Shown here in pieces: positions 1 to 64,000 of a DNA stretch of 64,000 nucleotides. The stretch's first letter is position 1. The number at the start of each line of letters is the position of its first letter. The DNA comes from Verpa conica (lineage: Eukaryota > Ascomycota > Pezizomycetes > Pezizales > Morchellaceae). Made by a program: the position numbers and the translations under genes. Location of the stretch: the NCBI GenBank assembly GCA_033030425.1, contig JAUFSD010000003.1, positions 1,426,001 to 1,490,000 on the forward strand, given 5' to 3'. Below the pieces are notes generated by a model. The model was not told the origin of the DNA, did no database searches, and saw only the letters and a program-made list of their open reading frames with translations.

Positions 1-1621
1 ATCCTTCGAGCTCAAAAAGGTATCCGAGTATCCACCATACAATCCCAAACTCTGCGCTTCGGCTTCCATCACCCCATCGACACCAGCACCCAAACCTAAC
101 CCTGCATTAAAAGAACTTACTCGCGATGCTGGTCCAAGCGCCAACAGTTTCTCCACGTCCAAATCTTCGAAGCTATTGTTTGCAACCATTCCGACTTGCT
201 GTAATCCGATGAAAGATGAGGCTGCGCTCACACGATATCCGTCAGACTCAGCTTGATCTGAAGCATCAGAGGATGAAGATCGAGTGACAGTTCCATTCCC
301 GTTCAGAGGGCTCGGCCCGCCCACTGGACCAATGAAGTCGTCAATTTCATCTCCAGACACAGATCCCCCTGCCAGTCCTGATGTTTGAAAACGAAGAAAC
401 GACCCCATATCTATTTGTGATGGGTCGTAGGAGCTTGTGTCTAAAGGCGGTTCCTCGAATGCAGAATCAAATTGACCATAGGTTGGAGGCCATCCAGCAG
501 ATTGTGGGGGATATAATCCGGCAGAAAATTGATAGCTATCTGATTCTGCTGCAGATGGTAAAAGTTCCTGGCTAGGAAAGTCTTGAAGAGTGAAAGGTGG
601 GTGATTGGTGTTTACAACTAGTCCGGGTTGGACACGAGTAGAGGCTGGTTTCAATGCTTGTTGTGCCAGCTGAGGGGTCAACTCCAGAGGAGTAATGCTA
701 GTAGTTGCCATTTGGAGAGCGGGATAAGTTCGGAGGTCTGGTGATGATTGTTCGGATTTAATTCGCCGAGGTTTTTGTGATGCTACAGTTGAAGGTGCCG
801 ATGCGGAGGTAGTCAATTTTGTACAGCCATTGACATGCTCTCCAAAAGCATGGCCGGTGTGTCCTACAGGTGGAATAGTGTATGGTGATGATCCATGTAT
901 GCTTCCATGGTGCTTGTGAGTTGGCCTGTGATGGCCATTGGCGAAAGTAGTAAGGGAACCCTCAGACTGAGTCATCTGAAGTCGAGGTTTTCGGACCTCT
1001 GGAGGGGTAGTAGAGGTGCAAGGTTCTGATGCAGAAAGCTCAGGAACTGGGTCCAAGTGTGGCTCCTTCTTCAGTGCACAGGTACAACGGCCTCCATGGC
1101 AGCAGTTGCAGGACACTCCATCTTCTCGTTAAAAAATTTAGTGATAGCTCTACCATAAACCACGCATGGGCAGAGTGCTCACTCTTTGCATCTCCATCCT
1201 CACTAGGAGCATGACATGCTCCTGTTGATGCGACAGGCTTCCCGCCCTTAGCTTGTTCCTTCAAAAAAGCGATTCGTTCACCGCAGTCACACTTGACATG
1301 GGCAGAGCGGGATTTTCGCATGTGACGACAATGACTACATTGAGATACCGGGCGACCCTTCTTCGCGATCGGTAGGAGTTTACGATCTGTTATGTCCCGA
1401 AAATCAGTTTCATCATTCCGGGATGTATCTTAGACTGATAGATGGGTGTTGGATGCTTAGGATAAAAACTGAAGATGACATCGTTGAAGTATTACCCCTC
1501 TAAATAAATGGATCGGAGGTTGAGGTGGGAGGATTGGGAACTGACCCGAATGATTGCACCCGCTCACCCTGTGGCCTCTAATGCAGGCCTCACAGGCCAT
1601 TTTGACCCCATCTATGATCAT
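1..1621 (-). CDS. Copper-fist transcription factor (Ace1/Mac1/Cuf1 family), 3' end outside the window
   Basis: Likely nuclear copper-sensing DNA-binding regulator. Exon 1 (1621-1546) encodes a copper-fist start with CEAC at residues 10-13, C22 and H24, the zinc-site spacing of Ace1 and Mac1. Intron 1545-1387 leads to exon 2 (1386-1183), with KKGRP at 34-38 (AT-hook-like minor-groove contact) and a C-x2-C ... C-D-C-G cluster. Intron 1182-1125 (GTGAGC donor) leads to exon 3, which opens with a Cys-rich CNCCHGGRCTC motif and then a long Ser/Pro/Gln-rich tail that stays open to base 1. The reading frame is continuous across both splices. Whether it activates copper uptake (Mac1/Cuf1 role) or copper detoxification (Ace1 role) cannot be told from this part. 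It is divergent from the RGT1-like gene. The start is the first Met, as in the family. Confidence 0.9.
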
Positions 1622-1640
1622 TGTGAACGCAAATGAAAAG

Positions 1641-1664
1641 CCGCTCGACGATATAGTCGAGCGG
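1641..1664 (-). promoter_or_regulatory. Perfect hairpin just upstream of the copper-fist start codon
   Basis: CCGCTCGAC and GTCGAGCGG are perfect 9-base arms around a 6-base loop. They lie 20-43 bases upstream of the ATG at 1621, so probably in the 5' UTR. A GC-rich stem so close to the start could slow scanning, or the DNA palindrome could bind a dimeric regulator. The structure is seen; the function is inferred. Confidence 0.4.
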
Positions 1665-4600
1665 GGTGTGATCGAATCCCAAAATGTGACGGTGAATTTT
1701 TGGTGGTTCTGAACTAGAGATGGCCACAGGAGGACCACTTTTCTAGAATCGATCTCGTCGAGTCCAGTCAAGACAGAGAAAGACGGATAGATATGATACG
1801 GTGTAGGATTGGTTTTTTTTTTTTTAACAAGGAATAAAAAGTATGTAGTTTGAAAAACAAAAATTTGGAAAGTACTTTTGAGGATATCTTTGCCGCCGGA
1901 GAAGTAAGGTTATAGCGACTGACTGACTGACTTTGACGCCCCGTTGAACAGTACTGAAAGCAAAACACCCCAAAACGCCGCCACACAAAAAAAACCAATT
2001 CAGCTCTGAAGGTTGATGGCCCCTCGCCTTGCACGGGCCGTATTGGCGCCGGCTTCGAAAGCGTTCACGCGGACGTCCGAGTGGAACACCAAAATCCGTA
2101 GAGTTTCTCAGTATCCAAGGGGCGGAAAGGGTGTAGGAATGGGAAGAAGAAGAAGAGGGAAAGAGAAAAGAAGAAGGGGCCGGGAGCAGGGAGAAACGGG
2201 AGCTTTAACGGGAATCGCAAAAGGCGAAAGGCAAGGATCGGTGAACAGTGGTGGAAGGGATGGTGGACTCAGATTGGCGGAGAGGCCGCGCTGGCAAGCC
2301 TTTCGCTGACTGGGCGCTGAGGGTGCAGAAAGAAGCAACCTGATCCAGAAGAAGAAAGGGCGTGAAGATGGCAAAAGAATAGAACAGACCGCGCGAGCCA
2401 GCAGCGTCTGTATGTCTATGGCCGTCTCTATCCACCACCACCACTACCTCCTCCAGTCGAGTTCTGACAGACAGAATCAGAGCCAAGGCCTTCCCTATAG
2501 AGGCCCCGGCAGGAAAAGCTGCGGCACGGCAGCAGCACCACCTCCACTCCTGTTCCTTCACTTCTATAGCACCGCCTAGAGCAGCTAAGTAAAGCAAGGC
2601 AAAGGCTGAAACGAAAGAAAAATATTCCGAAAGTAGCAATATTAAGGGTCTTATGCCAAACCCCAGACAACGTGCTTCACTCCAGATAAGGCAGGAATCA
2701 CAGACCCTCAGGCGTGGGATGGTGTCAAGAAACACATAGCCAGCACGACGCGTGGGGGAAGAGCGGAAAAGAAAAGGTATAGGAAAGGCGGGAGGGGGCT
2801 ATTATGGACACCTCTGGATCCACGTTGGCCAATCAATGAGCGGCAGCTGCTGTTTTTTCCGGCTACCACCACGAAACGCACAGCAACCCACGGCGGGTCT
2901 GAGAAACCAAGATAGGGCACGCAGGGGCTTTTATTCGATGTTTACGCGACGGGGCGACAACGGCAACAATAATGACAACAGGCTTGCTTACTTTGTTTTG
3001 ATCTCCGGTTGTTGTCTAATAGCGATGAAGGCGGATATGGTCTTGTTGAAAACCTTTTCAATCTAACCCCGCAACTAGTAGCCACTACCAACCGTCAGGA
3101 ACAAACACAACCATCAAACACAACAATACTTCTAGTGACAGACTCCCAAAAATATCTTGTGTCCCAATAATATGTATATCCAGTACAGGGCCGATGTCTA
3201 GCCCTACTTGTGAGAATAACGGTAACCCTGATCACTATGACGGCACTTCTGCCCTTGGATGGGTGACTTAGACTTTCCATCCTCTGCACAGATATGTGTG
3301 CGTATCTGAATAGAGTACAAGTATGTACGAATGACATGCATCTTTTACATTGGCCTCCAGTGTGCCTGGATACCACCGCTTTTGCGTAATATGGTGGTAA
3401 AGCCCCCAGTATCACGGGGTATATACGAAGCATGCGCCATACGCGGTTACATCGTCGTGATGGCGGTTGTTAGGTGCTGGGAGGGCAGCTGAAGTGTGAC
3501 AGTCACAGTTTCCCACTGGAGTTGATCCGGAAGACAAGCGTGATAATTATGCCCCTCATTTTTACCTTCCTCGATCGCTGGGCCTCCGGACCCGTCACCG
3601 GCTTCTCCCCTTGAAATTCCGGAATTAATTAATCCGAGCTAGCTGTCCATCGGGTTGGGTCACAAACCCTGGATGATAGACAACATTCAGGCTCTTCCTG
3701 GATCGGCCGGGGGCTGAACCCACAAATACCTACTAAGCATTTCCTATTCGTCTCCCCAAAAAGGAGACCCCTAGAACGAAAGTAGAAAGGGCTAGTTAGT
3801 TAGTTAGTAATAGCAAGGAAACATTAAGGCCAAATTTCCCCTCCCGGCTAAAATGTAAATCGCTTTAGCAATTCTCTGTTCAGATGATCCGTTTCATTCG
3901 GAAACATGTGGGTGCTCTTCTGGGAACCCTCGTTGTCTCAAGTTGGCCATGCTCGGCCTCCAGCGGGGAAACGGCTTCTTGATGCTGACGGACCCCACTT
4001 TCCACGAAGAGACTGGGTGAAGCGGAAAATTCTTTTGCTGGTGCCTGGGTCATGAGGATAGAAATTATTTGTGGGTACAAGGAAGCGAGGTATGGGGACA
4101 CGAATGACCTGTCAGATGTTCCCTGTTGTGGATAACACATATCTGGATAACGTTTATATAATGGGCTCCTTCTGTGGAAAATTCCATCATTCTGTATAAT
4201 AAGCGATAGGTTCTGACAAAATAAATAGTGTTATAAAGCCTCTATTTAATAGTAATGATAGTTTGCCGTTTTTATTATTGTTTAGGGGGCCCAGTAGCAA
4301 TACCGGAGTCCTCATATGGTGCCGGAAGCCGGCAGTGGATTCATCCGGCTGACTGGAAGCAAATCCGGTAGGAAATACATCCCCCCAAGGATTCCCCCCT
4401 CCCCGCCTTGGCAATTCGGTCCCAGCCGACAGAGTTGGTTCGCAGTAGCTAGAACACACTTAACCAGTACATGCTCGCATGGTGGTTAGATCAGGTGGTA
4501 GCTTGATATAGATCGTCATACATAGTGTGTGCCGGTGATTCTCTTTCCCCGCTACCGGAGGCTGCCTGGTTTTATTCTTTTTTTACGAATTGAGCCTCCA

Positions 4601-6862
4601 CGGAAGAACTCCTCTCCCAACCCGTCGGCGGCCATAGATGCAGCTAAGCGGGCTACAACAAGCTCCCTTAGTAAAGATCGGCATTGCAGAAAGAGCTAAG
4701 GCCTCCAAACCAGAGATTTGGCCCTGAGGTGACCTTGACTTTAATATGTAGAAGCCAAACCATGTTGACCGTTTGACTAGGAAAGAGTTGCAAAAAGCGA
4801 GGACTTGATCAAGCAGAAAGCAATAAAGATATAGCCGACTGCTCACCGAGGTTAAGAGCCGTGTCTCGCTTCCTTCCTCTCAAAGACCCTTTTTGTTTTT
4901 ACTTGTTTCCTTGTCAGTTCTCGTGTAACCCGGAGCAACGGGGAGTGCATATGTGTGTGGACTACATTTCATTTCCCCGTAGAGTTTTTGCGAGGGGTGT
5001 CGAGAAGCATGCGAGTTACCCCGGACTTCCTAGGGTGGGGGGGGTGAGGGGGAACTCGATCCGCATATTTCAGAAGCCATTGTGGGAGTAGCAACCGGAG
5101 AAGCAACTCATATGAGTGTGTACCTAGTGTTTATTCTAAGGGGAAGACTTTCCCCTCCGTTACTTTCTTCTTTTATTCTTTGGACCTCTCGTCAATAAGC
5201 AGTGTACTAGGGGTACTGGACTGTGGAGTTGAGTAGTGTGAGGTCCAGAGTTGTAGTACAGTTACCTTTTTGAGTGTGGCTCCTCCAATATTCTCCCATG
5301 GGCCATGCCCACTGGGACCGACTCCAACCTTTCTCCACACCAACGACACCCGTAGCTCCAACCCCCGGATCCGACAAAGTCGCTAGCCCAACCCCACCTT
5401 CCCAGTGTTCCCACAACGACGTTCCAAGCCTTCGTCTAACTCGTCACCGCGCCCGTCATTTTCTTTTCAGCCTCCGCGTATGTACCGAGATCCTCCATCC
5501 CTCTTCACTGCTCCATTCCAACAAATTTCTCATCCGATTATCGGAGAGGCTCTGGTTCAGTTTGAGACAACGCCACGGGCAGTGCAGCCTTTCTTTTAGA
5601 CTTCTCTCGCTGTTTCTGGTGGCGATTATTTATGGAATAATAACTGGTTGGAGGTAGGAGCTGGGAAGATGGGACCGGACGTTGGGCATCTTCCCTTGGT
5701 GCTGCCGCTCATCATCATCGTCTTCTTCCGCTAGGGATCTCATCATAATTGCTCCTGCATAAACATATTTTTTCTCCGGTGTCAGTCAATTGCAGAGTCT
5801 GTGCACTAGTTGCGTTTTTAGACTTTTAGTTGTTCTTCCTATTTTCTCTCCCTCTCCTTTTTCCTTCTCTGTGAGTATTTTTTTTTCTCCAGGACCTGCG
5901 GCGGCTTCTTCCCCTAGAATTCCCCCAGAATTCCCCCAGAAATTACCGTCCCCACACAATTTTCACACCCCTCCCCCTTCTTCCCAGCACTCGGTCCATT
6001 TGACACAAGCACCCATCGGTCTTCCCGGCTCACGGGGCCACCTGGAACCTGCCCTCCTGCTTCTGCTGGGAGCTGGCTGCAGTAGTCCCTCCCCCTCCCC
6101 CATCACAGGCCCTGCTGTGCTTGTTTTCGGCTCGATTCGCGCCATTGGTACATGGCCACACTATATACGTGCTGGGTGCTATTAAACAAGTAAGTAAAGC
6201 ACGCGCGCCGTCCTGCATAACGAGCAACGCGCAACAGAAAAGCCCGGGGGAATTCTAGGGTCCATTCGCCCCGAACGACGTTTTTCCCCTCTTCCGGTCT
6301 CCCCATATTTCTCCCACGTTTTTCGCTCTCCCGAAACCCAAAAAAGCCCCCCCGCACGCTCTTGCATTTGGCTTGTCAGATCTGTCCCCTTCCATCCCTC
6401 CTCTCGCACATCCCCCCATCCAGACATCATCCTTCTCCTTCCTCCGCTTCCGCTTCCGCCTCCGCATTCAACCTTCTCCTGCCATCTCTGCTACCAATAC
6501 CCTCTGCTCTTCACTTCGAGAAGCCAGATCTGATACACTATACGCATCTTAGCCTGCCTACCCTTCCCCTTCTTCTGACTACCTGTCTCCAAATAGCCAT
6601 TCATATATCCGCCCATCAAATCCGCCCATCCGCCGGATATAAATCCTGTTCACCACAGATCCCATAAGACACAAAACGGTGCATAAGGCAACACGCGCAG
6701 CGTACATACATATATATATATATACCCATTACATACAGGCGTACATACAAAAGCTGTTTATTGGACTGCCCGAGGGGAAGTAGGAAAATAATATATATAT
6801 AAAGACTCGACAAATTATGTTATTGTTCTGATCGGGTTCCGCGTCTCCCTCACTGTTCTATT
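1665..6862. other. 5.2-kb divergent intergenic region
   Basis: This lies between the divergent copper-fist and RGT1-like genes. It holds purine/pyrimidine-skewed tracts (2140-2180, 5830-5900, 6285-6490), a TTAG run at 3790-3808 and a TA dinucleotide run at 6712-6724. The pyrimidine-rich block at 6285-6490 and the following TA-rich stretch look like the promoter and 5' leader of the RGT1-like gene. I saw no open frame with a recognisable domain or plausible splicing. Confidence 0.5.
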
Positions 6863-9677
6863 ATGGCAATGGCGGAAGTTGCAGCCACTCCGTCACATAC
6901 CTCGGCTGCCGGGGCTACGGTTCCTGCAGTTGCAGCCAGCTCTACTCGGTCAAAAAGTCCGCTTTTGTTCGCCCCGTCGTCTTCCACTCCACGTGCGAAC
7001 GTACATACGCATCAGCATCCGCACTCGCAGATTAACGATCAACGTCAACAACCCGTGCAGTCACAATACAACCCAACAAACTCCCCAGGCGATGGGAGTT
7101 CAAATTCTTTCTTTTCGCACCACCAGCGACTCTCGCCGCCAGGCTCAATGCTCCTTTCCTCGCCAGAAAGAAATATACCGCGAGGCTTGCCACCCATTGT
7201 TTCGCCAATGTCCAGTACGAGCCAGTCAGGACCTTCAGTAAACGACCCGCGACAACCGATTTCGCCGAGGACGGTATCAATGGGACTGAGTGATTCAGTA
7301 CAAGGGCTGGAAGGTATTCCTGGCGACACAGCACCACGAAAGAGATCTAAGGTATCGCGCGCTTGCGATGAATGCCGTCGTAAAAAGGTTTGAATTTCTG
7401 AAAGCCGCCTGCGTCACTGCGCAGCTTTGCTAAGCGACGTGTAGATACGATGTGATGCGACTTCGGAGTCAGGGGTAGAACAATGTTCAAGCTGCAAGCG
7501 AGTAGGGTCGAAATGCTCATTTAGTAGAGTACCTATGAAGCGGGGACCAAGCAAAGGGTAAGATGAAACATAATTTTATAATTTTACCAGTTCATCTCTA
7601 ATCAATCATACGTCCTAGCTACATCAAAGAATTGGCCGACAGATTAAATACCCTTGAGAATTCCATTTCTACGGGCGATCTACATTCGTACGGCTCGGGT
7701 ATGACGGGTGAAGGAGACCACTCCCCGGGGCCATCCGACTCTACGTCCCCACCACCGAATAGGCCACCGAGCGCGTCGAAAAGTCGAAAACGGGCACTCT
7801 CCTCCTCAAGCGATTTTCAATCCACAATGCACCTTCAGCCGTTATCGCAGCCAAATCCAACAGGCAGACCGAACGAAAGATTGCCATCTATCGATTCTTT
7901 CCATCCTACCAACCAACATCAACATCAACAAAGAGCACAACTCCTGCAACACGAATCCCAGCCGCAGCGGCAGCTACCTCACCCCCAACAGCCCCCGCCC
8001 CCGCCCCCTCTCCCGCCCCCTCTTTCTCACACGCATCAACCACAACCTCATCAGTCACCCCACCAACTTCCTTCATCAACAGCTGAAGTGACACCATCTG
8101 GGTATAGAACCACCATATCTCCAACCAATATGAGCCAATATTGGAAGGGAGGGTCAGATGTTAGTGGCCGGCGTCAGAGTGTTAGTTTCCCTTTTGATGC
8201 GCCAGATATGCAACGGTCAGCCGCAAGTTTAACACCTGTTGATATGAGTGGGTTTGACTGGGATGATCAAGTGATTGACCAGTAAGTGATATTCCAGAAG
8301 GTTCCCAGAGCAAGATGCGTGCAACACAGAGTTTTATTTAGTTTTAGAAATAACAATATACAGGTACTACGAACTAGTACATCCTACCTTTCCGTTGCTA
8401 CCGCACTCAAAAGATTGTCTGTATCAGCGACTGGCTAATTGTTCTATCTCTGCACGAGACGCTTTTTTGGAAGCGCTTTATTCTACTGTGCGGACAAATC
8501 CATCTTCAACTCTTCGGGCAAACTCACCGGTAGCAAACGCAAAGAGGGTGTGTGAATTGACGGTGGCATCTCAATTCGAAAACCCCGCTGTGAGAACCAT
8601 GCCTACAAATCTTTTGTATCTGCAGACAATGATACTTATGGGCCTTGAAGCCGATAATCACGGGCCGGCAACCATGCGCGGACAACTTGGCCCGCCGAGA
8701 GCAGCATGGCTTGGCGCAGCTGTGGGGTTGGCGTACAATCTCAAGTTACACAGCAGTCGAAGCCGAGAACAACCTACGAACGGAGATCCTGACTCTGATG
8801 AAAAACTTGGTAGGCGGGCATGGATGGTATTGGTTATCCTGGATCGTTGGCATGCAATAAGCACCTCGAGCCCGCTATTTATACCGGATTCGAGTGTTAT
8901 TTTTGTACCTGAAGACCAGAAGTTGCTTGGGTTGGCCCCATTTCATATTGCACGTAAGTCTAAAAGCGAACATAAAAACTTGGCGACAGTTGGATTGACC
9001 GGCCGACAGGTCTCTCCTGTATATTGGGGCATCTCGCAGAAGCGTTTACCATCACAGGTGAATCGTCATCAGCAGCATCGTTCAACCCCTTTATCTCAAA
9101 AATTATCCGTGGTGAGCTCGAGCGATTTCGTGAAAGTGTGGATGAATTCTGGGGCTCCTTGAAAATTCTCCATGTAGCATATTACCACGTTAAACTTTTA
9201 ACGCTTCGACACAATTCAGCCGAACCGTATCAGCTTCTAGGCCCTGCTCAGAAGATCTCAATTATGCTGGCCAGTCCCCAGACACCCGTCACACCACTCA
9301 ATCATCATTTTGCTGCTCTTTCCCTCATGACTCTCGTAGAGTTGACTGAGATCTCGGAAACGAGAGATGAAGCTTGGAAAGGTATTCTGCAGCTAGCAGA
9401 GACCTTGGAGGAACGGAAGGGTATTTCTACTAAGGACGACAGTCTAGGATGGGATACGACTCTCAAGGAGTTGATAAATAAGCGGAAGCAGGAGCGGTTT
9501 AGTAATTCTAATCCTGGTGCACCGGAAATACCACCTGGCCATGGTAGCTTGCAACACCTAGCAGAGTTGGCCGTTGGCGAACGAAGTCCGACGGGAACAT
9601 CAACGAGCTCGGTAAACAAGCAGCTGGACACGGAGCGACTACAGAGATATGGGTATCTTGGTTCGATATTGTTGTAA
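6863..9677 (+). CDS. Zn2Cys6 transcription factor, RGT1-like
   Basis: Fungal Zn(II)2Cys6 binuclear-cluster regulator. Exons are 6863-7387, 7445-7557, 7619-8281, 8364-8953 and 9010-9677; together they give 852 aa in one frame. The cluster starts with SRACDECRRKK at the end of exon 1 and continues RCD...CSSCKRVGSKCSF in exon 2, so a 57-base intron splits the DNA-binding domain. The linker RVPMKRGPSKGYIKEL is the signature found in Rgt1-type glucose-transport regulators. It is followed by a short heptad (LADRLNTLENSI), a Gln/Pro/His-rich stretch, and a C-terminal alpha-helical region like the fungal TF middle homology domain. Family membership is secure. Assignment to Rgt1 rests on the linker, and other GPSKGYIKEL-bearing regulators are possible. 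Confidence 0.9.
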
Positions 9678-12116
9678 TATTTCACGGGGTATGCCTTGAA
9701 TTTGCGTTTTTGGGCGTTATGCGTGGTCAGGGGAGGGAAAGGTTATTTTTTTTGCCCTAGGTGTACGGAACGCACAAAATTTTGGTTTTATTTTTATTCT
9801 TCGACATTTTTTACACTTCTTCTAACCATTCTCCCCTACACCCCCCCCTCCTTCTACTTCTTTTTCTTCTGTAATCGGCATAGGAGGCTTTCTACTTTTT
9901 GGCTTAACTCCTTGCGTTGGGATGCTTTTGAACCAGGGCAGAACTGGGTTTTCTTTTGGCATCTCTTTCTATATATTTCTTTCATTCTATCCCTATCTTG
10001 AGTCTTCTGAGCCTTTGGCTACTAACCACCTTGAAGTCTTTGTTCTTCTCACGTTTATATTTTTACAAGGGCATATTTATCCTGTCTTCCCTTTCCCCTC
10101 GAGGATCTACTGGGCGAGTTGGGTGGTCATTGTATTTTATCTTTATTTTTTTTAAAACTTTCCACAGTATTATTTATTGGGTGAGTATACCAGTGCGGTG
10201 GTGGCGGGCTAAAGAGAGGGGGAGGGCTGTTGAATATTATTGGTACTGGGCAAAGAAGGGTAATTGGTACTGGGCAAAGAAGGGTAATTGGGTATTCCTG
10301 GCACCCTTGGAGCTTTGGGGAGTGTCAATGAAGAGTCATTAAGGATAGACGTACTTGCCGGATTTCAATACCTATGTTTTTCTAGCGTGGTTACGGTGTA
10401 GTAACCATAAAGTTGCTGATGAGCAACATAGCTCCAAAGTGGGAATTAGATAAAGGTTTATTTGCATCGTCTCATTTATATGCACCTATATCTTTTGTAT
10501 TATCGTACCGCTTGAAGATATTACCATGGTATTGTGATCGTCCGAGTGAGGGTGCATGACGCCGCTTCTGCTGGCAGGTTCAAGTAGTGAAATAGGAAAA
10601 TGATCAACAGGATACCCCTTTCGCTTCATCTCTGGTGGTAGCGATCTCGAAAAAGCTGCTGTCTAGCCGGGCCGATGCTGCAGTTGAAGGGATGGAAGGT
10701 CTCACATTTATCTCATAAAAACCAATAAAATATCCAATGCATTAATAGCGAACCACCATCCAGCGCGAAGGAGATTTTAGTTTCGCGCCGCTGCAAGTTC
10801 CAGATCCAACAGATCCAGATTGGTTACAGGTGATCTTTCTTTCTTCCCTTTCTCGTCCCTCTAGTTTTGGGGATTGCCGCGAAAAGCTGCTCTCACTATC
10901 TGGTGGTTGCCCGTGGACCAGTCGCTGACAGTCGCCTTATTACATGTACATCTATTTTCTCTACTAGAGATTAGACATACATGTACCTAACCTATTAGGC
11001 CTTCTAGTAAGATAGCCCCTTATGCATACATGCCGGGCTGTTGGCGGGTTCCTAGGGAGATGAACAAAGAAGGGTAGTCGTGGAAATCATCGGTTGCTAG
11101 GTGTGCCGAAGCGAGTGTCCCCGCAGCGGCGACAGTTATGATCCAGTCTGCCTGTCTTTGCCTAAATACGGGGTGTCTTTTTTCTTCTTTATTTCTATTT
11201 CTATTTGTATTTGAACGGTTATGTGTTGTTACTATTCGTGAATACATGTAATATCGTGTGATGTAAGTATCTATTCTCCATGTGGGTGAAGGTGAGGCAG
11301 ATAAAGCAGGCATGCAACCAGTGAAAGGAGTCCCAGGTCAGGAGTCCCACTTCCGCCGCCCCATCTTTATCGGGGGGAGACGCCAGCTGGTGTGAATATG
11401 AGAGGGAGGCCAATAACAGGCCCAACAGAAGCATTACTATCACCAGGGGAAGAAGAATCCATACATAGGGCAAGGAAAGCCTCTATCACTCACCAGCAAC
11501 CCCATCAGCCGATTGATTGATTCTGTCACCCATCAGAAGGATCACTGCTGTACCTGCCATCTGCCATCTAGATATTCTCTGCTGCTTCTGCTTCTGCTCC
11601 TACGGTTGTCCAGGTATCCCGCTTACTTGCTTTATTGACTGTTCCCTCGGTTCGTCTTCCCCTCCACGCGCTTGGGAGGAAACGTTTGGGTAAATGACCT
11701 GTCCCACCTCCTCCACATCTATCATCGATATTACTACGATATCCCTCTAGATACCACATACATACATTACATATTTACTATCCCATTATTTACTACCCAT
11801 TACCACCCTCTACATTGCATATAGTTCTCTAACCCCTCCCTGCAGATACCTCCCCCTCCTTTGATTCTTTCTACCTCCCCCTACCCCCCCCCCCCCACTC
11901 CCGTGCTATCTTTGGCCTCCTTTTACGAAGATCCTCCGCCCAAGGAGTTCAACCAGCAGTACCACGAGCACGCCAGCAACTGACGTAGGCAGAGTAAGCA
12001 GCAGATGACCCGGGCCTGACCTTCTTGGGAACTGTCAGTTCAGACGCCCTGCGGCGGTCAGGCACTCGCTTTTTTTTTGCTCCCCCATCTCTCGACTATA
12101 ATTACGCCGCTCGTCC
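9678..12116. other. Intergenic region, RGT1-like 3' end to Zds1 5' leader
   Basis: No supported gene. It holds T-rich sequence after the RGT1-like stop (9740-10170), a 24-bp tandem duplication at 10239-10286, a C homopolymer near 11885-11897 and pyrimidine-rich promoter-like sequence to 12116. Confidence 0.5.
10239..10286. repeat. 24-bp direct tandem repeat, two identical copies
   Basis: Two consecutive identical units beginning ATTGGTACTGGGCAAAGA, at 10239-10262 and 10263-10286. They lie downstream of the RGT1-like gene. Confidence 0.9.
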
Positions 12117-15100
12117 ATGAAGGTGCGTGCGTGAAGTACAAGCAACCACCAACACATGCCCCAAGTGTAACTCTTACACATGCCTACATCAACGAATTCT
12201 CACCCGTTCCGAACCCCTCACCCTTCCATAGCCTTCTATACTTCCCCTAAACCCGTACTCCTTATTCCGGCTTAGTATCCGGCTTAGTATATACCAACGT
12301 GATGATCTGTGCTGATGTTTTAGCTTAGACTGCATCGCGGGCACGCGACTCTAGAGGCTTCACCTCTAGCCATGGCTCACGACTGTCCATTGACCCCGAT
12401 CATCATGTTACAGAAGCAATAGGAGATATGTATGGCGAATATATAGATGAGGACGGACGACGACAAAGCTATATTCTTCCATCAGACGCATATTCAAATT
12501 CTTCTCGGCCTACTCAGAACAGAAACAGCTCCGTGTTTTCGGCAGCCAGTGCAGGAGGATCAGGAAGAGATTGGGGTAGTGGTGGATCTCGGGGAAACGA
12601 GCTACTACCGGGCTCACCTGCTTTGGTTCACCGATCACCATCCCCGTCACGGTCTCCTAGCGAAACTGCAAACCAATTCTTCCCTCTTCACGACACCGAC
12701 TACGAATCCGATCCCGCTGCTGTAGCTCAGGAAATAAGCAACCTCCAGGCACTTCGCCGGATGTCTATGGACGTCACCTCTACCGCCGATCCCGACCTGC
12801 CGTCGTTCAACTCTTTTGTACCATCTACACCTCCGGAAGATGGCGGTGATCCGGGAAGTGTTTTTTGGGTCCCAGCCCGACTACATCCAGAACTCGCTCC
12901 AAAAGAATTTAGTGCCTACCTTGAAGCCAAAAAAAACGAGATACGGAGGCCCCAACGGGATGGGTCTCTATCGCCGGATGGGGTAAATGCGGGTGGGCCT
13001 GGGCTGAGGAGGAAAAAATCAATGCTATCAAAACAAATAGATCATTCAGATGGTGCAAAAGGGTACCGGGATGGGACGGAGGCTCTGGAGAGGCGGCGAT
13101 CGGGAAAGGAGGGACCACCGCACCTCCAGCTGGAGGATTTGATGAGTGATCCAAATACTCTTATGCGGAAATTGAGTGTTGAGAGAAGAAACGGTGAAGG
13201 TAAAGTTGCCGCGGATCTCTGGGTCCCGGGTGAATTGAATTCTAATAGCTACTTAGGGGACATGCCAATATTACCAGCTCAACCAGCAGGGGCTGGACTT
13301 CGGCGGTCAACTAGAACGACATATAGGAGGGGAAGTCTTCGGAAAGGGGAAAATTTTTCTAAAAGGCAGGCGAAAGCCTCAGAAACCGATACTGAGGATT
13401 ACGCTGCGTCATCCCCCATAACTGGGAGGCCTGGGGGATTGGGGCTGCAAAGGGTATCAACGGAACCTATACCTCCAATACCATCCCATTTCTCTGGCAA
13501 AAGTCAATCAGGTGGGCAGCAGCCCAAGTCGACACGTTCTGCTAATAGAAAAGCACCAGCTGTGGAGTCATCCTCCAGTTCAATTGATGATCTACCTAAC
13601 GCTCCTGAAACGGTACAATCAAGGTCTGCTGCTCCTGTCGAAAATAAACATAAATCGGCACCACCACATAAACAAAAGAAAAGAGCTTCATCACCGAAAG
13701 GCACATCAAGATCCCGGACAAGTGAACCTACACCTCCGGTGCCACGAATTATTGAGACCCCCCCACCATTAGAGGAACCACAAAAGCTGGTACACCCGGA
13801 ACGTCATTCTTCGCTTGATTCTGGCCCACAGCAAACACCCAAATCCTCAAAACAGCCGAGACAAACTATAATAAGGGTGCCTGATGATTCCGCGGTCGAG
13901 CTGGTGAATGAAGTTGTCTCACCGCCAATAGTCCCACCACCACTGGCAGCTCCGGCTATCAGTAACCCCCCAAAGACTAGTCAACTTATGGCCGTGCCAG
14001 GTTCTACTGGAGGAGAGGATGGTAAAGACAAAAAAAGACCAGACTCTTCAGGAAGCACTGGAGAATCTTCAGCGAGAAAATCAAGTTGGGGATGGTTACT
14101 GGGGGATTCAGAACATAAAGCCAAGGATAAGCATGAAAAGGAGAAAGAGGAGAGAAAGGAGAAAGAGGAGAGGGAGAAAAACAAAGTGCGGAAGGAAAGA
14201 CGACCTAAGTCATCAGACAAGTCAACAGAGAAGTCAGCAGAGAAGCATGATAATACTCGACTAGATCTTCTCCAAAAATCAATTGACTTAGGAAATACTG
14301 GGAAGGTGATAACTACCGATGCGGTTGGGGCCAAGACGGATGAAAAGATTGAAAAAGAGTCTCGGAAGTCCCGTGGGGATGAAAAGAAAGAAAAGGAATC
14401 CGGGGGGATTCTTTCGTTTTTTGGAAGCTCGCGGAAGAAGTCTGGAAGTGACAATCCTTCTAAGTCAAAGGGCAGTTCGTCTAGGAATCCGTCTCCAGAT
14501 CCATCGCGTGAACAGCCACACCAGAATTTCTACTATACTCGGTTCCCGATCCATATCGAGCGGGCTATTTATCGACTTTCCCATTTGAAGCTTGCAAACC
14601 CGCGAAGACCTTTACATCAGCAAGTATTACTGAGTAACTTTATGTACTCGTACCTTGCAAAAGTACAACAAACACAACCACATCTAGTGCAGCAGGCCAC
14701 TGTTACACCTAGCCGAGAGGAGCGTCATCGGGAGAAGCAATCTCAGGAGCACCAGAACCAGCAGCACCAGCATCAACATCAGCAAAACCATCAGCAGGTA
14801 GATCCGCAGGGGAACCAGTACTACCAGTACGAGGATGTAAGCTCATAAAACTTTGCTATTAACCTTAATACGATGATGCTATTAGTAAGAGTGTATCCTA
14901 ACTTTATTTTAACTTAGGCCTCTTCAAAAAGTGGAACCGACTATGTGGACGACTCACAGATGTATGAATACGATGATGGTAGTGGGAATGAAAGTGGTAA
15001 TAGTAGACCACAATCACGAGCTTCACGGCGTGATCGACAAGAAAACGGCAACGGCCACTATGATAATTCTGAATCAAATCGGTCAGAATATAATAATGGA

Positions 15101-15190
15101 GGAGGGTACTCATCAAAGCACACCCATCGAGGTAGTGGTGGAGGTTACTCGAGCACTCAAAATAAATCGGGGAGTGATGATATGTGGTAA
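12117..15190 (+). CDS. Zds1/Zds2 family protein (Zds_C domain)
   Basis: Homologue of yeast Zds1/Zds2, regulators of PP2A-Cdc55, polarity, mRNA export and mitotic entry. The diagnostic part is the C-terminal Zds_C block: YYTRFPIHIERAIYRLSH and ANPRRPLHQQVLLSNFMYSYL near 14540-14655. The rest is long, disordered and Ser/Pro/Lys-rich, with a charged KEKEERKEKEE run near 14140. Exons are 12329-14836 and 14918-15190 (acceptor after CTAAC, TTAG). The frame at ATG 12428 is open upstream to the acceptor at 12328, and residues there (GSRLSIDPDHHVTEA) look coding. I therefore place the start at ATG 12117 in a 6-base first exon followed by a 206-base intron. The total is 928 aa in frame. The micro-exon start is the weakest part; 12428 is the fallback. 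Confidence 0.87.
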
Positions 15191-15777
15191 TTAGGGTTAA
15201 GTTTGATGGGATAAGTGTATGTTGGGATGGCTTCTTGCAAATGACTTTGCATACGAAGAGGGGTTCGTTTCTTTTTTTTTCGGTTCGCATATCTGTATTG
15301 TCTGTTCTGTCTGTATGTTATGGCATGGCGACGATGGTAGTATGTGGCTTTCTCTGTACGGACAGGCAGGTGGCAACGGAGTTGATTGATAGGCTGGGTT
15401 CTCTTTTGTGTTCGAGAAAATGAAATTTTCAGCTCCTATTACACGAAGCAGATCTTTTAACTTGTATCTTTTTACCATTTTTGGTACTTTATTACCTCCT
15501 TTATTTCACTTGCTAACTTATCTCCATTACAGGTTCTACTGTACTATGCCTTTCAACTATTGTAAACTATATGTATTGTTACCTTTGTGGTTTATTTTTG
15601 GGTCTAATGGTTTATAGAGCTTATAATTATTTTCTATTACATATATTAGGGCTTATAGGGGGTTTACCTTAATTTAAGATATAAGAATATCTTCTTGACC
15701 GAGTAGCTAGAGAATGAAAAATCTGGTACTTTAGTGAGCGTATTTCCATCATGGACCCGTGAGGTGTTAAGTACATG

Positions 15778-15889
15778 TACTAGCGATGCCGATAGATCAG
15801 CCCGTCATGTGATTTATCTTCGGTGAGAAAGATAATCTCACCACCAAAGATAAATCACATGACGGGCTGATCTATCAGCATCGCTAGTA
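15778..15889. mobile_element. Near-perfect 112-bp hairpin, MITE-like
   Basis: The left arm TACTAGCGATGCCGATAGAT is mirrored at the right end by ATCTATCAGCATCGCTAGTA, with pairing through to a short central loop near 15828-15845. No coding capacity. It looks like a fold-back MITE or the end of a larger palindromic repeat, and lies in the 3' flank of the Zds1 homologue. Confidence 0.7.
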
Positions 15890-16333
15890 GCTTGTAGTCC
15901 TTGTATCATGTGGTATCACTCGAGGGGACATGATGCTTACCAATGAGGTTGGGAGTTCTTGATTAGAACTACATTGGTTATCTAGTCTCCTAGTGAGTTT
16001 CTACACACTTTTAATAAAAATGTTCACCCTGGCTACCTAATCTTTTTAAGTAATAAAAGCGGCTAGATTTTTTAGTTAGAGCTCTATATAAACGTACGAG
16101 GGGTGAATTTGGGATGATTAGGTCATTTTATACTTTGATTGTTTTTGATGTTCTAACTCACCTACTTATGCTTGTACATACAGAGAAAAAGATATAAGAA
16201 GCATTCGAGTGATTCTCTATGACCTGGATATGATCAACCATGTGGATATATATGGGTATTCCCACCTATGCATGTGGTTTTTCCAGAAACCAAGCTGTAT
16301 GTATATTACCTGGCAAGTCCCACTATCTTTATT

Positions 16334-16420
16334 CTTTTTTTTTTTTTTTTTTTTTTTAACTCAAATGATTTTAATTATTCTGGGTACAAAATCTGGTATG
16401 CAGTATAAACTATGACCTAA
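16334..16420 (-). repeat. T-tract dispersed repeat (copy A)
   Basis: A run of about 24 T is followed by TTCTGGGTACAAAATCTGG and ATAAACTATGACCTAA. A diverged copy with the same order of motifs, beginning with a shorter T run, is at 47488-47560. On the minus strand this reads as a body followed by poly(A), so it is probably a retroposon 3' end. Confidence 0.5.
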
Positions 16421-16652
16421 AAATTACCCTTCCCCTTCCTATAAATAAAACGCGTCCCCTTCAGAATTCCAAAATAAAATAAAATTAACACAAAAGAAAG
16501 TTAAGTAAAAATGTATAACACGTTTACACCCTCCTTTCTGGTGACTTATTGTCTTTTGCCATTATACATGGACTTGTCGTGATTGCTGACTCCTTATTCT
16601 TCAGAGTAAGTAATGGAGGTGAGAGAGGACATAGTGGAAGGAGATGGCACTG

Positions 16653-17228
16653 TGTAACAATTTAACCATCGTCATGACTAGTTTTAAGTACCTCTCCATA
16701 TAGAGACACCTAAGGATCTCCCTTGAGGGATAGGACTAGCTATCCTATTCCGGTCAATAGATACTAAGGAAAGTCATTACTATGATAGCCCGATCCCTAA
16801 GCGAGCTGGCAAGCTCCTAGGACGGAGCGAAGCTCACCGTCGTCGGTATGCAACAGAGACCAGAGTAATGCGTCTGTAGCTTATAGTTACGGGAGATACT
16901 AGTGCAATAAGACTGAAGCAGTTGCCTCCATGAACAGAGTTAAGCTCCTGTTCCTCTAGGAGGAATAATGGCATTAATGCTTGATGGCCATGGGAGGCCG
17001 AGAGCCATGAGACGAGAGCAAAGCTATGCTTAGTAGTTAGGGCCGCCAGCAAAAATAATAATTAACCTGGCGGCGTCACGAATCGAACCATACGGGACTA
17101 TGCCTTGTGCTTTGCCCTAAGGTCCTTATGGATCAAGATTACCTCTCCGCCACGTCCCCAGGTTGGACTAGGAACGTGGGAAGGGAATCTAAGCAATGGC
17201 AGGAATCACCAGTGGGTTACTCTACCTA
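16653..17228. repeat. Dispersed repeat, left part of a copy split by the 14.6-kb transposon
   Basis: Collinear, with few differences, to 33111-33683, the right arm of the palindrome. It begins TGTAACAATTTAACCATCGT and runs through shared blocks such as GGATAGGACTAGCTATCC and GGCCGCCAGCAAAA to ...CTCTACCTA, where the transposon starts. The sequence resumes at 31821. It contains a Pol III-like box pair on the minus strand (box B 17089-17079, box A 17152-17142). Confidence 0.9.
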
Positions 17229-17242
17229 CATCAGCAAAAGTT
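17229..17242 (+). repeat. Left terminal inverted repeat of the transposon
   Basis: CATCAGCAAAAGTT, a perfect inverted match to 31807-31820. Similarity continues less strictly inward (TGTGTCTCTGAG on this side, TTGTCTCTAGGA on the other). It is preceded by the TA target duplication at 17227-17228. Confidence 0.95.
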
Positions 17243-17302
17243 TTGTGTCTCTGAGCCATCCACAAAAGCTCCAGGGAGTAACTGGTGTTTGTAGGAGGTC
17301 CT

Positions 17303-17385
17303 GGGACCGTCCGCATATGGTCCCGGTTATCCCTGGGACCGTTCCTATAAGGCTCACATAGTCCCGGATGTCCCAGGGACCACCC
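17303..17385. repeat. Left subterminal GGGACC/GTCCC motif cluster
   Basis: Contains GGGACCGTCCGC at 17303, GGTCCCGG at about 17319, GGGACCGTTCC at about 17335, then further GTCCC and GGGACC copies in both orientations. Subterminal short repeats of this kind bind transposase in CACTA-like elements; here the binding is inferred. Confidence 0.7.
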
Positions 17386-17741
17386 ACGTAATTCCCGAGG
17401 GTTCCTGCGACTTCCCCCGGCGCTGTCACTTGATATATCAGAATACCTGTACCATTTACACTGGCACTTGGAGGTTACTGTAGGCGTCTGGGTTCTTTCA
17501 ATATATATCATACATTCTCACTCGATATTTTGTGCTTAGCAAGCTAATCAATCTCGCTAACTAAATATGTTTGGGAGGAGGATGGTCCGCCTGACAGTCC
17601 ACTGCTAGTACGTGCTAGCCTCCGAAGGTACTGGATGAGCTTGGGGACCCTACGCAGTGTGATAATTGACTGGTGATATATATCCATTCTCTACATTTAT
17701 ATATACATCCTCCAAAATTTGTAGGCCAAGTTCTGCTTCTA

Positions 17742-20700
17742 CTAATATATAGAATAATAAGTATCGATGTCTATATGATTATTTATTAGCCAACCCTTTG
17801 GCTGGCCAGAGGCCTCTTTGCCCTCCCACTCGGGTACTAAATGTACAGCTCCTTCAATACTAGATATTGGCATTACGTATCGGTCCCGTCGGTTCTCTTC
17901 AACTGTAACACAACCATGGTATCGATCTGGTAGTCCGCTCGCTTTACGATATTTAGTACCGATTACCATAGCGAGCTCTACCGGAGAGGGTGAGCGGCTA
18001 TATATAGGTAGTCCACCTTTCTTTGTTTTGAGGATACGCGTGCTGATTCGGTCGGCCGTATTGGGTTCTAGCAATGCCGATATAGGAGGTGTGTAGCTAA
18101 AATAGATTAACGGAATTACTGCTTTGCGTCCTTGAAGTGTATCTTGTGTATGGTCCTCCGTGACTCGCGTCCATATATTGTGTTGAAGCTCGCCCTTACC
18201 CCGCCACATAGGAGTACATCTCAGAAGTTGCTTCTCAACACATAGCGGACTCTGGAATGGCTGGTAGAAGTACGCCACAGAGTTATAAACCTTGATATGG
18301 GTGCGCCGCGGATAGTCTTCATCCTCACCACAGATAGATTTGAAAAGGTCTGCACCCCATTCTTCGACCATTCTATCCTTAAAGCACGAAGCCAAGTCCT
18401 TGATACTGAAGAGGAGCTGAGCTTGAGCCAAGGAAATTGATTTCATTCCTTTGGTTGGTCCAGCTAATCTAGGTCGAGACAAGGAACGTGGGGAGGGTAT
18501 ATAGGGTGTATCTATCGTTGGTACGCGGACGGTGCGCTCTATTATTGGTATGAGGGCGTTGTGCTGTAATTCCTGGATTGCGCGGCGCTTGAGGCGTTTG
18601 GTCCGTGTGTCCTGCTTTTTAACTTCAATTAATTAGTACATATATACAGGCTATAAGCTCAGCCTAAGTAGGGCTCTAACCATCAGGGTGACTAAGTTTT
18701 AATACTCGTGCACTTTCAGCCCCGTAGTAACCCTTTGAAGCAAGGAACTTCAGCGTTTGATCTGTATACGCTAGGCTAAGTTTTCGATCATTCCAAAGGA
18801 GCATTTGCTTCTCGTAGTCCACTCTGTTCGATGCTCGATAGGCTGCTTTCACATTCTCGACATGAAGCAACTCCGAAATATCTGTAGTAAAATTATCCGG
18901 CGAGCCCATGTATCGAATGCAATCAGCAATATGGGTTGGTAGGTGCATTTTGATGAAGGAAAACCCGACGATCCCTAACAAAAGTCTACTACGCGCTCGG
19001 TTGGTCTGGGCCGTGGTCATCGGTCGTCCGGCCTCGGATCGTCTGCGGATCATCTCTCCCAAGGCCCTGTTCACTCGCTTCATCCGGGTAGGCGTCTGAC
19101 GAAATTCTCGGAACACTGATTTTGTCTGATGAAAGGTTACTAATCTCTGATGTAGCCATCGTAATGTTGCTTCCGATAAGCTTCGCTGAGAAGTAATGAT
19201 CATGAACTCACACATTGCGCGTATGCATTTCATAACCTTCACACGGTCCGCGTTCTGTCTGCGCTTCGAACGACTAATCAGGAGTGGTGCTAGGCAAACT
19301 ATCAGAAATCGGAGCATCGTTCTCATTTCTTTGCCCTTCCACTGACTAACATCCTGGTACGCTCTCTTGAAAGGTGAAAATCCAGGGTAATTGGGCATAC
19401 TTTTAAACCGGTGATTGAACCGAGCCAATAAGCCCTCTTTCTTAAGAAAAGCTAGGATCCAACTTATCAGATGCTTGAAAAGCCCAAGCATAAATTGGTG
19501 TAGCCAATCTGGTTGCCATAGCCTATAAGGATTGCATAGGGGATAGTCCCAGAAGTTGTTCTCCACAGGTTCCGCGAAACGCCTACGCAAGTCATTCAGA
19601 CCATCTGTAGACCGTGCGAGTTCTCGGTACTCGTCGACATTTCGCGCATCTCCAGAAATAATGCGGGATTCTCCGCTCTTCAACTCATGGCCTAGCTCTT
19701 CCGGGGGTAGTTCACACATTGGGCAGCTTCCAGACTTGATACGTGCGAGGATAACATGTTCCTGGTAATCTGCAATCCAGGCGGCCAAAATAGGATAACA
19801 GTTTCTGCGTTGCCCATCCGAGCAATGCATTAGAATCCCACGCCCTGATATATCTAATGTACGTAGAGAGTCGAGTACTCGCTGGATAGCACAGTGCCAT
19901 GTGTTATGGATTTCGCCTTTCTCTGGGTTTTTGGGCGGTACTGGGAGGAGAGCAACTAGAATCCAAGCTCTTTTAGATGCCTCTCGGCGGATATCTTTGC
20001 GAATGTTGCCAATGCTCATGTAAAGCGGCCATGCTGATTTATCGCCGGAGAAGTTTGTGAGGTTGGTCTTATCAGACGCGAATAGCACTGGTATGACGGT
20101 GCCACCATCTGGTATTCGCTCCTGAGTTAGAGGACCCACGGTTAGTATGGACTAACTTATAGCGATCCTGATACCATACGTACCTGTGCTCCCCACCACC
20201 AGTCCCCTGTATTGATCTCATTATAGATTCTTTCGCCATTTGAATCATATAGCTTCACAGGAACATAATCAATATCCTCACAGAATGGTAGATGTGATAG
20301 TAAAAGCTGGATGCATTCTAAGATATCCCGTTTGAATAGCTTCCCTCCCCCAATATCTTCCATAGTCCAGCTCTCTGGCCCCACCCCATGCTCACACGAC
20401 TCAAGAAGAGCCCATAAATCGTCTGCGGATTGGAAGCTTCGGCACGTATCGCCGTCAAGTCCACGACTCATATATTCTTGTATCGCTGTCTTCGTGGCAT
20501 TTGAGTCGATAAACCACTTCGCTAGTTCATAGTCTTTTGCGTTCTCGAAGGGCTCCCAAGGATTCCAATCCGCATGTTTATGCTTGGAGTAGATATTTGC
20601 AGTACCATATGTCTTCCCGGCTGAAGCCGGACCGTATATATCCTCAAAGCGCACTGTGCGAGTCGAATCCGCGGTACAGGTAAGATCAGGGTCAACTGGC

Positions 20701-20961
20701 TCAGGAGGATCTGGTGTTGGATCGTTTTCCGGTGCATCTACCCTAAAGTCTCTTGGCTGAACTAAAGCTAAGGTTAGAAAATATCGACAAGGAAATAATC
20801 AATATTGATATACCATCAGGGCTTGGGAATGAGCTGGAAACTGGGGGTGCATTTGATAGTCTAGGTATATTGTAAACGCACGTCGAGATATGTACACTTA
20901 ATCCTCGGGGAGTTCGAAAATGTCTTGCGCAGGAGGGACATATGTTTTTACTGGAATACAT
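17742..20961 (-). CDS. Plavaka-type transposase, apparently intact
   Basis: DDE transposase that would cut and rejoin the element's ends. Exons on the minus strand are 20961-20814, 20761-20184, 20121-18681 and 18622-17742. Their summed length is a multiple of three and gives 1015 aa with no internal stop. The N terminus has a C2HC finger (C8, C11, H24, C28) as in Plavaka proteins. The core has VIPVLFASDKTNLTNFSGDK (D259, candidate first catalytic Asp) and MHCSDGQRRN (D344, candidate second). The helical ISELLHVENVK block near 657-667 offers the late Glu. The third intron has a weak GTTAGA donor, but joining it restores the frame. ATG 21015 gives an 18-aa longer alternative. It is divergent from the cargo genes, with 0.8 kb between. 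Confidence 0.92.
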
Positions 20962-21015
20962 TGTACAATGAAGTTTAGTCGCTGTTTGTTGATACGTTTT
21001 GCCCTCTTGGCTCAC

Positions 21016-21811
21016 TCTGGTATCTATAGGTATGCCATGATGTAGGTAAGCTGTTTTCAGAGTGGCTGGATGATCTTACGCACGGGCCGATATTGAGTCG
21101 TAGCTACGCGGCGTGCAGTAGGAAGGGCGGTGTGAGTAGTCGGGACTGGTCCCGTGTCTCCTGGTGATTCATCTGACGGGCCAAATAACTTATCGCGGAG
21201 TGACTAAATGAAGTGATAAGCATACACGGGTATAGTAAGAGGTTGTGAAATGGTTATTCGGTCTAGCCACTAATTGAATCAGTATTGTGAAGGGGACCTA
21301 CACACTTTAGGCTTGATCAATGATGAATGTAGATAACTGGATGTAGTCAAGAGGAAAAGTATAGGCCTGCTATCCACAGGTGCTTTAGGGAAAGGACGCG
21401 GATGGTCTTGGGACGCGCGCAGACGGTCCGGGACGTTCAGCCCTCACTAGCGCCCTTACCGTATAGGGTAATGTTGGATTTCTGCTTTTTCCCACTGCAT
21501 TTGAGTACACACTAATAAGGAAAAATTGTTAGAAGTCTAACGCATTTGTAGTAGCGTCGGTGCAGCTCTAATGATCTTCGTGTATCATTTCTAGATTATA
21601 ACTTTGTAGGCCTTAAATACGTTGCAAAACAAGGAGCTCATGCGCAAGGGGTAGAAGCACTCCTTGAGCATAGGATCGAGACCTTGAAATACTTACATAC
21701 TTGAATATAGGCCCCCATCTTGTTGAGTATTAAAACGCAGACTCTGCCCGCTTATTGAACTCTATCTCTTTCCACTCCTAATACCTAGAGAACTTTACCT
21801 CACTCTGCGAA
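21016..21811. promoter_or_regulatory. Divergent promoter region between transposase and cargo
   Basis: Separates the minus-strand transposase from the plus-strand cargo. It contains GACGGTCCGGGACG at 21422-21435, a version of the motif repeated in both subterminal zones and again at 29465. A TATTAAAA/TATTGAAC-type AT stretch lies about 80 bases before the ATG at 21812. A shared binding protein for termini and promoter is inferred from the motif. Confidence 0.45.
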
Positions 21812-22560
21812 ATGACTTCCTCTTCTCTCCCATATCACCAATCCTTCGCCTCTTCTACCCCCTTCCATCCATCTTTACCCGAAGGAAGTGAACCCCTGCT
21901 TCCCTCTCCCCTCCAGACCCAGGACCCATATCGAACATCCCCCGGCTACGACGCGCAGGTTCCATCGGGAGAACTTGGAACAGACGTAAACGAGTATGGT
22001 ACCGACCCTATTTTTCAGGGCTCGCCCTCCGTCCTGGCTGCGGGGTCTCAGGCGGGTGCCATAACTGGATCAGGAGCGGGTATCACTCCCGGAGACCTTA
22101 ACGAAGCAATGAACCCAGCAACACCGCATCTGCAACAGGTGGACGTGGGTTTGGTGACCCAGCTTATAGATAAGAGTTATTATAGAAACTATGGGAAAAT
22201 TAAGTTCTTCTGTAAAAGGCCCCCATCCCTTTAGATTAGTCATACAATTGCTAACAATATGGGGGGAAAGGGTTGAGATCATACATGCAGGACAACCACC
22301 CTCCACCAGAACCAAAGCTTGGCCGGGTTTATATCCTCAAGTTCCTTACTCATGCCAGCGGAGGCGTTGGGACAGCGCTGGTAAGGGGGGGGCGATGCTG
22401 TGGTTGGGTGAAGAGGACGCGACGTGGTGTAGGAGCGGCCATGGTAGCTGAGCTACTTAATAGGGGTGTCATCGTCAAGGGCAAGGTCCAGAGTCTTCGC
22501 CAGGCTTCTTTTCAGTCTGAAAGACTTATCATTGGGGAATTGACTTTGTTGGCCCTATAG
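21812..22560 (+). CDS. Transposon cargo protein of unknown function
   Basis: I do not recognise this protein. Exon 1 (21812-22211) encodes a Ser/Pro-rich, low-complexity N terminus ending LIDKSYYRNYGKIKFF. A GTAAAAGG donor and an AAAG acceptor join it to exon 2 (22271-22560). Exon 2 opens WLRSYMQDNHPPPEPKLGR and continues with a basic Gly-rich stretch and MVAELLNRGVIVKGKVQ. The summed frame gives 229 aa. Exon 1 has a good start context and a stop-free frame, but exon 2 could be spliced differently. An open frame at 22589-22804 may be a further exon. It is the first plus-strand gene of the cargo set. Confidence 0.5.
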
Positions 22561-22899
22561 AGTCTCCACTGTACTGCATTATCTACCATTGCCAGTCTCT
22601 GGGGCTGATAATATACTTTTGAGCGGAAGGGGCATATTTCATTTGTTGGGTTTTTTGTCTTGTAGAATTGCTGAGAAAATTTTATACCGTGGTGTTGTTT
22701 CCATTATAAAGACTAGCTTCGCGGCTCACGTTCGAGACGGGTATGGGACTGGGTATGAGGCTGGGTATGCGGACGATGCGAGTAGGATGCACCAGTTACC
22801 CTAAGCCCTAGTTTACATTTTGACGCTTAAATAGGCTAGATTAATCGCGGCAAGGTCCAGAACAGTCTTCCAGCCAACGTCGCCTACTAAACTTCTATC

Positions 22900-24450
22900 A
22901 TGGCTGCTACCTATAAATACGAACCTAAACAGCTGAGATATTTAATTAAGGTCGCTTGTCCTAAAGCTACTAGCCCTCCTCCTCGTACTGGGGCTTTAAA
23001 ACCTCCAAGCACCCCAGTGACGGGCGGTTTAGCAAAATGCGTCGCCAGCGCCCCCGCCACCCCGCAGCTACTTTCCTCAATCCATACCCCTTCATTATCT
23101 TTTATTCCATCGCCTAATCCACCCCCAATAGATGCGCTGCTAAGTCGGGTTCGGGAATTTATCGGCAGTATCGATGCCACGGCTTTGCCTATATTATCTT
23201 CTGCCTCTCAGGAGATGGTGTTGGATGATATCTCGCTCAACGGGTATGAGGCTATTAGGAACATGATCGACGCAGAGGCGCTCCATTCAAACGCGGCCAA
23301 GGTATCTAGGATAAATTATTATGTAGATAGGAGGGTTATCATTACCTTTCCTTCTAGGATCCACGAGGTCATGTGTGAATTCGGTGATCATTACATTATC
23401 GACGAGATGTGGAACCAGGGGTTCTACTGGAGCGGATGGTCTAAAGAAGCTATTAGCCCAGGAAAATCGACAGGTATGTTAAACATTTCCTCATCTTATG
23501 ACTCTTTAGCGCTGATTATTCCCACCTGTAGATGTAAAGCTATGCCTTGAAGAGAGAGAGATTAGATACGTCCCCGATGCCTCGTTGATATTCAAAGGGC
23601 ACACAATGCCATTCCTTGTCTGTGAAGTGGCAGTTTCTCAGAGACTGCCTGATGTCATGAAGAAGAGGGAAGCATACCTCCTTGGCTCTAAAGGCAGGAT
23701 CAAAATTTTCATTATCATCCATATACAGTCCAAGAAGTCGACCAAAGACAGTCCAACAAAACGCCAGCATGATTCCGTACCATCGGTAACAAATAAACGA
23801 GGACGGTCTGACCCCGAACAAGCTTCATGGAGTGGCCAGCGGCATGAGGAAGAGGCTGAAGCCCCAGCACCGGCCACTGGGGTACGGCCTTCGCCCGTCG
23901 CGTCACAGACAGAATCTTCCCCCCCTCATTATGAACGTGGTTCTATATATATTTTTACCAGTAGGCTCAAGGCCTCTTCAGCAGCTGGGGGTCACACCCG
24001 CTCTATTATAAAGTTAGTTGACAATGAGGTTAGTATAGACCCACCATTCACCTACTTCCGCCTAACTATTACTAGGAATTTTGGCCTAAGATACCGGATG
24101 AGGATCTCTTACTTGAGTGGAATAACTTTATTGAGAGCAATATCCAGGATGATTCCAGAAAGAAAACGTTTAAGCTTTCATATACATTCCTACACAAAAA
24201 GATGTTAGATTATCTGAACCCTGAGACACTTGTGGATACTTGGGAGGATGGAGAGGATGTGGAAATAGAGCGGCTGCCACTGAGCGACGAGGAAGAGGGG
24301 GGGGGGGGCAAAGCGGAGGGGAAAGCGGAGGGGAAAGCGGAGGGGAAAGCGAAGGGGGAGGAGGAGGAGGAGGAGGAGGAGGAGGAGGTATCGAGCACTC
24401 CGAGCCCTGAAGATATAAACGATAAAGATTGGGTGGAAGGGGAGGACTAG
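22900..24450 (+). CDS. Transposon cargo protein with PD-(D/E)XK nuclease-like signature
   Basis: Exons 22900-23473, 23532-24028 and 24091-24450 give 476 aa in one frame. After a Pro-rich start there is a folded segment with YYVDRRVIITFPSRIHEVM. Then comes RYVPDASLIFKG...PFLVCEVAVSQ followed by a basic helix (DVMKKREAYLLGS) and IKIFIIIHIQ. P206-D207 and E223-x-A with the following helix and strand fit the spacing of restriction-fold (PD-(D/E)XK) domains in fungal hypothetical proteins, but the usual Lys after Glu is replaced. Nuclease activity is therefore uncertain. The C terminus is low complexity: a GKAE repeat, then Glu-rich, encoded by GGGGAAAGCGGA-type and GGA repeats at 24296-24388. Function is inferred, not shown. 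Confidence 0.72.
24296..24388 (+). repeat. In-frame low-complexity repeats in the cargo gene
   Basis: 12-base units (AAAGCGGAGGGG-type) repeat about four times, followed by a GAG/GGA triplet run. They encode GKAE repeats and an acidic Glu tract. Confidence 0.9.
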
Positions 24451-25188
24451 GGTACGGCTTTTTTTAAGGGTTGTAAATTATGTTTTGCGATTGGTGTAAT
24501 TTAGTTATTTCTTGTGAGTATTTGAGACTCTTTCACCTTGTGAGCCTGTTGGTGGAGTACTTCTAGATGTTTGTTAGTTGGATTATTGGTGGTTAGGCGG
24601 TGTGTATGAGCGTACCGACCGTACGTTGACCCTCCCCAGAACGAAGTTTGGTATAGGCTGACATGTTCGGTCTGCAAGGGTCTATGAAGCTCTATGAAGA
24701 GCAACTAGCTCTGCGCAAACAGATATCACAGCAAGACGTTGGTGGCTATCGGTGATGAGCAGGGTAGCGCGGACCAAACGCGTATGGTCCGGCTTTTACG
24801 TCGATACCATTGCTTGCTTATGACTAATCTGGTTCAACATCCTCGGAATGAGTTCGGCTCGGTAGTGTGCATTGGGCTTAGGCTGCGCTCGGGCCATACG
24901 CATTGATCTAAATCAAGTTTGCTCAAGAATGGCGACTTTGAGCCCTCAACCTCATCAGTTTTGCATTGCTTGCCCCACTACTCCCCCTCCCCCTCCCCCT
25001 CCCCCTCCCCATTCCTTCATTCAACTTGCTGCAGAACCTATTTATACAAAGCTACACGCCCTCTCTTGATCTCAGAGGTTCGAGCTTCACCTCATATCTA
25101 ACCTGACTAGCTTTGTGTTGATTCTGCTTTGGCAGCACACTTCTACTAGATTCTCGACCCCTCCTCCTCTCTCCTCCTCTCTCCTCCG
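24451..25188. other. Intergenic within the transposon
   Basis: Lies between the nuclease-like gene and the SNF2 gene. It contains GCGCGGACC/GGTCCGG motif variants at about 24766-24794 and a CCCCCT run at 24977-25010. No other gene is supported. Confidence 0.5.
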
Positions 25189-28100
25189 ATGCGACGCGCC
25201 AGAAAGGCATCTCATGAGCTGGTGGGCCATAATGAGCTCTTAAGCTCACATCATAGGAAAAGTGGGTTCTCGAAGTCTGAAATCCCAGACTCGAGTGATG
25301 AAACTTTAAGGTAATCCCTGATTCGGTGTTAGCAAAGCTCTTTTAGCAAGCTTTCTGGAGCAGAGATGGCGACAGATCTGACAGATATAACAGTACACCT
25401 TCCGATGAAAGCACACCTACACCCCCCAGACTGCGTCACCACCGCGTACCGCATACGCGTAAGGCTCGAGAGACAAAATACAATCCACCTACGCCCTTCC
25501 GTGAAAACAAACCAAGCAGCCTTTTTTTGAGCCCTGAAGGACCAAACACCAAAGCTTTATGCATCGCAAGGAAGTTAAACTTCCAAGGAGACCAGACCAA
25601 GGACTATACGGATTGGGTTGCAGATTTAAAAGATACGTTTATTACAGTCCGACATCCTGAGATTATCGAGGGGCCAAAGTCGCTACAGGATCGTGGTCGT
25701 CATGATTTGTGGAATGCTGCTATTCAGGACTTGATTAAGGAGGAGCACCGTTTTAACTTGAGGGCGTTCGGCACAAATGATGCAATGGTCCGAGCTGCGC
25801 ATGAATTGCTCAAAAACCAAGCAAAGAAAGTCCGTCTCCGTAAGCCCGTTAAGCCCATTGCCGAAGGTCCAGGAGCCAAGCGAAACCACGAGGTTCTCGA
25901 GGATGAACTGCGGACTGACCAGGCCACGGCGATCTTAGACTTGTCGAAGCTTCCCTCACCCAACTTCACCGTCGCTCTTTGGAGGGAAGGTTTCAAAAAG
26001 CCTTTTCTAAGTCAGATTACCCCACTAGCCGATGTAAAAGACCTCCAAGATTGGGTTTGTACGAAGCTCGGGATCCCTTCTGGTACAGCTAGGATCGAGG
26101 CGATATTTCCTGTTTTAAATGAAGAATACTTTGATATTCTTGGCGTGGCAAAGAGTGGTGATAAAGCCTGCCTAGATGTCTCCGATCAGGCATCATGGAA
26201 CTCAGTGATATCCATGGCCCAACAAGTGGTGAATAATCCCGCCAAATTTGTTGGGCTTCGCCTTGAGGCTCGTGAAAGCACAGTGGAGGAGTTTAGGTTG
26301 CGGTGGAGCGGACGCAAACCGTCCGAGGACGGCCCGGAACCAAAACGATCGAAACTCGTTCTACAGGACACTAAATATAACAAAAGTGGTCATGGTAGTG
26401 ACGACACCAAGCTCGCTCAGCCATCAAAAGAGCACAGTTTCAAAGACCCGGAGGATATTGCCGGTGCATCATCAAAAGAGCACAGTTTCAAAGACCCGGA
26501 GGATATTACCGGTGCATCATCAAAAGAGCACAGTTTCAAAGGCCCGGAGGATATTACCGGTGCATCTATTGAGATGAGGGACGAGGATGAGGGTGAGGGT
26601 GAGGACGAGGACGACCCGGTGGTTGAGGAGGACCAGATGCAGGGGATACTGAGATCCTTTTACGAGGAGGAGGAGGAGGAGGAGAAGGGTGGTGGTAAGG
26701 AAGAGGATGGGAAACCGCTCGTGGATCTCGATATCTTGCTTGGTGATGAGGAGGGAAAGAAGGATAAGTCTGATCAAAGGCACCGGGATGAAAATAACCC
26801 TGGGGGTTTAGGTGAGGGGCAGAGTACTACTAATGAGAACGATTTTTTTGGATTGTGTGTCCACCCACAGTTCAGATAGCGCGTATTATGTCTCTGACAA
26901 AACTTTATTAGGTGTATTCAAAACTACAACAATGATTTTGAGCATCAATGTTTTGACGATGCACTCCGTGGTTTGCGTGCGACAGCACTTGACCTTGTTG
27001 ATACAGACGGTGGAATCCAGCGATTCGGTATTCCCGGCTGCGGTGAAATCAGGTTTTACCCGCATCAAGTTTGGGGGATACAGTTCGTTGTGCAACGGAT
27101 CATTAACGAGGACGGTCTGAATTCGTGTCTAGTGGCGGATGATATGGGTATGGGGAAGGTATGTGTAGATTTGGACTATACCAATTGATTTTATACTGAT
27201 ATATCTAGACATTTGTTGCTCTAGGGGCTCTCCTCCATCTAAAATGGCTTGTCAATGAGGCCAGCGAAGACAATCCTCTCCCTTGTTGCGCAGGCAAGAG
27301 GCCATCTGAAATGCCCAATCATAATTTTTTCAGTCTTCACTTGGGATGGGCAAAACGACCTACAATTATTGTTGTGTAAGACTTCTGTGGGTCTGCATAC
27401 CATTATAGGACCGTTCGCTAATTTCCCTAGGCCGCCTTCACTCCTTATCACATGGTCCCGCACTCTGACAAAGATCCCCGAGCTCACTGTCACCATTTTA
27501 CACAAAAACCAGAATCCGACATCCCGGAGGATTAACAGTGACAGTAAACCTCATTATAAGGTATATCTCACTAGTTACCAAACCTGGAGGTCTCGGTATA
27601 ATGATGCTCTTAAAGGCGCGAGGTTCGGTGTTGGTATATTTGATGAGTCCCACCACGTTAAAAACAGAAAGACCAAGGCTTTCAATTCCTTAATTGGAAT
27701 GGAGTGTAAATACAGGTTACAGCTATCCGGTACGCCCATGCATCATGGGGTTCGTGACTGGGTTGTTCAGGCCCAATGGCTTCACGCAGAATCGAACTCT
27801 GAGCTGCTCACTAAGCATGGCTACGAAGTCATGGAGGCTGCTTGCGATATCGTGAAAAAGAGCAAAGATGCCAGTCCGTCCAGTTACACAGCGATCCGCG
27901 ACTGTGTATACCCATGGACAATCCGTAGGTGGGGCGAAACAACACTGGCTGACGGAAAACCATTGATCAATATCCCAGAGCTGGTTACAGAAAATGTTGT
28001 CATTCATTATACTGAGGAGGAAGCTAAGGCGCTTAGTTTATGGGTGAAAGAAGAAAAGGAGAAGAGTGTACAAAGATACAACTCCGCTCTCCATGGGTGG

Positions 28101-28947
28101 AGATTGGCGTCCTTCTACGGGGACCTTCCGGAGACAGAGCGGGAGATCATAAACGGCAACTCAGTTTTCCGAAAAGAGTGGGATGCATCTACGTTTAAAG
28201 GTTCACCAGTCTTCCGGTGGCTCGAGGATAAGTTGATTCCTCTGCTTAGCGCACGATCTACAGCATCAAAGGCTGAGGAACCGACCCCACACAAGGCCGT
28301 TCTGTTCGCCCCTCTACCAGCCCAAACATATCTGCTGAACTGGGTAAGTAATTGCCCTGTACCCTCCGTGTACCATACAACTACCACCGCCTGATTTCAA
28401 GTTAATATTTTACCAGTGGTTCAAGACTTTCTTCCCCGAAATCGAATGCTACCACTTCAAAGCAACACTCAGTGGTCCAGAGCGATTACAATGTCTCGAA
28501 GCATTCGATGTATCGAAGAAACCTGGCGTTCTAATAATTACCCCGGCCTTAGGTGGTAACGGCATAAACCTTATCTGTGCCGATAATATTGTAATTTTGC
28601 AGAAGTTTTGGAATATGAATGAGCAGAAACAAGCTATAGCTCGCATCCACCGGATTGGGCAGAAACGTAGGGGCTACGCATTCATCCTACATACAGAAGG
28701 TGGCATTGATGATCGCATCACAGAGCTTCAAATGGCAAATGGCCGGTTTGAAGCAAAGATCATGCATGGACTCATGGGCGTGGAGCTCTCATATGAACAA
28801 ATTATGGATATGCGGGCCACAAGACTAGCGGAATTCTTAAAGGTGCAAGCCCGCACTATCCAGGATGGTGAGGGGGACAACGAAAAAGAGCTCGATAAGA
28901 GCACTGAGGGTATGGTGGGTACAGACGCGTACCCTATCTCTGTTTGA
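25189..28947 (+). CDS. SNF2-family ATPase (cargo of the transposon)
   Basis: DNA-translocating SF2/SNF2 ATPase with both RecA-like lobes. Exons 25189-25310, 25361-26854, 26912-27158, 27209-27375, 27431-28343 and 28417-28947 sum to 1157 aa in frame. Residues 1-550 are an unknown N-terminal region with acidic tracts and three 16-aa repeats (SKEHSFKDPEDI). Motif I reads LVADDMGMGKT (about 613-622, usual form DEMGLGKT). Motif Ia is RPTIIVVPPSLL. Motif II is FDESHH (D748). Motif III is LSGTP. The C lobe ends with LGGNGINL and QAIARIHRIGQKR (about 1053-1065), the classic SNF2 motif VI. All catalytic motifs are present, so it is probably active. The domain order resembles Rad5/Rad16-type proteins but I see no RING. 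The first intron's CTGGAG acceptor is unusual. It may remodel chromatin at the target or on the element, by inference only. Confidence 0.9.
26425..26571 (+). repeat. Three 48-base in-frame repeats in the SNF2 gene
   Basis: Three tandem near-identical units, each starting TCAAAAGAGCACAGTTTCAA and encoding SKEHSFKDPEDIAGAS-type peptides. The copies differ at only a few bases, which points to recent expansion. Confidence 0.9.
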
Positions 28948-29447
28948 CTGCGTCTACCATTTTTTATTATTAATACTTTTTTATTGTTTCAACGGGGTTT
29001 TCTTATTCATAGGGAGGGGACTTTCTTAGTTATTGATAAAGGATTTAAAGTATTCTTATAGGGCTTTCTTTGGTATTCATACAGGGCTTTCTTACATAGT
29101 CATATTAATTTATTAGGAAGGTTGGGGGGGGGGGGGTTGGCGCTACTTGTGGTATTCATTTTGGGGTTTGAGGATGGGCTGCACCAGACTTGGTAAATAA
29201 TATTTATACCCGCTTTATTTAACTTATATTTGTACGTATTCTTCCAATCAGGTGGGTTTTCGCTATATATGTTCTGACGCACCGTACGGATCAGACACTT
29301 GACTGCTTTTGATACATGACTCAGATGGGTGAGCGATAGACTATATCAACACGGCTCATGAGCTAGTACCACCTGTCCCTTTCAAACAATAACCCCTTTC
29401 CGCATCATCTTCAGCGCGTTCTAAACTATCCTATATTTTCCGCGGTC
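28948..29447. other. Intergenic within the transposon
   Basis: AT-rich 3' flank of the SNF2 gene with a G homopolymer near 29126-29136, then the promoter of the next cargo gene. No other feature seen. Confidence 0.5.
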
Positions 29448-31178
29448 ATGGTAACAGACGCGTCGGACGGTCCGGGTACCGACTACGAGATCATATATTC
29501 AAGCAAAGCGGACAATCCACGTACGTAATACCCACAATATTCCTAGAAATATAGCTAACGCATAGCTTAGAAGATGGTAGAGCTCGTAGAGGTGTAGGAG
29601 CAAATCACAAATCACACCAAGCAACAAAGAAGGCTCGAATCCCATATGCTAATAGCACAGCATTACAAGGTATACGGACCGCCCGGGGGCGACAAAGTCC
29701 ACCCAACCCCAGGAACTCAACGGGTAAAACACAACATCGAAACCATTCGCATACCTGGGATACAGGTACAAACCACAGGATTAAGGAAGGCCATAATGTA
29801 AAGTACTCTCCCCCTTATACAGAGCTTATTAACGATAGACAGGGGGGGGCGCGTCGGAACAATATCATACTTGAACGTCAAGAACGCGTGGAATCTACAA
29901 GCCGAAAGCGCCAAGGGCCTTCCACAGACGACTTATGGCCTAACAAGCGGACATCTAGAGTAGCACCTTCGAACGGTCCATGTCAAAGCGATAGTGCGTC
30001 CACGTCTACCCCCAGTAATAAAAGTAGAGTCGGCGATAGCGCGTCCACGTCTACCCCCAGTAATAAAAATAGAGCCAGCGAAGTCACTACTACTGAGCTA
30101 TATAACAATACTGAGAATCGTAACATAACTATACCTCGAAGATTTCGCCGCCGCGCAATGATACCACTCGAAAATGTCGGAACGTTTAATCTAGCTAATA
30201 TAATAATCCAGGGCCTTGTTTTTGCTGAGAATCCTTGGCCTAATACAAGGTCTCGTGATATTATGATTAATCAGTCCTGGAAGGATTCAGCTGCGTGCCT
30301 GGCAGATTCTTCAGTTTGCACGATGAGTGAGCTCCCCGATCCTATATCGGCACCAATTGTATGTATCTAACACCAGATTCCCGTACTACACTGTACATTT
30401 GCTGAAAAACGCTTAGCTACAAAAGAGAATATCCAATGTGCGTGGATACCTGGTGGACTCAATTAGGAAGTCGGTGGCAGTTTCTTACAGGCTAAACCTC
30501 CGGAAACCTGAGCAATGCAAAGAGCAGGTGCGAGGCTTACTGAAGGACGATGCATTTACAGGGCAATGGGTGAATGTGGTATCCAGACCAAACGCAGACC
30601 GTATACAGAGAATGGCTACGCTGACAAATATTAGAACGACAAATTAGTTCTAGCATACTTTAGTCACCGGGCGCTACGTACAGCCGTGGTGCATTATTTC
30701 TTTAAGGAAGGAGGCCTGGCTCAGCAGAATGAACTGAGCAAGTATTTTAGTCCCCTTAGGTGGACTACAATCCTAATTACAGCAACGGCAATAGCGTGCG
30801 CGCTTCAAGATTATGAAGAGAGTGGTCATAAGTGCCGTACGGTAACTGAGTTTAGTCAGGATAACTTCTCGAGTAAGACTACCATATACCTGTATAAATC
30901 TAGTGCTCACATACATAGTTGTATATCACAGGTTGCAGAACACAGTTAAAGGGCTTACAGAGGCGCGGCGCTTAAAATTGCTAGACTGGTATAAGAAGAA
31001 GATCAACAAAGAACTCAAGAGCAGGAATCACTCCCCTAAGATACAGACAGAGGGGTACGAGGACCAGATCGGTGATTATTGTGGTGACCTCGGCGACAGC
31101 GATGACGAAGACGAAGACGCGGACGCACACGCAGACGCAGACTCGGACTCGGCCGCAGACTCGGACTCAGCAGACTAA
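29448..31178 (+). CDS. Transposon cargo protein resembling DUF6532
   Basis: Exons 29448-29520, 29571-30358, 30417-30600, 30648-30891 and 30932-31178 sum to 511 aa with phases that fit at every junction. The N-terminal half is basic, polar and disordered, with a duplicated SASTSTPSNK unit. The C-terminal half is helical: GYLVDSIRKSV, CKEQVRGLLKDDAF, LLAYFSHRALRTAVVHYFF, then YFSPLRWTTILITATAIACAL, then FSQDNF. That order, with an aromatic helix before an FSP-x-alpha-rich helix of TAI type, recalls the fungal DUF6532 domain. It ends in an Asp/Ala-rich acidic tail of about 35 aa. No catalytic residues can be proposed. The DUF6532 match is from memory of the family and is tentative; the gene model is firmer. 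Confidence 0.72.
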
Positions 31179-31806
31179 GGGGATGATAACGATGGTAAGG
31201 TCTAAAGCAAGGAGTAGGAGGAAAGAAGGTAAGGTTCAGAAAGTAGTAACGTGGAGGCATTGAGTAGATCTGACGCTATTAGTTTGTGCTGTTATATGGT
31301 TGACAGAGTTAGTAGATAGGGCTAAGTAATGTAGTTGAAGGGTCGAGTGGGTTCTGGTTAGCTACGTCATCCGGGGGGGCCTACCTAGTAAAGGAGGATA
31401 CAGCAGACGTCATGTCTGCTACGTTTTATGTATTATTTTTATGTATTATCGAAACGTATGAGAAGGGAAAGACATAATTCAATATATAGGAGCGATTAGC
31501 AAAACAAGTGTGCCGTGGCATCACATATATGATGCTCATTGGCTGACCGTAGCCCGAGAAATCTGCCGTATAGCTCATCAATAAAAGTATCCAAATATTG
31601 ACTTGGGTCTCATATATACCACATTATACCACAGAACCTCCGGGGACCGTCCCGGGACCGCCCAGGCATACGTAATAATATCCCATGAGTGTCCCAGGAC
31701 ACTCTCTCATTTTCCCCGGGATACCAGGCTGTCTCTCGGGATCGGGTAGTGTCTCGATGATCCCAGCAGCACCAGGGAACCTCTGGTTGTCCTAGAGACA
31801 ATTATT
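31179..31806. other. Right non-coding end of the transposon
   Basis: About 630 bases between the last cargo stop and the terminal repeat. It includes the subterminal cluster with GGGACCGTCCCGGGACCG at 31643-31660 and further GTCCC/GGGAC copies to about 31760. These mirror the left end. Confidence 0.7.
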
Positions 31807-31820
31807 AACTTTTGCTGATG
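31807..31820 (-). repeat. Right terminal inverted repeat of the transposon
   Basis: AACTTTTGCTGATG, the exact reverse complement of 17229-17242. It is followed by TA (31821-31822), then GGGGACTCTGTG, the other half of the interrupted repeat. Confidence 0.95.
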
Positions 31821-31909
31821 TAGGGGACTCTGTGTTTTCTAACACCTGCGAGGCGCCCCACTGTGCCACCCGCCGTTTGCAGAAGGGGCCCCCCTGAGTT
31901 GCAGATTCC
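31821..31909. repeat. Right part of the dispersed repeat split by the transposon
   Basis: Continues the copy that begins at 16653. GGGGACTCTGTGTTTTCTAA and GGCGCCCCACTGTGCCACCC match the right palindrome arm at 33684-33760. Homology ends near 31909, where the palindrome's terminal repeats begin, so this copy is truncated. Confidence 0.85.
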
Positions 31910-31937
31910 TGTAATGGAGGCACTCCCAGGGGAGTAC
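31910..31937. repeat. Extra 28-bp copy of the palindrome tip
   Basis: The unit TGTAATGGAGGCACTCCCAG... is followed directly by a second 28-bp unit starting TGTAACGGGGGTACTCCCAG. The right tip has only one such unit. It may be a duplication or the remnant of another element end. Confidence 0.75.
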
Positions 31938-34340
31938 TGTAACGGGGGTACTCCCAGGGGAGTACTGCCGTACCAAAAAAAACCAACAACCTTCCTTTCT
32001 GACGAGAAGCTTCAGCAGCAAGGCTTAGAACCGCTCGTCAACACGGACGGTCGACAGTCCCTAGGCAAAACAGGAATAAGGATTTAATGAGTCGATAACT
32101 AAAGACTTTAAAAGGCTCTGCTTCCCAGGGGAAAACAAACGTCTTTAGCGGAGAGTATGAGGGTCTCTGAACAACGGTTGTTCGTTGACTAGCAAGAATG
32201 GTTGTCCCGGGGGGGAAGGACGGGTTTAAGCTATGAATTTGACTGCGAGCAGGCTGCCAAGAAGCGGGGAACAATTCCTCCGTGCTTGGAAATCAACTGA
32301 GTCTAGAGCGCCCCTAAGAACTAGCGGGGTCGATAGACTGGCGACTAAAAAGCGTTAGTTACTAAAAGCTCTGTAACTTTTGCTATAATGGTCCGATTTC
32401 AAATCCGATTGCACCTATGGATTCGCAGCACTGTCCCCCATATACCCTCCGAGTTTGGTTCGGTTGGACGAATTTTCCTGACGGTTTTGGGGTTATTTTT
32501 GGGGTCCAAAACTTGTCTTTTTGTTAGGGAATCAGCAACTCAGGGGGCCCCCTCTGCAAACGGCGGGTGGCACAGTGGGGCGCCTCGGGGGTGTTAGAAA
32601 CACAGAGTCCCCTAGGTAGGGTAACCCACTGGTGATTCCTGCCGTTGCTCAGATTCCTTTCCCACGTTCCTAGTCCAACCTGGGGACGTGGCGGAGAGGT
32701 AATCTTGATCCATAAGGACTTTAGGGCGACGCACAAGGCATAGCCCCGTATGGTTCGATTCGTGACGCCGCCAGGTTAATTACTACTTTTGCTGGCGGCC
32801 CTAACTACTAAGCATAGCTTTGCTCTCATCTCACGGCTCTCGGCCTCCCATAAGGTTGGCCATCAGCGAAGCTGTTGTTACTCCTCCTAGAGGAACAGGA
32901 GCTTAACTCTGTTCATGGAGGCAACTGCTTCAGTCTCATTGCACTAGTATCTCCCGTAGCTATAAGCTACAGACGCATTACTCTGGTCTCTGTCGCATAC
33001 CGACGACGGTGAGCTTCACTCCGTCCTAGGTGCTCGCCAGCTCGCTTAGGGATCGGGCTATCATAGTAATGACTTTCCTTAGATTCTATTGACCAGAATA
33101 GGATAGCTATGTGACGATTTAACCATCGTCATGACTAGTCTCAAGTACCTCTCCATGTAGAGACACCTAAGGATCTCCCTTGAGGGATAGGACTAGCTAT
33201 CCTATTCCGGTCAATAGATACTATGGAAAGTCATTACTATGATAGCCCGATCCCTAAGAGAGCTGGCGAGCTCCTAGGACGAAGCGAAGCTCACCGTCGT
33301 CGGTATGCGACAGAGACCAGAGTAATGCGTCTGTAGCTTATAGCTACGGGAGATACTAGTGCAATGAGACTGAAGCAGTTGCCTCCATGAACAGAGTTAA
33401 GCTCCTGTTCCTCTAGGAGGAATAACAACGGCTTCGCTGATGGCCGACTCCATGAGGCCGAGAGCCGAGAAGAGAAAGAAAGCTATGCTTAGTAGTTAGG
33501 GCCGCCAGCAAAAGTAATAATTAACCTGGCGGCGTCACGAATCGAACCATACGGGGCTATGCGCTGTGCTTCGCCTAAAGTCTTATGGATCAAGATTACC
33601 TCTCCGCCACGTCCCAGGTTGACCAGGAACGTGGGAAAGGAATCCAAGCAACGGCAGGGATCGCCAGTGGGTTACCCTACCTAGGGACTCTGTGTTTTCT
33701 AACACCCCCGAGGCGCCCCACTGTGCCACCCGCCGTTTGCAGAGGCCTGAGTTGCTGATTCCCTAACAAAAAGACAAGTTTTGGACCCCAAAAATAACCC
33801 CAAAACCGTCAGGAAAATTCGTCCAACCGAACCAAACTCGGAGTATATGGGGGACAGTGCTGCGAATCCATAGGTGCAATCGGATTTGAAATCGACCATT
33901 TTAGCAATAGTTACAGAGCTTTTAGTAACCAACGCTTTTTAGTCGCTAGTCTATCGAGCCCGCTAGTTCTTATGCGCTCTAGACTCAGTTGATTTCAAGC
34001 GCGGAGGAATTGTTCCCCCGCTCCTTGGCAGCCTGCTCGCAATCAAAATCATAGCTTAAACCCGTCCTTCCCCGTGACAATCATTCTTGCTAGTCAACGA
34101 ACAACCGTTGTTCGAGACCCTCATACTCTTTGCTAAAGACGTTTGTCTTCCTGGGAAGCAGAGCCTTTAAAGTCTTTAGTTATCTATCCATTAAATCCTT
34201 ATTCCTGTTTTGTCTAGGGACTATCGACCTTCCGTGTTGACGAGCGGTTCTAAGCCTTGCTGCTGAAGCTTCTCGTCAGAAAGGAAGGTTGTTGGTTTTT
34301 TTTGGTACGGCAGTACTCCCCTGGGAGTACCCCCGTTACA
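31938..34340. repeat. 2.4-kb imperfect palindrome of two head-to-head dispersed-repeat units
   Basis: The left tip TGTAACGGGGGTACTCC is mirrored by GGAGTACCCCCGTTACA at the right tip. Complementarity continues through both arms of about 1.2 kb. Examples are AACAACCGTTGTTC, GTTTTGGGGTTATTTTTGG and TAAGCATAGCTTTGCTCTC on the left, each with its complement on the right. The arms differ by scattered substitutions and small indels, so they are diverged copies. Near the centre, TGACGATTTAACCATCGTCA (33112-33131) is itself a hairpin. No coding frame extends through an arm. Each arm holds a Pol III-like box pair. It could be a fold-back element or a SINE/LARD-like repeat that inserted head-to-head. 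TG...CA tips recall LTR ends. Confidence 0.88.
32689..32775 (+). other. tRNA-like Pol III box A/box B pair in the left arm
   Basis: TGGCGGAGAGG (32689-32699) fits box A and GGTTCGATTCG (32752-32762) fits box B except its last base. Their 63-base spacing is like that of a long-arm tRNA. GGCGGAG and CGCCGCC could form most of an acceptor stem, but the T stem pairs poorly. It is probably a tRNA-derived SINE head, not a working tRNA. Copies lie on the minus strand at 33609-33538 and 17152-17079. Confidence 0.4.
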
Positions 34341-34355
34341 CACTGGTGAGGAAAG

Positions 34356-34775
34356 TGCTTTTTTTGGAAAATTAACTTTGTTTTGAACAACGAAGGCTCC
34401 TGCGAGTAATGAAAGAGTTTCAGAGCTCCATATTTTGTCAAGGGAGTTAACGTTGGGGAGAAGAGAGTTTCTGGATACACTAAGGCTTGGACAGTGTAGG
34501 AACATGTGTTCTGTGGTTTCAGGGGAGAGAAGGCATCTGGGACAGATGTCGGTGGTGTTGAAATTTATCTACGATTTGTGGGCGTTTAAATAGCTTTTTT
34601 CCACTTGTATTTGGTGGAGACGGGAAGATTGGTACTTGTGAAGAAACATAAAATATGGTGTCGTGAGCAAGCAGCCATATTTATAGTAGCTGGGCGGGGG
34701 GTAAAGAGTCTCCCAATTTTTTTGGAGTTGTTGCTTGATGACTGCCGAGTAGTTTTTATGGCTCCACTATCTTTA
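34356..34775 (-). mobile_element. LINE (non-LTR retrotransposon) 3' remnant
   Basis: Minus-strand reading gives ICPRCLLSPETTEHMFLHCP near 34490-34555. This is the C-x2-C...ETTEH-x4-C knuckle that closes Tad/I-type LINE ORF2 proteins after the RNase H region. Upstream residues (KQQLQKNWETLY) are disrupted by a stop and shift, so only a broken tail remains. It abuts the right tip of the palindrome and ends about 215 bases before the Gem1 start. Confidence 0.65.
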
Positions 34776-34989
34776 TTCTGCCAGTTTACTTAATAGATCT
34801 TGGCGCTTATATAACTAGGTCATGAGGCTCTGTTATCGATATGGTTACATAATCACGACAACAGCTTGCGTTTCTTCTGTGGAAAGAGTTTTTGGAGCTT
34901 ATCCTTAGGCCTACTAGCCTCCGGGTATCAACTTCACCTTCGACTGGCCCTTTTTAGCTATCTCTAAGTATACAAGGTTCTGGAAAAAT

Positions 34990-37754
34990 ATGACAGACAT
35001 CGTCCGGATAGTGGTGTGTGGAGACGAAGGTAATTCCCCTCGTGCGAACAACAATCCTAAGCTTACTCTGTACTAAATGTACCATCAACATCGATAGGCA
35101 CAGGAAAGTCCTCGTTGATAACCTCTTTAGTTAAGGATATCTTTGTCACGAGCAAGATCCAACCGGTTCTTCCCGCAATTACTATTGGAGCCCCTGAAAA
35201 CGTCACTACGACAATCGTTGATACCACTGGTATGCCTCCAAGCCTTTAGAGGGGGGATCAATCCTAGCGGTAAGAAACCGAATAAACCAAAGAGCTAAAG
35301 TCATGCCCCACATATATAGCTCTTCCTCAGGAACGAAATACTCTTCGGAAAGAGATACGGCGGTCTAATGTGATATGCCTGGTGTACTCGGATCATTACG
35401 TCTGTGAATCTATATTTTGCCCTTGCATGGTTTTTATTATGTGTTGTACTAATACTCCCTAGAGCTATGAACGGGTTTCATTATTCTGGTTTGTCAGGCT
35501 CTAATATAATTATTATAATAGAATAACTTACCGTATCCTATAGGCTTCCATTTTTCCGGAGTCTAGGGGTGAACGTCAGTGGTAAATTCTAAGTAGCTTA
35601 AATACTACAGTTAACGGTTTAAATAGCTTCCAGTGGTACTGTGTGCGAACAAGAGTGATCTCTCCCCAGATGTTGACCCAGAGGAAGAGATGATGCCTAT
35701 AATGCTCGAGTTCAAGGTTTTTCCCTAAATAGTTTTATACTATTGGATGTTAAGTTAACTAGACTTTAGGAAATTGACTCTTGTATTAGGGCCAGTGCAA
35801 AAGAGCAGAAAAACATCAATGAGGTTAGTTTCAAAGAATTGGTATATCGTAGGCGGTACTTATCTAGAATACCCGGAGTGCCAGCTATTCTACCTTTGCC
35901 AGAAGGCCGTTACCCATCCAATTGCACCCCTTTATGATACTAAGGAGCAGGTGGGTGTTTTCTAGAATCCGAATGATATCTATTTGAAAGAAAACTCCTA
36001 ACATCGTACGTAGAATCTCAAATCTGCTGCTGTTGCAGCTCTTCAGCGTATATTCTGTTAGTATCACTATTTCCTAAATTTCGGAGCTTCTTATACTAAA
36101 TCCTATAGTTTTATGTGACAAAGATCAAGATGGTTTCTTGAATGACATTGAAATTCAAGAGTTCCAGGTAAAAATCAAGGATAGACGCTAGTCCTAACCT
36201 AATACTAATCTCTCCACTTTATAGAAAAAATGCTTTGACAAAGCCCTAACCCATGAAGAACTGGAAGAGATAAAAGCTATGATCGGGAAAATTTCCCCGA
36301 GTTCGGCAACTGAGGAAGGGATATCCGAAAGAGGTTTTATACTACTCAACAAGACATTCGCAGAGAAGGGGAGACACGAAACAGTATGGACCATACTTCG
36401 GACTTTTAATTATACAGATAGTTTAAGTTTGAAGGATAGTTTTTTACACCCTAGGTATGAATCGTTCTCTCATAAATATTAATTTACAAAGATTAGTCAA
36501 GACCTTAATAATCGTGATTTTTCCAGGTTCGAAGTTCCTCCCAACGCTTCTGCGGAATTATCTCCCCTAGGCTATCGGTTCTTTGTAGATTTGTTTCTCC
36601 TATTTGATAAGGACAATGATGGAGGTTTAAACGGCGATGAGTTATCTGCTCTATTTGCCCCCACCCCTGGCCTCCCGGCATCTTGGGTTGAGTCTTCATT
36701 TCCTTCTTCGACCGTAAGGTCTGAAGCTGGTCATATAACTCTACAAGGGTGGTTGGCTCAGTGGAGCATGACGACCTATCAAGATCCGAAAACGACATTG
36801 GCTTATCTAGCGTATCTCGGGTTTGAGAGTGGAGGGAAAGCAGGAACAACTGCAGCATTGAAGCTCACGAAGCCGAGGAAGAAAAGACGGAGGCAGGGAA
36901 AGGTTGAAAGGAATGTGGTTCTCTGCTACGTTCTTGGTGCAAGTGGGAGTGGGAAGAGCTCAATCTTAGATGCATTTCTGAGTAGAGCATTCAGCTCGAC
37001 ATACCATCCGACAATTAAATCACGCACCGCTGTTAATAGCGTTGAGCTACAAGGAGGGAAGCAATGCTATCTGATTGTAGGTGTTATTGTCGCACGAAAC
37101 CCCTATTAATATGCTGACAGAAGGCATAGCTTGAGGAGCTTGGGGAACTAGAACCTGCAATATTGGAGAATGAGGCAAAGCTGAACGCGTGCGATGTTGT
37201 CTGTTATACATATGATTCATCAGATCCCGATAGCTTTTCACATATTGTAGATTTACGGGTAGGCATGAAACTCATACCTCTGTGTTTGAGATACTAAACG
37301 ATGTGCAGAATCGGTATCCACAGCTAGATGAGCTACCAGCAGTTTATGCTGCCTTGAAGGCAGATCTGGACAAGACCACCCAGAGAGCAGAAATACAACC
37401 GGACATTTATACTCGAGAGATTGGCATGTCGGCCCCACTACATGTCAGCGCAGCCTGGACATCAATTTCAGAGCTATTTGTTACGGTTCGTCTTGAATTA
37501 ACTAGAAATACTTCTTGCTGATCTTATTTCTACAGATTGCGGAGGCTGCTCTTTCTCCAAACACGGCTTCCCCTAGGACAGAGCCGGAGTCGGTTGATAG
37601 AACAAATATGTATATTGCGGCAGGGGTCACAAGTAGGTTATTCCTCCCCCGTCTTTTTCTTGAATATTCTAACGAGATGATTTCTAATGAAAACCACATA
37701 GCCTGTACTATATTAACACTCCTTTTTATGTGGAGGAGGTCCAACCCAGGTTAG
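34990..37754 (+). CDS. gem1: Gem1/Miro mitochondrial Rho GTPase
   Basis: Tail-anchored outer-mitochondrial-membrane GTPase of mitochondrial inheritance and ER-mitochondria contacts. Exon 1 (34990-35029) gives [14 protein letters not shown]; exon 2 (35098-35229) completes the P-loop GTGKSSLI. Later exons give [20 protein letters not shown] and, through a 26-base micro-exon (SYERVSLFW), [10 protein letters not shown] and then VLCANKSDL (G4). EF-hand loops follow: [12 protein letters not shown] near 36120 and [12 protein letters not shown] near 36610. The second GTPase domain has GASGSGKSS near 36940. The last splice joins MYIAAGVTT to [16 protein letters not shown], a C-terminal membrane anchor with a basic tip. 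All family parts are present in order. Repeats end a few hundred bases before the ATG, so its promoter is very short or lies in mobile DNA. Confidence 0.93.
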
Positions 37755-38922
37755 TTACTAAAGGTGACTTGAGCTCTGTATTACATGAGTAGCGATTTAT
37801 AGAAGAGCAAATGTGTCATAATTCAATTTCCCACTGGTGGTAAAATCATGGGCCAACATACTGGAGTACAATATAAAACCGGACCACCTGTCTGGAATAC
37901 TATAGTGGTCAATAATAGCCCACTGTAGGCTAATATAAATATCTCACATAGATATCCCCTTTATCCTGATCTAGGCCTTATCTTTCCCTTTAGAGACAAT
38001 AGCCAAGGATCCAGCTTCAAGTGGCGCTTCATGTATTTTAATTGGTAAATTTGCATGTCTTACTTAATCTTTTAATTGTGGACTATCATAGTGTTCTAGA
38101 CAGATAGTCTGGTTTTATACTGTATTCCAGCATGCTGGTCCATGATTTTACCACCGGTGGGAAAATTCATTTTTGACACATTTGACGCCTCATAGCGATT
38201 CGCCTTTCAAAAATACACTCTTTTTGGAGTGGTAGTTCGTGTAAAATCCATCTCCTTTATGATCAAGTTAACGCTCTTAAGTTACACTACACAAATAGTG
38301 CTACATGTAGTCAGGTCCTATTCTCAATGATATATATAATATTCAGTAGATAGTCCGTAGTGATGGTTTATGTGTTTTGAGCGATTAGTAATTCTGGTAA
38401 GAGAATAATTTAGATAGTCTCATTGCTAGCCTAAATAGTTGGCTCTGGCGGGTGATGAGAATAAGATTAAAGGAGATACATGTAATTATATCATGATAGG
38501 GTTTTAACCGCTATTACTAAAGTCTGGACTTCCTGCATTTCCCATGTACAGCATGCAAGATTTATATTGGTAAGAAAGATATCTCTGTTTGATTAGTATT
38601 TAAATAAAAGGGACTATGGTAAAAAATTTCTAAGGATCAAAGACATACATTTTCTTATAGTGGATACAGGTCGCCAGGCAATACTAGGGTGATGTTGAAT
38701 ATAGCCGCAATGCACCATGCACTCCACAACCCCACGATAATATGCCTAGTGAGCCCACACCACCTTCCCCCATATTTTACCTACCTCCTCCTCTTCCTCC
38801 CTTTTCTTGCTATTATTCCTCTTAGTTTTATTCAACCTTTATCCTAAGTTATATTCGTATCTGTCAACCTAAAGCACAATACTGTACCTCCAGAATTACA
38901 GCACAAAGTCAAATCTAGCCGG
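37755..38922. other. Gem1-CreC intergenic region
   Basis: Contains a 377-bp inverted-repeat element at 37808-38184 and AT-rich sequence. A pyrimidine-rich stretch (38755-38830) precedes CreC and is its likely promoter or leader. Confidence 0.5.
37808..38184. mobile_element. 377-bp MITE-like element with long inverted repeats
   Basis: CAAATGTGTCA at 37808 is matched by TGACACATTTG ending at 38184. Arms of about 70 bases pair imperfectly, for example CCCACTGGTGGTAAAATCAT with ATGATTTTACCACCGGTGGG. No coding capacity and no clear target duplication. Confidence 0.75.
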
Positions 38923-41479
38923 ATGTTCGTGTTACCTCCTCCTCCTCCTCGGTACCCAGGTACTGCTGGCGCTGGCCCATGGGGTTCTGGGATGTCTGGG
39001 GGGTCTCTTCCCGTGATTGAGACGAACAACACAATTTCTCACCCCAGGGGCCCAGAGTACCGGTTTTCTGTTGGTGAAGGTAGGTTTCGAGTAATCAGAC
39101 AAGTCGGATACTGCCTCAAATCGAAAGGTTGTATGGAAGCTTTAGCATAACTGCTGATATATTACTTTGCTAGGAACATACACACTGAAGGAAGATATAT
39201 TCCTTGCGACACCTCCTCCTCACCCTTCTGAAGCTCCAATCACCAATCTCAATCCCCTAAGTACTGCGCCGCAACCTACAGTAGCTGGTACGAAGCTCTC
39301 ACTTGTATCCATTAAATACCGTACTTTACCATCGCATCTATACCGTAACCCAATAGTTTCCGCTAGCAAAGAAAATCAAGAGAACGACTCGAGGACGTCT
39401 GCTGAAACCGATGACCAGAGTTCTGTTGGGAAAGCGGCTTCTGGGAGTAATGTATCACGCAATGGAGACAGTGTGGTGCCAGTACATGCTGAGAAGTTTG
39501 GAGGAGGAAATTCTTCATTATCGGCCACTGGGAAAGACGCAGCAAAGAGGAAGAAGCCAAAAAACAATATTGCGAAAAACAACTCATCTTTCGTCTCAAG
39601 AATCATCCCCCATGAGAATCTAGCTAAAAGGCTTGCTGAGAGGAACTCAGAGGATTTATTTGTTTTCGCAAATATCAATAGGGCGTTCAACTGGCTAGAT
39701 ATGGATTCTACAAATAAGGTTTACATACTTTTACTATTACTAAAACCTTTGAAGATTCAAGGACTTATACTTTTGCTTCATATAGCAAGAGCCTTTGTCG
39801 AAAATTCTTTTCACTAAGGCGCACCCACTTTGCCATGATGTCAACTTGCTCACCAGAAGCGCCAGTCATTTAGACGTAATTATCGGGTTCTCGACTGGGG
39901 ATATAATATGGTTTGACCCAATGTCAAACAAATATGCGAGGCTAAATAAGAATGTAGACTTCCGACTATTTTATTCCTAGGGGGATTGAGGCATTGCTAA
40001 CTGAATCCAACCTCCAATGATTAGGGAATGATAAACTCACATGCTATTACTGACATCAAATGGCTACCAGGATCAGAGAACCTATTTTTGGCGGCACATC
40101 AAGATGGCTCTTTGATAGTTTATGATAAAGAGAAAGAAGATGCATTATTTATGCCAGAGGATTCGTCAGACCCGCCCAGAATAGCAGAAAATACCACACC
40201 TGTTAATGGAACTGCAAGTCTTATGAAGTACTTTGCAGTAAAGAAGTCTGTCAAGTCAAAAAACCAACGGGCCAATCCTGTGTCATATTGGTCAGTATCT
40301 AAGAGTGCTGTTACAGCCTTCTCCTTTTCACCAGATTGTGAACATGTCGCAGTTGTTTCAGAAGATCAATGTTTACGAGTCATCAACTTTGTAAAGGAAA
40401 AGTAGGCTCCACAACCTTCTCCGATAAAATAACGATGTTTACATGGTGTAGATTATTGGATGTGTACAGCAGCTACTATGGGGGCTTGATGTGCGTTTGT
40501 TGGTCTCCGGATGGAAAATATGTGGTGACGGGAGGTCAAGACGACCTCGTTTCTATATGGTCTTTTGATGAACGCCGCATCGTTGCACGCTGTGAGGGGC
40601 ACCACTCATGGGTTTCCAGTGTCGCATTTGACCCCTGGCGGTGTGACGACCGTATGTATCGATTTGGAAGTGTTGGTAATGACTGTAGGCTCTTACTGTG
40701 GGACTTTAGTGTTGCAATGCTTCACAAGCCAAAGGGGGTACGAGCCCTGTTCTACAATCCTTTTTTTAAAACTATCTATCAGGCTTCATTCCTTTATTAC
40801 TTATGATTAATTCATTCATTCATTCCTCCCTTTATTTGAGTGTTTTCCGATACACAAGATTTAGACCCTGATGTGAGTTGAGTGGCTTTGATATAGGTAG
40901 CTACCCAACACCGAGGAAGTATGTCCTCGCATAATCACCAGTCTCCAACTGGTAGAATACAGGCAGAAAGCCTATCGGGAAGGTTAAGGTCGGATTCCAA
41001 CATTGCTGCTTCGGTCCACGATGAAAACGGTGACGGAATTGCGGTACATCCTGTCCAGGAGCGTGCACGGACTGCGGTCTTGCCGCCGATCATGGTAAGT
41101 CCAAGCCCTTATCCTTATCGCAGAGTTTTTCCGAAGTTAGGCACCCGCCTAGCTGAAACTCGGATGGCGTACTAAGGGATGGGTTCACCGTACACAGTCA
41201 AAAGTGATTGATCCGGAACATCTCACACAAGTTATTTTCCGGGAAGACTCAATTATCACAACATGCGTCGACGGTAAGCTACCCCCAAACCCAGTAACTC
41301 GGCTCGATTAGAGTGACAGGGATCTTGCTCATTTGCAAAGGGTTCCTTGGAAGGCTAATTTTTTGCGTGATAAAAATTTTCTGACGAAACGAGTAGGCCA
41401 TTTGAAGACTTGGAATAGGCCACACATCAAACAGGATAGCAACGGCAGCGAGGTGACTCTTTCCGCTGCCGGGAGTTGA
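38923..41479 (+). CDS. creC: CreC, WD40 partner of the CreB deubiquitinase
   Basis: WD40 protein that binds and stabilises the deubiquitinase CreB in carbon catabolite repression (WDR20 family). It starts [13 protein letters not shown], the conserved CreC N terminus. Then come a Ser-rich linker, [12 protein letters not shown], and [19 protein letters not shown] repeats include [88 protein letters not shown] and CRLLLWDF. After a disordered insert the last repeat is [15 protein letters not shown], spliced over intron 41274-41396 to GHLKTWNRP. That splice gives the correct C terminus; without it the frame ends in unrelated residues at 41310. It lies 1.6 kb upstream of CreD on the same strand. 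Confidence 0.95.
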
Positions 41480-43117
41480 TTGTTCTGTCTGTGTATATCT
41501 TTTCCCTACTGTTTTCTTCATTTCTATTAGCATACTCTTCCCCCCATTCCGTTCCCTTTCATGTCCGTAGGCAGAAGAAAGTCATCGCAATCTATCAGTA
41601 TGGAGGCTTTGTGCGCCCATAGTTTTTTCTAGAAAACTAGTTGTAGCTGGATCGTTCCACAAAGTATCTGTCGGCTAAAAATCGTAGGTTAATTATAAAA
41701 TCAGATGATATGGGTATAAGACTAGGTTTGTAGGAACTGGGATCATCGCCCATCAGCTGAGTTTCGGACTATTCTCGCTGCAGAAGGGCGATCCGGCGGC
41801 AGCATCTTGACCATGGGTTAACCACGACCCAACGTCTTTGAGGGGAGTGGCGCTAAGAGGGGGACAGCGAGAGTCCGCGAGACTTAGGTGGGGGTCATCT
41901 GAATCAGTCTGGTGAATAACGCTTACAGCACTACCAATAAAAACTCTTGTTCATTCTCCGCTTTATACTTGCTATCTTATGTGTGATAAACGCCCAAACA
42001 AGTACATAGATAGATATTCTCAGGATATCGGGAGTGGGGGTTCATAGATATCCATAATAACGGGACTTGAAATTTGCGTGGGTAGACTGCCGTAGAAAGA
42101 CGCTGGACGGGAGTAAGAAAGGACCCGCTGGCTCTAGGGGAGTTTAGGCTGAAATTGTCAAAGGAATGTGGACTGAGATATATATCGCAATTGGTGCATG
42201 CTCTACTTTACATGGTACAAGTAAGAAAACACGATGGAGCTCTGAAGAGAACAATGCATATACATATACATAGGTACATGTAGTAGGTAGCTACATGTAT
42301 ATATGTGGCATGAGCTCGGGGTGGATATTCCGAGATGGTGCCTGGCGTGTGCCTTACAGATGCACCCGCATGGACGTAAGCCTTCGAATCCTGGGGGATT
42401 CAGTAGGAGGAAGGCTTAGAGAAAAGAGAGATATCATTTTCATTCGGGGGGCGTTCTGTAATGTACTGTGCGGCAGTAGGGACGGCAACTAACTTTGTAC
42501 CCGGTTATGCCTTGGACCTGATGTTTTCGGAAGGGTTATTTATTACACTCGTCAAGATCAGCGTTGCCGGAGCTAGGACCCGGGCGGCGGCGAGTCACTG
42601 GGATATTTTTTGTTGGTGGGGCGTCAACCGGCTGGCCATGAAGATCTGGTAGACAACAGCATGAAAGAGACGATTGAAGACAACAAACGGGGAGATGCGA
42701 TAGTATGATACTCAAAGGGCTCGTGCAATAGCTGCAGGGGAGATGGAGGGAGACGGAGGGAGATAGAGACGAGAGAGAAGGAGAGGGTGACAGGGGTTTA
42801 TCAAGACGGTCCCGCACTGCTCATCCGTTTATTTTTCTTCCGTTTCGCTCACTCCATATGCCTCGCTCGACCGATCTTTCCATCATATGGTAACCTTCTC
42901 TGTGTGTACGGTAATTTATCAACGCATTCGTCCCACAAAGGCTGCTCAGCTGAATCACCTAGCTGCTTCTCTTGCAGAACCACAAGTTGTTGCAACATCG
43001 CCTCACTCCTTCAAAAACCCATCGAATCCTTCATCCACTCAGACTCCCCAAGATCTCTAGCTACTGACTGGCTACTCACCTTAATTCCTTAACTTTCGTG
43101 TCCCAGGACTGTTAAAC
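41480..43117. other. CreC-CreD intergenic region
   Basis: No supported gene. It has a TACATGTA-rich stretch (42265-42300) and purine tracts (42740-42785). Pyrimidine-rich sequence just before the CreD ATG is probably its promoter and leader. Confidence 0.5.
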
Positions 43118-45290
43118 ATGCCTCTTTTACAGCGGAGCCACAGCCATACGATTCCGTATTGTGATATCAGGTATGTCTCTTCTGTTTTTGCGATTTGCAC
43201 GTGCTACTTGGAGTCACTCTAACAAAGCCTTTTTAAAAAAACTTTTACAGACTTGATGAAGATGTTATTGTCCTTCGGGGATCTCCTTCTGAATCTGCAG
43301 GTGCCATCCTCAAGGGGAAACTGGCTTTCTGTCTAAGCGAACAGATACCTGTACGTGGGATAACGCTCACGTTGGTCGGAATTAAGCGGCTACAGTATGT
43401 AGCAAGTTCTTCCTATTAAGGTGATCGAGAAAGAGGTTAATGAAGCTCCCCGCGCAAATTTAGTTGGCAGGAAAGGATGTCTACAGTCACTGGAATTACC
43501 ATGAAAAGTATTAAGCACGAGGAAGTTTTGTATGAGAAGAAATGGCAGTTTTTAGAATTTGACCATAAGCATGCTGTGACTCTTCGACCGGACAACTACG
43601 AGTACGAATTCGACGTAGCATTGCCTGGAGGTAAGCAAGCCGCTTTCCTTTCTACCATACGTCCGAGGCGGTGCTAACCCGGTGCTCTTGTGTTACATAG
43701 ATCTTCCCGAGTCGATTGAAGGGCTAGAAAATGCGCATATCTTTTATCGGCTAAAGGCCGTTATTGACAGACCGAGGTTTTCGCAGAACATTGTTGCGAA
43801 GAAGGTACTACAGCTCTGACTCAGGTGCTTTCTTGAGGCTGTTGTTGACTGTGCGACAATAGCACGTGAGAGTCGTCAGAACCCTAAATGCTGGCGCTTT
43901 GGAACTATCGCAGACCATGTCCGTGGAAAACCTCTGGCCAAATAAAGTCGAATACTCTATCAGCATCCCGAATAAGGCTGTTGTCTTCGGAAGTTCTATT
44001 CCTATCGACATTATCCTCTTGCCACTTCTTAAAGGCTTGTCTATTGGTAAGGTCACGTGCAGTTTAAAGGAATTACATAACTTCACTATACCACATAAAG
44101 AAAACAACAAGTCAGATATGAGATCGATCGTGACACAAACTTTTGAAGGCGCAAACATGGTCCAAGAGTCTGATGAAGATGAAGACTTTGGGAAGTGGAA
44201 GCTACACGAGCGCGTGGAGCTGCCGAAAAGTCTCGCACGATGTGTGCAGGACTGTGAGGTCGAGTCGATCAAAGTAAGACATAAGTAAGTACCAAGAAAA
44301 TTTGCTCATAATCTCATTGTTACTGATAGTTGTGTCAGGCTCAAATTCACGATCCAACTACACAATCCTGACGGGCATACTTCAGAGCTTCGCGCCTCTC
44401 TGCCTGTTATGCTTTTTATCTCGCCAAATCTTCTTATGGCCGAGGACAACATCATTCATAGTAACAATTGTATGGATGACAGCGATGAAATACACGGAAC
44501 ATATGCACCCCCCCGTTATGATGATCACTATCTCGACCGTTTGTATGAAGGACTTCCTCATGATAACTTTGAGACACCACTTCCATCTGGAACAAACACC
44601 CCAGCAGTACTATCTCGAAATAATTCACACGATAATCTTGCAGCGCTATCAATGGCGGATTCTGGAAGGATATCGGGCACTGCTAGTCCGCTGCGGATTC
44701 CAGATGCCACTTCAGGGAGGTGGTCTACAAATAGATCCAGAGCTACAACCCCAGGATTCTCATCACCACCTGTAGCAGGGGTATTTTCCGACGATGAGCT
44801 CGTAGCAAGGCTCAGCGTTCATCACCATAGTGTTGACTATTTTTCAAGTAGACCCGGGAGATCTACAACAAGTGGGCCTAGTACTAGATCTCACTCACCT
44901 GAAGATCACTCACGCGGTGAGGACGAGAATTTAGATGTTAATGAGCTATCAAAAGTTCCTTCGTATTCTACTGCTGTGCGGCAAGGCACGAAGAATCTCG
45001 CTTCTAGTTCCAGCCTTCCACAGTATGAGGGTGAAAGTAGAAGCAATCCTGAGAGCACTACAACCACTCCTAGGCATAGTCCTCCAATATCTTATACTAT
45101 GCCTGCTATGAATACCGGGAGAGGCGGCCATGAAGGAAGTAGATCAAGGCTTTGGGGAAGGGGTTTCAGTGCAAACGACCTAAATAGTGCTGAAACTAGT
45201 GCTGGTCATAGTGGGGGATTTGGAGGAATCAGTGCAGGGCTTGCTGATGCCGAGAGAAGGATCAGACTATTGCAGTTGAGAGGGCGGTGA
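43118..45290 (+). CDS. creD: CreD, arrestin-like HECT-ligase adaptor
   Basis: Arrestin-related trafficking adaptor that brings the HECT ubiquitin ligase (HulA/Rsp5) to membrane transporters and affects carbon catabolite repression. The N-terminal arrestin fold starts LDEDVIVLRGSPSESAGAIL and continues GKLAFCLSEQIPVRGITLTLVGIKRLQ, YEFDVALPG, DLPESIEGLENAHIFYRLKA. The C-terminal fold includes VEYSISIPNKAVVFGSSIPI, then KLKFTIQLHNPDGHTSELRA and SLPVMLFISPNLL. PY motifs for WW domains are PPRY (near 44510), VPSY (about 44960) and LPQY (about 45020). There are five short introns, including one between YEFDVALPG and DLPES. The C terminus is Ser-rich and ends RLLQLRGR. The ATG at 43118 opens MPLLQRSHSH, a usual CreD start. 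Confidence 0.93.
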
Positions 45291-45728
45291 TATGGGGATT
45301 GCGATTTACGATGTTTATGATCTCGGGCGACTGCAAAGGCGCAGAGGCATTAGCAATTACTCGACTGAAGGCTTATCATGTTTCTTCCATTTTTGATTTA
45401 TTTAGGAGGGATTGGCGTTGAGGTTTACTACCGGTTATGGTTATAGATAGATAGATATAGATGGTTTTCTTTCATTTCCCCTACCTCCCACACCCCATAT
45501 TTCTCTTACGAATTATGTATATGAATCACTCCTCTACTCTCTCATATTCTATATTTTTTTTCACCCCCTGTCTTGTTTAATTTATTTATAGTGCTCTTTT
45601 CTTATCTTGAATATCGGGGAAGTGACTTGTACCATGGGCCGGTGGCTTTTTGGTATTTTTTAATTTCCTATCAGATGATATTTATGACTAAGGGGATTAT
45701 AAATTGCGGCATGGGTATATGTTAGAAT

Positions 45729-45828
45729 ACCTTAAGTAAGTTGTAGTAAGTTACCGAGCAAGAATGCAAACGCATATTACCTTAAGTAAGTTGTAGTAAG
45801 TTACCGAGCAAGAATGCAAACGCATATT
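45729..45828. repeat. 50-bp tandem duplication, two identical copies
   Basis: Unit begins ACCTTAAGTAAGTTGTAGTA and ends AACGCATATT. Copies are 45729-45778 and 45779-45828 with no differences seen, implying a recent duplication or conversion. Confidence 0.93.
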
Positions 45829-46293
45829 ACCTAAAGAGTAGAGAGAGATAAAAAGCCCTTACTACTAGTACGAAAATAAACTCTGTTCGGTTTGGTATAA
45901 GTAATAAAAGTCTACCTCAACAAAATATCAACAGCAAAAAATTCTCCTTACCCCTATTTATATAAAATTCTAAAGCTTTGTAGCTTCAATTTTATTTTAA
46001 TATTGATTGTCATGAGGTTTAGTTTTGAGGGTAGATACATGTAGTTACGTTGACATGTACTAAACCAAACAGACCTCGCCTCCCCACTAGAGAGTTCTAT
46101 TGTTTTTTTTTTGAAGAGGTTGGGTTTTCTCGCCCATAAGGGGTAATTGGTTTTTTTTAGGGGCTATTAAAGAAGTCTGGACCTTTGATTCATTCATTCT
46201 GGACCTCTGACGTAACCCTCTAAACCGTTCGCCGGAAGAATTTAAGAATTCCTAGGTAGTGATTAGAGTTCGAGTAAATACTTAACCGTTATA

Positions 46294-46560
46294 CTCAGGC
46301 GTTTATTAAATACTCGTAGGGAGGTTGCAACCTTAGGCGACACTCAAAATTATGTGTGTGGGAGGTAGTAGCAGCAAAACAACATGATAAGACAACAAAC
46401 ACAATCACAATAACAATATAGATTTATCACAGTAGCTCTGGGTACTATAGATAACTTATTCCTGGCTTTGTGTATGATTTTGGGGTTTTTCTGTGAAAGG
46501 GTTTTGGTGAGTTTTGGTGCTGTGTCTCTCCTCACTACGAGTATTTAATAAACGCCTGAG
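46294..46560. mobile_element. 267-bp MITE with 25-bp TIRs and TA duplication
   Basis: CTCAGGCGTTTATTAAATAC continues to a perfect inverted match ending ACGAGTATTTAATAAACGCCTGAG at 46560, with TA on both sides. This is the pattern of a Tc1/mariner-like MITE. Related interior sequence (GAGGTAGTAGCARCAAAA) recurs near 53500 and a related end (TTTAATAAACACCTGAG) at about 54297-54311. Confidence 0.88.
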
Positions 46561-47115
46561 TATTTGAGTGGGCTGAATACTATTGCAGCTATAGCCATAT
46601 TAATTGTTTTCTCTTGTACTGCTATGCGCGAATGATCCTATGTGAAGTGCCGATGGTCTGAGTTTTCTACGCTTAGGTATATGTCCGTATGCTGACGGGT
46701 TGCTATAGGTCACTTGGATGCCGTCAACAACCTCAGTTGATTCAGTAGATAATTTTTCACCTCCGGGCGCTTCGATTCCACACCACGAGATTTTGATAAA
46801 TACGACCCGTCATAAATATTATAAATATTATACAAAACTAAGATAGTGACCGAGGATTGATTTACATACAGTCAGTGGCGGTTGGATGACGGATGTGGTC
46901 GCATGGCGGCTTGGCGTTTTCTATGTGCCCTGAAAGGGTTATGGGGCAAGGCCTAGCGGGTTTCTGATTGGTTGCTTCGTGAGGGCATGCAACGCCCCAC
47001 GGCCAAAGATCTCTTGGGCGCTGGCGGGTCTCTAGCCTAATATAACTGAAATAAGATTTTGGCCCTTACATTATTGGATAATGATGCCAAGCCGCTATAC
47101 GGCGCGTCCGCGACT

Positions 47116-47340
47116 GTACTCGTTCCCGTCAGATGTTTCCGGAGTCTGGTAACAGGGTACGCCATGTCTTTCGAGGCCATATTGCGAGCCTGAGCGATTG
47201 GCCAAAATTAAGCAACTCCCCTCGGCTGTATAAGATCAACGAATTGATATAATGTTATCAAGCCACAATACCTTGGGGCTGATTACAACCCGTGGTCCCC
47301 ATTACCGTACTCCGGAAACGTCTGACGAGAACAAGTATCC
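47116..47340. repeat. Inverted repeat pair around a 138-bp spacer
   Basis: 47116-47158 (GTACTCGTTCCCGTCAGATG...) pairs with 47297-47340 (...GTCTGACGAGAACAAGTATC) with a few mismatches. No target duplication or coding sequence; a MITE remnant is possible. Confidence 0.5.
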
Positions 47341-47487
47341 CTAAGCATCAGGAGGCACGAATTAAAATCGCGGCCGCTTAGTAACCGTTGTTCAGCCATT
47401 GAGAAATTGGGATTTTAGCCTAAATCTACTGAGTATTTGGCAACGCAATCAATCTCATACCATTTAGGAGAGTACACAGGCGACTGT

Positions 47488-47560
47488 CTTTTTTTAAAGT
47501 CAAGTTATTATTGATTTCTGGGTATAAAATGTGGCGTGTAGTTATAAACTATGGCCTGAA
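47488..47560 (-). repeat. T-tract dispersed repeat (copy B)
   Basis: Shares TTCTGGGTAYAAAATSTGG and TATAAACTATGRCCT in the same order as 16334-16420, after a short T run. It is a likely retroposon fragment. Confidence 0.45.
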
Positions 47561-48458
47561 CAGGCGACTCTGTCTATAAGAGTATCATTTATAAGAATAT
47601 TCCTAGCAGGCAGCCCCTCAAAACGCCCCACTAGACTATATCTGGATTGACTTCTAGATCCGAGTAAAACACTTTTCTTATAGGAATATTCTCAGTCCCA
47701 ACCGTATCCTTATAGATAGAGCCGTCTGTAGTTCTAAAAAATCATGTCCGAACAAAATTCTGATTATATAGAGGCGCGCGCGGGGTATGACGAACCCGCG
47801 AGTGTGACGAATTCCATAAAAACCTCAAGCTCAGGCACTAAACTTTTATGGCAGTCAAGAAAACTCTTTCGATAGAATAACCTAGGAACTCAGGTTGGCT
47901 GAGATTCATTTTCCACTTTCTGTAAAATTTTCCATACCTCCAGGAGCACTTGAAGACCCCATAGGCAAATATAGTATACTTTAAAATTCTCTGAGTTATT
48001 TCAAGCACTGGGTGGTGGTAACCGGTTTGTGTCCCATTACGGTTTATTGGCTGCAACCATATACTGATTTTTATGGGCGGCTGATTATTCTAGCTGGACG
48101 AAAGTTACTGAATGATTGAGAACGGCGAAGCTCGTCAAACAAGCCTCCTCGTCACTTTAAGCGTCATTTAATCGATCGCCTGAGTGACGTCAGGATAGAG
48201 GTTCATTGGGCCAGAGCTGCGGGCGACGATAGGCAAGAATGGTAAAAGCATGACCCATGGCGATGCTCTTCCCTGGTTTAACCCGGCATGATCTTGGCGC
48301 CGGGTGTGATATATTCCCCGCGTTGGGACCCTCAAGATATGGGTAGCTCTAATCGACACCAAACTAAGGACATACCATTATCAGAACAGCACTTACTATC
48401 ATCAACAAACACCACCTTCATCGAAAACCTAAAGATACATACCACCCTAAGCACAAAT

Positions 48459-50387
48459 ATGTTGGGGTTGGGTAAAAAGGAAAAGGCATCGGTTGCCCCA
48501 GCGGAGGACCCTCCCCTACGTCACGATACCATAGACTCTGTGGCCTCAGGCGATGCTATCCCAGTCGAGAAGGGTGATATCGGTGGTTTACTAGTCGAAA
48601 GATTACGTGCATGGAAACACGCTGTCGCATATCTAGAAGCGTATGTTTCATCCACAGAAAGAGTGCACAAGGAGTTCGCGAAGGAGTATGAGAAGGTGCT
48701 GAAGGTAAGTTTTTAAATTAAACTTTGATATAGAAGGGAGGTTATATTGCTAATTCTTTCTAGACTGTTTCCGAGCCATTAAAGGAAGGAAATCATTTTG
48801 GTAATCAAACCCACAAGTTCTAACACTACCCCAGGATTTGTTAGATATCAAGACTAAGCTATAACATCGAGTACAGACCAAGAGGTTGGCGGCATGGCAA
48901 GCTTCTTTGAAAACATCCGCACAAATACGCAAGCTATATCTCATTCCCATATCGAGACCGAAAAGGCTCTCAAAGGCGCTGTTCTCCCAATCCTAGAGCA
49001 GCTTCACCACGAAATCAAAGATAGAACTAAAACTGTGCGCGCTGCTTCTGAAAAGGGTGCCAAGGCTGTCCTTAAAGCACGGAACCATACACAAAATCAC
49101 ATTGAGCTTCTAGGGCAACATGCGTCGTCTTTCGATTCCGTCGGCTCTCATGCACAGAATTCTGGCGGAATGCATATTCACATACCAGGAACCCATAGTC
49201 ACAATTCCAGTGGTAAACCGAAGCCAGACAACGACCCCTATGTCCTTAGGAGAGGTATTCTATATAGATTGCATAGACAGGTCCTCGAAGAGAACGCCAA
49301 TAGACAAGAGCTCCTCTCTGTACAGAACCAGATGCAGCAGTTTGAAGCACATATTCTGCAGACTATCCAGCAAGCTATGGCAGAGTTCTTTAAGCATGTT
49401 GGTAACCAGGCTGATAAACAGAAAGCTTTATATGGCGATATTGTTGGTATGTTCTTCCAAAAAAATATTAGCCTCCTATAACTTGTGATCAGAAGGTAAT
49501 AACCTTAACAGGTGCTGCTCAACGTCTCCCACTTGATTTCGAGTGGAATGGCTTTACAAAGCGATATGCAGATGTTCTCATAAACCCCAGCGCTCCAGCT
49601 CGGGCAGTGGACCAGATCCAGTTCGCGAATATGGATCATAAAAGCTCTAAGGCCCTCATTGAAGGTAGCTTACAGAGGAAGGGGAAGATTATGCGGAGCT
49701 ACAGCACCGCCTATTATGTCGTCACTCCGAGTAAATATTTACACGAGTTTAAAGATAATGATGTAGGTGCTAAAACTAATAGACCTAATATAGCTTGCTT
49801 TTATATTCATAGATTCTAATCTCCCGTAATTGTGAAACAGAACTTTAGCAAGGAGCCAGATCCAGAGACAAGCCTTTACTTGCCAGACTGCACTATTGGG
49901 GCTTTGTCTAAGGAGCCCGACGGAAAATTCATAATATCGGGGAAAGAGTCTGGGGGTGCTTTGAAGGTAAGGGCGACAGCACAAAATTAAAGAAAATCTA
50001 TTTACTTACTAAATAGGGTTTTACCAAACATGATTTTGCTTTCAAGGCTACTTCACACGCTGAAGTATGCATCCCAGCCTCCTAAGACTAGAAGCTCTAA
50101 ACCCCACATTTAGTTACAATAAAGCTACTAACATATATGTCTAGGCCGCCAAATGGCATGAAGCTATCTCGCGATGCGCTGGTCTAACAACTAATGAGAC
50201 ACCGATTACAAGCCCCATATCCCCTATGGATGGTAGTCAGGAAATGACGGGTATGCCACCACCAACATATTCTCGTACGAGCTCGCAAGAAGCAGGAGTC
50301 ACCAAGACAACAGAGTCACCGGTTGTAAACGAGGCGAGATCTGCTGCTGCCACAGTACCAATTACCCCCGTGGCTACGAAGGGCTAA
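48459..50387 (+). CDS. Slm1/Slm2-like F-BAR and PH domain protein
   Basis: Eisosome-associated PI(4,5)P2-binding protein acting with TORC2 in plasma-membrane stress signalling. Exons are 48459-48704, 48764-48800, 48877-49446, 49512-49762, 49841-49967, 50017-50064 and 50145-50387. The F-BAR-like helical part runs from LVERLRAWKHAVAYLEAYV through HIETEKALKGAVLPILEQLH and KDRTKTVRAASEKGAKAVL to QTIQQAMAEFFKHVGNQADK. The PH part runs VLINPSAPARAVDQIQF, IEGSLQRKGKIMRSYSTAYY, VVTPSKYLHEF, SLYLPDCTIGAL and ATSHAEAAKWHEAISRC, the expected strand-to-helix order. The tail is Ser/Thr/Pro-rich. The start at MLGLGKKEK is chosen for its A at -3 and the family pattern; ATGs at 48288 and 48339 are in frame. 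Confidence 0.9.
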
Positions 50388-51296
50388 GATCGTAGCCATT
50401 GCCAATTTCTAGGAAAGATAATTCAAGGCGGATTTTGTTTTAAGGTTTACATACATATACATGATGGGACTACTGAGGGTTCTTTTAAGACTTTGGGGGG
50501 GGGGTTAACACGACGTACAATGCTATGATACCTAATTTCAAATAATAATTTCAACGAAACTGTGCTTCTACTACACATAGCTTGCTCCCTATAATTTTTA
50601 CCCCTACAGCAGCGAGATCCAGTTAACCGAAGTAGGAGGGACTATTAGAGTGCATATTATGCTAAGTGGACGCCGTTAGTATTATATTCAAGCAGTCTCC
50701 AGATCTTCAGCTATTGTAAGAGGACAAAAATAACCACGGATTCACATAGCAACCAAACTGTGCCTCACTGTCGCCCCACCATCCTTTTTCATAACCACAA
50801 CGCACTCAATATCTAGGGTACATAGATGATGAGATTTGTTGGTTTACAGTTTCTATATTTTGGTCTTCATGCCCTTATCAGTAGTTGTAGAGTAGTAGCA
50901 AATGCTAGTTTCTTTGTTATTTTTTGACCCCCTGCAATTCATCTAACTTACCTATCTAGCCCTCAAGACTCTATTAGTCTTTAGGGGTTCCTCTAATAAT
51001 CCTATATGGTTCCTTCAAAGTTTCTATTTCCCTCTCTAACCTAGGCATACCCCCCTAGAGAGCCTATATATTAACTTTCTTATAGTCCTGGTCAAGTCCA
51101 CTATATGCATGTTCAATAAAACATGAACGCAACTTCCCGTACACGTTACTATATATTTCCCACCAGTAATTCGTTCGAAATAGACATCTAGTAGTGATTA
51201 AAACTATTCGCTATAGTAAAACCCGAGCACCAATAATATCACTTTAAAGGTGGACTTTACTGGTTTAAAAGTTATTGAGAGGTACAGAGGTCTGTA

Positions 51297-51514
51297 CAGT
51301 TGTGTCTAACAAGTTATTAGAGCCCTCAACGCAATGCAACGGCTTAAAACTCAACAAAACGCTAGATTTTTATAGATGTGTACATAAAGAGGACATTTAT
51401 ATAGGTACTAAGGACTATGTAGGCAAATTTATGCGGTTTCTAGTTTCTGTAATATTGTGGTTTGAGTAGTCAGTTGTGTTGAGGGAGGTTACAAGAACTT
51501 GTTAGACACAACTG
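51297..51514. mobile_element. 218-bp MITE with TA duplication
   Basis: CAGTTGTGTCTAACAAGTT at the left end is matched inverted at the right (AACTTGTTAGACACAACTG), with TA on each side. This is Tc1/mariner-like in form. The open frame across it is not judged a gene. Confidence 0.88.
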
Positions 51515-52011
51515 TACCACTAAAACCGTCTTGATGAAACCGCGAAAAGGAAAATCGAAAATTTAGAGAAATAAAAAAGCTGAAGCAATAAAGCACTGAG
51601 TATACAAATGGTAACTAGATAAAAGGGAGCATGTAGGCTGGGGAGGCGCTTTCTAGTGGTTAAAAATGATTCTACACACTCTTAGAAACTTGGTCATGGT
51701 GTACCTAGGTAGAATGGGTCTCTCTGCCTTATAATCGATTTACAGGCACAATAGTTACCTAGTATTAGTTCCTATCTGGTCCCCCAAGTCATTACGACTA
51801 CAGTAGTGTTTCCTTTTCATGCATTCTTCCTCCTATATCTATTCTATATATTGTATACTCTATATATATATATTAGTAATATCATCATAGCCCTTCCTTG
51901 CTTTACCTTGACTTTCTCTCTTCCTTCCACGATTTCGTTATTATGATGGCTGTGGTACAGGCCTCCACAAAGATATGAAAACACCAAAGCCAAAATGATG
52001 AAAATGCTATA

Positions 52012-52266
52012 TTGTCAGGAGGCAAAAATAACCGACACCCTAAAATGATGGGTACAACGGCCGTTACAACAAAGACTCTTGAATAGGCAAGGCATGTAGT
52101 AAATAGACCTAAGTGCCAGCTAGAGTATTCTGTGAAAACTCTAGGGCTTCTAGAAAAGTCTCTAGGATTACGGTTCTAGTTAAAGAGTGGTGTAATAGTA
52201 ACATTATGTACATAAACATTACTTGTACTTAGATTATGGGTGTCGTTTATTTTTGTCCCCCGACAA
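52012..52266. mobile_element. 255-bp MITE with TA duplication (TTGTCGGGGGAC family)
   Basis: TTGTCAGGAGGCAAAAATAA...CGACACCC at the left is mirrored by GGGTGTCGTTTATTTTTGTC...CCGACAA at the right, with flanking TA. Its tips resemble those of the 1.1-kb element at 53415-54504. Confidence 0.82.
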
Positions 52267-52477
52267 TATCAAACCTTAATGGTTCCCTTAACTACATGAT
52301 GAGGGAAACAGAAAATAAACAAAGGCACCCATGCGGTTTAGGAGAGTTGTTTCCTTTATAGTGCACTAGTTAAGCTAAAGGTTTAGTTAGCCTACCAGAA
52401 ACTTAGCAAGCAATTAGGTGAAGTTACTCACCGGCTAAGTTGCTGGGATGAAGTGAAGGTATTATCACGTGACACAA

Positions 52478-53073
52478 GTGTATATGTTCTGGCCCGTTCG
52501 GGGGACGCTGCCTATCGGGGGGACGTCCCCTGGACGGGCCGGCCTGTTGGAGGGATATCCCCCCAATGGGCTACCTGTTGAGGGGATATCCCTCCAATGG
52601 GTAGCTATAAATCAGTTTTATAGGGCATCCCCTCAATGGGCTACCCATTGGAGGGACACACTGCGTCCCCTGAACAGGTAGACAGCTATTTTACCCTATT
52701 AAATCATATTTTACCCAAGTACATCGCTTATAAAGCGCCCATATTTATCAGATAACATATAACCATTATTTGCTACCAAAAAGCGCCCACAATATACAAA
52801 TCCCTAGAGACAACAACCCATGGTATAAAATCACAAAAAATCTTAAAATAATCTCAGGATAGGCTGATATTTTTCTGACTACTCACTTAATTTATTTAGG
52901 ATTTCCTGTATTAATTGAGCCATGATTTATCACCTACCCATATGGGGGACACTGGTATCCCTCCAACAGGTAACCCATTCAGGGGATGCCTACCTGTCCG
53001 CTCCCAGGCTGGCCCGTTCAGGGGACGTCCCCCCGATAGGCAGGTCCCCCCAACGGGCCAGAACATATACACA
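52478..53073. mobile_element. 0.6-kb element with 62-bp iteron-built inverted repeats
   Basis: GTGTATATGTTCTGGCCCGT at 52478 is matched inverted at 53054-53073. The arms of about 62 bases are nearly identical. Within and beside them GGCCCGTTNGGGGGA and CCAATGGG(T/C)-type units recur in both orientations. The GC-rich arms contrast with the AT-rich interior. No transposase and no obvious target duplication. Confidence 0.82.
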
Positions 53074-53414
53074 TTTTTCTTATAGTAAGCTTATCTACGG
53101 AGAATATATTACCGCATCAATCGAGCGTACCTTAATGAATGCCTAGATAGTCCTCCGAAAATGAAACCTAAAGTGAGGTCGGGTCATCTGCTGGTAAACG
53201 TCACGGATAAGAGAAACAACCCATATTAGTACTTACTTTAATTAAAGTCACAAGGCCGCGATTTCTCTCCTAATATATACCTTTATTGTACTTGTACTAC
53301 CCACCAACCACATCGGGTTTTTAATCTTCACTTATAAAATCCTAAGACCTGCGGTGAGAATATCATAAAGAGGCCAGTTTTTTATACCGAAAACAATAAC
53401 CTTGAATTACGATA

Positions 53415-54504
53415 TTGTAGGGGGACCCGGTCACCTACCATGGTGTTTAAGACATCGGAATTACTGCAACTGTAAGCGACCCACCAAAATCGTGTGTGCG
53501 ATGAGGTAGTAGCAACAAAAAAATGTAGCTATAAAGGAAAGGGAAGGAAAGTAGCTACAGTAACAATAATGAACAGTTCAATTGGGAGCTTCAAGGAAAT
53601 AGTGTTTTTTCTTATCTAGGCGGTTTTAGGGTTATCTTGTTACAAACTTTACGCGGGTTTTTTGTGGGGGCTGTCATGGTGCGCGCGGTTTCAAATGTCG
53701 ACCAACATTTTAGATTAATATCCTAACGCCCCTGATAGACCAAATCTCCCAGGAAAAGTATGGAATGCTTTTATAGTATAGTTAAACATTCCCTACTTTT
53801 TTCAGGCTATGGAGGCCAGTGATTGTTGTGGAATAAAACTTTAGTTTTAGATGTAGAAAATGCAGTGAAATGTTCCTTAACATACCCAAACTATGATGAT
53901 ATATACCTAGACGATTTTTTCCTAAAATCGTACTTTAGGGAATTTTTTTATGGCTTTATGGTATCTGGTGACTTGGATTTAAATGACTATATCTGTAGAG
54001 GATGTTATAACCGCTCCTTGGTGTTTATGTCACAAAGGCATGACTTGTCATAAAGGCGTAAGATGAAAAGAGCTTTATTTTATAATAATCAAAGACAAAT
54101 ATTTTGTGCTAAAGCAGGATGCCAAGGAGGTGGTGCGCTAGAGGGATAGGGATATTTTCTCTTTGAGTAAGTAGCCTGTAGAATTAGTATATTCGGGCAT
54201 ACTTAAGCATATTTAGGCATACTTGGGCACACTTGGGCACCAAAATATGATTGGTCGGTATTTGAGACCGTGCGCGCATACAACTTTTCCGACTTTTTAA
54301 TAAACACCTGAGTACAAGGTCACGAAAGGCTTGAGATGAGCATTACGATAGATAAGAGGCAGAAATTTCAACTAGGGAAAGAACACGTTAATAGTCTATG
54401 TACTATCAACCTACATTAATCTATGCGTTGCTGTGGAAGATGCCACATCAAGATAGGGCTCTCGGTCACTATGTCAGTGACCGGGTATCTTTGTCCCCCT
54501 ACAA
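53415..54504. mobile_element. 1.1-kb TA-flanked element, possibly with a nested MITE
   Basis: TTGTAGGGGGACCCGGTCAC at the left matches, with a 7-base gap, the complement of GTGACCGGGTATCTTTGTCC...ACAA at the right; TA flanks both ends. The interior resembles the 46294 MITE (GAGGTAGTAGCAACAAAA near 53505; AATAAACACCTGAGTA near 54298), suggesting a nested or internally related copy. A 76-codon open frame at 53823-54053 has no recognisable domain. Confidence 0.65.
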
Positions 54505-55084
54505 TATAACTAATTTACAAGGTGAATCCGAGGATTCATATTCCCCCATAGTGGGTATTTCCAGGCTAGGAACTCCTTAATCGTAACCTAGCAGTTTATC
54601 TAGGGCTAGAGCACACTATAGCTAGTTATATACGGCTAAACGAGTCTTTAGATATATGCAAGGGTTTCTCTACTCCCCCAAAATGAGTATGTTAATTCCG
54701 GTACCTCCACAGCCAAAACCGAAAGGCTCCCTCTACATCACAAATATCACCTAGAATACTAGTAGGTTTAGGAGATCAAAAAAATTTAAAATTTATTTAT
54801 GAGAATAGTTCTCCTATAAATACTATAAAAAAAACTAAGTTTTAGTGTAGTTTGATGGTAGAGATAACGAAACCAACAGACTTGTTCTTCAGCAAGTAAT
54901 CTTACCCCACCCAAAAAATTCCCACTTTTGTAGAGAAATGAATAGTTAAAGCTTTCCTATTTTCTGTATACATACCATGATGCACAAATATTTACATCTC
55001 ATATAAGCACAATTCCAGTACGAGTAATCCTACCGGTTGCTCGTTAGCTTAGGAGTTACTCCTTGCCCGCCTCTCTACCCGAAT

Positions 55085-57265
55085 CTACTGAACAATGTGC
55101 ACGTCCAACACAGCACTCATCCCGCCTTTCACTACTTCGACTGCCTCCACCAATAACTTCTCCATTTCTTCAGTATTATGCGCAGTTCCTGCCCAAACTT
55201 GGCCTCCAGCTGCTGCTTTTGCGATCCCGGCCTATCATAGTATTAGCATCATATCCCCATTGAGGCATTTGAGCAGGGGCGAGAAAAGAAATTCGTACAT
55301 AATCTGGTGACGGCCTAAAAGAAATATTTAGCTCTTCATTAGTTGCACTAGCTGCATATCCATCTGGATGAACAAGCTTTGCAGAACGCAGGGGCGCATG
55401 CCAGCCATCATTATTCAGCACAATTGTCAAGAAAGGGATGTTATAACGCCTAGAGATCCAGTATACCGACGCTGGTACGGCAAACAGGAATGTTCCATCA
55501 CCAACGATAGCGGCAACGAATTTACCGGAGTTCGGTTTGCCATTATCAAGACCCAGCTTTGCACCGAGTGCTGCGCCACCAAACCACCCAACTATTTTTA
55601 AATGAGTTATTTAGTTTCTTCATCCGCGTTAGGGGTGAGGTAAGGGATAGCTTACGTCCACCTGCGCCAGAGCCAAATATGCTACCTGGCTCTGAGAACT
55701 GTAGCTGGTTCGCTACAGCTACTGTCTGAGTCACTGCTTCTAGAATTACCACTGCATCCTTCGGCATGATATCCTTTAAACGCTTTGTCATATATGCTGC
55801 CGAAACCATTCCGTCTTCTCTAGGCTTCGCCAATTCTGCAATTTCATCCATCCGTTGCTTGTGCTCAGTCTCGAGTGTCTTCAAGCGAGATGCTGTATCG
55901 ATCTTCTGAAGTTTATAAGAGCCTGAGATACGAGCATTAATCTGCCTCAGTGCAGTCAAAGCATCCGCCCTGTATCGAGCATTCGCATTAATGTAAAAGA
56001 CAGGCATCTGCTGCTTTAGCGGGTCAACATCGACGTGATAGATCTTTGCTGTTGGAGAGGGTTTGCACCTGACATTTGGATGTCAGCAATAACTTCCTAG
56101 ATTAATGGTAAACGCTTAGAGAGTATACTGAGTTGGAATCCAAGGCACATCACAATCGATGACCAAGATCATATCGGCTGTTTGGATATGTTTATGCACG
56201 CCGTACACAAGACCCAAAGATGCAGGATGATTTGCTGGGAAACACATATCACTCCCAAGTGTATCCATAAACCTTACCCCTGGCAAACCATCTGCAAGCT
56301 TGACGAGCTCCTTCGCAGTTTCCCGACTACGCCCAGCGTACCCTGTCAATACTAGTGGCTCCTTTGCTTCCAGGAAAGCTTCCGCAATCTTTTCTACTGC
56401 ATCTTCAGGTAGTGCAGAAGGACCAACAGGATCCCAAACACTTTGATCAAGATGATATGGTTCAATGTCCTCCTCCAGCACCTCTCGAGCAGCAGTAAGG
56501 TATACAGGGCCCTTCGGATCCGACATAGCGAATGAAAGTGCACGATTGATCATTTGTTTAATGTTCTTCCCTGTCTTGATCTCGGCTGTATAGCGACAAT
56601 ATTGTGCGACGATTGCACGCTGGTCTGGGACATCCTGAATATAATGGATGAATTCGGTTCGACTACCACGCATTTCGCCTTCTTGTGTGAAGGGAGATAA
56701 ACCAGCAAAAATGAGGACGGGGATACGACCACATGAGGCATTGTGAACAGCAGCGCCGAGTCCTATGTTTCATAAGCTTTAGCTATTGTAAAATTAGAAC
56801 GGTAATAGACCCAGACCTTGAGTACCAACATCTACATGGACAATGACAGCCTGTGGTTTTCCAGTAACTTGGGCAAAGCCATGAGCTGCCGAAAGAGCTA
56901 CCATCTATTAAGAGTACAATATTAAGATAGACAATCAAAATTTTGTAAGGCTTGAGTAAGACCAGGGGGAGAAAACCTTACCTCATTTGGACAAGTAATG
57001 ATCTTAGGAAACTTGTCGGGGGTCTCTCTTTGGCCTTTGACCATTGCCTCTAAAATACCTGACAGGGCAAAAACTATAAGATTTGAATTTATCCATGAAA
57101 TTTGATGATTTCTCACTCACTCGGATGATCAGAGCCCAGATTGACAAAACAATGGGTTACTCCAGCTTCCCAAAGAGCCTCAAAAAAAGCGAACGAGGCG
57201 GTGTACCTAGTAGTTAACTAATGAGCATAGTCATAATTACTATCATGTGAGATGAATACTTACAT
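55085..57265 (-). CDS. Thiamine-diphosphate-dependent enzyme (acetolactate synthase-like)
   Basis: Member of the ThDP decarboxylase/carboligase family. N-terminal PYR part: YTASFAFFEALWEAGVTH, FVNLGSDHPS, then CPNEMVALSAAHGFAQVTGK, whose Glu is the likely ThDP-activating residue. The middle domain includes VLTGYAGRSRETAKELV and MILVIDCDVPW. The C-terminal PP part has VGDGTFLFAVP...FLTIVLNN, the GDG-to-NN cofactor motif. Splicing rules: SGAGG joins LGWFGGAALGAKL, and SPDY joins AGIAKAAAGGQVW; the true end is HIVQ-stop at 55085. No mitochondrial presequence is visible, so it is not the biosynthetic Ilv2. Substrate unknown. The first intron (57263-57207) falls inside the start codon: AT at 57265-57264, G at 57206. 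Confidence 0.87.
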
Positions 57266-57909
57266 AATTGATAGAGATGAAATGTTTATGGCAAATTGTG
57301 ATGGCAATTGAGTGATGTCAGTTGATGAGATGTATATTAAAACTAAAGTTGGACCAGGGCTGCGGGGAATGGGGCTTTTAAGGGTGAGGCTCATGATAGT
57401 GGGCCGCACATAACCGAGACATGCGAGCACTTACGCTAACTACCAAGACATAATTATGTCCGTCACTGTCACCTGCTTCCCATTCCATATAGTTACAAGC
57501 GACATAGATAGTGTACGAAGCCTCTTTTGGGAAAGATATAAAAAAAAGACAATAAATCACATCCAGCCCATACGCAAATGCAGTAACCACCAATGTGTAA
57601 AAGAAATTAAAAACCCCCAGCATCCAGTTCCAATGATTTACGAATAGGACAAATTTTTCCTTTTACCACTTACTGTCCTTGCTACCTTCTGTAGCAACCC
57701 TTCCCCAACCAGAAGAAAAAAGAAAACTAATCACCCACCCTTTAACCGTAAATGGGAAAGAAATATAATGAGAAGTGAGACTAGAAAACTATTATTCGAT
57801 GTGATCTTGTGATCCCTCCATCAGTCACATAGAACCCCTAAAAATGCAATCCACCCAGAAATTCAATTCATCATACCGTGAAGTATTACAACGCGAAAGA
57901 TAAACCACT
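57266..57909. other. Intergenic: ThDP-enzyme promoter and Hse1 3' flank
   Basis: 644 bases with no gene supported. The ThDP-enzyme promoter should lie at the low-coordinate end and the Hse1 terminator at the other. Confidence 0.45.
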
Positions 57910-60415
<2,506 letters not shown>

Positions 60416-61313
60416 ATTGCCCAGCGCAACGTTAGAGACTCCTCCGGTAGTAGATATATTTACGGAGATAGCGGGAAAGAAGTAGAACGGTAGTTGGGGA
60501 GTTATTTCAGCAGCTCGGGAGAGTAGAGAAGAGGAGAATATGAGGAGGAGGAGGAGGAGGAGGAGGAGGGATTATCTAGGTTGGAAGAGAAAGTGGGAGG
60601 GGTGTGGGATGTCATACAAACGACGGCCAGGAAGGTTACCTACTTATCGACATGCGTAATGCCCAGGCGTACTGTGTGGCTGTGGAGGCAACAATTAGGC
60701 AAGCCGCCCACCAGCGGGGTTAGATCTCAGCCTGCTTTGTGCACGCGGCTCTGGCTATCAGCAACGACGCGTGTGTGGGAAATTGCGTAAACTCCAATAC
60801 TTTTGTACGCCGCACACATATTGGAGTTTGTGAACAATTCTAGAGAAAATCATTTTAACAAAGATCCTACTCCCTGAAAAAATAACAGACTAACCATTAC
60901 TGTACCAAACCTTACCCACCGCTATTCCCCTTTTGCAAAATAAAACTTGAACCTATAAATATCTCCATCCCAAAATTTCAACAAAACCCCGTTCACATAC
61001 AAAAAGCTTTTAACTAAAGTAGTCATGAGGGAAATATAACCAGAAAGGGAAAAATCTGTGCCGACCGTCACTCAAACATAAATCCACCTAGACAAAAGGC
61101 TCATCAAAAAAGAAAAAGAAAAGAAAAGAAAGGCTACCGTGCCAAAACCAAACCAGAAAAATACATTACCCCCAACCACAAATTTCTATAAGATCAAACC
61201 GCTTCAAATGCATTATAACATGCGTATTGACGTTCCCCCTTCTCCTTTTCTCTCCCCAATCCAACATGCCTGCCTTCAACCACCACGAATCGTGAGGCAG
61301 ATTCTATAGATTT
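60416..61313. other. Hse1-Ste20 intergenic region
   Basis: Hse1 promoter at the low end, with a GAG triplet run at 60541-60569, and the Ste20 3' flank at the high end. No gene supported. Confidence 0.5.
60541..60569. repeat. GAG microsatellite in the Hse1 promoter
   Basis: About ten GAG/GGA triplets in a row, 126-154 bases upstream of the Hse1 ATG. Confidence 0.9.

Positions 61314-64000
<2,687 letters not shown>

Follow-up and report, generated by a model that had tools for sequence, protein, structure and literature searches.

The window analysed here is a stretch of 64,000 nucleotides from the genome of Verpa conica. It contains, at positions 17229–31820, a Plavaka-type element of 14,592 bp with exact 14-bp inverted ends. 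The features of the element and its target site are given below in window coordinates, where B, C and D are further full-length copies of the element (the window element being copy A) and E is another copy.

17227–17228: TA target-site duplication, left
17229–17242, plus strand: left terminal inverted repeat, CATCAGCAAAAGTT
17243–17678: left subterminal region with CCNGGGAC repeats
17742–20961, minus strand: Plavaka transposase, 1020 aa, four-exon model (20961–20814, 20767–20175, 20121–18681, 18622–17742)
21812–22560, plus strand: gene 2, about 203 aa, three-exon model, no Pfam match; exon 3 is shared with copies B, C, D and E
22900–24450, plus strand: gene 3, no Pfam match, exon borders approximate; contains PD-x(n)-EVAVSQ
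25189–28947, plus strand: SNF2-family ATPase gene, which has an acidic linker and an N-terminal region that matches no family; its introns lie at about 25311–25363 (least certain), 26855–26911, 27159–27208, 27376–27430 and 28344–28416
26422–26565, plus strand: three 48-bp tandem repeats in the linker of the SNF2 gene
29449–31178, plus strand: DUF6532 gene, 5' end uncertain; conserved exons 30116–30358, 30417–30600, 30648–30872 and 30919–31178
31371–31806: right subterminal region with CCNGGGAC repeats
31807–31820, minus strand: right terminal inverted repeat
31821–31822: TA target-site duplication, right
32528–33109, minus strand: first palindrome arm, with the target repeat uninterrupted (empty site)
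33107–33762, plus strand: second palindrome arm, with the target repeat uninterrupted (empty site)

The terminal repeats and TA duplications proposed in an earlier note on this DNA were confirmed, with exact 14-mers at both ends and TA on both sides. When up to two mismatches are allowed, the window holds two matches to the terminal 14-mer in all, both exact (17229–17242, plus strand; 31807–31820, minus strand); the chance level for this search is a mean of 0.68, with at least two matches in 16 of 100 shuffles. Genome-wide, the exact 14-mer occurs at 34 sites (16 forward and 18 reverse) versus one for the pattern read backwards. Several of the 18 sites inspected among these 34 belong to other sequence families, which have in common with the element only the first end bases, and there are also short derivatives whose ends resemble those of the element and which contain little coding sequence. 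The duplication of the window element is 2 bp long (TA), the third base being mismatched. Joined via one TA, the flanks match 33107–33762 at 90.2% and, in inverted orientation, 33109–32528 at 92.7%, in both cases unbroken over the junction, which upholds the boundaries previously placed by an empty site in both palindrome arms. The surroundings of the element are rich in repeats and palindromes. A tRNA-like look of the target repeat, suspected by eye, was not confirmed (no tRNA genes and no Rfam matches). The CCNGGGAC repeats, a motif selected post hoc from the ends of A and B, number four in the left 450 bp and four in the right 450 bp of the window element, with none in the inner 13.7 kb; counts at the ends versus inside are 8/0 in A, 16/1 in B, 16/2 in C and 16/2 in D.

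The transposase matches PF18759 in two exon pieces (E 2.9e-56 and 7.6e-13; 191.5 and 48.8 bits, cut-off 26.3), and the four-exon model has no internal stop, in agreement with its earlier description as an intact-looking Plavaka-type enzyme. An alignment of 20 hand-chosen sequences (the window protein, 18 of the 88 proteins found and one from another locus; numbering is that of the aligned segment) shows D102, C133-x2-C136, H393 and E417 to be invariant, and D17 and H397 to be nearly so. The order of these residues, with two D, C(2)C, H(3-4)H and then E, is that of the Plavaka/CMCT motif as defined in the main text of PMC12730594. D17, D102 and E417 are, by their order along the protein, the putative catalytic residues. 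Two other Plavaka families of the Verpa conica genome show 56% and 61% identity to a Morchella Plavaka. The genome also has five matches to the HET domain, whereas a mating-type alpha-box search gave none, either here or in its control genomes, and so says nothing about the phylum.

A whole-genome search revealed the three further full-length copies B, C and D, of 14,361, 14,373 and 14,418 bp. The earlier note had advised a search with the exact 14-bp ends; the other full copies lack the exact 14-mer, each of their ends showing two differences from it, and came to light through their proteins. Duplications of 2 bp flank all four copies (TA in A, AA in B, TG in C and CT in D). The predicted recurrence of the four accessory genes between the ends was borne out: gene order is identical in all four copies, with the transposase on one strand and gene 2, gene 3, the SNF2 gene and the DUF6532 gene, the four plus-strand genes of the window, on the other. 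Cargo genes at unrelated loci would have spoken against the element; the genome searches found close relatives of SNF2, gene 2 and gene 3 only within elements or element fragments.

The overall identity among B, C and D is 96.4–98.4%, which reflects recent spread. These copies are mosaics with conversion-like tracts, and recombination between copies thus takes place; the comparison with copy E is not reliable for positions below about 18629, since the piece of E that was used does not reach that end. Repeat-induced point mutation was ruled out as the origin of the diverged stretches of B, C and D, since C>T/G>A changes and their reverse are balanced (77/74, 32/32 and 53/54). The A gene models do not project cleanly on the three copies: stops or frame differences appear in B, C and D for the transposase, SNF2 and DUF6532 genes, in B and C for gene 3, and in C for gene 2. 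Some of them are faults of the splice models; others may reflect damage or errors in sequencing. Between A and B and between A and D, respectively, dN/dS is 0.15 and 0.14 for the transposase, 0.20 and 0.20 for gene 2, 0.29 and 0.30 for gene 3, 0.19 and 0.21 for SNF2 (0.13–0.14 in its ATPase part) and 0.21 and 0.21 for DUF6532, values that are approximate because synonymous divergence of A from B or D (1.0–1.5) is near saturation. An out-of-frame control for A versus B gave 0.84–1.59. These ratios point to purifying selection on all five genes between diverged copies.

The DUF6532 gene of the window scores 36.1 bits (cut-off 24), and the gene model from copy B gives an E value of 2.1e-21; a query with the N-terminal part finds matches in A–D (4/4). 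Of the 15 DUF6532 loci listed across the genome, 14 have one of the 19 Plavaka loci at a distance of 5.0–11.1 kb, always on the opposite strand (14/14), in pairs that include related copies and are not independent events. DUF6532 is therefore a general Plavaka companion in this genome and not special cargo, probably as a standing second Plavaka protein, and the special cargo of the element is the SNF2 gene with the two small genes, gene 2 and gene 3. This linkage provides a functional hypothesis for a domain of unknown function. The text of PMC8955403 names DUF6532 beside Plavaka among the additional domains in two Ganoderma species.

The SNF2 protein matches SNF2-rel_dom (PF00176, E 7.6e-14) and Helicase_C (PF00271, E 5.8e-10), both above cut-off. 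The model contains GMGKT, DESH and HRIGQ, which we take to be nucleotide-binding and DExH-type helicase motifs of SNF2 ATPases, and domains and motifs together place the protein in that family. The SNF2 region and an upstream 510-aa frame form a single gene; a separate gene at frame 25347–26879 was ruled out, as splice sites conserved with copy B link this frame to the SNF2 exons. Among 14 genome matches to SNF2, six (51–100% identity) fall at four places, all within elements A–D, and the remaining eight show 24–32% identity. All eight matches of the N-terminal region fall in elements A–D plus fragment F. The possibility that this region is a fused middle protein of ordinary Plavaka was dropped (profile comparison probability 0.2% twice; best BLAST hit no better than E 0.4), and a PDB profile search with the region gave one match, at E 1.1. 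The nearest named relatives of SNF2 are from Tuber, at 43% and 40% identity. An NCBIfam scan of four SNF2 relatives gave matches that all fall far under the curated cut-offs, and the viral contigs scanned contain one weak SNF2 match and no transposases.

Matches to gene 2 and to gene 3 in the genome lie exclusively in A–E (5/5 for each). The PD..EVAVSQ residues are common to gene 3 of A and to frames of C, D and E, and may correspond to a PD-(D/E)XK nuclease motif. On this motif gene 3 is possibly nuclease-like, a reading that receives no support from family scans, a PDB profile search (no matches) or a protein search (0 of 361 candidates).

En/Spm (CACTA) is a two-gene system, TnpA/TnpD, with a transposase, a second protein, and inverted ends with subterminal repeats. 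The Verpa element has a similar organization, the likeness of DUF6532 to TnpA being an analogy with no claim of homology. Starships are giant cargo-carrying fungal transposons with a tyrosine-recombinase captain. The Verpa element is likewise a large cargo-carrying fungal element, but has a DDE-type transposase and 14-bp inverted repeats, and neither a tyrosine recombinase nor a TET/JBP dioxygenase was matched among the 10 ORF pieces and four gene models scanned, which cover part of the 152 stop-to-stop frames. The ends of all four full copies are 5'-CATCA..TGATG-3' with a 2-bp duplication, and differ from those of PlavakaA (TGT..ACA) and of EnSpm/CACTA proper (CAC..GTG, 3-bp duplication). PlavakaB families, described from Agaricomycotina in the main text of PMC12730594 (Kojima 2025), have ends CATCA..TGATG and duplications of 2 or 3 bp. 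By its ends and duplications, the sequence of the element classes it as a large multi-gene Plavaka-group cut-and-paste DNA transposon of the PlavakaB type.

Large Plavaka or CACTA elements with accessory genes are partly preceded in the portions of the literature considered here. PlavakaB families share ends, duplications and a Plavaka transposase with the Verpa element, and some carry TET/JBP, an accessory gene thought to act against silencing; the Verpa element differs in its Pezizomycete host and in its accessory genes, which encode an SNF2 ATPase and two small proteins, and the main text of PMC12730594 does not mention SNF2. The Plavaka giant repeats of Amoebidium (PMC11244446) are also large gene-rich units tied to a Plavaka transposase; unlike the Verpa element, they reach up to 50 kb, with tandem intron-poor genes and many tyrosine recombinases, and the main text mentions neither SNF2 nor helicase. 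The enlarged EnSpm/CACTA elements of Chondrus crispus, as cited in PMC6431247, are CACTA-like with extra ORFs (16–20 kb, 4–5 ORFs), but belong to a red alga and to EnSpm and not Plavaka, and their ORF products are unnamed in that passage. The words SNF2, cargo and CACTA all occur in the text of PMC11152077, on structural variants of Fusarium. No paper that joins SNF2 with Plavaka or with Kyakuja was found in the literature searched, outside which most subscription papers and supplements lie. The earlier view of such cargo-laden Plavaka elements as an unfamiliar system stands, within that literature, for the combination with SNF2, and gives way for DUF6532, which is not special cargo, and for large accessory-gene elements, which have these partial precedents.

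The best joint explanation, which we consider rather probable, is a multi-gene Plavaka element whose SNF2 ATPase serves the element itself, through chromatin at the donor or target. The defined ends, the 2-bp duplication, the empty site, the four copies with one gene order and the purifying selection are the part of this explanation that is read from the sequence. The roles that follow are inferred. The DDE transposase, aided by the DUF6532 protein, would move the element by recognising its inverted ends and its subterminal CCNGGGAC repeats, with the DUF6532 protein perhaps acting as a DNA-binding partner, TnpA-like as in En/Spm. The SNF2 ATPase would most likely remodel chromatin at a silenced donor or at the target, which would allow element genes to be expressed and ends to be paired, and gene 2 and the possibly nuclease-like gene 3 may assist. 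SNF2 would then occupy the niche proposed for TET/JBP dioxygenases in other fungal transposons. A broader form of this idea, advanced more tentatively, is that Plavaka elements are two-component systems with DUF6532 as standing partner of the transposase, to which this family may have added SNF2 and two small partner proteins as its own remodeller against silencing.

The SNF2 gene could instead be a captured passenger, of benefit to the host or neutral, like Starship cargo, with transposition needing the transposase and DUF6532 alone. Three ordinary Plavaka loci in the Verpa conica genome (candidate elements of 8.8–9.2 kb) have similar ends and 2-bp duplications yet contain no SNF2 or gene 2 matches, so that both genes are dispensable for Plavaka in general. 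These loci, together with the short derivatives of little coding content, also go part of the way towards the termini enclosing a transposase only that the earlier note had named as evidence against a cargo element. However, a close host version is absent among the SNF2 relatives listed in the genome, the genes are under purifying selection across a synonymous divergence of about 1–1.5, and their order is fixed in all four full copies; we regard the passenger role as improbable. Only slightly better placed, and still unlikely, is a role for SNF2 once the element has been excised, in which it would aid gap repair or homology-directed copying of the element as a translocase of the Rad5/Rad54 kind and would not act on silencing. 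The best solved relatives in a profile search are indeed RAD5 (6.3e-31) and a RAD54-like protein (2.3e-28), and the mosaic tracts of B, C and D attest to recombination between copies. Against this, such rankings are a weak guide to role, ISWI, CHD1 and DDM1 come next in the same list, the top solved match with a single sequence is the remodeller Fft3 (Fun30 type, 1.7e-10), and host recombination suffices for mosaic tracts. Repair and remodelling are thus both compatible with the SNF2 rankings.

It is hardly credible that unrelated elements and genes are nested here, with ends that are coincidental or derive from a small element engulfing others. The repeat- and palindrome-rich surroundings and the occurrence of the 14-mer in other short sequence families of the genome would suit such a nest, but the same content recurs in three further copies of 14.4 kb, a separate 2-bp duplication flanks each of these, and the empty site fits the junction, so that this reading is already contradicted. 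If the favoured reading, of an SNF2 ATPase that serves the element, is true, a DNA transposon with its own chromatin remodeller would parallel the transposon-borne TET/JBP enzymes, and element-driven anti-silencing in fungi would become testable via a defined gene. The copies themselves reveal mosaic exchange between diverged transposon lineages.

Element A of the window, which lies on contig 3 of a 45.8-Mb assembly in 25 contigs, spans positions 17229–31820 (14,592 bp). Its inverted ends match exactly over 14 bp, and the target duplication is TA (2 bp). There is good support for identifying A as a PlavakaB-type transposon. The two flanks of A, rejoined over a single TA, reproduce a repeat that is found intact in both arms of the palindrome directly downstream, the identity over the junction being 90.2% and 92.7%, and thus a third copy of this repeat was the insertion target. 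The outer 900 bp of A contain 8 occurrences of the subterminal motif CCNGGGAC, and the inner 13.7 kb contain none; the motif was chosen among words overrepresented in the end regions of A and of copy B, and shuffled ends yield ~0.1 occurrences. The counts at the ends versus the inside are 16 versus 1 in B, and 16 versus 2 in copies C and D. Subterminal repeats of CACTA-like elements are usually binding sites. The palindrome itself (31938–34340) is long and imperfect, with arms of ~1.2 kb, part of which recurs as the third copy at the target of A; tRNA gene and Rfam searches of it gave no match.

The element holds a transposase gene and, on the opposite strand, four further genes:

minus strand, Plavaka transposase with a match to PF18759
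21812–22560, plus strand, gene 2, without family match
22900–24450, plus strand, gene 3, without family match, with a conserved PD..EVAVSQ stretch
25189–28947, plus strand, SNF2 ATPase gene, including a long upstream frame
up to 31178, plus strand, DUF6532 gene, 5' end uncertain

The transposase shows the D, D, C(2)C, H(3)H, E pattern, which is retained across the 20 chosen Plavaka sequences that were aligned. The long upstream frame is assigned to the SNF2 gene on the strength of connecting splice sites that copy B shares, and the conserved stretch of gene 3 bears a possible resemblance to PD-(D/E)XK nucleases.

Whole-genome protein searches revealed three further full-length elements, all with ends CATCAGCAAAAAGT..ATTTTTTGCTGATG and 2-bp duplications, and two broken copies, E and F. 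Short derivatives with the same ends are also present (contigs of the assembly are abbreviated C1, C7 and so on):

C9:708906-723266, copy B, AA duplication
C9:899750-914122, copy C, TG duplication
C10:1741410-1755827, copy D, CT duplication
C22, broken copy E, with genes 2 and 3
C9, broken copy F, with pieces of the transposase and the SNF2 N-terminal part
C1, short derivative of 2,709 bp, TT duplication
C7, short derivative of 887 bp, AA duplication
C25, short derivative of 966 bp, without clear duplication

Over the aligned length, A is 65.4–65.8% identical to B, C and D, which share 96.4–98.4% identity among themselves. The left-most 1.1 kb of E is 95.8% identical to B; a search of E for the exact end string found none, and the 5.5 kb analysed past its break point has no element match, with SNF2 and DUF6532 absent there. 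On C1, a stretch of ~4.7 kb still has the final exon of the transposase together with the end of the DUF6532 gene; that its two ends, whose flanks differ, belong together is a guess. The exact 14-mer of the A termini (17229–17242, plus; 31807–31820, minus) has 34 sites in the genome, 18 of which were inspected. Several ends and deletion derivatives of A's family and of related Plavaka families lie within ~70 kb at C1:1107-1176k (loci L001–L005 and L070). Short sequences at three other loci (L063, L065, L069) open with CATCAGCAAAAG and diverge just inside (GTTTTTTT or GTACTTTT); L063 holds four such ends inside 0.5 kb, each adjoining TA.

The SNF2 query returned 14 rows from the genome, six of which fall in four places, A to D, all within elements, at 51–100% identity; the remaining eight show 24–32%. 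Between A and B or D, dN/dS values, approximate since synonymous change is near saturation, are 0.14–0.15 for the transposase, 0.20 for gene 2, 0.29–0.30 for gene 3, 0.19–0.21 for SNF2 (0.13–0.14 for the ATPase part by itself) and 0.21 for the conserved exons of DUF6532, against 0.84–1.59 in an out-of-frame control on the A–B alignments. Within this approximation, all five genes were retained as coding genes during divergence of the lineages. Counting against this, most gene models of A, when projected on B, C and D, run into stops or frame differences; some of these reflect splice sites that vary from copy to copy, and real damage is not always separable from them.

DUF6532 accompanies Plavaka transposases well outside A's family. 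Family searches of the genome listed 15 DUF6532 loci, an incomplete set that lacks the remnant in the ~4.7-kb C1 stretch, and 35 Plavaka rows, merged by hand into 19 loci. All but one of the listed DUF6532 loci (14/15; the exception is C11:234725) lie 5.0–11.1 kb from a Plavaka transposase, in 14/14 cases on the opposite strand (for example L072, L073 with L030, and L074 with L028). The binomial value of 3e-26 at a 15-kb criterion includes related copies, so that pairings are not independent, and says merely that chance is out. DUF6532 is missing from the vicinity of five Plavaka loci: C6, C4:1008k, one located at a contig end, and the broken copies E and F. Three ordinary loci (C21; C9:862-871k; C1:1001-1011k) were read as candidate elements of 8.8–9.2 kb, with CATCAGC ends in which 11, 14 and 12 of 14 bases are paired, and with matching 2-bp flanks. 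Each carries a transposase and DUF6532, with a gene in the middle that shows no detectable similarity to any gene of A. In the common Plavaka plan of this genome, then, the transposase and DUF6532 occupy opposite ends; what sets A's family apart is its SNF2 gene, along with genes 2 and 3. The middle gene, which is unannotated, has a conserved VVLHR stretch.

Outside this genome, a search that scored the 7989 candidates with most words in common placed the SNF2 protein in a clade of 12 proteins at 38–43% identity, below which the score drops from 452 to 72 bits. Two members, from Tuber aestivum, share 87% identity and lie on contigs of unequal length, consistent with a mobile gene. Relatives of the A transposase reach 48% identity, the best species-assigned one being from Morchella sextelata (30%).

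As to the roles of the element's proteins, we infer that the SNF2 ATPase probably assists the element in chromatin. We favour a reading by analogy in which it would open silenced DNA, because some PlavakaB relatives bear TET/JBP enzymes for which this role is proposed (PMC12730594). A serious rival is that the ATPase acts in repair: a profile search gives Rad5 and Rad54-like proteins as the nearest solved relatives, but a single-sequence search gives the remodeller Fft3. The near-constant pairing with Plavaka points to DUF6532 as a probable partner of the transposase. The nearest precedents found are the TET/JBP accessory genes of PlavakaB (PMC12730594), the giant repeats associated with Plavaka in Amoebidium (PMC11244446) and the enlarged CACTA elements of a red alga (PMC6431247). 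No paper that combines Plavaka with SNF2 was found in the literature searched.

Copies B, C and D are near-identical, bar small scattered differences, except in three tracts (A coordinates):

~18130–19830, tract 1, transposase, B unlike C and D
~25530–26330, tract 2, SNF2 N-terminal part, B unlike C and D
~27650–28850, tract 3, ATPase, D unlike B and C

Inside the tracts, identity among the three copies falls to roughly 80–90%, with a synonymous divergence of 0.31–0.47 and dN/dS of 0.13–0.26; in the first tract, broken copy E sides with C and D, not B. The tracts are most simply read as the outcome of gene conversion or of recombination with a lineage unseen among the full copies. Repeat-induced point mutation was ruled out as a source of the tracts, the mutation direction being balanced.

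Host genes are also found in the window:

12428–14845, Zds_C protein
56119–56673, piece of a thiamine-pyrophosphate enzyme
61981–63396, PBD protein kinase
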